Below are positions 1 through 64,000 of a DNA stretch of 64,000 nucleotides, piece after piece. The stretch comes from Glomus cerebriforme (Eukaryota > Glomeromycota > Glomeromycetes > Glomerales > Glomeraceae). Position 1 is the first letter of the stretch. Every line of letters begins with the position of its first letter. The notes beneath the pieces were generated by a model. The model was not told the origin of the DNA, did not search any database, and was given only the letters and a program-made list of their open reading frames with translations. Made by a program: the position numbers and the translations under genes. The stretch lies in assembly GCA_003550305.1 (NCBI GenBank), contig QKYT01000113.1, positions 122,988 through 186,987 on the forward strand. Reading direction: 5' to 3'.

Positions 1-840
1 CTAGTAATATAAATGATAAAAAAATAAAAAAAAATGCGTATTTACTTTTACTATATTTACACGTATTGTTATTTTTTATTGTGTTTAACTTGATTAATTA
101 AAATCCTATAAATAAATAAATAAATTTCTATAAATAAAAATTTATTATCTGGACCTATTTTTCGAGGTTGTTACAAATAAGATATATAACAGGATGTTAC
201 AAATAAATTTATCCATATCTTATTAATATATTAAAAAGTGTTAAAAATAAAATTATCAATACTGAGTATAAGGAACATATTTAATTATTATAAGATATTA
301 ATAAAATAAGTAATAGAATTTATTTTTACTAGAAAATGGAAACCATTTTAAGTCTAAAGTGCATATTTTTATTTTTATTTTTTTTTAGTAATAAATATTT
401 ATTTATTATCAATCAATCAAATTTAAGGCATATGACTGGACAAATGAAAATTGTCACATGATCATAATAGTTATTATCTCATATAAAAATATACATATAG
501 TCCTTCGCTTCACTCTGAACAATTATTTTTATTATTTGTTAAAAATGATAAATATAAGTAATGAGTATAATATGATTGAATTAAATAGTTATATACTAAT
601 GAGAGTTCTTTTTAATTATACTTATATTATTGATTATAGAAGTAAAAAAATGTTAGCAATTACTGATTAAGCGAAAAGGTCCTTTTACTTGTGCAAGAAT
701 AATATTTTATAATTATATTAACTTACTTCTATTTTTAGATTTATTATTCTTATAATGAGTTCATATCATTGATAGATGTAAATGAATTATAAACTGAAAG
801 AATTCTACTTCTAATAATATAGCTATTTTAAAAAGTACTA
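1..840. other. AT-rich DNA without a recognisable gene
   Basis: Long A/T runs and short direct repeats such as taaataaataaat near 110. Short open frames, for example 458-670, show no domain, no codon bias and no splice context. I see nothing functional here. Confidence 0.6.
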
Positions 841-849
841 TTAAAACAG

Positions 850-1318
850 AAGAACACCAGTCTACGATTATATATTTACAAAGATTTGTGAAGCTAGAGT
901 TGAGAATTTATTACAAGATAATCCATTATTCAATAGTATAATTGATCTTAGTTTAGATAAATACCAATTATTGAAAAATAATCATATTGATCTTATAGTA
1001 TAAAACAAATTAATTTTATTATTAATAGAAGATATATTTGATATACTAAATGCTTTTTATAATTTCACTAAGGAAAAAAAACAGGTATAAGAAAATTGAT
1101 TAAAAATACTGAAATAAAAAATGTATGTGCTGATTTCATATTAAAAAGAAAAGAATTACTATATGATTTCTTATTCTGTAATACAGTAAATAATCATCAG
1201 ATAAAAATAGTAAAATTTAAAAACCCTTCACAAGTAAAAACTTTATTAATTATTACTCAAGAATATACAGTCAAAACAAAGATAATACATATTGCATGTA
1301 GGGTTGTAAAATTACACT
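850..1318 (+). pseudogene. Possible decayed coding relic of unknown family
   Basis: Between about 850 and 1070 one plus frame reads like a degenerate protein with regular Leu/Ile/Asp spacing (segments such as ENLLQDNPLFNSIIDLSLD) interrupted by a stop. After a frame change a second stretch (about 1096-1318) reads KNVCADFILKRKELLYDF and ends at a stop. The two pieces look like consecutive parts of one old protein. I do not recognise the family. The alternative is chance open frames in AT-rich DNA. Confidence 0.3.
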
Positions 1319-1329
1319 AATTTTGAGAA

Positions 1330-2100
1330 TTTTGATGTAACTTACATGTAATTTATACTAAATATTATATCAATTATAATCATATAAATTGTAAAATATA
1401 TTGTTTTAATATTTTAATAATATACAATAATTTAAATCAGAGCAGTTTTAAAAATTCTTTATATATTGAATATGTTATACAAAAATTCTTGTATTTTAAA
1501 ATGTAATTTTACAACCCTAATTGCATGTTACAATTATTTGTTTATATTATCACAATTGTAAAGGGATATCACGTTTACTCTATTACAGGTGGAAGATGAA
1601 AATAATCTTTCTTTAGATTAAATATACCCGTAATTTTGAAAAGAAGCAAAATTACTTTGATAAAGTTATCTTAGACCTACTGGTGAAATAGGATGAGAAA
1701 TAGGATCACTATTACTAAACTGATTGATATAATCCTATATATATCCAGTTTGAGAGGTCTTATTCTGTCCATAAAGAACAGAGTCTTAATATACACAATT
1801 TAAAGTTATCTTTGCCTCGTAGTAAAAACTACCACTTTTATTAATGGAAAAATTATAACCTTTTTTTAATACTATTTTCTCTATTTTACTAATATCTTTT
1901 CTACCTAATACTATACTATTCCTTTACCTATCTACCAAGAGCTTCATTGGACACCTTTCCTTATTTTTTATTATTCAAAAATAAAATATCACCTTACTTC
2001 CAATCTGAACCTTTAAATTATTGGTAATAGCCTTCAAATTAGTTTATATTAACTTATTTTATTTATTTTATTTATTATATATATTATATATAAAATTACT
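1330..2100. other. AT-rich intergenic DNA
   Basis: No supported gene. The phrase 'gtaaaattacaccaa/acaaccctaa' occurs in inverted form near 1300-1320 and 1500-1525 (gggttgtaaaattacact and gtaattttacaacccta), so about 1300-1525 may be a small inverted-repeat element. Otherwise I see only A/T runs. Confidence 0.4.
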
Positions 2101-2104
2101 ATGA

Positions 2105-2489
2105 ATCACTACTGGTGATTATCATTGGTAATCACGTGACTTTATATATGTAATAATTCATTATACTGTGTTATATCCCAGTTTTCAATTTTTACTATTT
2201 ATTTTAGGAACTTAGAATTTTTTTGAGATGTGAAAGTCTATTTATCATATATTAGTTATCATATCCTTAATTTTGGCCAAAACTTTAATGCTGGCCAGAA
2301 TATCCTTTTATGAATACTTAGGTAACATTATACAATCCAAAAAAAGGCAATTTTATTTCTCTTTAAAATTGAAATTTGGGTTATACAAAATCCCAAAAAA
2401 GGAAATTATTTTATTAATCACTTAAATTTTAGCTGGAATTACCAGAATTACCAAATTTGAAAACACCGGTAATGATCACCAGCAGTAAT
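2105..2489. mobile_element. MITE-like element, GGCCA family
   Basis: The left end reads ATCACTACTGGTGATTATC. The reverse complement of the right end reads ATTACTGCTGGTGATCATTA, giving imperfect terminal inverted repeats of about 20-25 bp. The interior contains the motif ttttggccaaaa and ctggccagaat. Both ends resemble those of the element at 12739-13063, and the interior motif recurs at 20389 and 48594. No coding capacity and no clear target-site duplication. Confidence 0.55.
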
Positions 2490-2584
2490 AAATAGCAACT
2501 CCTATTATATATATTATATTTAGTTTATTTATTATTTATTTTATTTTCTTAATATTTATTTTTATATAAAAGCATTAGTTTTAG

Positions 2585-2908
2585 AATTACCGTATATCAC
2601 GGGCCATAGTACCCCCTCTATGCATAGTACCCCTCTTGAAAAATTTAATAGAATTGTATAGTATCCGGGGGGATATTTTACAATTATCTCGTGATCCAGT
2701 GATCAGATTTGAGCCATCTTTTTTTTGTTTGATAGCTCTCATTGAGCTCTTCATAATAAAAAAAGATCGTTCAAATTGGACCAGTATATCGTGAGATATT
2801 CGCAAAAAACGGAATTTTTAGGTTTTATTTAGTACCCGGGGGTACAGGGTCAAACCCCCAATTTTTGCAAGATACCCGGGGTACTGTGGCCCGCTATATA
2901 CGGTAATT
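2585..2908. mobile_element. 324-bp TIR element (MITE) with GGGCCA..AGTACCCC ends
   Basis: The first bases are AATTACCGTATA followed by GGGCCATAGTACCCC. The reverse complement of the last bases is AATTACCGTATA followed by GGGCCACAGTACCCC, so the TIRs are about 31 bp with only a few mismatches. Inside are further GTACCC(G) runs, such as gtacccgggggtac near 2831. The element is more GC-rich than its surroundings. An open frame at 2587-2805 (minus) lies wholly inside and is treated as chance. The target-site duplication is not obvious; the flanks share only AG. Confidence 0.8.
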
Positions 2909-4334
2909 AGTTAGAGTCATTATCAGTAATTTTAAATAGAATTAGATAATTTAGCTATTAACTTATAAATAAAGCCTAAACACTTTTACCTTTACGTATT
3001 TTTGTTAATTATAAGAATCAATTGTATATTAATTTGAATTATAAAATTATAATAAACTTATATCAAACTGTATGTTCAAATCTTTATCAATTCATATATA
3101 CATTGTATAAATATATAAATATATACTTATTTTTGGATTTTCTAAATATCTGAAAAGATTACTTTAGATTTTTCCTAGTTAGTTATTTGTATTCATATAT
3201 GATGCTGACAATTTAGTACTTTTTATAAGGCCTCAATAATATATATTACTTTGGATAATATATGCTATTTTATTATTGTGAAGATTCAGATAAAGTAGAT
3301 AATTATAAAGATAAATATTTAATAGGAATATCTAATATAGAACTCAGAGGTTACTATTAAATTTACTATTCTCCAATCCAAATTACTGATTTAATTGTAC
3401 CTTTCTTACAATTTTAGAATTAGATTACTATTATTATGATGAACTTTGTACTGGATATACTTTTTCTGCATTTAATATAATTTTACAATTTATCAAATTG
3501 CAACTTTTAAATAATTATCTAAAATAGGGATAACTCTTCTTACTGATCCTTATACCCATTTTTTCTAAAAGATTTGAAAATAAATTATTCCAAATATTTA
3601 CATAATAAACCTAATAAATAATCTGTTAATTTTATAAATTTTTATTATTAATTTTAATTATAAAAATTGAAATTATAATAATTATAAATCATATGATTTG
3701 TCCAAAACTGTTTAATGAAAAAAAAGTTTTAATTTTGGATAGGTTTTGGATAGTTTTGGATAAATGTCCAAAACTCTTGAATTGTCCAATTGCCTAATAC
3801 TAGATTTAATGCAGTAGGAAAAATTTTTTTTTTGAAAATAAAGTTTGGTATTTATCCTTAATAAATTTATAATTTATCTTTGTAGTAAAAAAGTAAAAGA
3901 AAAGATTTTTTTTTAAGATATTAAACTGAAAACTAGGTTATTTGACATTACATTCTGACATATTAGATTATGATGGTAGTCTTATCCATTTATAATAATT
4001 AATTTGAGTTTTTTGTTTTTATATATTATTGGACATTTATAATACAAGAAATAGAGAGGTATCAGAAAATTGATCAACAGCTAATTACCTATTAGTGATT
4101 AGTTCTCTTGTTATTAATTTCTTATTTTAGCTCCTTAAGATAATGTAATATATTATTATTAGAAAATTAAAAAAAAGTAGATAAGAAGATATAGGTGTAG
4201 AGTCAGATACATTTATACAGATTTTAGGAAAAAGAAGAAACATTATTTAAAATATTTTTCTTTTATAATAGGTATATTAAGAATTAAGATTTTTAAAAAG
4301 AGATTGAATAGATGTACTTAATGCTGATCAATGT
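2909..4334. other. AT-rich intergenic DNA
   Basis: No supported gene. Around 3435-3490 a plus frame reads DYYYYDELCTGYTFSAFN, which could be a short relic of a coding sequence, but it is bounded by stops on both sides. Around 3690-3790 the phrase 'ttttggataggttttggata / tgtccaaaac' is repeated and inverted. Confidence 0.4.
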
Positions 4335-5776
4335 GCCATACTTAAGGTTACTTGCCGAAACTAGGAGGTTTTGGCAGGATGGCATATGTGAAACTGCTGA
4401 AACTAGTTTTGCAAAATCGCACTAAAATGCCAAAATGCTGAAACCACCAAAACTGTTTCGCATTTCACTGATTTCAGCGTAATATATCATATGATATACA
4501 TATAGTTTTGACATCGGTATCAGTCAAGTGACTTACTGATCTGATTTATCAATCTGACAATCTGATCGGTTGATCATAATTTTAAAAAAAAAGTCTTAAA
4601 AAAAATGACTTTTATTATTTATTTTTTTTCTTTAGAGACATGGATTCCATTGGAACGAATTAAGGATAATTTTCTGGATGAGTTTTGGCAAATTTAAGTA
4701 AGCCAAGTTTGTCCTTTCTTAGAGCGAAGCATGCAGTAAGTTAGGTTTAGGTGGGTGTATAATATGAAATGGCATTATAAAACAATACTAACAAACTCTT
4801 TTTTTTTATTTTTTTTTTAGATTTTTGGCTTTCTTTTGAAGTAAAATATGCGGTAAGTGAAGTTTGGGTGGGTGTATAATATGAAATGGCATTATAAAAC
4901 AATACTAATGAACTCTTTTTTTTTATTTTTTTTAGATTTCTGGCTTTTTCTTGAAGTGAAATATGTGATAAGTAAAGTTTGAGTGGGTGTATAATATAAA
5001 ATGGCATTATAAAATAATACTAACAACATTCCTTTTTTATTTTTTTAGATTTCTGGCTTTCTCTTGAAGTAGAATATGCGGGTAGGTGTTTGAATAGGTA
5101 TATGGTTGCGTAATGAAGTTATGAAACAACACTAACTCCATTCTGCTTTCATTTTTAGATTTCTGACTTTCTCTTGAAGTATGCGGGTAGATGTTATTGG
5201 GTGGTATGCTGTTGTATAATGGGAAATATTAACATCATTTTTCTTTTATTTTTAGGTAAAGATGTGTTGTATGTTTTCAATATTAAAGAAACGTAGACTT
5301 TGAATGTAAGTTAGAGGGAGAGGGGAAGTATTTCTTAAAATTTTAAAGAAACATATTAATATTTCTTTCTTTGTTTTATTTTTTTAGGTTGTCAGATTTT
5401 TGGATAATGGAAAGTTATACTTAATTGTGTTAAAGAAATATATATATTTTTTTTACTTTTAGGACATGAACTTAAAGGCATATCATTGATTAGAGATTTT
5501 TATTGTTATTACAATAAAATAAAAATATTACAAATAATACAATAAAACAATATAACAGAATGTCAGTTTTTAATTACATGTAAATGAAAAAATAAGGAAT
5601 GCTGAAACTATGCCAAAACTTATATAAAATATTACTATTTATTATGCCAAAACTATGGATAAATAAGGTTTCGCAGTTTTGGTAGGTTTCGGCATTTCAG
5701 CATTTCACTACTATATAAGAGTTTTAGCATTTCGTGTTAGGCCAGATGGGTTTCGGCAAGCAACCTTAGCCATACT
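4335..5776. mobile_element. hAT-like non-autonomous DNA transposon with 8-bp target-site duplication
   Basis: The element spans 4343-5768 (1426 bp). Its ends are TAAGGTTACTTGCCGAAAC on the left and, as reverse complement, TAAGGTTGCTTGCCGAAAC on the right, a 19-bp TIR with one mismatch. It is flanked by identical 8-bp direct repeats GCCATACT at 4335-4342 and 5769-5776. Eight-base duplications are typical of the hAT superfamily. Subterminal regions (4380-4480 and 5600-5740) are full of short repeats resembling GAAATGCTGAAAC in both orientations, as expected for hAT transposase-binding sites. No transposase reading frame is visible; the interior is mostly a minisatellite (4720-5250). Confidence 0.82.
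4720..5250. repeat. Degenerate minisatellite inside the hAT-like element
   Basis: About five diverged units of roughly 100-120 bp. Each has the order agatttctggctttctcttg, aagtaaaatatgcggtaag, gtgggtgtataatatgaaa, tggcattataaaacaatac, then a T-rich stretch. Units begin near 4720, 4820, 4936, 5048 and 5158, the last two shortened. A minus-strand frame at 4747-5007 is created by the repeat (its protein repeats the phrase FYNAISYYTPT) and is not a gene. Confidence 0.7.
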
Positions 5777-6089
5777 TGCATGCATGTAAATAGTTATCTT
5801 AATTCAATAGAGAAAAATCTGTCTAATATCATTAGAAATTAGCCTATATAGAAGGATAACTACTAGGTATATTTATAGTATAGTTTTTAGATATGGGTTA
5901 TAAATGAAACAGTATAAGCAGTTAGCTTAATTCAACTAAAACATCTATAATGCTATTAGAAATTAACTTGATAAAGTAGAGGAATAGATATAAGATTGCT
6001 TGTCTAAACTTTTCTAAAATCTTACACTTAGTTTCACCAAATTTTACTATAGTTTTATTATAATTTCACAGAGTTTCACCAGTTTTACC

Positions 6090-8065
6090 AAAATAATTAG
6101 TGAAAAGAATTTAAATAATGTCATTCAACAATTCAAAAAATATACAAAACCTATTAAAAATGATGCATATCAAATGCTTACTGACCTATACTTGAAAAAA
6201 AATAATGATTCAAGATGGATCATAAAGTCATGCTTTGATTATAGTGAAAGAAGATTAAATTCATTATTCTGGATGACACCTGATCAAGTTAATACTTATG
6301 GGAGATATAAAGATGTTGTGATTGTTAATACGACATCTAAAACTAATTAATTTGATATGATATTAATGCTAGTTATAGTAATTAATAATAATTTTAGAAA
6401 TCTCATAGTAGTTGCAGCAATTTTAAAAGATGAAACAGAAGTAACTTTTGCGTGAGTTTTATAAGAATTAAAAAATTCTTGTGATTTTATACTAACAGTC
6501 CTGTATTCTAATGCTGATTTAGCCTTAATATTAGCCATAAAAATGAATTATCTGGAAATGTAATATTTTTATTATATCTTTCATATAGATTATTTAAATC
6601 TAAGAAAGAAGTTTAAAGGAAAGTTACATAATCAATTTGAACCTTTTCGTGCTAAATTCTTGAAAATGCATAATTTACTATATTATAAAATATTTGAAAT
6701 AAAATGGAACGTGCTTATTAGTGAATTTCTGGTTTATGAACAATATCTTACAAAAGCTTTATATCTTTGTAAGAGTAGTTGGGCTCATTATACTGTCAAT
6801 TATAATTTCACAGAAGAAATTCAAAGTACACAATATGTAAAATCTACCAATAAAATAATCAAAGATAGATTAAATAGATCTTCATGCCTAACTGATATTA
6901 TTAGAGAAATTCAAAGAATATTTGATTAATAATCAAAAAAAGCAATATTAACTGAATGTAAAAATGAAATTTTTACTAGAGGAATACCATCAATAATGAA
7001 AAAATATTTTTTAGAACTTGATAAAATTCTGTGAAAGTATTTAACACCACAAATTCTTCAAAAATAATGTGATCAAATAGCTCAATCATTATACTATGAT
7101 GCAGAATTAATTAAAAATTAGTTACCACTTTTGGAAGTAAGTAAGTATATTACTGATAATTAATAAGGGAAAATTAGTATCTATTAATAGAAATAACAAA
7201 GACAATTATCAAAAAAATACTTTTTTTTTTGTAGATATTGGATAATTCTTATCAACAAGAAATGGTCAGAGAAGATGATTATGATCAACCTCAATCTCTA
7301 TTTTTTTTATTAATCGAAAAAATAACTCATAATAGTATTTGGCAAGTATGAAAAATAACTAGACATTGTGGATAAAAATTAGAATCACAATATATTATTT
7401 TGCTTGATGATGGATTATATTTATATATCTGTCTTTGGCTTATCAATAGAGGAATGAATTATGTGTAGGTATTTTTTTTGAGTTATGTCCTATTCAATTT
7501 ATATACAGTTCTATATATCTCTTATTTCTTGATGATGATAAATTATAACAAGTATAATAATTGAATAATATAAGAAACTAATATTCTAAATTGAAGAAAA
7601 TGAATTAGAAGGCCTTCAATTATCATTTTAATATCTTGCAAATTTTAGGCAAACTCTTAATATCATACAACCTCAAGGTCTTAAACAAAAATATGGATTT
7701 AGTATGGAATATACTAAAAAGATATTTGATTTGGCTATTTAAGCTAATAAACTCAATGAATTTGTTAATCAAATTAAATATTTTATTAAAAGTATAGAAG
7801 CGGAACTATCTGATCAACAGAAAAATATGATTTCTATACATATTAATGATCCATTATAGGTGAGATATAAAGGTCAATAACCTAATAGATATAAGTCATA
7901 TGGTGAATCTCAAAAAAAAAAAAGTAAGGTATATTCAAGATATAACTAATTTACTAATAAAGATTATGAAGAAAAAGTTGTAGTAAATTAAAAGGGCAAA
8001 AAAAGAGAAAAATGTTATAAAAATTATAATTAAGTTGGCCATTATGCTTTAAGATATCTGAATAA
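6090..8065 (+). pseudogene. Relic of a MULE/FAR1-type transposase with zinc-knuckle tail
   Basis: Read through its stops, one plus-strand protein of about 600 residues can be followed with a few frame changes. It has the FAR1/MULE core: FWMTPDQVNTYGRYKDVV near 6270-6320, then SNADLA near 6507, a FHIDYLNLRKKFKGKL stretch near 6580-6630, and EIQSTQYVKSTNKIIKDRL near 6820-6875. It ends with a zinc-knuckle-like CYKNYNxxGHYALRY near 8010-8055, with two of the Cys positions changed. In-frame stops lie mostly where the family would have Trp or Gln (for example 6453, 7032, 7065, 7119), that is TGG or CAA/CAG changed by G-to-A or C-to-T. The usual first catalytic Asp (NDNT) reads as Asn. The element is dead. 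I found no TIRs for it. Confidence 0.75.
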
Positions 8066-10079
8066 TTAAAGATCAAAAAATTTGTAGCAAATTTTTTTTA
8101 TGAATGTTTATCTGTACTGTTAGTATTAGTAATAAATTATGTGATAGTAAAGTTTAATGATTAATAGTAATACAAGATTAAAGAAATCACTTATATTTTT
8201 TTTTATTTTTTTTTCTTATGGAAATGTCATATGTATTTTAATTGGATTCATATAGCATTTGTCATGGATATATTACATATATTTTAATTAGTTTTATAGC
8301 ATTTATCGCAAGTATGTCATAGGTATATTATGGATATATCATGTGTATTTTAATTGGATTTATAGGTTATATCATGATAAGAATTTAGATTGAATAATCA
8401 GGTTGATTTAATTAAGCTTTTTTTTTAATTTAGATACTATAGTAATTTGTTACATCATTTGATAAAAGTAGATGACTAATTTAATAAAGACAAATTTGAA
8501 AAATAAACTAATTAATTCGATACATCAAATACAAATATGATTTTTTTATCTTTAAAGCCATTTAAAGATATAGTTTTTTTTTGAATTTTCTATCAAATTC
8601 ATCAAATTCATCAAATTCAAATATTTTTTATTAAAATTTTCTTTGAGAAACTACTAACATGTGGAAAAAGATTAATTATGAATGTTAATCAATAAACGAA
8701 AAGAGATAAATGCATATTATCATTCTCTTGAACTGAGAGAAAAATTTTTTTTTGAAAAGAATTTGCAAGTAAAATTAATTTGAAATTTAATACGAGATAT
8801 TTGGGAAGTACTATTAGTAAAAAATTTTAAGATCTAGTATGAGATTTTAATATAAATAAAATATTCATTAACTTTCATAACTTATTATCTTTTAGCTATA
8901 AATAATTAATCTTAACTATTCTATTATTTCATTAGTTAATGAATAATTACGTGAAAGGAAAAGGAAAAAAATTTACGAGGCTTAGTGAGAGGTATTATAA
9001 AGAGTTTTTAAGCATATTATTTTGGAAGAAGCTAGGTAAATATTATTAATTTTACTATTTGAATTTTAGTTATGGAGCGTAACCTCTTATATAATATTTT
9101 TAGTATTTGATTACATTAGAATTTATGAGAAGAATGTGACAATAAGAATGGCAAGTAATGATACAGTGGAAACACTTATGTTATTAAGTAAAATAGAAGA
9201 AAGTACAAATGTAATATTAAGGAATGTAGATGAAGAAAATGAAACGAAGGATAAGAAAGATTATAGAATAAAACAGGAGATGTAGTAATGCATAATAATC
9301 ATTTATTATTCAATCAATAAAGTCACTATTTTAAAATTTTTGATTTATCCTAACCTTGAATACTTTAAAAAAAAATAAATTTATATAATTATTTTTGTAA
9401 CACATTAAAAAACAATAAAAATCATATAATAAGACAATAAAAGGTAAAATCATCTGGGTGATAGTCATCTTGTATGATTTTCACTCTGGGTACAAGTTAG
9501 CAACATTCTTATTTTTTTATATAGTATATATTTTTTTAATATATTAAAATATTAAAATATATTGAAAAAGATAGAATTTAGTATTTTACTATACTTTCTA
9601 TATACATTTAGTAATATTTATTATATTTTTAGTAAATAAATTTTTTATTAAGAAAAAATTCTTAATGTAATTGATAATAATTTATTGTATTTAAATTTTG
9701 AATTGCCAAATATTAGATAAAAATTAGATATAATTTAAGCTGATTATTACCAAAAAAATCAGCAAAAATAATCTTAGTAATTTATATAGACCGGCTGCTA
9801 CTTATTAACAAATTTTTTAGATAATGATAAAATTTTGATTTTGATTAAAAAAAATTAGTATTAAAATCAATAAAATTCAACTCTATTATACAAATAACTT
9901 TTGTTATAGATTATTATTAATTAAATAGCATAATTTAACCTAAATTTGAATAGATTAAATATAGATTTAATCAGTATCAAATATAATATTTGAATATATT
10001 ATATAACTAGCATTAATATAATATTTAACATAAAATTTTTAAATTATAGTTTAAAGATAACTAACTGATTTTTATTAAT
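8066..10079. other. AT-rich intergenic DNA
   Basis: No supported gene. Near 8220-8370 the phrase 'gtcatatgtattttaattgga' with variants recurs four or five times at about 45-60 bp spacing (ttttaattggattcatagc, ttttaattagttttatagc, ttttaattggatttatagg), a weak tandem repeat. Near 9530-9600 there are simple A/T repeats. Confidence 0.45.
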
Positions 10080-10114
10080 TTAATTTATAATTACATATTT
10101 TTTTTTTTTTTTTT

Positions 10115-10709
10115 NNNNNNNNNNNNNNNNNNNNNNNNNNNNNNNNNNNNNNNNNNNNNNNNNNNNNNNNNNNNNNNNNNNNNNNNNNNNNNNNNNNNNN
10201 NNNNNNNNNNNNNNNNNNNNNNNNNNNNNNNNNNNNNNNNNNNNNNNNNNNNNNNNNNNNNNNNNNNNNNNNNNNNNNNNNNNNNNNNNNNNNNNNNNNN
10301 NNNNNNNNNNNNNNNNNNNNNNNNNNNNNNNNNNNNNNNNNNNNNNNNNNNNNNNNNNNNNNNNNNNNNNNNNNNNNNNNNNNNNNNNNNNNNNNNNNNN
10401 NNNNNNNNNNNNNNNNNNNNNNNNNNNNNNNNNNNNNNNNNNNNNNNNNNNNNNNNNNNNNNNNNNNNNNNNNNNNNNNNNNNNNNNNNNNNNNNNNNNN
10501 NNNNNNNNNNNNNNNNNNNNNNNNNNNNNNNNNNNNNNNNNNNNNNNNNNNNNNNNNNNNNNNNNNNNNNNNNNNNNNNNNNNNNNNNNNNNNNNNNNNN
10601 NNNNNNNNNNNNNNNNNNNNNNNNNNNNNNNNNNNNNNNNNNNNNNNNNNNNNNNNNNNNNNNNNNNNNNNNNNNNNNNNNNNNNNNNNNNNNNNNNNNN
10701 NNNNNNNNN
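10115..10709. other. Assembly gap (595 N)
   Basis: A run of N, preceded by an 18-base T run, suggesting the assembly broke in a homopolymer or repeat. Single Ns also occur near 10918-10921 and 10969. Confidence 0.99.
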
Positions 10710-10934
10710 TGTCTGCTTGTCTAAGACCGGATGCTTGAATTCATCAAATGGGATATCATTGTGATAGTATGAAATTTTCTTGCTGAGTGGTTTATTGGAA
10801 GATGTATTATTGTCTTGGTTCTGTATTGTGGATGATTGTAAATGGTTAGCTTCCCATTCCTTGAATAATTGGCACCGTGGAATCCAAAGTTGGTCATAAA
10901 AGGATTTAATAAAAATTNANNTGAATCTATCCAT
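10710..10934 (-). CDS. N-terminal fragment of an unrecognised protein running into the gap
   Basis: From an ATG at 10934 the minus strand is open for about 75 codons until the gap. The fragment has mixed composition (segments such as FYDQLWIPRCQLFKEWEAN and ISYYHNDIPFDEFKHPVLD), unlike the low-complexity chance frames around it. Two codons contain N. The YDQLWIPRC phrase resembles the tail of reverse-transcriptase-type ORFs in Glomeromycotina as I remember them, so this may be a retroelement piece rather than a gene start. The protein cannot be assigned. Confidence 0.4.
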
Positions 10935-11189
10935 TATCTGATATGTTATGTTGAGTGAATGTGTAATTNGATTGAGAGAGTTATGTGTGGAGGTACTGAT
11001 AATGGAGCGTAATAGGTAATATTATAATTACATATTTATTAAATGCTTAAAATATATTATTATTAGTATTTATTTAAATTATAAATAAAAATCTATCTTA
11101 TAATCTAATTATGCAATTCCAAAATTATATAATCCTATTTAAAAGAAATAAATATTATATATTTCTAAAAGAAAAAAAAATAATTTGAA

Positions 11190-12120
11190 TCTAAAGTTAT
11201 AGTTAAAGTTTAAATATCTTACAAAAAAAAAAAAAAATCAATAATTAAAGTTTAAGTATTCTACAAAAAAAAAATTTAATTCAAAGCTATGGTTAAAGTT
11301 TATAAAAAGAAAATTCTAAATCTAAATTTAAAGTTAAAGTTAAACTGGAATTAAAGCTAAAGTTTAAAACAACCTACAAAAATATAATTAAATAATCTAT
11401 AAAAAAGACTAAATAAAAAGCTGAAGTTAAAATTTAAAGTACCTATAAAAAAGATCTGAATTCAAAGCTAAAGAATTAACCTATAAAAAGAAATATTCAA
11501 AAATAAATATAGTAGAAACACTTATAAAAGAAAATTTTTAAAGAAAATATTATTATTCTGATCAGAAGTTGAATCTGCACCTTATAATTCAATCATATAC
11601 TTTATTATTAAATTTTCAGGATATAAAAGCAAAACAAATACAAAAAAAAATACCTAAGTTTAAAGTTGAAATGAAATACAGTCGTCCCCCTATATAATCA
11701 CACCCCTCGGGACTGAAAAAAAAAAGGTGTGATTATAAAAAACCTATATGATGTGACTATAGAGGAAGTTTTTTAATAATATTATTAGTAACTTGGGCCA
11801 AGCATAAATGTGCTTATAAGGGGGATGTGACTAAACAGGAGGGGTCTATAGAGGGGGATGACTGTACCTACAAAAAAAAAGAAAATACCTAAATCTGAAA
11901 TTAAAATAAAAATTTACAAAAGAAAAAAAAAATTCAAAAAATAAAGCAACTTATAAAAGAAAAAATTTATGTCTGAAGTTAAAATGAAGTAAGTATCTAT
12001 AAAAGAAAGATTCTGGAATAATTTACTGTACAAAAGTAAAAAAAAAGCCAAATAAAAAACTTACAAAAAAAAGTCTATCTAGAGTAATTAAATAAAAAAA
12101 AGTCCAACTAAATTTAGACT
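11190..12120. repeat. Degenerate A-rich tandem repeat field
   Basis: A loosely repeated phrase, AAAGCTAAAGTTTAAA followed by CCTACAAAAAA, recurs roughly every 40-60 bp with many changes (for example near 11205, 11240, 11290, 11350, 11420, 11890, 11970). It contains no coding frame. The mariner-like element at 11679-11864 has inserted into this array and splits it. Confidence 0.6.
11677..11866. mobile_element. Mariner/pogo-like MITE with TA target site
   Basis: The element body is 11679-11864 (186 bp). It starts CAGTCGTCCCCCTATATAA, and the reverse complement of its end is CAGTCATCCCCCTCTATAG. TA dinucleotides flank both ends (11677-11678 and 11865-11866), as expected for Tc1/mariner insertions. 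Internal repeats of the terminal motif (ggtgtgattata, gggggatgtgact) are visible. It has no coding capacity. Confidence 0.85.
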
Positions 12121-12738
12121 TATTGAAATATTAATTGATAATCAAAATAATAAAAATAGCTGATTATTATAATTGTTATTGATTGCTAATAAATCAAACA
12201 ATCAAATTGAATAATTTTGAATTTTTGTCAAATCACATGACCAAATCAGATGAAAAGATTTTTAGGTCAAAGTTTTGATTTTGATTAGTGAATCAACCAA
12301 CCAATTCTAATCAATCATCAATTAATTACACTTAAAACTAAAGCATACAAATTCAAATCTACTAACATTGATTTTAAAATATTGAATGATAATAAATTGA
12401 TTTAGTTATATTTAATTTTGTAAGTTCATTTTTAAGAAATCTTAAGTTATATTAAAGGTAACAAAATATATATAAGGTTTTAAAAAAGAAATATATATGG
12501 TATCACAAATTGATAATTTTCCAGTGACAATAAATTAAAAGATTGTCAAGAAGAAGAATGTTTTCATGTCATATAAATGTTTTATTCTTATAGTTTAATT
12601 TAAAAAAATTTTATGTTAATAAATATTATATGTAGAGATGATTTTTTATAAAATTTCAAAGTTTGCACATTGAAATTTGACTTTATATAATAATGTCCAT
12701 AAAATATGAAAATGTTAAGAACGTTTTTTTATTGGATT

Positions 12739-13063
12739 TTGCTAAAGATTACCAGTAGTGATTTACCACTTAATTCCGGCCGAAAATTATAATTTTGGCC
12801 AGAGTACGTCACAAAAATTGTAATTTGGTTAATAAATACGTAAAAGAAATAAAATTTGGTTAGAAAAAATTTATTTAGAGCACAAAAAAATATACTTGTA
12901 AAATCAAATTTTGCATCTTTTTACAAAAAACTATTTGAACAACACCCTTTTTATCCTAATGATGGTGTTTATATTATGATTAGATCAATATTTCAGTCAA
13001 AAATTTTGAAATTTAAAAAAAAAATTTTTCGTGGTAATGATCACAACTAGCGATGTTTAGCAA
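12739..13063. mobile_element. MITE-like element, GGCCA family
   Basis: The left end is TTGCTAAAGATTACCAGTAG. The reverse complement of the right end is TTGCTAAACATCGCTAGTTG, and the match continues as GTGAT..TTACCAC, giving about 33 bp of imperfect TIR. The interior has ccggccgaaaatta and ttttggccagagta, as in the elements at 2105, 20389 and 48594. An open frame at 12856-13050 (plus) lies inside it and is discounted. Confidence 0.7.
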
Positions 13064-13259
13064 TTATTTATTTTTACAATACATAAGTTGATAGTAACAT
13101 TTATTTGACATAAACATTCAAATAAAAATACTATTTTATTTAGATAATTGTATACGAGAGAGAAAATAGGTAAAAACTAAAAATACCAAAAATACCATCC
13201 CTAAGATATAAGATATATTATTTACAGAGATAAGTAAGAAATATAAAATAAACTAATTA

Positions 13260-13712
13260 TTATTGAAATTGAATGGAAGTAGGTATAACTAAAATTTTAA
13301 AGCCGGGAATGTCAAGACTATAGATTAAGGAATTATTAATCAGATTAAGTGACATTGGAGAAGAAGTGGGTATAATTAAAATTTTGAAATTAGGAATATC
13401 CAAACTAGAGATTATAGAATTATTTGTTTGATGACCATCAGTATACTGCGGAGCATACGAAGGGGAGATTGTAGGGGTAGGACATAAAGGTTGCAAAGAT
13501 GAAGAGATATTTTCATTAGACATTGGATGTTGATCAGAGTAATTGGGAGGAGGTTGAAAAACATTATCATCAATCACGGAAAAGTTAGCATCTTCAACAT
13601 TATAATTAATATTTGAAGAAGAATGTTCCTGTTGAGTAGTAACATTTGATTGTTGAATATTGTTGGAATTACAGGAATAATTATTAATAAATCCAGTAGA
13701 ATGATGATCCAT
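13260..13712 (-). CDS. Hypothetical Ser/Asn/Pro-rich protein with a C-terminal duplicated motif
   Basis: This is a single-exon frame of 150 codons starting at an ATG with a good context. The first two thirds are rich in Asn, Ser, Gln and Pro (PPPNYSDQHP, PLCPTPTISPSYAPQYTD) and probably disordered. The last third holds two copies of a 20-25 residue unit (NSIISSLDIPNFKILIIPTS and NSLIYSLDIPGFKILVIPTS). There is no signal peptide or membrane segment. A TATA-like box (TATAAAA on the minus strand, 13791-13797) lies about 80 bp upstream. I do not recognise the family. Codon content and the upstream box make it a likely real gene, though expression evidence would be needed. Confidence 0.6.
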   Translation of the reverse strand: MDHHSTGFINNYSCNSNNIQQSNVTTQQEHSSSNINYNVEDANFSVIDDNVFQPPPNYSDQHPMSNENISSSLQPLCPTPTISPSYAPQYTDGHQTNNSIISSLDIPNFKILIIPTSSPMSLNLINNSLIYSLDIPGFKILVIPTSIQFQ

Positions 13713-13790
13713 AATTTTAAATTTGAAACGAATTTTGATTTTAAGTTTTAGTAGATTTGAATTCTTTTAGTGAAGAAAAATCCAAAGGTC

Positions 13791-13797
13791 TTTTATA
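13791..13797 (-). promoter_or_regulatory. TATA-like box of the 13712 gene
   Basis: TATAAAA on the minus strand, 79 bp upstream of the start codon at 13712. Confidence 0.45.
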
Positions 13798-13829
13798 GAA
13801 GAAAATGAAAAGACAAATAATATTAATAA

Positions 13830-15519
13830 TAGGGTTGTAACACAATTAATGATTCATCAGATACAGATATCAGAAAATTGTCATATATGAACATTGCTTA
13901 TCGAACGTGTTTACGTGTTTTTTTATCAATATATTTTTTTTTTGGAAAAATAAACTCGTGTTTGTTCATCAATTCTTTTTTTGAAAAATGAACTCATGGT
14001 TGTTTCAAACATTTATTTGTTAAATTTTTTTTTGTTAGTCAAGTCTAAAAACTGGTTTCTCATCTGAATTTTAATATCGGCGTAAGCTTAAGTATTTTTT
14101 AAACTATAAAAATATAATAATGAATGATTGTTCTCAGTTTAGTATAAGTTAAATTTGAGATATACTTTTGATATGAGAAATATATCTGGGGTATTGTAAC
14201 CTTACTTTCTAGTTTTTACTTGCTTGTAAACAAGTCATACGACATATTTAAAATATAATTAAAAAACCAATAATAAATCATCAACTTATCTTCTAAGAGT
14301 GTTTCTTTTTTGGTTAAATGAATCTGTTTTTTTTTGGTTAGAATTGAACAACAGGAAAGCAAATTCCCTTTGGAAACCAAGCACGTTCGTTTATCATTAT
14401 TTTTGGTTAAATTCCGAACGCACGTGACTTTGATCTGGTGAAAAAAATTCCCATCACTATGTTTATATAGTTAGAAGATTTATATTTCTGCAATCGACAC
14501 GAGATTTCAAAAATTTCAAGAACCACGAGTTTTATTCAATTCGATCTGATTTCGGTAACATTTGAAAGTTTGTTGGCAAAATGGGAAAACATATTTGGTA
14601 TTATTATTTATTTACTATTATTTATTATTATTTAAATCGATAAGCGAATATTACTTTATTAAGTTGTCATTTTTACTTTAAAGTTATATATACATATACT
14701 CTATATACATATATTTACATTTCAATGAACATTTTATTTACGGATTCGGGGAAATTCCGAATATAAATAGATTGCTGCTGCGCTTGATTCTTTTATTACA
14801 ATTTTGGGTTAGAGGTAATTGACATTGTATGTCATATATAATGAATGTATAACGTGGATCTGCCTCTTTAGGATTATACTGTATACAGAATATAGTATAC
14901 AAGATGTTTTTTTTTTGTATTTTATTTTAATCGATGTTGAAAATGTAAAGAATGTATTTAAACATTGTTTATATTCCAATCGAAATGTTTGTTTTGCGAT
15001 TAAAATTTTTTACATAATCTTTTTTCTTGATTTTCATATATTACATTATTATTATCTAACAAATATTTTTAAAAATCTTTAACCCTTCTTTGACTTAAGA
15101 AAAAAAAATAGATTCTTTTACTATTACGAATTTGGAATTAAAGGAAAATAAAATTATATGGATTTTTAAATTTATCAAACTAAGCCCTAAATCATATAAA
15201 TAAAATATGATTAATTTATTATTGATTTATTTTAAAGTTAATGATTAATACACAAGTTTTCAATAGGGAACTACTTTGTATACTTTTTTTCAAATTTTTC
15301 ATAAGAAAAAAACTGAAAAAGTACGCCACGCTAAATTAAGAACATAAGAGATTGACCTATCATTATGGTGTCATTTGATCAATTACGTAATCAATATAGA
15401 TTATAAATATCACTCGCCTTCACTTTCTTAAAATATAAGTGTTCTTTGAATTTGTCTTTTTTTTTTTTTATTTTTTTGAAATTCCTATATAAAAGAATTT
15501 TCTTTTTGAAAAAAAAAAA
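13830..15519. other. Intergenic region upstream of the Ser/Pro-rich gene
   Basis: No convincing gene. The phrase 'tttttggttaaa' recurs near 14310, 14330 and 14400, and 'aaactcgtgtttgttc / gaactcatggttgtttc' is repeated near 13950-14005. Around 14580 an ATG is followed by five codons and a possible GTATTA donor, but no matching downstream exon could be found. A TATA-like tatatagttag lies near 14465. The open frame 14819-15082 is Phe/Ile/Tyr-rich and looks like chance. Confidence 0.4.
15486..15494 (+). promoter_or_regulatory. TATA-like box of the 15520 gene
   Basis: TATATAAAA ends only 25 bp before the start codon, so the 5' leader must be very short. Confidence 0.5.
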
Positions 15520-16631
15520 ATGTTTCATCAATTTGTTACTCCTGTGACAACCAAATTATCTTTCACAAATTCTGACCCTCAAAAGTCAGATAGTCCTATA
15601 TCTACAATTTCCTTTTATTCTAATACTCCAACTTTTGAAAATGTTCCTTGTAGTACGCTCCCTATTTCTGATTCTTTGGATGATAATCTTTTAAAACCGT
15701 CAATATATTTTGATTATCCAACTTCTCCTGATTCATATGTTGAAAGAACTTTTGATCATAATCAGGATACTTATCACTTGAATGATATTTCTGTTCCTAC
15801 TTGTTCTTCAGAACATATTTCAACTACATATAATTATTCTCAAGATTTTTCACCTAATTCTCCTGAATATTGTCCCAAGTCTCCTGTTTATGTAACAAAA
15901 CCTCATGATGTTTCTCAAAAATTTTCAATTGATTCCCCGGTATATTATCCTTCATCTCCTACAACTCCTACAAATTTTTCAAAACTTCATAATTATTCAA
16001 TTAATTCTTCTCAATATTGTCAAATAACTCCTGTTTATCTAACAAAAGATCTTGATACTTCTAATGAAGTTATAAATAATTCTTCAGATTTTTATACTTT
16101 ATCTCCTATAAGTATTTCAACGGTATATGAATCAAAGAGATCAACTTTATCAGAAAAAAAAAGAAATTCTATAGAGGTTAATTAAGATTATTTTGATTTT
16201 GATTTTATTTAATTTATTTTTATTGATATACATAGATTTATAATTTATTATTATTATTTATTATTATTATTATTTAGCAAAGTACTTTGATCGGAAAGAT
16301 AAAACTTAATAAATTTTATAATGATGAAGAACTGGAAGATAAGGAGAATAATAGTCTTGAAGATTCTTTCAATTTAAATAGTGAATCAATAGATATAGAT
16401 GAGAGTATTTCTGATTTTATACAATCAGATTCGGATGCTACAATTGATGAAAATCAAACTATGACTTCACATTCATTAAATGAGTCATCATCAACGCGTG
16501 GAAGAATTAGAAGATCTACTAGACTTGCTGCTAAACCACCCTTAAACGTAAGTATTTAATAATTATTTATCACTTAATTTTTTAATTATTATTTATTTAT
16601 TTATTTATTTTTTATTTAGTATCGTGTCTAG
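15520..16631 (+). CDS. Hypothetical three-exon protein: Ser/Pro repeats plus basic RRSTRLAAKP tail
   Basis: Exons are 15520-16176, 16278-16547 and 16620-16631, giving 312 residues. The joins are GAG|GTTAAT..TTTAG|CAA and AAC|GTAAGT..TTTAG|TAT; both keep phase 0, and the last exon encodes only Tyr-Arg-Val and the stop. Residues 100-205 contain four diverged repeats of about 26 residues built on the pattern Y.QDFSPNSPEYCPKSPVY, rich in Ser-Pro/Thr-Pro sites and probably disordered. Exon 2 is acidic (EELEDKENNSLED) and ends in a basic patch RGRIRRSTRLAAKPPLN, which could bind nucleic acid or act as a nuclear signal (inference). A TATA box lies 26 bp upstream. I do not recognise the protein. The first donor, GTTAAT, is non-consensus, but the alternative is a stop two codons later and loss of the acidic exon. 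Confidence 0.65.
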
Positions 16632-16954
16632 AATTTTTTTTTGTTACTTTTTTGTTTCGATTTATTTTTAATTTTTTCTATTGACAATAAAGTATTCTAC
16701 ATAGAAGTTTTTGTTTTTTTTTTTAAATGATGGAAAAGTTGATAAATTTTAAGATCTTAAACTAGTTGGATTTATTTTATTCAAATCAAGAATATTTTTT
16801 TCATAAAATACATGAGTAAAACGTATTATACAACATATATTCCAAGACATATATATACTTTTCAAAAAAAAATTGATCACAATTCATTATTTTTTTTCCA
16901 ATCACATAATAATAAAATAATAACAAAATTTCCTAATTATAATCATATACACAT

Positions 16955-18437
16955 TTAATCAAAGATTGGAAAAATAGAATAAAGACCAGGGTCATTAAAT
17001 CTTAAATTAGTATTTAAAGAAGAAATTTTATGCAATTCTTCTTGAGTTAATTCAAACCCAGATAAATCTCTATTTTGTGCAAGACGTTCAGGTTTTAAAG
17101 ATTTTGGTATGATAGCAATTTGACGTTGTATACTCCATTTAAGTACAATCTATTGAAAAAAAGAAGGAATAAAAATAATTTAAATATATATATACATATA
17201 TATTTCGATTTAACAAACATGATTTAATAATATTATTATTACCTGAGCAGGACTTTTACCATATTTGTTAGCAAGTTCTTTAATGACAGGTTGATCGAAA
17301 AGAATTGGAGCACTGTCAGCATGAGGAAAGACACCCTTATAACTTAAATTACCAAAATTAGAATAACCCGTAACAGCTATTCCTTGAGATTTAACATAAT
17401 TTATGAGTCTTTCTTGAGTTAAATAAGGACTATGTTCTATTTGTAAAACTGATGGCTTAATTCTCGCAAATTTAAGAAGTTCAAGAATTAATGCTCCACA
17501 AAAATTAGATACTCCAATATTCTAAAAAAAATATATAAAAATATATAAAACAAAAAAAATGAATATAAAATAAAATAATAAAATACGATTTTTATCAATC
17601 AAAAAAAACCATGTTCTTTTTTTTTTTTTTTTTTACCTTAACTAAACCAGCATCAACCAATTCTTCCATAGCTTGCCAAGTTTCTTGAATTGTAATATTT
17701 TCCGGGATTGTTTCTTTTTTCTCCACATCATCAAACCATTCAGCAGGTTGTCTTACATCCGGATCAACATATTTCAAAGAGATTGGAAAATGAATCAAGT
17801 ACAAGTCCAAATGATCAAGTTGAAGGTCTCTTAGAGAACGTTCACAGGCTTCACGAACATGTTTACGTGCGTGATTCGTATTCCAAAGCTGTGAAAAGTT
17901 TAAATGAGAGTTTAACAGATGATTACAATGAATCTTTATAAAAGAAATATCGAAATTTAGACAAAATCAAAAATTTTATTTACTTTTGATGTAACGAAAA
18001 TATCCTATAGAAATAAATAAATCAACAATATTAGAAACAATCTTGATTTAAAGGAACGAATTTAGGAATTTGATATTTTGATATTTTTACCTCACGTTTT
18101 ACAATTCCAGTATCAAATGCTTTTTTAAGCCCTAGACCAATTTCTTTTTCATTTCCATAATCAGATGCAGCATCCTATTGTTTTTTTTTTACAAAAAAAT
18201 AAATTTTTATAACGAAATTTATAACGAAATTTATATAAAAAAAATCCAAATTAAAATAATTCATCAAAAGAAAAAAAATTTTTTTTTGATAATAATTACC
18301 ACTAAACGATATCCAATTTTTAAACTTTCAATAACTAAGTTTGTTGCTTTATCTCTTGGTACTTGCCACATACCAACACCAATTAATGGCATAAGTTGAC
18401 CGGTTGGATTTAATTTAATTGTAGGATTTTCACTCAT
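16955..18437 (-). CDS. Aldo-keto reductase, D-xylose-reductase type
   Basis: Six exons: 18300-18437, 18091-18174, 17984-18004, 17637-17888, 17243-17521 and 16955-17149, all in phase 0, giving 322 residues, the usual size for the family. Features in order: catalytic Asp and Tyr in DAASDYGNE (the DxAxxYGNE motif), VTSKLW with the catalytic Lys, YLIHFPISLKYVD with the active-site His, GVSNF, and the NADPH site IPKSLKPERLAQN near the C terminus. The HFP and the following segment resemble fungal xylose reductases (AKR2B), which reduce aldoses such as xylose to sugar alcohols with NAD(P)H in the cytosol. The exact substrate is inference. The third exon is only 21 nt (Asp-Ile-Phe-Val-Thr-Ser-Lys), yet it carries the catalytic Lys. 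A TATA-like box lies at 18501-18506 on the minus strand. Confidence 0.93.
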
Positions 18438-18500
18438 TTTTGTTTTTTTTTTTGTTGCTTTGGTAAAAGGTTGTAGGATTTATTGAGGTTATCGAGAGAA

Positions 18501-18506
18501 TTTATA
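18501..18506 (-). promoter_or_regulatory. TATA-like box of the aldo-keto reductase gene
   Basis: TATAAA on the minus strand, 64 bp upstream of the start codon at 18437. Confidence 0.4.
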
Positions 18507-18920
18507 GTTTATTTTTGCTTTGATTATCTTGTACTAGTTTAGTATTATTAAAAAATTTTTTTTAATTATGTAATCTTTACCCAGATTCACATGACATGAT
18601 ATACGTGGTAAATCATTTCTTGGCATTTATGGATCTTTTCGCTAATTAAAAAACTTTTCATATGTTAATGTGATTTTCAAAAAAAAACTATTGTATGATG
18701 TATTACATTTTTAAGTTCTTAAATAACAATGTTTTAATGACGATAATTTAATACATACTGGGCTAAAATCGTCAATTAAAATTTTCCCAATATATTTAGT
18801 ATACCATAATTGGATATTTTTCCCGATCATGCCAACAAAAATGCACTAAAAATGAAGTGATTTTTTATAAAATATTTTTTTGTGTAGAATTAATTTTGTC
18901 ATTTTTAAATCACTTTTATT

Positions 18921-19020
18921 TAAATTTAACGTAGATGATCTAACAATTTCTTCAAAACATCGATTACAGTATATTAAATTTAACGTAGATGATCTAACAA
19001 TAACATCGATTACAGTATAT
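18921..19020 (+). repeat. Two-copy direct repeat (54 and 46 bp)
   Basis: The phrase TAAATTTAACGTAGATGATC, then TAACAA and acatcgattacagtatat, occurs at 18921-18974 and again at 18975-19020. The second copy lacks eight bases in the middle. It lies in non-coding DNA and inflates the open frames seen on both strands here. Confidence 0.8.
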
Positions 19021-19139
19021 TATCTGTTTGATGCACGTCTAAAATGTGTGACAATAGGACCGTCATCAAATGTTCTGACTGTAATTCCCAATTTTTTTTT
19101 TTTTTTGAAACTATTGAATATTTACTCATAATTACTGAC

Positions 19140-19815
19140 AAAGATATTTTTTTGTCTTTAGCTTCACTTTTTTCAAAGTTTATAATATTATAAAGAAATA
19201 CTTCCATTTCACCCATTTCAAAAAATAAAGAAAAGAAAGTTTTTTTTTTAAAAAAAAAACATATTATTAATTTGGTTTATTAATAGTCACAGTCAAGATA
19301 ATTAGTGATATTTTGGCATAACCTGTTACATATTTGTTTGGCAAAATTTATCTTCTTGATCCTATACAACTAACTTAACAATTATGCAATAAATATTCAT
19401 AATACAAAAATACCAATACAATTATATGTTATATACAAATCAAGCTAATAAAATTATTTGTTAATATAATAAACAAATTAGCCAATAAAACTAATATTTT
19501 TTCAATTATATAACTTGATTTTAACAAAAAAAAAAAAATTCATTATAATATCTTTTAGTTAATTATAGGATTTTTTATTGCATTTACTTTAAACTTTACT
19601 TATATTTATTCTATTTTTATATAAATAATTTCCATCCTATGAAGGATTCAAATTCATTATATAAACTTACTCATTTTTTACAACTATTCATAATCAAATA
19701 ATATGAGATATTGAAATATATAGAGATTATAAAACAGAATATACCATCCTTATCATAAAATATGATAAAACCCTAATTTTTATATTTATATGACTTTTTA
19801 CATACTGAAAAGATG
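19140..19815. other. AT-rich intergenic DNA
   Basis: No supported gene. Only A/T-rich sequence with a short local repeat (aaacaaattagccaataaaa-like phrases near 19440-19500). Confidence 0.5.
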
Positions 19816-19819
19816 ATCC

Positions 19820-19869
19820 AGTCACATGTGACTTCATAATATAATTATATTATAAAGTCACATGTGACT
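19820..19869. repeat. Near-perfect 50-bp palindrome
   Basis: AGTCACATGTGACTTCATAA at the start mirrors TTATAAAGTCACATGTGACT at the end. The centre ATAATTAT is self-complementary and only one base pair of the 25-bp arm mismatches. CACATGTG is itself palindromic, so the site presents two identical 14-bp palindromes. Confidence 0.9.
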
Positions 19870-20200
19870 TAGATTAGATTATGAAGGTAACTTCATAGTC
19901 TGCCAGTATCTTCATAATATAATGGTGAGTTTATAGTCTGTTGGTAACTTCATAATATAAAAGTAACTTTATAATATAATGGTGATATTATAATCTAATT
20001 ACATGATCTGGTGATAACTTCATAACCTACTATTCATATTCTGATAGTGACTTCATAATCTACTTATGGGTAGCTACTTTGCATTTATAGCATTGTTTAA
20101 CTGTTTCCTGTATAATATGGTAGTAACTTCATAGTCTAAAGATGACTGGTAGTGTTTTAATTTAATAGTGATGTCATAATCTAATAATAACTGCTTTCTT
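19840..20200. repeat. Interspersed short repeat (GTAACTTCATAATMTAATGG)
   Basis: At least ten variants of (G)TAACTTCATAATCTAATG occur between 19840 and 20200, spaced irregularly at 15-45 bp. A further copy (ggtgacttcataacctac) sits near 31084, outside this block, so the motif belongs to a dispersed repeat. No coding frame. Confidence 0.6.
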
Positions 20201-20388
20201 CTTATTCCTAATTCATTTACATAATAAAATCTATATTGCTGATTCTGGCTTTCCAGTCTTCTTTGAATATCTGGTTCTATAATGAGGATGCTGGCCCTTT
20301 ATACTAGTTTGGATACTAGTTCTATATTAAGAATTCATGCTTATTTGGTTGCCTTTCTAAATGCTAAAATGTGGTAAAAAAATCACAT

Positions 20389-20670
20389 CAGGTGGCACAG
20401 TAAATTTGCGTTTAATTTCGACTGACACTATGCCATAATTTTAGCTGATCTTTAGGACATGTGATTTGAGGATCCAACTTGGCACCATGATAGCGATCTG
20501 GCAGTATCTGGAACTCTCCTAGAACTATCATAAAACTAGCAGGAAACTAAGTATTTCTATTAGTTCGCCAGTTTCAGGCCAGCTTGGGTGTCGAATTATT
20601 ATATTCAAAATTCTGGCCAAAAATATGGAATAGTGTTGGCCAAAATTAAACGAAATTTTACTGCACCTTA
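20389..20670. mobile_element. MITE-like element, GGCCA family, with about 45-bp TIRs
   Basis: The left end (AGGTGGCACAGTAAATTTGC then GTTTAATTTCGACTGACAC) matches the reverse complement of the right end (AAGGTGCAGTAAAATTTCG then TTTAATTTTGGCCAACACT) over about 45 bp with scattered changes. The interior has two ctggccaaaa/ttggccaaaatta motifs as in the elements at 2105, 12739 and 48594. No coding capacity; the frame at 20528-20713 overlaps its right end and is discounted. Confidence 0.7.
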
Positions 20671-20679
20671 TTGCGTTAA

Positions 20680-21590
20680 TCATATGATTCAGTTCTTCAC
20701 CAGTTTCGGGCACTTTCTCGTCACTTTCTCATAACTTTCTCATTACTTTCAAGGGTCAGTTAGTTAAAGGATTAAAAATTCTATTTAACAAAAAAAAAAA
20801 GAAAAATTAGGATTCTGATAGGCATTACTATAGCCAGCCCATTTGTTTGCCAGAAATGCATACTTTGCAACCAAAGCAACTATTATCCATTTGTTGCTGG
20901 TACATGTATGCTAATTTCACGTCCAAAGTTAGAGGTGCGATAGGCATTATTATGGCCAGTCTTTTTGATTAATAGAAAGTATACCCTTTTGCAACCTAAC
21001 TATTGCCTATTAGTTATCAGGTATGAGTATCCCAATATTTGAAATATTAAAGCGCATTTATATTGTATTTCTATCATATTTTCAGGCATATTAGAATGCA
21101 AAATAGGGCAGAACTAGAATGCAAAATAAGACAGATTTTATATGTGCCATTTGCAATTCTATTTTAGGAAAAAATTAGAAAATTTACTGGATCACTTCCT
21201 AGGGCAGAGTTTGTTATATGAGAAAGTGTTCTTTTTTTGTTTTAATGTATTCCTGTATTAACTGCCTTAGGTATCCTAGGTGTTCTAGTAAAAATAAAGT
21301 TATATAAAAAAAATTATTTTTTCTCTATGCTATCTTTTCAGAAAACTTGTTAATAATGTTAACGGATTTAGAAAAATAAAAAAAAGTATAGAAGTTCAAT
21401 TTTTTCTAGGTCACCTAAGTCATCTAGATCAGATCATTTAAGAAAATATTCTAGCGATCTAATAAAGTTAATTTGCTATTTTGCTTCTGTCTCAGAAAGT
21501 CAAAATTTTCCTAGGTCACCTGGGACAGATTTTTTTAGGGTAGATTTTTTCTGAGGCATCTAGCTTCTTCCTATAATAATATATTTTTGA
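20680..21590. other. Intergenic region with a two-copy diverged phrase
   Basis: No supported gene. A block near 20811-20905 ('gcattactatagccagccc...gcaactattatccat') is repeated in diverged form near 20940-21035 ('gcattattatggccagtc...gcaacctaactattgcc'), so this is an old duplicated repeat. Near 21400-21560 'ttttctaggtcacctaggt' recurs three times. Confidence 0.5.
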
Positions 21591-21639
21591 ATGATACTTA
21601 TCTACATGTAAATTACACATTTCATACAATGACACAGTG

Positions 21640-24600
21640 GGTTTTTCACACTGCGTGCAAGGGTTTCGCTGGCACCTTTTCCAATGGATTTAATGGATTT
21701 TACATCCTTCTTGCTGATTACAAACCCTCCCACACATGTTTCCTTCGTTGAAAAGATATTGGCAGATAAATTCATCTCTTATTGGGTATTTCTTAAATTT
21801 CTATAATTATTTTTCATTTAAACCTTTTTTTCAGGACAATATACCCCGAGTATAAATTATTGTGTAGCATTCAAAAATTTCACTATATCACAATCTGAGC
21901 TTTCAGACTTCTTCAACATGCTTCCCTTCTATTGTGGGTTTAAAGTCTCTGATATAGGTGCTTGCTTTTATAAAATTTGTAATGATAGTGTTAGACCAAG
22001 AAATTTTCTAGGTGCAGACAATAAGAATGGAATAGAAGCCATACTCACAGATCATGAAGGCCATTTTCTACACAAATTTATTAATGGTGATGAACTACTT
22101 CATCCTATTATAGATTTTGATTTACCAGTAGAAATATTAAATGCTATCACTCCCAAGCTTTCAAACAAATAGGCAAAAAATTTACTTTGTTGTGCCTTTA
22201 GAGATACTTGTCTAAAAATATTCCCAAAATGGGATAAAAAACCTATGACTATTGCCAAAAGTAGTGATGCAAAAAAAATATCTCTCCATATCTCAACTTT
22301 CGGCATAAGACTCCTAAATGTTGCTTAGGTCATGATGTTCACTAAGCTTGTCTGTAAGAAACTTCCAGAAGGGTTACAAGGAAAAGATATTATTGATAAT
22401 ATTGCAAATAAATGATTATTTTTCTTGCAGATAGTTGGACATCCAAATTTATTGAAGAAATCGAAGAACACATTCATGTGAAAAAAGCTATCAATCCAAA
22501 AGATGGGACTATCTTTGACTTTATGATTCGCCCGCCTAATGATGAATCAAAAGTCATAAAAAGTTCTCTCTTAGCCGTTCCAGAGCTGAAAGTCAAAAGA
22601 TGTAATGATATAAATAGTGAAATCACTGAAGTTGAATTTGAACTAGTAGAGAAATTGCTCAAAGAGACTAGCATTGAAGAATTTAACCTCTTATTTCCAT
22701 TAGAACAATCTCCTGATGTCTTTTCTCTTAAACGTATAGCCCTATCATATTGTTCATTATGTGACTAAGAGCATACTAATGAAAATGCATATATTATATG
22801 AAATAAAAAATTATATAGTTTTCATTGCTATCATGCAGACCAGAAAAAGCCACCAGGAATAAGAAAGCCTTCAATAAAGTTTGCTCTTAGTGAGACAGCT
22901 TTAAGCTGAGAAAAAAACCTTCTAGCTTCAGTAAAATTAGAACAATCAAGAATTTCAAATCTGAATGACCATTTTGTGTGGTGGAATTTAATACGTATGT
23001 GTACTTCAGGTAAGAAATTTTCCTGCAATGAAGTTTATGAAGCTATCCAGGCAACAGTTACCCATATTCCAAAGAATAAACCAATATGGTTACTAAAACA
23101 TAAAGATTCAAAAAATAGGCTTTATTTTGGTATGGGATCTGAGTTAAAGATTGCCAAGTTTGAAATTAAAATAATCAAATATAGGGTAAAAGTGTAAAAC
23201 AGTAAAGTTAAAATCATTAATAGACCAGGCAGTTATTAAAGGTCTAATCATTTATGAAGATTATGACTTCCTCCTATACCCTATAAGCGTTCCTCAACCA
23301 GATTTAGATTTTTTTAACCTTTTTCTAGGATTTTTGGCTAAGCCGGTGACAGAAGTTAATAAAGAAATTATGAATCTGATTCTCTGATATATATTAAATG
23401 TAATTTGTGATGAAAATAAAGAGCTTAATGAGTATATCTGGAACTGGTAGGCATACTTGGTACAAAAACCAGAACAGAAGCCTCGAATAATCTTAGTACT
23501 AAAATCCACTTTACAACAGTGCAGGAAAAATATTATCACTGATTTTATTGGTGATAAAGTCTTGGAACAACATCTTCATTTTGCAACATCAGATTTAGAA
23601 AAAATTTTTGAGCGCTTTAATAGTGCTATTCAAGCTCGAAAGCTTATTGTTATGAATGAGACTGGGATGTTTAATGGGGAATGGCATAAATTTAACGGAC
23701 ATCTCAAATCTCTTATAACAGAAGAAAAGGTGACTATAGAATATAAAGGTCTTGAAACTAAGAGATTAAAAGATTTTGCCAGATATATGGTTACAAGCAA
23801 TCAGGATGCTCCATTCAAAATAGATATAGGAAATTTTCGTATAGTCTGTTTTGAAGTCTCGCACGCTGTAGGGGCAATATACCATATTTTGACTGGCTAG
23901 AAGAAATTTTAGACCATCCTAATGCACTAGGAGCAGTTATAACATATCTTCTTAGCCAAGATTTATCAAATTAGAATCCTGGAAAAATTTCTGCAACTAA
24001 AATGAAGGTAGATATAATGTATGATTAACTTTCTAATCCTATTCAGTTTATAATAAATCATATTTCCTTATGACCTGCGAAAAAAATTGATAGGCCATAC
24101 CATACAAATTTATATTAAGAATACCTTGCCTGGTATGAAAATAATGGAAAAAAACTATTTACCAATTCTATTCTTAGATAAAAATTTTTGCTTATTGGTA
24201 TTTATAGAGTACATTTACAAAATGGTGGAAAAAGAGATTATTATTATATTCTTGATTGCTCCAAAATCATAGCCAAGTTTCGTGAATCTGGTCTAGGTGA
24301 TATTGAGGAGTTTTCTGATACATCTCAAGCAGACTTACCAGCAAACGAGACCGCAGACATACCCATATTCAATTTGCCAGAAAACACTTCCTTAAAAATA
24401 GTCTCATCTCAACCAAAAAAGAATGCATTCTTTTCTAGTAATAAGAAAGCAGATAATGATCCAAACTCTTTTTGATTTGTGACAGAACAAGCTGAAGCTC
24501 CAATCACCTCCACATCTGGGATATTCAAGATTTCTAAGACTTCTGAATTATCTGAGCCACTAATCGATAAGCCTGAAACCAGTAAGTCTCCCAAATCTAT

Positions 24601-24960
24601 CGAACTAAGTAATAAAAAAACATCTTTTACATTCCCAACTAGATAATAACACGAGAAGCATCTCAGAAAAAGGGCAAATAAACTTGGCAAGAATCCAGAT
24701 GTCTTTGTGACTATTACAGAAAAAGACAGGCTCGATTTTACCACATTTCAATATAAAATAGAAATGGATACACAAATGTGTGGTTATGCAAAAGAAGTGG
24801 AGAAGATCCCAAAGAACATATGGGAAATGACAGTATGAGAAAAATTAATAGGAGAAGAGATTATCTGATGTGAACTTGAGAATAAAGGACTCACATCCTC
24901 GTGGCTTGATACTGATGAGAAATGGCAAAAAAATGTAAGCATACTCCAGGAGAATAGTAT
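21640..24960 (+). pseudogene. Broken primase-helicase (archaeo-eukaryotic PrimPol fused to a D5-like/DUF5906 helicase)
   Basis: Reading through several stops and frame changes, one long plus-strand protein can be followed. Near 22105 is IIDFDLP, the DxD metal site of archaeo-eukaryotic primases. Near 22283 is ISLHIST, the SxH motif. Near 22750 a CSLCD..EHTNENAY..FHCYH pattern resembles the zinc-binding segment between primase and helicase in D5-like proteins. From about 23280 to 23900 comes the DUF5906 helicase core: FFNLFLGFLAKPVTEVNKE, then YLVQKPEQKPRIILVLKST with a Walker-A-like QQCRKN, then KLIVMNETG, LKSLITEEKVTIEYKG and MVTSNQD. From about 24060 to 24475 is the charged C-terminal region. 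Stops include 22171, 22327 and 22412, and are commonly CAG-to-TAG or CGA-to-TGA. DUF5906/D5 helicases replicate viruses, virophages and self-synthesising transposons. This copy is dead. Confidence 0.8.
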
Positions 24961-25045
24961 GCTTTGGTAAAGAGCGAATAAGAAGCCAGTTTATAAGTGA
25001 GGTGTTTGAATAAGAGGGTCTTTTTTTTTCTTTACAATTAGGCAA

Positions 25046-25358
25046 TATATAAATCCAAATTATTATTATTTTTCACTGATTATGAGTGGGGTCCGCATAT
25101 AGAGAATTGTCAGAATATTTTTTTCGAATTGAATTTTTTTGGATATAGAATAACCTAACAGTTTTACATAATCTAGTAGTTACTTCACAAGCTATATCCA
25201 CACAACTATGTTTGTGATTGTAATAAAGTATATTGCAGAATACAAACTCAGTAAAGATATGAGTAATGAAAACTTAGCCAGCACGCCAGGATCCCGAATA
25301 ATATATGAATAGGTAGGATTTGAGTTTGCTTATTGAACATAGAAAATTTTTACCCCTA
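25046..25358. other. Spacer between the primase-helicase relic and the gap
   Basis: No gene seen. The sequence runs without coding signal into the assembly gap. It may be part of the same decayed element. Confidence 0.4.
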
Positions 25359-26078
25359 NNNNNNNNNNNNNNNNNNNNNNNNNNNNNNNNNNNNNNNNNN
25401 NNNNNNNNNNNNNNNNNNNNNNNNNNNNNNNNNNNNNNNNNNNNNNNNNNNNNNNNNNNNNNNNNNNNNNNNNNNNNNNNNNNNNNNNNNNNNNNNNNNN
25501 NNNNNNNNNNNNNNNNNNNNNNNNNNNNNNNNNNNNNNNNNNNNNNNNNNNNNNNNNNNNNNNNNNNNNNNNNNNNNNNNNNNNNNNNNNNNNNNNNNNN
25601 NNNNNNNNNNNNNNNNNNNNNNNNNNNNNNNNNNNNNNNNNNNNNNNNNNNNNNNNNNNNNNNNNNNNNNNNNNNNNNNNNNNNNNNNNNNNNNNNNNNN
25701 NNNNNNNNNNNNNNNNNNNNNNNNNNNNNNNNNNNNNNNNNNNNNNNNNNNNNNNNNNNNNNNNNNNNNNNNNNNNNNNNNNNNNNNNNNNNNNNNNNNN
25801 NNNNNNNNNNNNNNNNNNNNNNNNNNNNNNNNNNNNNNNNNNNNNNNNNNNNNNNNNNNNNNNNNNNNNNNNNNNNNNNNNNNNNNNNNNNNNNNNNNNN
25901 NNNNNNNNNNNNNNNNNNNNNNNNNNNNNNNNNNNNNNNNNNNNNNNNNNNNNNNNNNNNNNNNNNNNNNNNNNNNNNNNNNNNNNNNNNNNNNNNNNNN
26001 NNNNNNNNNNNNNNNNNNNNNNNNNNNNNNNNNNNNNNNNNNNNNNNNNNNNNNNNNNNNNNNNNNNNNNNNNNNNNN
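25359..26078. other. Assembly gap (720 N)
   Basis: A run of N between the primase-helicase relic and the tyrosine recombinase relic. Several single Ns follow near 26245-26262. The repeat gtttgcttagcagag occurs twice just after it (about 26170 and 26211). Confidence 0.99.
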
Positions 26079-26269
26079 TACTTAATCTCAAAAAGTAGGT
26101 TTTGAATGCCGATTTTGAGTTTAATATAGAGAAACTACAAATTTTACTTAATATATATGTCACAAAACAGTTTGCTTAGCAGAGCCAAATTTTCTTAAGT
26201 CATAATGAGAGTTTGCTTAGCAGAGTTGAAAATAGTTTGCTTANTNATCATAGTAAATTTTNAAATTTT

Positions 26270-27382
26270 CATCTGACCTATACATAGATTGTTCGGAGTC
26301 CTAGTACGCCCCAGAATTACTTGAGTTTTTGATAGATAAACTGAAAAGAGATAAGGGCCGTCAGTGCTTCCAAAAAGGATATAATTTTAGCAGAAAGTAG
26401 GCATTTGTATTAGTTCCTAATCAGAGAATTTGTCGAAGTAGAAGTTGAGTATCTCCCAAAGAAGGAGGGGATAAAGCAGGGAAAGTTAATATATGCCAAG
26501 TATCTGACATCATCCCAGACGAAAAAACTATCGAAAGTATAGCTCAGTATATTGTCTGAGATAATCTTAGTAAAAAAAAAGTAAAGGTGATAGCCAAACC
26601 TTTAACTGTAATGTTCTCTAATCCTGTCACCATCACATCCTATCTTAGTAGACTCTGAAGAGAGTTGCGGGAATTTAATGCCCCAGAAAAAATAATTTCT
26701 ACTATATTAGATGATAAAACAACCTACGCATCTAATAAAATTTAAAAGGAGCATAGGGTTCAACATGAAAATGAAGGGATCGATTTTTCAGATCACTTCT
26801 CGTTAGAATCAGTTAAAAAAAGATTGGATAGGTATGATATATCCAATGCACCCAATTTACAAGTTCTAGCGATATAATGATAATGCTTTATATCCATCCT
26901 GTTGAAATTAAAGACTTGCGCATTTCTAATAGAAGTGTAACTGGGTATTCAAAAAACTGAGAACAGTAGGATAATCCTCAGGTATTTAGATTATTAGAAA
27001 GAAATGAAGAGCGGGCTAAACTTTTCCTTACTTGGATTTAGGGTGCAATTTCTTCTGGACAGTTGAGGGATCCAGGAGTACGAGGGGTTAAATGGTTTAA
27101 TACATTTCTGAAAAAAGATAGATTTCTTTCTGAAACTGGTAAACCACTCCTCTTTAGCTATTTACGCAAATTAGGGGCAGTATTTGCAGTCGTATCGAAT
27201 AGTGCAAAGAATTTATCAGAGGCTATGACCATTGCCAGTCAAGTCCTTCAACATTCATCAGACAACTATGTCTCTTCAGCGCAAAACTACACAATAGTAA
27301 ATTATCGGTTAAAGGATAACCTTATGATCAGGAAGAGGCAATCAAGATCTTTGATGAAAATAGTTCCTAAGGAACCAAACTA
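26270..27382 (+). pseudogene. Broken tyrosine recombinase (Crypton-like)
   Basis: A plus-strand frame of about 370 codons can be followed with stops at about 26302, 26398, 26446, 26548, 26656 and 26743 and one frame change near 26877. The N-terminal part is a SAM-like core-binding region. The catalytic part has HPVEIKDLRI, where the family's first catalytic Arg (RPAEIKDL) reads His, then KWFNTFLKKDRFL and LRKLGAVFAVV with the second catalytic Arg, SNSAKNLSEAMTIASQ and QNYTIVNYR with candidate catalytic Tyr residues. The stops are all explicable as CAG/CAA-to-TAG/TAA, CGA-to-TGA or TGG-to-TGA. This family is highly repeated in Glomeromycotina to my knowledge. The lost Arg and the stops mean this copy cannot recombine DNA. 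It shares strand and decay pattern with the primase-helicase relic upstream. Confidence 0.75.
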
Positions 27383-27511
27383 ATCACATATAAGGGTTAA
27401 AGGGGATCCTAGAGGGATCAGATTGGAAGGACTGATTTATCAATCTGATATTATTTATTAATTTTATTTTTTCGTTCACCTAAAGATATGTCATATATAA
27501 AATATTGCAAA

Positions 27512-28399
27512 ATGGAATTAACCAATGATCAAAATCATTCATCTGATAGTACACATAGCGAGTAGGAAGTTATTAAATATACAAAGAAATTAGCGCAGAT
27601 ATTTGGACTAAATGAGAAAAATGCAGAAGTGTATACTGTGCTTTCCGGTGAAAATAGGGTATTAAAGAAACAATTGGAAGATTATCATTCCCAGTATAAC
27701 ACTTTAGAAAGAAGAGTAAAAAGATTAGAAAAAGATGTAAAGTCCTTAGAGACCAAATTAGAAGATCTTGACGAATGTGTAAATAGGGAGACTCTAGTCG
27801 ACTTAATACAAGAAATAGTTTTCTTGCTGATTGGTAAAAAAGGTAAGAGAAAAAAAGGATGTCCCTCATAAGTAACGAAGAAAAGTACGACTGAAAAAGG
27901 TTAAGCAGATAGTAGTTTAAAGTGAGCCAGAGGGGTTTGAAGAATTAGGCATTTTGCATGATCACTTGATTATCTTACTGAGCATTGAATAGAGATTTAT
28001 TTTTGAATATTATATATACCATAATAAAATGATTGTTGTAAATTGTGCAGTTGAAAAAAATATCCCTATTAGGGCAGTAATTGATTCAGACGCTGATATA
28101 TAGACAAAGGAGGTAGATTTTGAATGGTCTAAAAGAAAGACTCTTTTCAATTTTCACACTATGTCATTGGTTCAAGGTGAAAATACAGTCAAGGATTTTT
28201 ATTCGAAGCTGGAAGAGTGTAACAAGAGTTTTGGCCATAGTGAAGAATTCCTTAAATGCATATTATTAAAAGGATTATTACCTGAAAATAAGATTAAAGT
28301 TTTAATGGATGGTTTACAAGCACTTGCATTAGATGAGATACTGGAGAGGAGCAGTGATCGCGTAATTTTTCCAAAGGTGCTTTGCTATTTTTTCGTTTG
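27512..28399 (+). pseudogene. Decayed coiled-coil / retropepsin-like / gag-like unit
   Basis: An ATG at 27512 starts a frame (MELTNDQNHSS) with an early TAG at 27563. It continues as a strong coiled coil near 27640-27790 (ENRVLKKQLEDYHSQYNTL, ERRVKRLEKDVKSLETKLED) up to the stop at 27869. In another frame, near 28030-28100, comes VVNCAVEKNIPIRAVIDSDAD, resembling a retropepsin active-site strand (DSGAD in the family), then a stop. The same frame carries a gag-like helix region at 28161-28399 (VKDFYSKLEECNKSF, LLKGLLPENKIKVLMDGL). I read this as the remains of one or two retroelement-derived genes. A TATA-like atatataaaa lies just upstream of the ATG. Confidence 0.5.
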
Positions 28400-28407
28400 A
28401 AGATACA

Positions 28408-28418
28408 ATATATAAAAT
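28408..28418 (+). promoter_or_regulatory. TATA-like box of the F-box/LRR gene
   Basis: TATATAAAATA lies only about 10 bp before the ATG at 28428. If it works at the usual 25-35 bp distance, transcription would start inside the coding region. Confidence 0.4.
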
Positions 28419-28427
28419 AGAATATTT

Positions 28428-29239
28428 ATGGTGCAATCAAGCATCTTTTATTTACCAGAACTATTAGAACAGATTTTACATTTTTTAGCGATAGATAAAT
28501 CCCTCTATCCCACTCTATTTGTTTGCCAAGATGCGGTGCTCCCATTCTATGGAAATGCATCGACTTAAAGGGAAATGGCTATTATTGTGCAAAGAATCCC
28601 CCTCAATTGAAAAAATTCATAAAATTAGTATGTGGAAAGAAACAACCAGTTTATAGCTTGAATCTAACTCATCTTGAAATTTCATACTACCATCCACTTT
28701 CTGATAAAAAAATCAATAATATTGTGTGCTTATTTCCAAATATAATTCATTTGGATTTCAGAAAAAGCACAGGATATAGCGATAAAGCACTAAATCGAAT
28801 AGTAGAATCATATCCAAATCTGAAGCATCTCAATTTGGGAAAGGATAAGTATGTAAGCAGTCATGCTGGAATAATAACTGATAAAGGCCTGTTTGCTTTA
28901 GCAAATGCATGCCATAAATTAGAATATCTAAATATTTCTCACCGCATAGAGATTACCAGAACATCGATTTCTAGTATTATTCGTTCTTGTCCAAGGCTCC
29001 AGGAACTCATCCTTAGTTTTTGTGGAATTACTGATGTGATTATCGGAGAAATTGCTTGTTCATGTCTTAATTTAAAGTATCTTGATCTGGAGGGGTGTTA
29101 TAAAATTAGCAAAGAAGCCGTAGATCAGCTAAATCCGAATATCCATGTTGAGAATTTCAACAATGTGTCCAACCCTGATCTTATTTCCGCATTAAGTGAT
29201 TATCTTAGACTGCCCATCAGAATTTGGCACATGCTTTAG
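28428..29239 (+). pseudogene. F-box / leucine-rich repeat protein with a frameshift
   Basis: The ATG at 28428 opens MVQSSIFYLPELLEQILHFL, an F-box start, followed by a YPTLFVC segment. Near 28525 the frame shifts and the protein continues as [15 protein letters not shown] and about 230 residues of leucine-rich repeats of the AMN1/F-box type: [80 protein letters not shown]. The protein ends normally at 29239. F-box/LRR proteins act as substrate receptors of SCF ubiquitin ligases, and the family is expanded in Glomeromycotina. At the frameshift a few residues usually found between the F-box and RCGAP appear to be missing, so a small deletion is likely. It is otherwise intact, so a recent break or an assembly error are both possible. 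Confidence 0.75.
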
Positions 29240-29269
29240 ATCACTCCACTATAGCTATAATCAGACAAG

Positions 29270-29580
29270 CGCCAAGGGATTATTCGGTAGCATTACTCGA
29301 CGATCAAGCAGAATGGTGAAACTCTACCGATCTAACTAATCCGGAGCGGTGATCATAACATGAAGGTGCTAGAGATATCAAGACTGAAATTCAAAGCAGA
29401 TTGGGGGCACCATTTAATAAAATCCCTCTCAAAATTTGTATAATTCAAGCTGGAAGTGTTATTGAAAGGGAAATGGACGGGTACGATCAGTTTTCTGAAA
29501 TTTTTACTTTTGATGAGGAGCCTAAAGCAGAGCACTTCCATATCACTGTATACCAAATAATTTTCTGTATCATGTAATAG
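29270..29580 (+). pseudogene. Possible fragment of a Crinkler-type N-terminal domain
   Basis: Between about 29350 and 29560 one plus frame reads IQSRLGAPFNKIPLKICII, then EREMDGYDQFSEIF and HFHITVYQ before a stop. The order (charged segment, acidic turn, then H-I-x-V) is reminiscent of the ubiquitin-like header of Crinkler proteins, but the match is weak and the reading frame has no clear start. It could also be unrelated. Confidence 0.25.
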
Positions 29581-29807
29581 CGATATAGTCGCAATTTATG
29601 TATTGTAAGCCGGTTCCGGCAATATTTTTTATTTCATAAATAAAGTATTATTTTATCGAACGGACATGAGAAATGGATCACGTGCAATGATGCAATACCT
29701 GTGCGACATAAAACCTATATTAACGCCCAGTAATTTCTTTCCCGAATAGAAATAAATTTTTATCTCACTCCGGAACGTAACACTATTTTTTGTCCGAGCC
29801 TAATAAC

Positions 29808-29814
29808 CATATAA
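29808..29814 (+). promoter_or_regulatory. TATA-like box close to the SAM-nuclease start
   Basis: The sequence atataaaa lies within 15 bp of the start codon at 29822. Confidence 0.35.
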
Positions 29815-29821
29815 AAGCGCT

Positions 29822-30913
29822 ATGTCTACCTCAACAGCTGAACACGACTCTTACTTGGTTGAGAACTGGGACACAGAAACCCTTATCGATTATTTGAAAG
29901 AGCAGAACCTCAAGCTCGATGATAAAAAGCACTATGATATTCTTCGTAACCGAGAAATTGTCGGTCAGGACTTTCTTGACATGAGTAAGGAAGATTTTAT
30001 GCAAACTGGACTGGAAATGGGACCAGCTATGAGACTTGCAAAAGAGGTAAGACCCTCAAAGAAAAGCCGAAGCGTGTGTTCTCCTCGTACAAAAGTTTGA
30101 GCGAGGTGTTAGCAAAATACGGTATTGACTCCAATGGTACGGACACCATCCCACTATTTACTCTACAAACCTACGAAATTAAAGACTCCGACAAGCACTT
30201 CGAGCATTGTATAGCAGAAATTTTAGTTAGGCTAAAAAATTACGGGTCTTTGGTCGTGGATAGTTTGGAAGCTATGCGCAATGAGTACGTCGTGGCGATT
30301 CTTCACACCGCAATCAATATCACAAGAGATTCTACAGGGGAAGAACTCAGCATGAGACTTGAGTACGAAGTAATTGGTGATGATAGCACAGGACGGGTCG
30401 ACTTCGCAATCAAGGTATTATGATAATTTTTTTTCCAGGACCTGTCAATTTCCTGACATTTTTTTCGAAGATATACTAATACCATACTTGTGTTTCAGAA
30501 AGCCGAGAATCTTATTTGTGTCACTGAAGACAAACCAGAGCGAAATCTAATCGAGGGGTTGGCTCAGAATATCAAGCAACTAGAGAGCTCATGCCAAACG
30601 AATTTGAGAAAACGGAAGCGGAATGATGATAACGATTTCGATTATCTCTATGGTATTGTCACTACAGCTCGGGACTGGCACTTCCTATTATACACTCCGG
30701 GGGTAATTTCACAAGGTAGTAAATTACCATTTAGCATTGAATTTTCCGAAGATGCTTTTGGTTAAAGAGTCCGTGGAATATCAAATGTTACGTAATGGCG
30801 TGAAAAAGGTGTTGGGCGTAGTAGTGGGTTTATTAAAGGATAGGGCATGTGCGGAAGACGATCCTCCCTCAAAGAAAAAGGCTAGAATAGAGGAATATCG
30901 TTCGAAAAAATAG
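29822..30913 (+). pseudogene. SAM-domain plus PD-(D/E)xK nuclease-like protein with two one-base frameshifts
   Basis: From the ATG at 29822, residues 14-80 form a SAM domain (WDTETLIDYLKEQNLKL, EIVGQDFLDMSKEDF, LEMGPAMRLAKEV). One base appears to be missing at about 30046-30050. The next frame continues with EKPKRVFSSYKSLSEVLAKY and a helical region to 30414. An 84-nt intron follows (AAG|GTATTA..TTTCAG|AAA, 30415-30498). The joined exons give RVDFAIK then ICVTEDKPE and LAQNIKQLES, the D...E-x-K...Q signature of PD-(D/E)xK nucleases as in Crinkler-type effectors. A second one-base change in a T run at 30756-30759 shifts the frame again, after which a Lys-rich tail (KKKARIEEYRSKK) runs to the stop at 30911-30913. 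Each break is a single base, so the gene is either recently broken or misassembled. SAM-nuclease fusions are thought to serve in conflict or effector roles (inference). Confidence 0.7.
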
Positions 30914-31119
30914 GATGTATATTACATAGACGTCATGTATCGCGGGCTACGTCCCGAACATTTGTATTTATTTTTTCGCATGTAATAATAAAAAATTTTT
31001 CTTGGCATTTTTCCGAGACCGCCGGTCCCGGAAATTCTAATTGTTTTTACCAGAATTATCAACACTGATACAATACGGAAATCTGGTGACTTCATAACCT
31101 ACAAATTTTTCTTGGCAGT

Positions 31120-31131
31120 TATATATATATA
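31120..31131 (+). promoter_or_regulatory. TATA-like box of the coiled-coil gene
   Basis: TTATATATATATA lies about 55 bp upstream of the ATG at 31183. A second, atataaac, lies near 31160. Confidence 0.4.
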
Positions 31132-31182
31132 CTAACGAACTTTTGAATAATTCTCATCTTATATAAACATCTATTAACAAAC

Positions 31183-31821
31183 ATGTCATCTGAGCTTGAA
31201 TCATTGAGACAGCGCATCAGCGAGCTTGAGGGTAGGAATAACGTGCTTGAGGAAAAGAATGCCAAGCTTAAAGCAGAGAAAACGAAGCTCGAGCAGGAAT
31301 TCAGGAGCCAAATTGGGAAGTTGGAGGCCAGGAATGCTGAACTTTTAAAGCAACTTATGGAAGGGAATACCAAGCGCGATGTTGAGAATGCTGAACTCAA
31401 GTCTAAAGTCGGGGAGGTCGAGTCCAGACTCGCGATAGTGGAACAGGGTTCTTTTGTGATGAATGGGCAACCACAGAACGATAAAGAAGCGAAACTAGAG
31501 GAAATGATATCAGCTGTTAATACACCTGTTATGGACCAATGCGATCAGACGTTCTTAGAAGATAAGGAAACGGATTCTTTCTTGGATGAGGTGCATAAGA
31601 AAAAGGTTAGTGATGAGATTAGACAACGCAGTAGGGATAAGAAACTTCAAGCTCAAGAGTCTCTTTCAATACCGCCTGAAGAGAAAAGGCTGACTCAGTT
31701 AATATCTGAAGCATCGGCTATTAATGCACTTCCAGTAGACCAGAAACCTTTGGATTCGAAGTGCAAGAAAAAGAAGGGTGTGGATAAACTTAAGCAAGAA
31801 TTATTCGTCTCAGGAGTCTAG
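31183..31821 (+). CDS. Coiled-coil protein of an expanded fungal family
   Basis: An intact single-exon frame of 212 residues. Residues 3-95 are a long heptad coiled coil (ELESLRQRISELEGRNNVL, EEKNAKLKAEKTKLEQEF, RNAELLKQLMEGN). Residues 120-150 hold DQTFLEDKETDSFLDEVHKK followed by KKVSDEIRQRSRDKKLQAQE. The C terminus is Lys-rich (CKKKKGVDKLKQELF). The layout (coiled coil, then a DxFLDEVHKKKVSxxIRQR motif, then a basic tail) is one I associate with many-copy genes in Rhizophagus, function unknown. There is no signal peptide or membrane segment. Codon use is richer in G and C than in flanking genes, similar to the SAM-nuclease and F-box genes upstream. Confidence 0.75.
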   Translation: MSSELESLRQRISELEGRNNVLEEKNAKLKAEKTKLEQEFRSQIGKLEARNAELLKQLMEGNTKRDVENAELKSKVGEVESRLAIVEQGSFVMNGQPQNDKEAKLEEMISAVNTPVMDQCDQTFLEDKETDSFLDEVHKKKVSDEIRQRSRDKKLQAQESLSIPPEEKRLTQLISEASAINALPVDQKPLDSKCKKKKGVDKLKQELFVSGV

Positions 31822-32107
31822 GATAAGGAACTAAACCCCTGGTCTATTAAGTTTCTCCTATTTCATATATTTCATCACAATCAGGTGATGCGCCATTACG
31901 CCTTTGAAATGAACAGTCTTTTCAGACTTTTGACATAATCATTTAATTTTTAGTTATCAAAAACAACATAAATTTATATTGAAATACAATTTTTCATATG
32001 AAAAAAAAGACCATAAACTCTTTGATTGCAAACTTTACACCTAATAAACTTATTGATTAATATGCATTACATAATATAACATTACAATAAAATTTTAGTC
32101 TATGAAT
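31822..32107. other. Non-coding spacer
   Basis: 3' region of the coiled-coil gene and AT-rich DNA. Nothing further seen. Confidence 0.5.
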
Positions 32108-32498
32108 AGTGCCAGATAAGCAAAGTTGATGGATCTATTATTACATTGAATTAGTAATTTATATTAGACCCGTAATATAAAAAAAAAGTTTTCTTAAGTA
32201 TTTACTACCTACCGTTATTTTAACAATCATAGCGCCAGATAAGCAAAGTTGAGAATAGGATCATGGATCTATTATTACATTGAATTAGTAATTTATATTA
32301 GACCCATAATATAAAAAAAAAGTTTCCTTAAGTATTCACTACCTACTGTTATTTTAACAATCATAGCGCCAGTTAAGCAAAGTTGAGAATAGGATCATGG
32401 ATTTATTATTACATTGAATTAGTAACTTATATTAGACCTGTAATACAAAAAAAAAGTTTTCTCAAGTATTCACTACCTACCATTATTTTAACAATCAT
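32108..32498. repeat. Triplicated ~134-bp tandem repeat
   Basis: Three head-to-tail copies: 32108-32230 (123 bp, lacking 11 bases), 32231-32364 (134 bp) and 32365-32498 (134 bp). Each begins AGYGCCAGATAAGCAAAGTT and ends TATTTTAACAATCAT. They are more than about 93 % alike. The third copy overlaps the last codons and stop of the minus-strand DUF2283 gene (stop at 32488-32490), so the array grew from that gene's end and 3' untranslated region. Confidence 0.92.
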
Positions 32499-32943
32499 TT
32501 CTAACTTTTTTACTAGAATCACGAAATAATAAAGCGATAATTTTCTTTGAATCATTCATTGCTACTTCAATGCCCTCTTCTTCTGATCTTTCAAATATGA
32601 TTGTAGGTGAAATGGAGCCATGGAAGTAAACTCTCAATTCATCATGAGATTTGTTATAGATAGGAAGAAGAACAAGCGGTGGTTTGTTATCTATTTTAAC
32701 CTGAAGATCATACAAATGACAAGATAAATTTTTGGATGCTTTAAAAATATTGAGCGAGACTATCTTTTCATCGTTATCGTAAGACACAAGAATTTTATTT
32801 TCAATTGCTTCTTCCGAATGATTATAACCAGACGATTTCCTTGCAAAATATAGTGAAATTATATCAACTTCTTCATCGTAAAAGTAAACAGTATTATTTC
32901 TTAAGCTAAACAATATATAAATATCAGAATGGTACAATAACAT
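32488..32943 (-). CDS. Double DUF2283-domain protein
   Basis: A frame of 151 residues. Residues 17-70 match the DUF2283 pattern: NTVYFYDEEVDIISLYFARK, an acidic turn (SEEAIENKILVSYDNDE), then KIVSLNIFKASK. Residues 102-146 repeat the fold: DELRVYFHGSISPTIIFERS, EEEGIEVAMNDSKKIIALLF. DUF2283 proteins are small and mainly bacterial, often encoded next to DUF4258 or other toxin-like genes and thought to act as the antitoxin. Here the DUF4258-like ORF lies just upstream on the same strand. The true N terminus is uncertain: the ATG at 32943 adds MLLYHSDIYILF before the domain, and the start may lie in a spliced upstream exon (33098-33170). Confidence 0.6.
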   Translation of the reverse strand: MLLYHSDIYILFSLRNNTVYFYDEEVDIISLYFARKSSGYNHSEEAIENKILVSYDNDEKIVSLNIFKASKNLSCHLYDLQVKIDNKPPLVLLPIYNKSHDELRVYFHGSISPTIIFERSEEEGIEVAMNDSKKIIALLFRDSSKKVRNDC

Positions 32944-33097
32944 TTTACATGCACGGTCTTTTATATTAAATTATTTAGTATACATACGAGATTAAATTAT
33001 CATTGCCAATTGGAGAATTTTTTTTAGTTTGTATATCGTCTTGTTCCTAGTTGATCTAACAAAATGAGTAAACGGGTAATTACCGTAACAAGGAATA

Positions 33098-33170
33098 CAA
33101 ATATACCTGAATTTGTTTTTCAGAAATTGAAGCTTTTGGATAATCCTTTTTTGATGATGATGAATCTTTA
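33098..33170 (-). CDS. Candidate linking exon between the DUF4258 and DUF2283 ORFs
   Basis: Just after the DUF4258 stop, another minus-strand frame is open and Ser/Lys-rich (VKTIKDSSSSKKDYPKAS, ISEKQIQ) up to CAG|GTATAT, a plausible donor near 33113. It reads like a linker. Joining it to either ORF in one frame needs a one-base change or an unusual splice choice; candidate acceptors near 32908 and 32970 do not match phase. It is either part of a broken DUF4258-DUF2283 fusion gene or untranslated sequence. Confidence 0.3.
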
Positions 33171-33177
33171 ATTGTCT

Positions 33178-33498
33178 TCACTTCCAATATTTTGTTTTTA
33201 ATGTCATATAGGCAGTTACTACCTTCCATGGTAAGGTGCTTTTATTTATAACAATACGAATAATTTTTCCCGAGATTTTTTGTTGAACAATTTTTAGTTG
33301 GGAATCTGAGTTCTCACACTCTTGAATCTCTGAACTTTCTTTAATATGATTTAGCAATACGTCTTCTATTACTTTTGGTAAAAGTTCTCTGTCAGTAACG
33401 GTTATTTTCGCGTGAAGTGTCCAATAAAATTCTAAATAGTCTTGTTCTAAAGCCAATGACCAGTCCTTATATGATAAAATCTTGCCAGCCATATGCAA
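33178..33498 (-). CDS. DUF4258-like (toxin-family-like) protein
   Basis: A frame of 106 residues. It has the order of a DUF4258 domain: an N-terminal helix, then LHAKITVTDRELLPKVIEDV in place of the bacterial 'H..ER.I....VE.VL', a Glu-rich loop, LKIVQQKISGKIIRIVINKS, and the final strand VVTAYMTLKTKYWK, matching the family's V(I)TaY.TSKxKrY ending. DUF4258 proteins are mostly bacterial and are regarded as ribonuclease-fold toxin relatives; activity here is untested. The usual active-site His/Arg pattern is only partly visible (HAK, DRE). It sits 234 bp upstream of the DUF2283 ORF, same strand, as in bacterial pairs. Assignment is by pattern only. Confidence 0.5.
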   Translation of the reverse strand: MHMAGKILSYKDWSLALEQDYLEFYWTLHAKITVTDRELLPKVIEDVLLNHIKESSEIQECENSDSQLKIVQQKISGKIIRIVINKSTLPWKVVTAYMTLKTKYWK

Positions 33499-33719
33499 GA
33501 TTTTAGGCTAGGCTCTGTTGTTCTGTCAGCATTTTAAATCATGACTCAACAAACTTTTTTATACAAACTTTTTTATACTCAAACTTTTTTAAAATTCGAA
33601 CGAACATATTATATATATTGTCTAATTACATTACTGGTATTAGCGTATTATTATACTTTAAGAATACATGTGACTACGTGAATAATACGTAATTATGTGA
33701 TATAAAATTTTAAAAATTT

Positions 33720-34749
33720 TTGTATAATGGCAGAATCCCATTGAATCATCAAAAATCAAAATCATGTGACTGAAATTTCTGAGACCGCATAACAACATCT
33801 AGCTCAGTTATATATGTAATAAAGCTTTTAATGCTGAAAATAGTGCAAATCGTGCTAATCAAGAAGAAATATTATGTTGATCACTCTATGCGAAGGATTT
33901 CAGAACCCAGCTCAGTGAAGATAGATTTAGCGAAAAGAAGGCAAGAAGCCTATTATATAATTCCATCACAAAACACCTTAATTTGCTTCACAAACAGAAA
34001 TCTCAAGAATTGGATCTACATCTTCCTGATATATCAAGGGATGCTTTGCACAAAAAAATTCAGAGTTGAGAAAATGTTCGAAGAAATAGACCTAGATAAA
34101 ATCAAACTTAATTAAAACTTATAGTGCAAATTCTATTTCAAAATTTACTAAAGGCCAAATTCGAGAGATTATAGAGGAACAAATTAATTTACCAGCGAAT
34201 ACTTTCCAGAACATATCTTCAGAAAAGATTCCAGAGGTTTTGCAATCAGTATCAAATCATGTGACTGAAATTTCTGAGATCATGGAAAAAATTTGCCCAA
34301 AATAAATGCATCAACTACACCTAAACCAGCTGAGGTAAGCATCTCAACCACACTTATTTCAAGTGAGACGAGTCCAGGTAATACTTCCAAAACTGAGGTG
34401 AGTACATCATCCACAATTTCTTTCAATAAGGTAGGATCATCTAACAAATTCAGGCTTTCAATTTCTATCTTGCCTGAAGATCCCAAAGAGAAACGAAAAC
34501 ATATCATTGGCTTGGTGTTAGAGCATTTTCCTTCTCTATCTTTAAGCGACAGTAGTGAACGTGTGAGTGATTTGATCTTAATAGTTCAACACTCTGCCCA
34601 CTATGTAATGGAGATCACAAAGAAGAAAGTTTATGGAATGATATAAGAGGTGAATGGGGTGCTAGTGAATATTGTGGAGAACGAACTTATCGTATCACAT
34701 GCAAAGATCCTCTTAATCATGAAACTCCAATAGTAACTGTAAAAGCATA
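33720..34749 (+). pseudogene. Broken copy of a high-copy Glomeromycotina gene (coiled-coil type)
   Basis: In one frame, 33835-34110 reads ENSANRANQEEILCWSLYAK then PDISRDALHKK. From 34293 another frame reads the long Ser/Thr-rich linker and GSSNKFRLSISILPEDPKEK, RKHIIGLVLEHFPSLSLSDS. Near 34625 the frame shifts once more and the last part runs GEWGASEYCGERTYRITCKD, ending at 34749. The order (NRANQEEIL.WSLY, Ser/Thr linker, EDPKEKRKHIIGLVLEHFP, Cys-containing tail) matches a repeated family I recall from Rhizophagus. It has frame changes and stops throughout. Function unknown. Confidence 0.5.
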
Positions 34750-34782
34750 AATGAAAACTTTGTTACGTGAGTGACTTAGGAA

Positions 34783-34983
34783 TTAGCATTGTGCAATAAG
34801 TACGTTATCTCTATACTTCTCCTGTAATTTAACTATGCCCTGTGCCATTTTCACAGTATTTTTATTTTTAGATCCAGATGTGCTATTTTCATAATAATAG
34901 CTAGGAGGATTGTCTTTATGAGACCCTGGGTATGCTATTTTTGTAATAATGAAACCAGGTCCAAGATCATGAAATGCCATCAT
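34783..34983 (-). CDS. Small hypothetical protein
   Basis: An intact 66-residue frame from ATG at 34983, with balanced composition: MMAFHDLGPGFIITKIAYPG then a polar stretch and TVKMAQGIVKLQEKYRDNVL. It reads more like protein than the chance frames nearby, but no domain is recognised and no upstream exon is evident. It could be the tail of a larger decayed gene; a minus-strand frame upstream (35033-35296) shows no matching content. Confidence 0.35.
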   Translation of the reverse strand: MMAFHDLGPGFIITKIAYPGSHKDNPPSYYYENSTSGSKNKNTVKMAQGIVKLQEKYRDNVLIAQC

Positions 34984-34999
34984 ATTTTTGCAAATTTAT

Positions 35000-35820
35000 G
35001 GGGTTAAATCGTAGGAATAGATCAATGAATAATTAATCCGTCGACCTTTTTTCTGGAAAGTTCTGGCATAATACACATATTATGAATCGTTGATTTAGCA
35101 TTACACAGATTAATCTGACGTCCCTGATGTTAGAATGAGATAAGAATTGGAATTGAGCATCTTGATCTACTGATTTACAGATCTCGACCCCTTTTTTTCT
35201 CATATAATTCGAAAAAAGAAATGTAATGCGAAGTAATATACTTTCAGAGTTTTGGAAAAATCGACTGTCACACTGATAGGGGGGTTTACATGTCATACAT
35301 CTCGTGTATCTTCTTATATCATATGTTAGAATGAAAATGGAAATTGGGTGCTTGAATCAAGAATAAATGGTAGATTTATTTTCTCTATTAGCATTAGCTT
35401 AACATTATGCGTACTCATTATTTCATTTTGGTAATAATGTCTAATATGAAATTGGGTATTTTGAAGATGGTATGAATATTATTATGTTGATCAGTTTCTC
35501 CAAAACATCAGATTTTATTTTAAGCGCTATTATTACAATTCAGAGAAGAGGCATTTGTTATTATTAGAAAAAATATAATTATGAAAAAATGTAATAATGA
35601 CAAGTACACATAATGAAGCAACATAATTTTTTATTTGATCTATTTAAATCAGGTTAAATTCTTTTTTCACACATAGTAAGCATACAGTATAAAATAAACC
35701 TTTTTCCCAGTGCATTTATGCAAGAGAATTGTATATTATAAAAAGATCAATCGTTACTATCTAAAAAACAGATTTGATTCACCAATAAACTCAATAAAAT
35801 TACATTACTCTATCTACATC
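35000..35820. other. Intergenic region
   Basis: No supported gene. The phrase ATTAGAATG...AATTGG..TGAATCAAG / AGATCAAGATG recurs near 35125-35165 and 35325-35365 in related form, so parts of this spacer may be a diverged repeat. Confidence 0.35.
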
Positions 35821-36312
35821 ATGTCCAGTTTGACATTATTCAATTCTTCGGGAAGCATGCCATTTTTGGCCTTATCCGCTGTTTTTTCATTCATTATTTT
35901 GGCGATGTTCATGGAGATCATTGCCATGTGGATGATTCTCAAACAAAAAATCTCTGATGAACTCTCCGCTCATGATATAAAAATCAATACGTCTATTACT
36001 GCAGAGATCACCAAAATTAAGAATGAAATTAACACTAAAATCGTGGATGATCTCTCCTCACGTGATGGAAATATTACTGCAGAAATCGAAAGAATCCTTA
36101 ATGATGTCTACAAAAAACTTAGCGCAGAAGTTAACACTAGAATCGCCAACGAACTTTCCGCACGTCTTTCTGAAGTTAATTCTACTTTTACTGCGGAGCT
36201 CGGCAGAATCAATAATGAACTTACCGCAGAAATCGCTAAAATCAATTCACGTGATGCTGGCTACGTCTCTGAGGTGCAGAAATTTTATCAATGCGATTAT
36301 TTGTTTGATTAA
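35821..36312 (+). CDS. Membrane-anchored protein with repetitive coiled-coil tail
   Basis: I prefer the ATG at 35821 over an upstream one at 35710, because the protein then begins MSSLTLFNSSGSMPFLALSA and runs straight into one membrane segment (residues about 14-40, FLALSAVFSFIILAMFMEII). From residue 45 on there are four or five 24-30 residue repeats built on ELSARDxxINxxITAEIxKIK, predicted to form a coiled coil. The total is 163 residues. It resembles small membrane-anchored coiled-coil genes without known role. The final segment (EVQKFYQCDYLFD) departs from the repeat. Confidence 0.6.
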   Translation: MSSLTLFNSSGSMPFLALSAVFSFIILAMFMEIIAMWMILKQKISDELSAHDIKINTSITAEITKIKNEINTKIVDDLSSRDGNITAEIERILNDVYKKLSAEVNTRIANELSARLSEVNSTFTAELGRINNELTAEIAKINSRDAGYVSEVQKFYQCDYLFD

Positions 36313-36940
36313 CTTTCCAAGAAATGTTTATAGATTTCAGGTACATGTCCTTTTGGTTTGTAGGTTGTTAGATGTTTATCCAATTTGACATTTGATTCAG
36401 ATGTTTGCATAAAAATATCTTTGGTTTCATATACTTTCTCGTTCCACGCTTCTTTTTCTTCTTTGTCTTCTTTGTCTTCTTTTTGCTTACTCTTGGATGA
36501 GAGTTCTTCATATATAGATAACCTAAAACGTCTCACATCATAGTTATCATTATCTTCATGGATCCAAGCACTCTTATTATTGAAACTGGTTGTTGATCAT
36601 GACCTATGGAATAGATGGTGTTGCTGATTCTGATGTAGAACATCAAAGAGTATAAATGTCAATGCATGAGAAATAAACCCTTTGAGAAGTACCTGTAACG
36701 AAGGAAAAATGTATTGTAGAGATCTTGTTCTCCGCATTTCTAAGCCATTAAATTGATTTCTTTGAAAATCTAAAAAAAAGAATATTTATAAATAATCTTC
36801 CTTTTATTCATAAATTAGTAAACAAAAAAAAGCTAAGACTTACCTCGTCCTCTGTCCATCTCTTTTTGAGACGAGGATAGGGCATTACAAGTGGGGAAGG
36901 TAGAATTACTCATATTGATCATATCATTCATCATATTCAT
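36309..36940 (-). CDS. Hypothetical multi-exon gene
   Basis: Exon 1 is 36844-36940: the ATG gives MNMMNDMINMSNSTFPTCNA and the exon ends at a strong GTAAGT donor. Exon 2 starts at 36769 after TTTTTTTTAG and keeps the frame (phase 1) with FQRNQFNGLEMRRTRSLQYI up to CAG|GTACTT near 36693. The terminal exon (36309 to about 36560) in the same frame reads SAWIHEDNDNYD, VRRFRLSIYEEL, a Lys/Glu-rich run, then ETKDIFMQTSESNVKLDKHL and the stop. If exon 2 is not spliced out after CAG, a TGA near 36603 interrupts the frame, so a further intron ending at about 36573 is assumed. Function unknown. The 3' end overlaps the end of the preceding plus-strand gene by four bases. Confidence 0.45.
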
Positions 36941-36944
36941 TGTG

Positions 36945-37490
36945 AGAATATTTTTGAAAGAGCGAAAGGTGGTATTTAAATTTTATTTTAATTAAAAAAA
37001 CTTTTTTTACTGATATCAATCAAGCATGTGACTTTTACCAATTCTACGGTAACAGTAGTTAGTAATTATAATTACTAAGTTTTCCTTTCTCAAAGAATAT
37101 GCTAAACTGATGTAGTCACTAAATTTACTCTTAGATATCAGTTAATCAGCCCCTCTAAAGAACTCTCACACGAACACCAAAGTTTCATGATAACAAATAA
37201 CTAAAAGTGTATTGTATTATCTTTTCTCGTATACTACCATCATATCATCACCCGAAAAAAAATGGTAGATTGATTTACTTTATGGGTTACACATTATCTG
37301 TATCGTCTGCCATACTATTGAGAATTTTTACAACATTAAAAAATCACATCAATATTAATATGGAAATTGTGACTTATAACTAATGAACTTTATAAAGGAA
37401 TTGATTTGGGATTTGACCAACTTTCTGGCCATTTAAAATGATATCAATATAAAAGAACAATAAATATTGAGATTTCGAACAAAAAAAAGG
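36945..37490. other. Intergenic region
   Basis: No gene seen. It contains likely promoter DNA of the minus-strand gene; TTTAAATACC on the minus strand near 36970 could be its TATA-like box. Confidence 0.4.
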
Positions 37491-37539
37491 AATATTTAAT
37501 AGTTACTTAGCACTTCGTGCTGAGTAACTATTAAATATT
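37491..37539. repeat. 49-nt near-perfect hairpin
   Basis: The arm AATATTTAATAGTTACTTAG then CAC is followed by a 3-nt loop TTC and the complementary arm. All 23 pairs match except one G:T wobble. It lies in non-coding DNA 145 bp before the retroposed fragment. Confidence 0.9.
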
Positions 37540-37639
37540 AGCATAAATCATTCATTAATAAATTACTGATAAAATAATGTACTAGGAATAACGATATTAT
37601 AATTAAAAGTTTTAATATAAAGTCATACCTGATCTATTA

Positions 37640-37881
37640 TTTTCAAACAAATCTTTTTTTTTTATTTTTATTGAAGCAAGTACTACCTAGCTATATGTAC
37701 ATCTAATATACGGGACATAAAAGTACCTATACGAACTATACGAAATAGATTAAGACATTAGCCCCTTGCCTAAAATATAAAATAGATTAGGCATAGCCAT
37801 CTAGTACAAAATCGAAAGAAAATTGAGAAGAAAAGAAAAATATCAATAGTAGAAAGGCTGCAGTAGTTTTCAAACAAATCT
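37640..37881 (-). mobile_element. Retroposed fragment (LINE 3' end or SINE) with 15-bp target-site duplication
   Basis: The direct repeat TTTTCAAACAAATCT occurs exactly at 37640-37654 and 37867-37881. The 212 bp between begin with a T-rich run (a poly-A tail on the minus strand: AATAAAAATAAAAAAAAA). A long target-site duplication plus a poly-A tail is the mark of target-primed reverse transcription. No coding frame. On the minus strand, the phrase atctattttatattttaggc and atctatttcgtatagttcgt hint at short internal repeats. No clear tRNA-type A or B box was found, so a 5'-truncated LINE end is somewhat more likely than a tRNA-derived SINE. Confidence 0.75.
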
Positions 37882-40800
37882 GACATGCTAATGCCGAACT
37901 TTTTTAACTTTCACGTGCATCACGTGCCGTAAATCTCCATGAACATTTATCGTTATTGAAATCAGAAATTTCCTTTCCGCAGGTTATATTGTGGATTAGA
38001 CTATATTGAATAATTTATGTAAACATATTAAATAGTCCAAGTGCGGTAAACTACTGCTTCTGTTATTGTTCTTAGCCATACTGAACAAATTAACCATCAA
38101 TATTAGTTAATGATTATCTGTAAAATTATAAAAATAATAAGAAATAATAAAATTTACGTAGTTTCGCACTTTTATTTATTATTATTAAGAATTGTCAAAT
38201 TTTACATGTTTTGCATTTGTTAAGATTCATCAAATAAGTTCCTCAAATGCATTGAAATATTCAGTCCCTATTTCTTGTCTCGATCATTTTATTTATTCAA
38301 GTAAATATTTTCGAGTATTCGATATCAGATATGCAAAATCTTTTAAATCGAGTTACTTGACTTGATTGATCAAGACCGATTTTGATTTAATTCCCTACTC
38401 TAATAATGAAATTTTCGTTTAAGAATCATAGCTCATATTTTTATGCGAAATAAATATGATTCAGTATATAAAAATATATATATAGAAACGTGTAATAAAA
38501 AAAAAATGAAATTGCTTCTGCTGCTACAAGTAAATTATGTAAGAATTAAAATTTGGTATTATCGAGTCCTTTGTTTTTTTAGCAGCTGGATTTGTACTTG
38601 ATTCAACCAATTGCTCTTATTTTCCGGTTGGTATATTAAAGAAATTGTCCAATTCGGACAATTCCATACATACTCCCTATACATACCAATGCTTTTTTTC
38701 TATCTTTGCATTTTTCCTCATAAGGATTTCTAGATTAAATTATTATTAAATCTTTGAATTTCAGTTTTTGTGCAACAAAAATAAGGTTTGTATTATGTTG
38801 TGATAATGCATGGAATCCTGATTCTCCTAATGGATCCTAACGTTTAAAAATTATTAATGGTTTACCGATCATAATAAACAAACACAATTTACAATCTTTA
38901 CAAATATTAAAATTAATAACCTTTGTTTACTTTATTAGTATAAGACCAAAAAGAATTTGTGAAAGAAGGTTCATAACATTGTAATCGAATTATTTAAAAA
39001 CACACTAGAAACATGCAATCAAGAATTTAATTCAAAATTGTCAAATATGGTAAGACTAAACGAGAAAAACCATTAAAATTCAAGAATGAATGTATTTAAA
39101 CATAAATGCAGGGGTTATTTATATACTGTATACGTAGCATTTTATAATAAATAATATTTTTTTAAAACTATTTATAATTGTATTAATTAATAATTGATCA
39201 CATCTGCATTTGTGTTTTTTTTCCGTCAAATAACCTTTTTAATATTTTAAACATGGGTTATACCATTTTGTCATGTGATTGCATACCATCACCATTGTTA
39301 GAAACTTATGCAATCTTCGTACAGGAGCAGAATTTGTATTTTGACATTTGTTTTTTATTTAAAAATTATTAGGGGGTACTAAATGTAAATAAAACAATAT
39401 CCATTTATGCAACAAGGATTATTGAATGCATATGATTTTCGATTGGCCGCTTGTTTTGTCAATCGACAGTTAAGAATTTCTAAATAAAAATATTCTAAGT
39501 ATGGCAAACAAAATTTTCACGAATATTTATTATGCATTCCCAAAAATAATAAATATTCCGCTTTACATATAGATATTTAAAAATTGATAATTTATAATTT
39601 ATTTATAGTAAATTCTAAATATTTCAAATTTATTATATATATATTTTTTTTTGTTCACCAAATTTGTCTCCATTTATGATGATATTAATAATATCTTGAT
39701 TGGTGTGTTTTTAAAAAATTTACCGTAATCGTAATGGTTGAAATTCATCTTTAAAAAACTCAGATATGAAAAAATATCGGGTACATCATTATTTTTGTTT
39801 GTTTATAATAATAATAATAATTAATTACTTTAACGATGATTGTTTTTCCTTAAAACAATTTCTTTTTTTTTCCAATAAATGTTTTTTTAACATTTCGAAT
39901 GTAAGAAAATTCTATGTAGAAAAAAAAAAAGTAAATCATTGTATTAAAAATATAATTAGTTCTTAATCTTGGTATGAAACATTTTTTTTTTAAAGAAAAA
40001 AAACAAATTTAATTAAACTTAATATCTTACACTATTTTTTTTAAAATTTTAACGTGCATCAAATAATAAATAATAAATAATAAATAAATAAATTTTCTTT
40101 CTATATCCCATTGGTTCTAAATAAAATTCAAATCTAAAGACAAAAATTATTATTCTCTCAAAAATGCAAATAATAATTCCTGAAATTGAAAAATGATAAT
40201 AATAATAACAATAATAATAGAAACAATTGTTGAATTCATTTTTATAAATATTTAAAAATAATTCTTTTAATTAAGGGAACTGGATTTTTATTTAGATATA
40301 AAGAGACATATATTACGGTATTACTGGTTCTTTATACACGTTGCTTGTTTATTATTTTTAAGGAAGAAATCATGAAAATTTAATGTACATTCTTAATGGA
40401 TGGTTTTATTGGTTCAATTTCATTTTGACCGGTTTGTTCCGCACTTTAATTTTTTTTTAGCAATAAGTTTATATGTAAATTTTATGCAGAACAAGTTTTA
40501 ACATATAATTCAATATAATTGCTTTTTTCGGGATTTCCTCTGCGTACCGATTCTCGCATGTGCGTGCACGCTTAATTTTAACCGAATGTCATAATGCCAG
40601 TCATTTCGTGACGGGTACGCCCTTTTTCGGATACATTTTTTATACGAGTTAAATAAAAGATATATATTACTTGTGATAATTATTTTAAAATATTGTAAAA
40701 TATTCTTTTATTTAAAAATGATATAAAAAAACATAAACATAAAAAAACTATAATTATGTTACTAAATTCCACCAAAAAGTCAATAAATGAAACGTTTTGA

Positions 40801-41630
40801 TAAGTACTGCGCCATTTTAATATAAATATCATAAGAAATTAACTATATATGAAAAAGATAGGACGACACGTCAAATACAATTTATACAACCCCTTTTTTG
40901 AATAAACAAACAATAACAAATAAACTATAATAAAATAAGGAAAATTTATTTTGAAATATTACTGCGCAAATTTGCGTAATAATAATTATCGTACTTATAT
41001 ATATGCAGAATATATCATGTGTGATGGATTTTTTTTTAGTTAGAACATGTTTGTTAACCGCAACTATAAACTCGTAAAAAAAGTGCTGTTTTTAAAGAAT
41101 TTTTTGTTTGAAAATAAATATTGTAAAAACATTTTTTAATAAAATTTATCATATATGTCATGAAATGGTAAAAACTTTATTATAATATTAATAAGGTATA
41201 ATAAATAATATGAAATAATATAAAATAATAAAATGTTCTTTTGATTACATCATTTACATATACAGATATATAAATATATAATATCGAAATGTTAAGAAGC
41301 AAGGTGTTTCTAAAGCTCTTAATCACATGCTATATAAATTATTAAAATATCTACGATTTTTTTTAAAAAATAATCAAAAGAAATTGTCATTTACAAGAAA
41401 GAAAGAAAGAAATAAATACATATATATAAACACCTTTATATAAAGAATTTAAATTAGATTGCATACAAAAGAACGTGTAATAATAATTAATTAAATAAAG
41501 TAAGTCAAATTAAAAATCGAAAACCATCATAAGAACTTTTTTTTTTTTTGCAAAATTTTTTTTTTTTTAAAAAAAAAATTTGCAATTTTAAATGTTTTTA
41601 AAAAATAAAATAACTGTACATAAAAGAGAT
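37882..41630. other. Long AT-rich intergenic region
   Basis: No supported gene in 3.7 kb. At 38509 an ATG begins MKLLLLLQ followed by a GTAAAT or GTAAGA donor, and after an acceptor near 38582 a Cys-containing frame is open (AGFVLDSTNCSYFPVGILKK), which could be a small secreted protein, but the phases do not match. Near 40540-40625 is a short island of unusually GC-rich sequence (ccgattctcgcatgtgcgtg, catttcgtgacgggtacgcc). The remainder is A/T-rich with simple repeats (aataataaataataaata near 40060 and 40190). Confidence 0.45.
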
Positions 41631-41636
41631 AATTCT

Positions 41637-42445
41637 CTAGAATAATTCGATAACATTATAAACTAAAATACTCGAGAATAAGATTGTAACCATCAAATTA
41701 CCAATTCCATGTTCAAATTTATAATTTGTAGCAAAGTTAGGTGTAGCAGAAGTTCCACCTGGTACATTAGGACTTGTAAAAGTTTGATTAAATACACTAT
41801 TAGTAAAAGAGAGCGAAACATTAAATCTAACAGGAACTGCAATTGGATTTACAGCTAAAAGACATTGACTTTCTTTAAATTCTAAAGGTAAAGTTCCGAC
41901 ATCTTGATCACAACTTTGTACAGGTTTTTCATAACAAGATAATGATGGTATATATGCAAATGATTTTGTCGTTGTATCTGTAAAATTTAATAAGTCGTTA
42001 TAAGTAAGTTGAAATATGTTTAATGCTGGTCGAAATTTTGGTAATTGCACTGGTGGACCGCCTTGAATTGTTTGACCAAACCCTTCTGTAATTGGAGTTG
42101 TTTGATCATCTAAAACTCTCACTGAAAAGCCTATTTAATTAAAAAGTAATTAGTGATATTTATGAGAAATCTTTAATGTTTAAATAAATAAATGAACTTA
42201 CTTATATAGTCAGTGTTAATAGTACTGCATAAATACCAAGACCCATTATATGCTGGAGCTTCGGCAACACCGGTATAAATGTCACCATCTCCATAAATTC
42301 CGATGACCTAAATTAATTATCGTCATTGATTCGTAAATTCTCATAAATTCTTTACGAGATAGAGAGAGAGAGAGAGAAAAAGAGAGATAAAATTTACCTG
42401 GAATGTAAAGAGAAGAGCAATAATAAGAGCAGTGAAAGAAATCAT
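41637..42445 (-). CDS. Secreted, probably GPI-anchored protein
   Basis: Three exons: 42398-42445, 42202-42307 and 41637-42130. Joins: CAG|GTAAAT..TTTAG|GTC (phase 0) and ATAA|GTAAGT..AATAG|GCT (phase 1), giving 215 residues. Exon 1 is a signal peptide (MISFTALIIALLFTFQ). The middle carries Cys at several sites (YLCSTINTDY, LSCYEKPVQSCDQDVG, ESQCLLAVNP) and a Pro/Thr-rich stretch (PNVPGGTSATPN). The C terminus ends in a hydrophobic tail after a short polar spacer (GNLMVTILFSSILVYNVIEL), as for a GPI-anchor signal. It would sit at the cell surface or in the wall. No enzyme motif recognised. A TATA-like box (TATATAAAT, plus-strand 42704-42712 read on minus) lies about 260 bp upstream. Confidence 0.75.
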
Positions 42446-42449
42446 TTCT

Positions 42450-43915
42450 ATGAATGTTTAATGTTTATAAAAAAAAAAATGACAAATTTATATAAATTTG
42501 AAATATCGTAAAAAAAAAATTGTGTCGTTGATGCAAATGGATTAAAAAGGAATTAAGGGAATGATGATATCAAATGAAAGTAAGATTTTTTTTTGGAATT
42601 GATATATGATGGTAAATAGAAAATGGAAAGAGGGAGTTATGGTCGAATATGAATTGAAAGAAAGGAAATTTGATTTTTTTTTTTCGGTGGCAAATTGGCG
42701 GATATATAAATACATTTTGGGTTAAAGAGATTATGTATAAGTTTATTTGTGCAAGTTAAAAAAAAAAAAGTTGTTTATAAAGAATGTCGCGCTACATATA
42801 CTTTCAATTCTATATACAGAAAATGTATAAGCATCTAATAACAAGCCAAACCGAAAAAACGACAGTATTTAATATAATTATCTTAATTCCGATCATGTAC
42901 TTATCTATTATTTATTCTAATTGTTTAAAATAAGCTGATACAAACAATGTCCAATTTTCTACTTAGTAAAATAGGGGATAATTTCACATAAAAAAATGTG
43001 TTGGTTACACAAAAATTTCAGTTGCATTTTTTTGTTTACCTAAAGTGGATCAAAGGAGGGAAATGATTCAATTTTCGTTTACATAAAATTCCGACGGCAA
43101 TTTTTATTACGGGTATTTATAATGGACAATTTAGATAATCATATAAATATATATACAAGTACTTGTTTTTTTTAAAAAAAAAAGAAAAAGAAACTCAATA
43201 AATACAATTTCATGAACAATTTATTAGGTTATTTTAGTTAATATATTTTATAATGGATGTATAGAATTAGGAAATTTTTCTTTTGATAATCATTCGTTAA
43301 TTCGAATTTTGAGTATCCATGCTTTGTTTACACCATATGGCGATAATTGTTCGGTTCTTTATTTTGGGATGATTAGAATGATTAGGGTTTTTTTTTTATT
43401 ATTATAATAATCAAAAAAAAAATCACAATTAAATAAGCCAGCTGAATCTGTATTATTAATAAAGAACGAATAGAAATTGACCATAAAAGTATAATATGAT
43501 CATACAATAATAAAATAAATCATGGTGGTTAATTGAAATTTAAAGTTTGATTGTTTACCAAATATGTAAAAGAATAGGGAAAATTTGCCGGTAAAGGATT
43601 TTTATAATGATCAGCATACATAGTAGAAAATTATTCGTTCTAAAAAAAACTTGAATATTCGTTATTGTGTTTTCCATAAGAATTTATAAATTATACAATG
43701 CATCTTAGAATGGCAGTTTAAACGGGACTATAACAAAAAGTTAAACAATTTAAAACCCATATTATTAATTACCAATTCCTGTATTACTGTTTATATCCTT
43801 TTTAGATTATTATTTTTCAACAATTCATTTTATATATTGATTCTTTGCGTCATTGGTTAACGCAATCTAACCTTTTTGAAATATTTGTAAAATTTTATCC
43901 GATCCTAAATTATGA
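42450..43915. other. Intergenic region
   Basis: No gene seen. AT-rich with homopolymer runs; presumably holds the promoter of the minus-strand secreted-protein gene. Confidence 0.45.
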
Positions 43916-44004
43916 ATGTTTTTTTTTGTTAAATGCACAGTAATAAACTTGTTACGACTATTAAATAATAATGTCTCAAGAAATTCTTGGCTTGATTATC
44001 TATA

Positions 44005-44167
44005 CATGAAGATGAGTTCCGTAATAGGTTATGAAGCTCTTAAATATTCGGCTTTCCCCCAAGACCCCAAATTTACCGAAAAATTACCTACCCAAATTAA
44101 GATTAGCACTGCCGGAGACTGGAATATATTATCTTCCTCGTTCCCGATGCAAAAATGTATTCATTAA
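44005..44167 (+). CDS. Possible small coding fragment
   Basis: From ATG at 44008 the frame reads MKMSSVIGYEALKYSAFPQD, then PKFTEKLPTQIKISTAGDWN and a stop at 44165. The composition looks protein-like, but it is only about 50 codons and has no recognised domain. It may be one exon or relic of a larger gene. Confidence 0.25.
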
Positions 44168-44169
44168 AC

Positions 44170-44960
44170 AAAAAATAAAAATAAAAATTTTGTAAATATT
44201 TGTATATTCCTTTATTATCGTTATTCTAACATAGTTATCCATATTAATATTTTTTTTTATTTGTATTCTTGCTCGTTTAAACGATTAATTTCTTTTTCAT
44301 TTGTTAAAAAATCATAAACTTGTACACATACAATTGAAATTAAATAAATTTGTGTTATCATTTAAAAAGTTTACAGCAGATAAATATCATCGTTGTTAAA
44401 ATGGTATAGGCTAGATGAAAAAAAATCACCAGATTATTCAGGATGAAAACCGGACGAAATGAGTAATCACACATAATTATTTCACCTGCCTATTGTTTAT
44501 CTTGAAAGGCTTGGTCTCAAAAAAAAAAAAACGGGATAAGAATTTCTGCGCCACACATTTTAACCGACTTCAGACTCTCGGTAGATAATCTCGTGATTTA
44601 AAAAATTTTAGATTGACATTAAGCTGGTTAATTTTACTAAAATTATCATAAAAAGGCTAGATGAAAGATTAATAAAATGTGTAATTTATAAAACGTATCT
44701 GGACTACGTCACTTCGTCTTTTTTTTTTAAATAATTTTTTTTAAGCGAATTTAAATTATGTATTTTTATTACAAGAAAAATAAGTGCGTATTATATTTTT
44801 GAAAACTTTGGGATTGTCGTGATTTTGTGNTAATCCTATTGTAAATATAAATCACATATCCACCTTTTATATCAATTAAATTTGTTTTATAATAAATATT
44901 ATTAAATTATATACAAACAAACAATAGAAAACCAATATAAACGTGTCTTAATCCTAAATC
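44170..44960. other. Intergenic region
   Basis: No gene seen. One ambiguous base at 44830. Confidence 0.45.
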
Positions 44961-44969
44961 TTATTTAAT

Positions 44970-45175
44970 CTTATTTGTAAAATTTCGGTAGAAAACATTT
45001 TTAAAAGCTTTTAAACGTAATTCCTCTACTTGATTTTCTGTAAAATTTGTTAATAAGGGCACATTTAGAACAATAAAAAAGGTAATAAATTTGGACCAAA
45101 GTACTGTATACGATCAAGAGCTATGTCTGGTGCCCTTTCATGTAATGCAATTGATACATATTCTGCGTGCTAATA
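44970..45175 (-). pseudogene. Decayed terminal exon of an unknown gene
   Basis: After an acceptor-like ATTAG at about 45172 the minus strand reads HAEYVSIALHERAPDIALDR then IQYFGPNLLPF. A one-base shift in a T run near 45085 follows, then VPLLTNFTENQVEELRLKAF in another frame to a stop near 44965. It looks like a real protein end with a frameshift. No upstream exons were located and I do not recognise the family. Confidence 0.4.
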
Positions 45176-45179
45176 GTGA

Positions 45180-45890
45180 AGTTAACAAGAATCTGAAATA
45201 GATCAAATCAAATTTTAATTAATAAAGGTTTTTAATGACTGTGCCAAACAATTAAACGATTCCGGTTGACCTTTTTAGGAAATTGATACTGATACCTTAA
45301 ATGGTGTTTATTATAAATTCCATAATATCCATTTATACCAAAGTTTCTAAATCTAAATTTTAATTTATAATAAAATTTAATTCAAACGATAAATAATATA
45401 ATTGATACATCAATATTTCGTGCGTACATTATAGTAAAAATAATTATTTGGCGTTCTGATTGTTTAATCAAAATTATTTTTAAACTTGCGCATCTGTTTA
45501 CAACACTTTTCTCTGAAATATGCAAAGGTAGATGGTAATGAAACACACATTGTAATCTAATATATTTATCATTTGGCCATTTCATACGTTTCTAATGACC
45601 ATTAAAAAGTTTTTATTATAGGTGCTTTGCAACTGACAGCTGACCCTAACATATTTCAAGTATTTTCCTATCGTTGGACCGTGATTATTTAATGACATAC
45701 GACCATCTGTTCCCATTACAACTAATGATAAAAAAAAACAATGGTTATGAGGCTGTTCAAGTCCCTTATCCTAGTAATTTATTTAATACTCATATTTCAA
45801 AAGTAGATATAATATTTACCTTAATAGAGGGCTTGTTTCGACAAAATTTAAAGTGTTCACTACAATTTTAGTAAAATTTAAAAAGGCATT
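45180..45890. other. Intergenic region
   Basis: No supported gene; open frames at 45382-45585 and 45674-45871 lack any domain or splice logic. Confidence 0.4.
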
Positions 45891-45894
45891 AGCA

Positions 45895-46190
45895 TCGTCA
45901 AAATTACAATGTGAGAGTTTCGACGTGTTTCCCAGCCACTACCAAAAGACCCCCTCGGAAGGATAAGATGTACGTCATCATATGATTGCCNTATGCACAG
46001 TTCGTTGAACATACTCAGTGCCCACAGTTGGTACCTACTCGTCTCGTCAAAAGTACAATGAGAGAGTTTCGACGTGTTTCCCGGCCACTACCAAAAGACC
46101 CCCTCGGAAGGATAAGATGTACCTCATCATATGATTGCCGTACTGTGCATACGTTGAACATACTCAGTGCCCACAGTTGGTACCTACTAG
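45895..46190. repeat. Two-copy tandem duplication, 149-bp period
   Basis: Copies at 45895-46043 and 46044-46190 share phrases such as GAGAGTTTCGACGTGTTTCC, CCACTACCAAAAGACCCCCT and CATACTCAGTGCCCACAGTT at more than 93 % identity. This is the most GC-rich spot in its neighbourhood. Open frames on both strands cross it but are repeat-driven. One N at 45991. Confidence 0.92.
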
Positions 46191-46199
46191 TCCCCCATG

Positions 46200-48170
46200 A
46201 TAACCCCAACGATATGTGCTAAGTAACTGATGAACATAATAGTTGTCCACCTTACCTTAATTTTTTTTTTGGTTTATTCAATGAGCAGGTTGTAGATGGA
46301 ACATTTTCTTGTGTATTTTTTGGTAGTTGTGATCCTAAAGGCGATAAAACATTTTTAAAAAATGTGAAGTTGGGAGAAATCTTAAAACAGTCCCTCTTTT
46401 TATAAGGATTAGAGTTACACTAAAAACTATATTGTGAGTCATAAGAAGTAAGGATTATAAAGATCGAAAAAAGATTCATATGATTAAAAAAATGCTGATG
46501 ATCGATTGATATTTGTCGCATTATTACTCATTGTATATATTATGAGTTTATTTTATTAAGAAATACGTAAAATTATGATATAAATCAGAAATGACTCACG
46601 ATTTTCAAAAATATGATATATAAAAATTTCTTTTTTTCTATAATAGAATCGATTCTTGAGAATCGATTCTCTACAATTTTTTACATATAAACCGACCTGA
46701 TCCTGAGCAGTTTCTAATGCCCCTAAGTGCTGTTCAATTCCTGTACTGGGTCTCTTTTTTTTGAAAATCATATCATGTAGGTTTGAATTTTTTATTCGAA
46801 TATTTATTTTAGAATTAAAATCAAATGAATAATTATAATAAATATCTCTGATGATGTTTTCTTTGAGAATTTAGATGTTATAAGTTATAACAAATTCATT
46901 AGAAAACTGTTACCCATAATTCATGTTGAAGAAATGATATGATTGATAAAACTACAAAATAATAAGTTAATGAGATCATAGACGTGTATTTTGAAAAATC
47001 TGAAAATTAGACATGGTCATCAGCTCAGTTAAAGAACCGAGTAACAAGGAAAAAGATTGAAACTGAATTTTAGAAGGATCCATATTTCTTCCAAATCCAA
47101 TTTTATAATGAATTTAATAGTTAACCATCAATTACAAATAATTATTTACAAAGTCAAGTAAAAATGAAAGAATGATTCATCCTGTACCTATACAATTTTT
47201 TTATTGGAAGTACAGTACGGATTTATATAATTTTAATGTCTTTTTTGAGATGTTATTTAAAATTATTCATTATACTTATTAAACGGTGTCATAATGATAA
47301 TTATTAATTATTGGAAAAAGAAAAGGGCTATCAAACAGGTGAAAATTAACGCTCATTTATCTGTGGATAAATTAAAATAAATAAATATAGATTATGTAAA
47401 ATCAACTGCCGATTTATTCGCGCTATACCCTAGAGTGGAAAATCAATTTTAGAAAATTAAATTAATAATCCATATGAATCGAAGTATATTTTATGACCCA
47501 ATTATTAAATCACAAGTTATTCAAATAATCAATCAGATTCCACATTTTTAAATACAAATATATATTCTATTATGAAAATTCGTCACTTAAGTTCACAGTT
47601 TATTTAGCGGAGAATTTTCAAGATTAAAAACCGTGATTTATCTGCTTATGTTATAAAAATTAACAGCAAAATTATAGGAAAAAAATATCATGCATGTAAT
47701 GGATATTTTCTTTCAACATATTAAGCTATACAACCACATTCAAATCCACCTACAACATCAACTCTCTTAAGATATATTACTAAAGGTGTTAGTCTGAAAA
47801 TTGACCAAGTATTTTATAAAATGTAATTTTTTTTTTAAATATATATACTGTCTTTATTCTTTGCCTTTATTAATTTCTGACCATAAATGGTAGTTTTAAA
47901 AACAAAAATAATTGAATAGTATTTTGATGATCTCTGCGCCTCTATTTCAAACTGGCTTATTCGAAAAATTATTCAAAGTTTTCAAGTATATTATCAAATA
48001 CTTAAGACCCCTTTTAATTCTGAGTTTTTAAGGTAATATAATTTGTAGTTTGTAGCAGAAGGTATTTGCACAATCTGAAAATCAATCAATTCCAATAATG
48101 ATCACGATCGAGGCTGTGTCAAGAGTAGATGGGAGTCAACAAACAAAAGTTTCTCAATAAATTTATTACT
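46200..48170. other. Long intergenic region
   Basis: No supported gene. Near 46645-46670 is a 26-bp palindrome. The minus-strand frame at 46675-46771 contains RPSTGIEQHLGALETAQDQV, which reads like a real protein fragment but is isolated. The remainder is AT-rich. Confidence 0.4.
46645..46670. repeat. 26-bp palindrome of two AGAATCGATTCT units
   Basis: AGAATCGATTCT is itself a perfect 12-bp palindrome and occurs twice, separated by TG. Confidence 0.9.
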
Positions 48171-48172
48171 GT

Positions 48173-48418
48173 AACCCTATAAAAAAAGAATGTCCGGAAA
48201 TTCTTATCAAAAATGCGTGGGTGCGTCCAGAAAATGTTCCACACGTCCAAGAAATGTTCAGAAAGTTGCAATAATCCGGACACTGGGACATTAATTCGTC
48301 TAGACATTTTCTGGGCATTTTCGAATATTGCAATATCAGAATATTGCAATGTTCCAAACGTTTTCTGGACGTGTGGACATTTTCGATGACAATTTCCGGT
48401 CATTTTTTTTTATAGGTT
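48173..48418. mobile_element. 246-bp MITE with TATA-rich, CCGGAAATT ends
   Basis: The left end is AACCCTATAAAAAAAGAATG followed by TCCGGAAATT. The reverse complement of the right end is AACCTATAAAAAAAAATGAC followed by CGGAAATT, so the TIRs are about 30 bp. The interior repeats gtccagaaaatgttcc / ccagaaaacgtttggaac motifs in both orientations, giving the two overlapping minus-strand frames seen here. A possible diverged relative lies near 54480-54560. Confidence 0.75.
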
Positions 48419-48593
48419 GTGATTCAATTTTTGTATCAAATCAGATTAAAATTATAAAAAAAAAAATATATAGTATTACTTAACTTTATTAGGATGAAAA
48501 ATAATTTTTATTATATTAAATGATTAAATGTAATAAAGACAAATAATAATGACTTTCGAAATCCAATATTTCAGCACTTGATTATTTTTACAG

Positions 48594-48842
48594 AAGTCAC
48601 GGGACACCTGACAGGTATTTACGTAATTTTGTTCAGAACTATAATTTTGGCCAGAATTAAGTTAAATTCGGCCAGAATTACAGTAATAGACTTTCGGCAC
48701 CAATCAATTTCTTCAGTAAACAAAATAAAATATATAACTATGCATCAAACGATTTTTGCGGAATTATACTTAATTTTGGCTAAAATATGACCCGAACCTG
48801 GCCGACAAGCCGACTGAAATTTGTCAGGTGTCCCGTGACTTT
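48594..48842. mobile_element. MITE, GGCCA family, with AAGTCACGGGACACCTGACA ends
   Basis: AAGTCACGGGACACCTGACA at 48594-48613 is repeated exactly inverted at 48822-48841. The interior holds three ggccagaatta/ttggctaaaat motifs as in the elements at 2105, 12739 and 20389. No coding capacity; frames 48578-48790 and 48787-48996 are artefacts of it. Confidence 0.85.
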
Positions 48843-48849
48843 AGGATTT

Positions 48850-50490
48850 AGCTGTAATTGTACATTACGTAGTCAGATTCTCACGAATCACGAAAAATAT
48901 CTTTTCGAGAAAATTACGGTATTATTAGGACCCAGAAATTATACAGTACATGAAAGGTCATGCTTGAGTTTGTGTAAATTAATAGAAATGAAATAACATT
49001 TCTTAGCCAAAATATCAAAAAATCCGTGATTCTAACATGATTCAGAAATCTTTAAAGAAAGTCATATTTCCATGTTTTAATTGTTGATTTTGCTAAATGA
49101 GACCGATCTGTGTTGGAATTTATGATTTACTCGACCATACAATGAAGAATTGTTTCGACTTGCTAAAATATTAAAAACAATTCGAGGTAAGATACTTTAT
49201 TTTGAATTCTTAGTATTAAACGATGACGAGGATAACATCTTGAACAATTTCAACTTGATGGTGGATTAATTGCTCAAGAATAAAATCCTGTAGCGAAAAG
49301 TTTCATCCGGTATGGCACCTAAGTAAATATCAAATGGAGTTCCACTTATTAAATGAAAGATATTCCTAGTTTGTCTTTAATGTAGATCAAATGATTTATT
49401 ATATAATCAGATCATATACATTATACAGAAGGAGATCGGGCGGCGACAAATTGGGCGATTTATCCGACAATAAATTAAAAAATTTTTAATTAACCAATAG
49501 GGAACCCAAAAAGAACTAGCGAAAGAGCGAGGATTGTTTAAGCTCGTGGTCTAAAAAAAGATGCACCGAACATTCCGAGGCGCAATAAAAGTCCTGTGTA
49601 AATGTTTTACCGGTTGAAAAACTGGATATTTGCCCCAAAAATTAGACAACAATATTGTTCATTAACAAATTTGGGCTGGTTTTGTAGCCTGACAATAATG
49701 AAATATTTTCATTATTGTGTCAATTGTAAAAAAATCATTATATTTCACGTGATGAGATTCCTTTTCAATCGTTATTACAGCAAGATTGCTTAACCAATAC
49801 ATCCTAAAACGTAAACTCGTACGATAAATCCTTTGTACTTACTCCTGTGACATTATTGTATTTCAGGGAGAGATCCAGGTAACGCGTTACGAATTACCAT
49901 ATTTAATGGAAAACTTTTATGTAATTAAGCATAAAAATTATTGTTTATTATTTATTATTATTATTAAGGTAACTTTGACTTTTGATAACTTTATACGAAT
50001 TAAGGAGAAATCCGAGTTTACACTACAAGAACTTTTCCATTTAAAGTTAACAACAAAAAAAAGGTTAGAAAAAAAAAATAACTTTGTATAAAGCGAAAAA
50101 AAAAATTACCGCTTCTTTTGAAACATTCATCAACTAAAAAAATAGTGTTTGTACCCGAAACAGCTTGAATTCTGAAAGTAACTTCTAATTTCTAACCTTA
50201 AAAAGGATTTAAGGGGTTGTTTTATATTTGCATACATATATGGTTAGCGTTATTACTTATTTTGTAAATTTTTTTTGGGCTAATATTTACGAGTCGACAG
50301 GAGTACGAACCAAAAATTATCAAAATGCATCATGCTTATCCAATAAGAAATTCTTTTTTTTTCGTCCGTTAAAAGTTTTGACGGATTTTTATATTTCAAT
50401 TATACAATACGTTAAATCATAAAATAAATTTACATAATAAGTTTAATTAATATTATAATTGATATTTAGGAAAATTTGACCGTGGTTCTA
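48850..50490. other. Intergenic region before the CAX array
   Basis: No supported gene. Near 49140-49260 a plus frame reads NEELFRLAKILKTIRG and then breaks, a possible relic. The rest is AT-rich. Confidence 0.4.
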
Positions 50491-50495
50491 ATTTC

Positions 50496-52206
50496 TTAAC
50501 TATCACCACTATTAGGATAAAAGTAGAAAGCTAAGGCTATAATGATGTATGTGGCTAGTAACATAGCACCTTCTAACCAATTGGATTCACCATCCTAAAA
50601 AAAAAGAGCAAAGTCATTGTTAATATTTACAAATTTTAATTAAAATAAAGAAACACAAATAAATTATTACCTGAATGAGATAATTTGTTATCAAAACTGC
50701 AATGAATAGTACAACAGTTTCAAATGTTTGGAAAAATAATGTCATTTCTTGATTTATTATCCATCCGAGTATAACAAGTAATGGTGAAACGAAAAGTGCA
50801 ATTTGCTAAAAAGAAATTGTCATAGTTTAGAATAAAAGTGAAAAAAAAAAGTTTTTTTTTTTGAGTAAAATATACAAAATAATTACCATAGAGCTGCCAG
50901 CCGCAACATTAATAGCAAGATCCATCTTATTTTTTACTGCAACAGTTACTGCGGTAACATGCTATATAAAGGTAAAAGATACTTGTTAATTAATTAAATT
51001 CATTTTCTGTTGACGAATTAAAAAATTTTTACGATCATTACCTCAGCAGCGTTACCAACGATAGGCAATAAAATTAAACCGACAAAGGTTTTGCTTAATC
51101 CAGAAGATGTAACAATACCTTCGATTGAACCAACTAAATATTCAGCAGAAAAAGCTACAGCAACAGTTACAAAAGCCAACAACACTAATGACATAAAAAT
51201 AGTTAATTGAGGTTCTTCTTCCTCCTCTCGTTCTTCTTTGTATAAATGCGTATGAGTTTTCAGCTAATAAACCAAAAAGTTACAGTTTTACATGATGAAA
51301 AGTATAAAACGCTATACCGTAAGTTTATTGTTGTACTCACTTGAAACAAAAGGTAAAGAATATAAATTATCAATAAAACAACTGCTGTTCCGTGAGACAA
51401 ATTTAAAAGTTCTCCTTTTCGTTGTTCAGGAGTAGTAGTAGTATGGGTAGTAGTATTATTAGTATTAGTGGACATAGATTCAATAGATGAAATAAAAGCC
51501 GCGGGAATGATTAAGCCGATACATGCCAAAGCCATTAGACTTGAACTCGTTTGTGCAGCAGTCTGATTAAATTTTTGTTCTTTATAATAAAATCCTCCAG
51601 CAACAAAACACATTCCTAATACTAATAATAAATTTGAAATAATTGACCCAAGAATTGATGCTTGAACTACGCGTATTTGTCCATCCTTGAGTGCTATTAT
51701 GGCAACAATTAATTCTACTGCATTACCGAAGGTAGCGTTTAACAGACCACCAATTGTCTACAAAAAAATAGGGTAAAAAGATTATTAATACGAGATTTTT
51801 TTTTTTATAAATATCAAAATTAAATTTGAAAAATGGTAAATTTTTCTTGAATAATCTTAGTAAATACCTGTCCAACTCTCATACTAATATCTTCCGTTGC
51901 AAATCCGAGCAATTTAGCTAATGGAATTATAGCTAAAAAATTTAGAATGAAAACTAAAGTATCGCTCCATTTTAATCCATGAGCTATATATCCAAGCGGT
52001 ATAAAAATTAACAATACGTTAATCCATGAGTTAAATAATATTATTTTAATGGATTTAAATATACTATTTGATCGAGGAGAAGTATGTATAACTGTTTGTG
52101 TTGTTGGAGTTGGAGTGGGTTGTGGAGTTGGTGGCTTATTTGTTTCTTCACTTGATAATAAATCTGTACTGTTTGATGATTGTGATTTTCTCTCTGATGA
52201 TGTCAT
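50496..52206 (-). CDS. Vacuolar Ca2+/H+ exchanger, CAX family (copy A)
   Basis: Six exons: 51868-52206, 51341-51757, 51042-51263, 50887-50961, 50671-50805 and 50496-50594, all phase 0, giving 428 residues, a normal CAX length. The N terminus is Thr/Pro-rich. Conserved CAX features: [20 protein letters not shown], the first signature [20 protein letters not shown], the acidic loop EEREEEEEP, the second signature [20 protein letters not shown], then [12 protein letters not shown]. Both GNxxE motifs, whose Glu residues carry the ions in CAX proteins such as yeast Vcx1, are intact, as is the His after the second one. About 11 membrane segments. It should move Ca2+ into the vacuole in exchange for H+. 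It is the only copy in this array with fully canonical motifs. Confidence 0.93.
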
Positions 52207-52209
52207 ATT

Positions 52210-54690
52210 TATAAAGGAAGGAAATATATATCGTATTTAAAATAAAAAAGATAAAAAAATTTTCACGGAAAATACGGAAAATAAAAAATTTCCTTTTTTC
52301 TTTTTCTTTTTTTTTTGTAGCTGTATTTATATATTATTTTACAATATTACTATAAATTCTGTTTTTATTTTATTATTGTAAATGTGAAAAGATTTCTTTT
52401 TAGAATTCTTTCTAGTAATTAAATATGCATAAAAGGAAAAGATTATGGAATGTTCGACATTACATGCATAGTGTTGAATACCCGGATGAACTATGTCAAC
52501 CAGAATATTCTATGACCGATTTGATCTGCTGATTTATTGTCCAGATCCGATAATTATTAAATTCTAAGTAAAAAAAAAAAAAAAAGAGGTTGCTTACAGT
52601 TAATTAACAATGACACAAAATAAACAGTATCACAAAAATGTAACAGTTAATAATAAGCCGTACCAATTAAAGTTGGTGTGTGGTTTGACTCATAATTTAA
52701 TTCTTCAAATCAAATAGCAAATGCATTAATTTATTAACTACTTTTAATCCATGTTTGTAGTGGTAACGTACAATTCTTGGATAATTGTATTAATTTTCAA
52801 TCAATAAGAACAACAATACGTAAATGCAATACAGCACGTATTATTAGGAATAACAAATGGTCATATTGTGAAGCTAGCGCCCCAGAAATTTCTGGAAAAT
52901 GTAATTTGTGCGGGAAAACGCCCGGAAATTGTTCTGTTTTCCGACGTTTCCCGCAACTTTTCGGACATTTTATATAAATGCTGAAATTTGCCTCGGATAC
53001 TAAATAAGGAAATGATCATCCGTAAAGCCGGCCAAACTTCTTAATACATTATAAAAATAGCTAATAATAGAACGGTCAATAATTTGACATATCGGGACAA
53101 TTTTTTTACTTTTTTCATTAAAGATAAAATAACTTTCTCAATCAATAATAAGTAGGCGTAATAGCGCCGTCGCACATTTTATTAAAATATATTAGGCATT
53201 AAATGGGCGTCCAATATTATTTTCCTTTTATATATTATTTATAGGCGCACAGTTTATTTATGTATAATAAAAATAAGAACTGTACCGAGTTTATTATTAT
53301 TTATTGCATCACATCGTAACATAAAGAGGTTTAACAAAATTTTCTATATTCTTTTACTATTGTTTTTTGACGTGTTATTTATAAATTATTAGTCAAAACT
53401 GCAGTAATTGAAATTAGCATGCGTAAATAAAGTAACTCTTCTCTTAAAAGTTTCGTTTAAATCGATTTAATCAATTTACAGTTAGGATGATCCATCGGCC
53501 AATATTAACCCCGAAATTCCGTGGAATTTAATTAAGGTTTTTAACACTATTCGCCAATTCGTGAAAGATTTGCCATAAATACGTTTAAGGGATACAGGGA
53601 TGTGAAAAGTGGTATTCTGGTACGCACATGCTGCACAATAACCATTAATTGCAAAAAGAGCATAATAATAATTATTTTTACACAATAATTAGAATCGAGT
53701 GGAATTTATTTTTTTAATCGTGATCGACATTATATTTATTTAATCCTAAATAATATCACGGATGTTATTAAAACGGTACTATATTGGTATTTTAACGCCT
53801 ATTCAATCAAAAAAGTGATGTATTATGATTTAAACGTTATAAGCTACAAAGAAAATATTTGTTTCATTATCTTTATAATTTTGTCAAAGCTAATTTATTT
53901 TTTAATGACGATAAACAATACGTAGTGTTTAAATTGGATAATTAAACATACATATTAATTTAATTTATTAATTTAAAAATCACAAATGAAAATATAAAGA
54001 AAGAAAAAAAAAATAACCTGATGTCATTATCATATTACTTTTTTAAAAAATTTTTATTCACATCACAATAAGTTCATGCATAAGTCATATTACTATTGAT
54101 ATAATGATAAAGTTATTGATAATTTTCCGTCAAAACCGCTAATATTATTATTTTGTATTCCTGGTAACATCTATAATTCCTGAATATCTACTGTATTATT
54201 TCCGACGTTTGTGATACTTTAATTATAAATTGATTTAAACAATAGGTTACCGTATATATTAATTAATGAAAATCGTAGTCATTATCAACTAAACAAAAAT
54301 ATATTTGTATCTATTTATCTGGAACTGCAGCGTCAAACTCATGCATATCAGATTACGGATTTTAATGAACACATATTTGTACAATTATCTAACCATTTCT
54401 TGATCATTATTATTCAACTATTATTACCATATTAGTCCCAATGGCTTAATATAAATATTGAAGGGGTAATGTAAAAATTTTCTGGAAACAACTCCGATAA
54501 ATGATCAATTTTCTAATTTTCTAGAAATGTGAACATTTTTCTGAAAGATTTTTATAGGGTAAAAATAATAAAACTAAATTCCCTCATCTATAAAATCAAT
54601 ATGATAGAGATAAAAAAAAAATCTATTTATAATGTAACAGCTTAAAACAAATAAAATACATATTGAACGAATGAAGTCAAAATATAAATT
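52210..54690. other. Intergenic region between CAX copies A and B
   Basis: No gene seen. TATATAAATA on the minus strand near 52325-52335 may be the TATA box of copy A. A GC-rich stem-loop lies at 52910-52954 and a 48173-type repeat fragment near 54480-54560. Confidence 0.45.
52910..52954. repeat. GC-rich stem-loop
   Basis: GCGGGAAAACG at 52910-52920 pairs with CGTTTCCCGC at 52945-52954, and the inner CCCGGAAA with TTTTCCG, around a short loop. Conspicuous in AT-rich DNA; possibly the centre of a decayed TIR element. Confidence 0.65.
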
Positions 54691-54698
54691 GGCATACG

Positions 54699-56223
54699 TT
54701 ACGTGTTGAAAGTAAAAGCTAAAATTATAATAACATATGTGGCTAACAACATACCACCTTCTAACCAATTAGATTCACCATCCTAAAAAAAGAGGTAAAT
54801 GATATTTATAATGTCAGTCGAAAAAATTAGACAAATAAATCATTTATTACCTGAATGAGATAATTTGTTATCAAAATTGAAATGAATAGTACAATCGTTT
54901 CAAATAATTGGAAAAATAATGTCATTTCTTGTTTTATTATCCATCCAAGTATGACAAGCAATGGTGAAATGAAAAGTGCAATATGCTAAAAAGAAATTGT
55001 CATAGTTAGAACAAAATATTAAGTGAGAATTGCTTATCCATAAATTATTTACCATAGAATTTCCAGCAGTAACATTGATTGCAAAATTCATTTTATTTTT
55101 TATTGCGGCAGTAACAACGTTTGCAAGCTATACGAAGGAAAAATTCACTTAAAAAAAAGAAGAAATCCGACTTTTGATAAATTTAAAGAAAGTTTGTTCA
55201 TTACCTCAGCAATGTTACATACGATAGGTAATAGAATTAAACCGATAAAGCTTTTGCTTAACCCAGAAGATGTAACAAATCCTTCGATTGAGCCAACTAA
55301 ATATTTAGCAGAAAAAGCTACAGCAACAGTTACAACAGCCAACAAAAATAAAGATACAATGGGAGATAATTGAGGTCTTTCCTTTTCTTCTTGTCCTTCT
55401 TGGTATAGCTTCGTATGAGTTTTCAGCTAATAAACCAACAAGCAAAGTTATAGTTTACGTTATGAAATGAATAAAATATTGTGCCGTAAGTTTATTGTAC
55501 TCACTTGAAATAAAAGATAAAGAATATAAATTATCAATAAAACAACTGCTGTTCCATGAGACAAATTTAAAAGTTCTCCTTTTCTTTGTTCATTGGTATT
55601 AGAATTAATTTTTTCAACAGCCAAATTAAAAGCCGCGGGAATGATTAAACCAATACATGCTAAAGTCATTAAACTTGAACTTGTTTGTGCAGCAGTTTGA
55701 TTAAATTTTTGTGTTTTATGAGAAATTCCTCCTGCAACAAAACACATTCCTAACACTAATAATAGATTTGAAATGATTGACCCAAGAATTGATGCTTGAA
55801 CTACGCGTATTTGTCCATCTTTGAGTGCTATTATGGCAACAATTAATTCTACTACATTATCGAAGATAGAGTTAAACAAACCACCGATTGCCTGAAAATA
55901 AAAGAAAAAATTTTTTATATGAGGAAATTTTTTAAATTTATTCATTTGTTGATGGATACCTTATTAGCTCTCAGGCTAATATCTTTAGTTATAAATCCAA
56001 TTAATTTTGCTGATGGAATTATAGACAAAAAATTTAGAACGAAAATCCAAGTATCACTCCATTTTAATCCTTGAGCTATATATCCAAGTGGTATAAAAAC
56101 AAATAATAAATATAATAAATTAATCCATGAATTAGTAAATATTTTCTTAAATGTAGATTGTGATGGCGAAGAATATATAACTGAATCGTTTAACAATTGC
56201 GAATTTCTCTCTGGTGTTGTCAT
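54699..56223 (-). CDS. CAX-family exchanger, divergent copy B
   Basis: Six exons: 55960-56223, 55505-55891, 55205-55426, 55053-55127, 54851-54985 and 54699-54782, all phase 0, giving 388 residues with a shorter N terminus than copy A. The fold is intact, but the signatures have changed: the first reads [13 protein letters not shown] (Gly to Asp, Ala to Val) and the second CNIAELANVVTAAIKNKM (Gly to Cys, Ala to Ile, His to Leu). Both Glu residues remain. The loop is acidic/basic mixed (EGQEEKERPQ). Exons 3 and 5 have the same lengths as in copy A, so it is a tandem duplicate. It may be altered in ion choice or transport, or be on the way to loss. TATATAAAAT lies less than 25 bp upstream of the start. 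Confidence 0.85.
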
Positions 56224-56229
56224 AATTAT

Positions 56230-57165
56230 AAGAAGGATATTTTATATATTGTAATGTTTTTTTTTTTAAAAAAAAAAGAAAAGAACGATCATTAGGCAGG
56301 AAAATAGCAGTAGATAAAAATAAAATAACTAATTACGCTAGCAAAAAAAGGGTAGAATAAAAAATCCAAAATTTTTTTGCTAAAGAAAAATTATGATTCA
56401 CACACATATATATTATAATATGATCGGTTCGGGTACTGTACACATATATCCAATCTTGATCAATTGCTTGTGACAAAATTCTTTAGGATTCTTCTTACCG
56501 TCGAATATTCTATATTTCTTGTGTATCAATCGATGGAATCTTCTATGCCGATTGATCTTCAAACCTTAACCATAACGACACATTGACAATGAACAATGAG
56601 CCTTAATTTATATCAATATGGCGTGAGCTTGCATAGAATTAGGGTTTGAACTAGAAGAATCATTTTCAATATTATAAAAGAAAATTTAAAATTACCAGGA
56701 AAATGTAATGGACTGTTTTTTTTTGTTGTCGTAATCAAATTAAAATTTATAATTATAAACATATAAACATAAATTGAGGTTTTAGAGTATGGATTTAATT
56801 AATTCTTCGAATCCGACTTAATTCGGATATTTGTTTTATAGGACAGACTACAAAATATATTTATTACCCTTTTACGTTTTCGAATAATAATAGATTCTTT
56901 ACTTGTTTATATGATTTAATAGACGACAAAATAAATAATATTCTATCTAGCATTCATAACTGTCTCTCAGAAATGTTTTTTTATGACAAATCATATAGTA
57001 TATGATTGATATAATTTATTTGATATATAAATTTAAAAGTCATGATTAATAAATAAAGAGATAATAAAAATGTGTAAATTATAACTATTTATTATCAATG
57101 CGATTTATAAGAAAATCTACTGCATATTAAGAAAATTTAATTGTTAATAAAAAAAAGTTTGGCTT
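56230..57165. other. Intergenic region
   Basis: No gene seen. AT-rich. Confidence 0.45.
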
Positions 57166-57490
57166 CTAATAAATTCAAAGAATTATCTCAATAATGTTCA
57201 AAGATTTTTTAATCCAGAAGATTCAACTAACGATTCCTTTGATTGAACCAACTAAATATCCAGTACAATACAAATAAAAGTAACGATACAATAAGAAATA
57301 ATTAGGGGTTCTCTTCACTCTTTTGTCCATCTTGATACGAGCGAGTTTCAACTAATAAACCATTTCATGTGAGAAAAGATACGTTTGCTAGTGACGGCCA
57401 TTGAACTTTGTTTGAAATAATTGAGTTTGAACTTACTCTTAAATGCTATCGAATTATCGGATGTAGTACCAATTGTCTGTTATATTTATC
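57165..57490 (-). pseudogene. Heavily decayed CAX relic
   Basis: 57205-57357 aligns by eye with exon 3 of copies A and B (phrases 'ccagaagattcaactaacga', 'ttgattgaaccaactaaata' and 'agtttcaactaataaacc'), with deletions and changes that destroy the frame. 57430-57480 retains scraps of exon 2 ('gtaccaattgtct'). It lies on the same strand as A and B. Confidence 0.7.
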
Positions 57491-57986
57491 GTCATATACA
57501 AAAGTGTAGGCTGGCATATGTGGATTTTTACCAGATTACCGAAGAAAATTGGTGGTCATAAATTTATTCCGAAACTGTAATATTATTTATACATGAAATT
57601 TATAATCCATATTTGGTCAGAGGACTTCAAAATATAGAATGCTCGGAGTGTTCTGATTAATGATTTGTGAGGCGCATTTATATGTAAATCTAATAAATAT
57701 TATATTAATCTGGAATTAAAATATCAGTTTGTTTTATTTAGTCTTAAGTTTTGGTTTAAATTTCTGGCTATAATCTAAAATATAATTGTAATATATCTTT
57801 AAATGATTGATATTTAAATTTTAAATTTTAAAACTATAATTAGTAATTTATATTGGAAGTTAGTTAGAAATTCAAAGATTTATCTAGTTTATGTATACCT
57901 ATATAAATAAGGTAATAAACAAGCCAATTAGAATATATGATAATTATAAAGGTGCCGTCTGTGGATCAGAAAGTTTATTTTAAGTA

Positions 57987-58193
57987 GAGCGTCCCTGTTG
58001 TAGCCCAAACTCTACTACATGTCCCAAATCAAACTTGGGAAAAACCTTACATCCGAAACTTGACCATGTCCCAAACTAACCCAGTCTTAAATGGTAGTTT
58101 GAGACGTTAAACATTTATTAAAATTCACTAGCTTGGTTTGGGATATGGTCCGGATTTGGGACATGGTTACGTTTGAGCTACAACATCTCCCTC
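57987..58193. mobile_element. 207-bp TIR element (MITE)
   Basis: The left end GTCCCTGTTGTAGCCCAAAC ... CATGTCCCAAATC mirrors the right end, whose reverse complement reads AGGGAGATGTTGTAGCTCAA ACG...CATGTCCCAAATC, giving about 45 bp of imperfect TIR. Inside, the phrase gtcccaaa/tttgggac recurs four times in both orientations. No coding capacity. Confidence 0.75.
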
Positions 58194-58199
58194 AAATTA

Positions 58200-58895
58200 T
58201 TGGGTAGTGGCGACATTGTGCTCAAATGATGAAATCAATAGAATTATAGGCTTGCACATGCTCTTTTGATTTTGGTCGATTTTATTTAGGGAAATTTCAT
58301 TTTCATTGAATAAAAAATAATGATATCTTGAACATTCCCTATTAATTATAGAAAAAAGACGTTTTTTAACTCCCTGGCTGTTCATCAAAATAGGAAATTC
58401 TGAAACTTTATTTTTTTTTGCCGATCAGATCACTTAACAGTCCAATCAATCACTAGCCGATCACTTAAGGGAGGTGCTTGAGAACGCCCTGCTAAAAAAG
58501 TAAAGCTATTCGGCCTAACTCAATCAACTAAATCGATTCGAATAAGGTATTCTCCGTGTCGATATTCTCTATGTCGATCCGCGTTAAAATGGTTTGATTG
58601 CGGATTAAGAATTAATTTTGGCACATTGTCATTATTGTTGTCGATCGAAATTGTATAGCAATAAAGTTTAATCTTGTCAAAATAAGACCAAAAAATGGGA
58701 GGGTGAAAATCCAATGGTTTCATGTGTTAAAAATTTGACGTCTCTTTCTGGCATTTGTTGAATTATATTAAGACGGTTAGTAAATTTCAGATTACAAATG
58801 ATCATCCAAAGTCTGGAAATTTTTATATTGATTCGTTACTTAATTATTTAGTTGAAAAAATTACTAAGGTTTATAGAATTAGTTTCTTCTCTTAG
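58200..58895. other. Intergenic region upstream of copy C
   Basis: No gene seen. The phrase 'ttaagaattaattttggcac / attgtcattattgttgtcgat' near 58605-58645 recurs upstream of copy D near 61340-61385, so the duplicated unit of C and D includes promoter DNA. Confidence 0.5.
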
Positions 58896-58899
58896 AAAT

Positions 58900-60468
58900 A
58901 TGATATTATTAGAGAAAAAATCACGGTCATCAGACAATTCAGATTATGATATAACAATAAGTGATGGAACAAACAGCTTTATGCCACCATCTCCCCCAAA
59001 CTCACTAGTTTTTTATTCTTCACCACTTCAAAAAAGTGTATATAAATCCTTTAAATCTAAATGGATAATTTTATTAATAGTTTTTATACCACTTGGATAT
59101 ATGGCTCACGGATTAAAATGGAATGATTCTTGGATTTTCATTCTAAATTTTTTGGCCATGATTCCATTAGCCATACTATTTGAATTTGCAATTAAAGATA
59201 CTAGCCTGAGAGTTGGTTGGGTATTTATCACAATTTACCACTATTCACAAACTTAAAAAATATTTCTTTACGAACTACCTTTTTTTTGCAGACAATCGGT
59301 GGCTTGTTAAACGCTATCTCCAGTAATATTGTGGAAATAATTACTTCTATAGTAGCACTCAAGAATGGACAAATACGTGTGGTTCAGGCATCAATTCTTG
59401 GATCAATTATTTTAAGTTCATTATTAATATTAGGAATTTGTTTTGTTACAGAAGGATTTCATTATAAATTACAAAAATTTAATCGAAAAGCTGCACAAAC
59501 AAATTCAAGTTTAATGACTTTAGCATTGTTGCTTTAATCATTCCTGCAGCTTTTAATGTTATTACCCGTGGTGATAGTGAAGAAGAACTATTAAAGTTAT
59601 CTCATTCAACGGCAATTATTTTATTAATAATTTATATTCTTTATCTTTTGTTCCAGGTGAGTACAATAATACACATAAATAAATCATTGCCAGTATAGCA
59701 TTTTATTTATCTCAATAAATTATTTGGTTTATTAGTTGAAAACTCATCCACATTTATACCAAAAAGATCAACTGGAAGAAAAAGAGCCTCAATTATCTTT
59801 TATTGTATCAACATTATTATTAATTGTTGTGACTGTTGCTGTAACCTTTTCTGTATATTTAATTGATTCAATCGAAGGAATTGTTAAATCTACTGGATTA
59901 AGCGAAACCTTTATCGGTTTGATTTTATTGCCTATCGTTAATAAATCTGCTGAGGTAATTCCTCGGATTATATCAGGAGTCAAACTTTTATTTTGAATTA
60001 ACAATGAACTTTTTACTTAATATAGCTTCTAAATACTGTTATCGCCGCGATAGAAAAAAAAACCGATCTTGATTTTGCTATCAGTGTTGCTAGTGGCAGT
60101 GCTATGGTAAATAGCTTTGTATTATTAATTTCCTTATTCGTAACTTTCATTATCAATTTTTTTTCTCTTTTTAGAATATCGCATTTTTCGCTTCACCATT
60201 AATTGTTATACTTGGATGGATAATAGGAAAAGACATGACATTATTTTTCGAATTATTTGAAATTATTATATTATTTGTTTCAGTTATGATGACGAATTAT
60301 CTCGTACAGGTATAATTTTTGTACTTGCGCGTTTCTTTTTAATTCAAATTGTAAAATAATGATGACCTTTTTCATTTTTAGGATGGTGAAACACATTGGT
60401 TAAAAGGTGTTATGTTGCTAGCAACGTATGTTATGATGGCTTTAGCTTTCTTTTTTCACCCCATATGA
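58900..60468 (+). pseudogene. CAX-family copy C, one-base frameshift in exon 2
   Basis: Exons: 58900-59220, 59292-59656, 59736-59954, 60026-60106, 60175-60309 and 60382-60468. I chose the ATG at 58900 because it aligns with copy D (MILLEKKS against MLLERNS); an upstream in-frame codon at 58852 is not ATG. Exon 2 is 365 nt, one short of a multiple of three: at about 59526 the sequence gcattgttgctttaatc lacks one base relative to copy D's gcatgtattagtttaatc, and the frame runs to a stop at 59535-59537. The first signature reads SNIVEIITSIVAL and the second NKSAELLNTVIAAIEKKTDL, so Asn becomes Lys and His becomes Leu beside the second Glu. The donor of exon 1 follows TGG where the other copies have CAG or AAG. 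The splice sites are otherwise all intact, implying a recent break. Confidence 0.85.
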
Positions 60469-60469
60469 T

Positions 60470-61640
60470 ATATCATACCTCATTCTAAAGCTTGTATCAC
60501 ATGATCATAGCAAAAATTTGTCACCTCTCTCGTGTCACGCCTTCATTTATTAAGTATTCTGCGTGATTTAAATTTTTTTCGGAATATGAAATCCCTATTA
60601 ATGCCATAATTCTAGTCAAAAATTTTATCAAATCACGGGATACTACTTCGACCCTGGCAGATCTATGTATTTAAACCAAAAAAGGAAAACCAAAGCCGGT
60701 CAATGCAGCTGCGTTTATCGTTATTTCTAGTTAATATTTTTTTGGCATGTAATTTTACATATATCCTTATATCTAATATACATAGATTTCATATTAATAC
60801 AAATTTTGAATTTTTCTTTAATTTTTTTTTTTTGCTGTAAATTCAATGAAAATTTTATACAAGTTTCATAAAAGCTTCCGAAATTAAATGATAATTTGAA
60901 GTTATTGGATATTAGTACATACATTATTGTCCGGAGCGAAGCGAAGGACTATATATGTTTACGCAAGGTGATAAATGATTAAGATCACGTGGAGATTTCC
61001 GGTTGTCCGCACCGTAAATTGACGAATAAAAATTGTTGTTTTGATTGTTTTGATGTTACGTTGGACAAGATATAACGATAAGGCGATAACAATAAATAAT
61101 GTCACACAAATAGTTTTTTTTCTCAAAGCTCCGGACTTACAATGGTTTCCATTGCCTAGTTTACTATCAATACTGTGCGTTAGGGGGTAAAATTAAATTA
61201 AAATTTAATGTTGTAATTATGAAGTTTATTTTTAATAATAGAATTGAACTGAATCAGGTAACCTCCTTTGTCGATTCTAATTGAATAGACAGAAATTTTG
61301 GGAATCCTCTTTCATAGGACGCACTGATAGTGTTTGTTGATTAAGAATTAGTTTTGGCACATTGTCATTATTATTGTCGATCTAAATTGTAGGTGAACAT
61401 TCTCTAATTAAGATAATAATTTGCGTAAACGAAAAAATAAAGTTTATTTATCAAAATTAGTGAAAATCTAATGGTTTCACGTGTTGAGAAGTTTTGACGT
61501 GATTTTAAAGTATGACGATCCATTCTGTAATAAAGATAATCAACTTGGCATAATTACATAATTATTAATTAACAAAATTACCAATTTATAAAATACAAAA
61601 AAAAAACAAAAATTAAAAAGTAAAACACTAAATTTTTCTT
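60470..61640. other. Intergenic region between copies C and D
   Basis: No gene seen. It contains the duplicated phrase 'ttgattaagaattagttttggcac' near 61335 shared with the region upstream of copy C, and a TATA-like ttataaaatac near 61582-61592, 58 bp before copy D. Confidence 0.45.
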
Positions 61641-61649
61641 GGAAATACA

Positions 61650-63279
61650 ATGTTATTAGAAAGAAATTCACAGTCGTCAAAAAATTCAGACTATGTTTTA
61701 ACAATAAACGAAATAAGAAACAGCTTTATGCCACCGTCCCCCCCAAATTCACCAGTTTTATATTCTTCACCATTTCAAATAAATATATATAAATTTTTTA
61801 AATCTCCATGGGTAATTTTATTAATAGTTTTTATACCACTTGGATATATGGCTCACGGATTAAAATGGAATAATTCTTGGATTTTTATTCTAAATTTTTT
61901 GGCCATGATTCCATTAGCCATATTATTTGAATTTGCAATTAAAGATGCTAGTCTGAGATTTGGTCAGGTATTTATCACAATTTACCGCAATTCACAAGAA
62001 GATTAATTAAACTTAAAAATATTTCTTTACGAACTACCTTTTTTTTTTTGTAGACAATTGGTGGCTTGTTAAACGCTATCTCGAGTAATACAGTAGAATT
62101 AATTACTTCTATAGCAGCACTCAAGAAAGGGCAAATACGTGTGGTTCAGGCATCAATTTGTGGATCAATCATTTTATGCTTATTATTAATATTAGGTATT
62201 TGTTTTGTGTCAGAGGGAATCTCTTACAAAACACAAAAATTTAATCGGATTGCTGCACAAACAAATTCAAGTTTAATGACTTTAGCATGTATTAGTTTAA
62301 TCATTCCAGCGGCTTTTAATTTTTCTGTTGAAAGAAATAATGTGAGTATCCATGAAGGAGAACTTTTAAATTTATCTCGTGCAACGGCAATTGTTTTATT
62401 AATTATCTATACTCTTTACCTTTTGTTCCAAGTGAGTACAATAATAAGCATAAATAAATTTTTGACATTTTTGTCAGTACAGCATTTTTATTCATCTCAT
62501 TTCTTGTTTGGTTTATTAGTTGAAAACTCATTCACACATATACCATAAAGAACAAAAGGAAGATGAAGAGCCTCAATTATCACTTATTGTATCAATAATA
62601 CTATTAGCTGTTGTGACTGTTGCTGTATCTTTTTCTGTATATTTAATTGATTCAATCGAAGGAATTGTTAAATCTACTGGGTTAAGCGAAACCTTTATCG
62701 GTTTGATTTTATTACCTATTATTAATAAATCTGCCGAGGTAATTCTTCGAATTTATCGGGGGAGTCAAACTTTTTTTTTTTAAATTAACAATGAACTTTT
62801 TATTGACTTAATATAGCTTCTAAATGCTGTTATCGCTGCAGTAGAAAACAAAACTGATCTTGATTTCGCTATTAGTGTTGCCACTGGCAGTTCTATGGTA
62901 AATAACATATTAATTATGATTTCCTTATTTATATATTTCATTATAAACATTTTTTTCTTTTTTTTTTTCAGCACATCTCATTTTTCGTTTCGCCATTAGT
63001 TGTTATACTTGGATGGATAATAGGACAAGACATGACATTATCTTTCGAATTATTTGAAACTATTATATTATTTATTTCAGTTATGATGACGAATCATCTC
63101 GTTCAGGTATAATTTACGTACTTGCAACGTTTCGGTTTAATTCAAATTATAAATACTAATAATATCCTTTTTCCATTTAGGGTGGTGAAACACATTGGTT
63201 AAAAGGTGTTATATTGTTAGCAACGTATATTATGATGGCTTTAGCTTTCTTCTTTTATCCAAATGATATAAAATTTTAA
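61650..63279 (+). CDS. CAX-family protein, divergent copy D
   Basis: Six exons: 61650-61967, 62054-62431, 62520-62738, 62817-62897, 62972-63106 and 63181-63279, all phase 0, giving 409 residues without a stop or frameshift. The membrane scaffold is kept ([60 protein letters not shown]). The ion-binding signatures are altered: the first is SNTVELITSIAAL in place of GNAVEL, and the second NKSAELLNAVIAAVENKTDL in place of GNAAEHVTAV, so the second Asn is replaced by Lys and the His by Leu. Both Glu remain. Exon 4 is two codons longer than in A and B, as in copy C. It is intact as a gene, so it may have a different role rather than be decaying. Confidence 0.85.
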
Positions 63280-63905
63280 GTATTGCAAATATCATCACGA
63301 CGGCAGAATACATAATTTCTAGTCAACCTCTTACCAGCATTAATCTTAATTCTGTCACTGGTGACCATTAGTTAGCAAATCTCTGTATTTAAACCAAAAA
63401 AGGAAAGGTCTAGGTCCATAGGATCACATAGGATCAGACATTTAAAATTGGATTATTTTAGTTAATATGTAATTTTAGACTTTTTTTTTTTGCAAATTTT
63501 ATACGTATATCAATTGTATTATAGAAACCTTCAGTTATTAGATATTAATATTAAATTTTTATTTTTTTGTTGAATCGACCGAAGATCAATATACCCCTGA
63601 CTCCTGATGTTAGGATCGACGTCAAAACATCAAAAACTCTGCCTAACTAATATAATTTAATTTGTATTATGTAAACTCGATTCATTCATTTTATTTAATA
63701 CCGAATAAAAATAAGGGGTCTAAACCTATAACCTAAACGGGATGCGATCATTGTTAATAAAATAGGAACACGTGAAAAGCATAAAAAAGAATAATAATTT
63801 GTTATCAAATATGGAATGATCTGAAATATCATAACAAATCTGCTCCTATTATGTAATGAAAAGTATGTAAATGTGAAAGACTAAATGAGTGATTCATAGT
63901 AACTT
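63280..63905. other. Intergenic region
   Basis: No gene seen. Part of the 3' region is alike to that of copy C (tttaaaccaaaaaaggaaa near 60670 and 63390), marking the end of the C/D duplicated unit. Confidence 0.5.
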
Positions 63906-64000
63906 ACCACAAAGAACCTGCAGAGCAAATACATTTTATTTTGTTACAGGATTGGAAGCATATGGGCGATAATTATCTCTGCAGCGTTGCCAACAATAGA
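63905..64000 (-). pseudogene. Edge of another CAX copy or relic
   Basis: The last 35 bases ('atctctgcagcgttgccaac') match the end of exon 3 of copies A and B (reverse complement encodes IVGNAAEI), and 63909-63965 resembles their exon 4 with deletions ('acctgcagagcaaatacattttatt'). The spacing between these pieces is too short for a normal intron, so this copy is probably decayed; it continues past the window. Confidence 0.6.

Follow-up and report, generated by a model that had tools for sequence, protein, structure and literature searches.

The window analyzed here is a 64,000-nucleotide stretch of the Glomus cerebriforme genome (contig QKYT01000113.1, positions 122,988 to 186,987 of the forward strand), and the coordinates given for it count from its first letter. 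At 19820, the left end of the element described below, lies a terminal 50-bp palindrome (19820–19869; an inverted repeat 96% complementary) that marks its outer boundary, with an iteron-like array of ~19-bp direct repeats (19870–20192, forward strand; core ACTTCATA, repeat families D1 and D2) just inside. Together they open the left terminal inverted repeat and leader (19820–21820, forward strand), whose right edge is approximate and was taken from comparison with the complete element on contig C796. A PrimPol-D5 primase-helicase pseudogene with AEP primase, Cys/His segment and SF3 helicase follows on the same strand (21822–24990), its frame in pieces. The features reported for it in the initial annotation are present: the primase motifs IIDFDLP and ISLHIST lie in pieces 21822–22169 and 22173–22325, and piece 23451–23897 is a DUF5906/D5-like helicase (Pfam PF19263, E 6.4e-18), while a Pfam scan of the nine other pieces beside it gave nothing informative. 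The structure model of the PrimPol protein is poor (pLDDT 44), with a sensible match list from the AEP part only.

Beyond an assembly gap of 720 N (25359–26078), located as annotated, comes a putative tyrosine-recombinase (YR) pseudogene (26303–27383, forward strand), and both it and the primase-helicase are interrupted by stops, again as described. The recombinase-related block starts near 26303 and not at 27042, where the recombinase-like piece (27042–27380) begins. Four further genes follow on the forward strand: a coiled-coil gene (27454–27871) and an LRR protein gene (28096–29356; Pfam LRR, F-box part by eye), both associated with the element by linkage to YR places; a SAM-domain gene (29807–30762; Pfam SAM_1 E 1.5e-5), which probably belongs to this arm and whose family has most of its members elsewhere; and a coiled-coil gene (31147–31818) that possibly belongs to the element and by eye resembles a coiled-coil frame in C483. 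The shared same-strand genes of this copy reach about 29356, and probably 30.8–31.0 kb; the feature annotated at 21640–27382 is thus real and wider than proposed, running from 19820 to about 29356 or more.

Tyrosine recombinases share a catalytic pattern, R-K-(H/K)xxR-H-Y in order. In an alignment of 20 homologues of the second gene, hand-chosen from 120 listed, the pentad is kept in this order (R228 in 17/19, K247 in 17/17, R318 in 19/20, H347 in 19/20 and Y359 in 20/20), the box II residue three before R318 being S, K or R, not H. The gene matches no YR family in Pfam, NCBIfam, PHROGs or the PDB sequences, and hhalign finds no profile similarity with Cre, lambda Int or TelN. Its structure model is poor (pLDDT 58), and the four best matches in a fold search are designed helical proteins, with TelA and Cre among the weak ones. 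None of these libraries confirms the original assignment as a tyrosine recombinase, and we call the gene a putative one, on the strength of its pentad and a low-confidence fold.

Both genes are present in many copies. The helicase piece finds 44 matches in this genome, of which the best other than itself is 87% identical, and the recombinase-like piece finds 53; with second pieces of one place merged or left out, these reduce to 38 and 47 places, respectively. Of the 38 helicase places, 18 are followed on the same strand by a YR-like gene no more than 10 kb downstream (0.08 expected); at 16 of them it lies within 6 kb, a distance at which the opposite strand has none. The remaining 20 have no such neighbor within 10 kb. 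At all ten other loci with both genes the interval between them is free of gaps. Across ten loci including the window, divergence of the helicase and of the YR gene is uncorrelated (Mantel r 0.112, p 0.335). As this and the mosaic structure of the window copy show, the two genes are not always passed on together as a single haplotype. The companion genes keep the same arrangement. Downstream of the YR gene on the same strand are the coiled-coil gene within 2 kb at 36 of 47 places (other strand 0, upstream 1), the LRR gene within 6 kb at at least 34, and the SAM gene within 8 kb at at least 16, each of the latter two with 0 on the other strand and 1 upstream among the matches listed. These families comprise 53 places for the coiled-coil gene (60 matches), at least 97 for LRR (at least 157 matches) and at least 107 for SAM (at least 108 matches), second pieces of one place being merged or left out and some LRR matches being unlisted; the LRR and SAM counts are lower bounds, 150 of 202 and 150 of 161 candidates having been scored.

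The end of the element recurs elsewhere in the genome. Allowing up to three mismatches, the 25-mer half of the palindrome has 16 matches per strand genome-wide against 0 for the control, and the 50-bp palindrome, when single-stranded, has a folding energy of −17.9 kcal/mol (z −8.5). In all 15 full palindromes compared, a set that excludes half-palindromes on C413 and C606, the DNA inside is related and the outside flanks are essentially unrelated; orientations were set by hand for all 15. The same kind of ~19-bp repeat array lies inside the other palindromes too. On contig C796 two ends face each other 27.3 kb apart, with a gap of ~4.1 kb within. Their inverted repeats of ~1.5 kb are 91% alike (1477 of 1618 identical columns in three main alignments), the left copy carries an insertion of ~1.5 kb, and a 5-bp direct repeat flanks the element; this is the one contig with two full ends and the 5-bp repeat. 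Terminal repeats were found at at least 40 places (65 before merging, seven of them joined with their palindrome; a lower bound from 40 of 126 candidates scored), of which 10 open onto the helicase/YR arm (in one case onto YR alone) and 9 onto a family-B DNA polymerase (PolB), with 21 unassigned. At none of these places was helicase/YR or PolB reversed or outside the terminal repeat.

The other end of the element leads into PolB, and the terminal repeat spans the start codons of both PolB and PrimPol. A near-identical start peptide occurs in 12 of 45 PolB rows and 5 of 12 PrimPol rows (one from residue 5) and in 0 of 13 metagenomic PolB rows, by a loose pattern that also has three internal matches among the 45. 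The PolB on C869 matches PF00136 and PF03104, with otherwise just a weak POL3_N match among polymerase families, and has no match to PF03175, which we take to be the protein-primed DNA polymerase family. Its best solved-structure matches (E 1e-182, against 1e-17 for the rest) are polymerases of 992–1206 residues, presumably that of asfarvirus. PolB has 77 matches in 46 places, second pieces again merged or left out; at seven of these it converges with helicase/YR within 50 kb, with 0 cases on the same strand and two divergent, both relative to a single helicase place on C280.

A packaging-ATPase family (at least 136 matches in at least 97 places, 136 of 187 candidates scored) extends this arm. 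Its Pox_A32 match is strongest in a 287-aa frame on C380 (E 4.7e-13), with weaker matches over the cut-off on C738 and C205, and the family was also matched in 2 of 14 control genomes. At least ten ATPase genes lie downstream of PolB on the same strand within 15 kb, 1.8–11.6 kb away; among the matches listed the other classes hold one upstream, one convergent and none divergent, with 0.30 expected per class. Helicase, ATPase and PolB are all present in the expected order on C205, C483, C738 and C860; none of the ATPase matches listed is on C796. Of the giant-virus core genes searched for (PolB, PrimPol, capsid and A32), the NCLDV capsid (PF04451), standing for the double jelly-roll major capsid protein expected of a Polinton-like virus, gave no match here, but none in the 14 control genomes either; no capsid gene was seen in the sequence read, which leaves out the ~8-kb PolB-ATPase stretch where one would most likely lie. 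The right arm of the window copy (partner terminal repeat, PolB and ATPase) was not found on its contig. The initial annotation saw no capsid or packaging gene, which is true for the window; in other copies the opposite arm does carry packaging-ATPase genes.

With common ends, conserved gene order, many copies, unrelated flanks and decay, the primase-helicase and YR-like gene very probably stand at one end of a large element that is present in many copies and has matching inverted ends. We are confident in reading it as a self-replicating, integrating DNA element of arbuscular mycorrhizal fungi, and the window as carrying the left arm of a copy that has since decayed. The initial annotation had proposed one joint mobile element and allowed for two unrelated neighbors; the same-strand pairs, the gap-free loci and the common ends bear out the former. 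To chance neighbors, or a Crypton next to a fossil primase, we give next to no credence: the gap in the window and the 20 helicase places lacking a YR partner would suit them, but the excess of linked pairs and the gap-free intervals rule out two unrelated genes, and the suggested check of adjacency and ends, within this genome, showed linked pairs and common ends instead of two genes each with ends of its own. A Crypton is ruled out by the terminal inverted repeats and two-arm gene content, and a Starship by the lack of any DUF3435 match in the 20 YR homologues at E up to 10, a search that HMMER filters limit.

Alternatively, PolB, PrimPol-D5 and A32 ATPase, as giant-virus core genes, could be pieces of asfarvirus-like viruses endogenised after repeated infections. 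The asfarvirus-type structural matches of PolB, far above all others, agree with this, as does the published reading of dispersed Rhizophagus irregularis polB genes, but the exact ends ~27 kb apart on C796 and the two fixed arms across copies do not, and in a tree of 33 hand-chosen rows (the C869 sequence and 32 from 120 listed of 1710; root unsure) 19 fungal PolB rows are split from 14 metagenome-type rows by a branch with 100/100 support; we consider this alternative improbable. It is possible, if rather unlikely, that the element is real and its second gene no recombinase, another enzyme (such as a resident Polinton integrase in trans) inserting it and leaving the 5-bp repeat as its footprint. 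DDE/RVE enzymes usually leave a target duplication of 5 bp, and the missing family, profile and PDB sequence matches and the designed helical proteins heading the fold search fit this reading; against it are the ordered pentad, the appearance of TelA and Cre, if weakly matched, in that fold search, and duplications of 5–7 bp reported, in the literature cited below, for elements with either YR or RVE integrases.

We read the joint element as a decayed one of the Polinton-like-virus type with a non-Polinton polymerase. It has two arms, each of which starts at one of the matching ends and is read toward the interior, the left with PrimPol-D5, putative tyrosine recombinase, coiled-coil, LRR and SAM genes, and the right with PolB and then, usually 8–12 kb further, an A32-type packaging ATPase. 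The repeats and palindrome may act as an origin of replication or as a telomere, while PrimPol and PolB would replicate the element, the recombinase would insert or excise it at the palindromic ends, and the ATPase would package it into a capsid made by the element itself or by a helper. The element would work as a Polinton-like virus does, with another kind of polymerase. A more speculative and distinctly unlikely extension is a fungus-borne lineage of small (~30 kb) relatives of asfarvirus-like viruses, long integrated in Glomeromycotina, with a linear form bearing hairpin telomeres (the 50-bp palindromes being opened hairpins), the YR-like enzyme as a protelomerase-integrase that would resolve these telomeres as well as insert the element, and the reported dispersed Rhizophagus polB genes as its polymerase.

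Relatives of the element are found in many Glomeromycotina genera; in IMG/VR, alignment patterns gave 18 YR and 54 PrimPol matches, none confirmed. Searches of open-licence PMC papers found no description of the element. In the literature used here (PMC11075540, PMC8647823, PMC9894930, PMC7805220, PMC5294986, PMC12993054, PMC4642659, PMC10120064, PMC4409740, PMC10175614, PMC11071308, PMC10962738, PMC12455990, PMC10640383), fungal double-stranded DNA viruses are hardly known, dispersed asfarvirus-like polB genes of Rhizophagus are taken as a possible sign that giant viruses infected it repeatedly, and two thirds of R. irregularis transposable elements are 'unclassified'. If the dispersed polB genes sit inside a terminal-repeat element, at least part of this evidence for repeated infection needs another reading; our results suggest that polymerase genes of virus type dispersed through these fungi may be parts of mobile elements and not of separate infections. 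If so, a virus-like mobile element is at home in arbuscular mycorrhizal fungi, equipped with a primase, a polymerase, a packaging motor and a recombinase-like enzyme of its own; repeat libraries may list it as 'unclassified', and its exact ends make it countable in any assembly.

Several known systems share parts of this organization. Cryptons have no terminal inverted repeats and the recombinase as their main gene; Cryptons and Starships, also fungal mobile elements, share a tyrosine recombinase with the element (a putative one here), which differs from them in its terminal inverted repeats, replication genes and absence of a DUF3435 match. The endogenous giant virus of asfarvirus type in R. 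irregularis (Zhao et al. 2023) presumably has the same type of PolB, judging from the best PDB matches, but is reported as one 1.5-Mb insertion, as against many copies of ~27 kb here. Polintons/Mavericks, which the literature above notes in R. irregularis as lacking a capsid gene, share terminal inverted repeats, PolB, A32-type ATPase and a short target repeat; here, however, PolB is not of the protein-primed type, PrimPol-D5 and a putative YR are present, and none of the 10 scanned C796 frames (in an element with ~4.1 kb of gap) is an RVE integrase. Phage N15, whose telomere site is given as 56 bp, likewise combines a palindrome of ~50 bp with a YR-like gene, with no profile similarity between the enzymes and with the palindrome here at the ends of an integrated element. 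Polinton-like viruses, as those sources describe them, are similar in size class, terminal inverted repeats, primase-helicase with YR, packaging ATPase and integration in eukaryote genomes; the element differs in lacking a capsid match, in its PF00136-type PolB together with PrimPol-D5, a YR outside known families, host-like LRR, SAM and P-loop genes, palindromic ends and Glomeromycotina hosts.

In the window, the primase-helicase (PrimPol) frame pieces lie at 21822-24990 on the forward strand and include, as the initial annotation described, the motifs IIDFDLP and ISLHIST together with a Cys/His segment and a helicase piece, which matches Pfam DUF5906 (E 6.4e-18 in a Pfam scan). The recombinase-like (YR) gene, a putative tyrosine recombinase at ~26303-27383, is separated from them by the assembly gap of 720 bases recorded in that annotation; a second gap (595 N) is present at 10115-10709. 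The window is part of contig C87 of a 112.5 Mb genome. Four similar membrane-transporter-like gene copies, two per strand, were also seen at 51263-62545, and presumably resemble cation/H+ exchangers.

The two genes were proposed to belong to one mobile element, with two unrelated neighbors as the alternative. The same genome contains 44 matches to the helicase piece and 53 to the recombinase piece, which correspond to 38 helicase and 47 YR places when pieces of one place are merged before counting. At 18 of the 38 helicase places a YR gene lies downstream in the same orientation, no more than 10 kb away (0.08 expected), and at 16 it does so within 6 kb, with none on the opposite strand or upstream at that distance; 20 of the 38 have no YR within 10 kb downstream. 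Ten of sixteen fetched 10-kb loci hold both pieces, and the stretch from helicase to YR carries only 0–4 N in all ten, so the linkage is independent of the gap in the window. Downstream of YR, coiled-coil, LRR and SAM-domain genes follow in fixed order (at 36, 34 and 16 of the 47 YR places, respectively); each is found on the opposite strand at none and upstream at one. The same-strand pairs, together with common ends, argue for the single element.

The left end of the window copy is a 50 bp palindrome at 19820-19869, an inverted repeat with ~19-bp repeats directly inside, which folds far better than shuffled sequences (z −8.5). Its half, allowing up to three mismatches, has 16 genome matches per strand (reversed control, 0), and its 14-bp core occurs at 20 genome places (reversed control, 1). 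In all 15 full palindromes read, the ~19-bp repeats are on one side only and palindrome and repeats border related DNA: all 105 pairwise comparisons of the inner sides (900 bp at most) give a match, against four of 105 for the outer flanks (also 900 bp at most, with one of just 57), where the matches printed cover 23–59 bp and lie away from the junction. With one-sided repeats, similar inner sides and mostly unrelated outer flanks, these junctions have the appearance of mobile-element ends. Of forty merged terminal-repeat places, 10 lead to a helicase or YR gene, 9 to a family-B DNA polymerase (PolB) and 21 are unassigned, and at none of the 40 is a helicase, YR or PolB gene reversed or outside. 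On contigs C134 and C802, palindromic ends are followed inward by 6 kb or more of sequence in which no PrimPol, YR, PolB or packaging ATPase is recognized; we suggest that these are divergent or non-autonomous forms.

Contig C796, the only one seen to have both full ends, carries them facing each other from 33592 to 60886, with the 5-bp direct repeat CCTTT outside. The element is 27,295 bp, an approximate length as it includes a ~4.1-kb gap. Its inverted repeats are ~1.5 kb, with a ~1.5-kb insertion in the left copy; they are identical in 1477 of 1618 columns (three main alignments) and differ mostly by transitions (140 vs 28, some repeat alignments overlapping). The far end opens into PolB. 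The ATPase has no match on C796, where it is either missing or hidden in the gap. A stretch read within this element (L037) contains a 535-aa P-loop NTPase frame at 2097-3704 with an nSTAND3 match below the curated cut-off; we take it to resemble Crinkler-type proteins, and it is possible cargo.

Sequence searches of the window's own contig found no PolB, ATPase or second end. Elsewhere, 7 of 46 PolB places have a helicase/YR gene in convergent orientation no more than 50 kb away; there are no same-strand pairs and two divergent ones, both involving a single helicase place on C280. On C869, PF00136 and PF03104 both match a PolB frame of 970 aa, whose three best PDB matches (E 1e-182; next, 1e-17) are, we assume, asfarvirus polymerases. 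A Pox_A32 profile search gave 13 places above cut-off in this genome and also matches 2 of 14 control genomes, so such a match alone is no proof of a virus. It matches a 287-aa frame on C380 (E 4.7e-13) and, more weakly, frames that lie between the PolB and helicase genes of C738 and of C205. Among the matches listed, 10 of 97 merged ATPase places lie up to 15 kb downstream of a PolB of the same orientation—nine at 8.2–11.6 kb and one at 1.8 kb—with one upstream, one convergent and none divergent (0.30 expected per class). Helicase, ATPase and PolB are in the expected order and orientation on C205, C483, C738 and C860.

The window copy is a mosaic over 21822-29243, its PrimPol part being nearest to C898 and C313 (89%) and its YR-LRR part to C411, with a switch near 24.6–25.1 kb. 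Identity to C898 is 89% for PrimPol and 73% for YR; to C411 it is 71% for PrimPol and 86–91% for YR-LRR. As these parts are nearest to different contigs, copies of the element recombine and exchange parts. Helicase and YR divergence show no correlation over 10 loci. Like the mosaic, the lack of PolB, ATPase and second-end matches on the window's contig and the 20 helicase places with no YR downstream, this counts against a simple picture of the element.

Homologues of both PrimPol and the recombinase-like protein are present in Rhizophagus and Glomus, as well as in Gigaspora, Entrophospora and Diversispora, with Dentiscutata additionally for the recombinase-like protein (named rows among 120 of 451 matches listed) and Funneliformis, Cetraspora and Scutellospora for PrimPol (120 of 127 listed); Paraglomus is additionally among those of PolB (120 of 1710 listed). 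Some pairs have adjacent locus tags (RhiirA1_402625/402626 and C2G38_2160557/2160558). The terminal repeat extends over the start codons of both PolB and PrimPol, and 12 of 45 PolB rows (40 fungal-named, five without name) start with a peptide common to five of 12 PrimPol rows, one of the five carrying it from residue 5; the pattern is loose, and three further internal PolB matches were excluded from the count. None of 13 unnamed metagenomic PolB rows has it. The two-ended design is therefore probably not confined to this genome. A Gigaspora rosea DNA polymerase record (P0273) carries the N-terminus of PrimPol at its start, as though one end had been substituted for the other. In a PolB tree of 33 hand-chosen rows (C869 plus 32 rows taken from the 120 listed among 1710; root unsure, some rows long, and the strain 4401 chromosomal giant-virus copy not known to be among them), 19 fungal rows are on one side of a 100/100 branch and 14 unnamed metagenome-type rows on the other. 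A Paraglomus brasilianum PolB (P0265) groups with Diversispora rows, reflecting either horizontal movement or contamination; another Paraglomus row is deep.

The element has recognizable ends and gene order, occurs in many copies with unrelated flanks, and shows decay. We propose that the repeats and palindrome at its ends would act as origin or telomere, that PrimPol and PolB would copy the element and the YR-like enzyme insert it, and that the ATPase would package it into its own capsid or that of a helper.

In the passages of published work considered here, an R. irregularis DNA polymerase is assigned to Asfarviridae, 15–33 dispersed polB copies per genome are interpreted as possible evidence that infection is widespread, and a later tree took in Rhizophagus PolB as giant-virus sequence. 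Our comparisons suggest that some of these dispersed copies may belong to the present terminal-repeat element. Excerpts of other papers mention Polintons without a capsid gene from R. irregularis, include this species in a tree figure of a paper on virophages and Polintons (the gene not named in the passage), and report 5–7-bp duplications for elements with YR or RVE integrases. The PolB described here is of a different type from the protein-primed PolB of Polintons. PLV-like elements, in the excerpts describing them, combine a primase-helicase with a YR, as does the left arm here with its putative YR.
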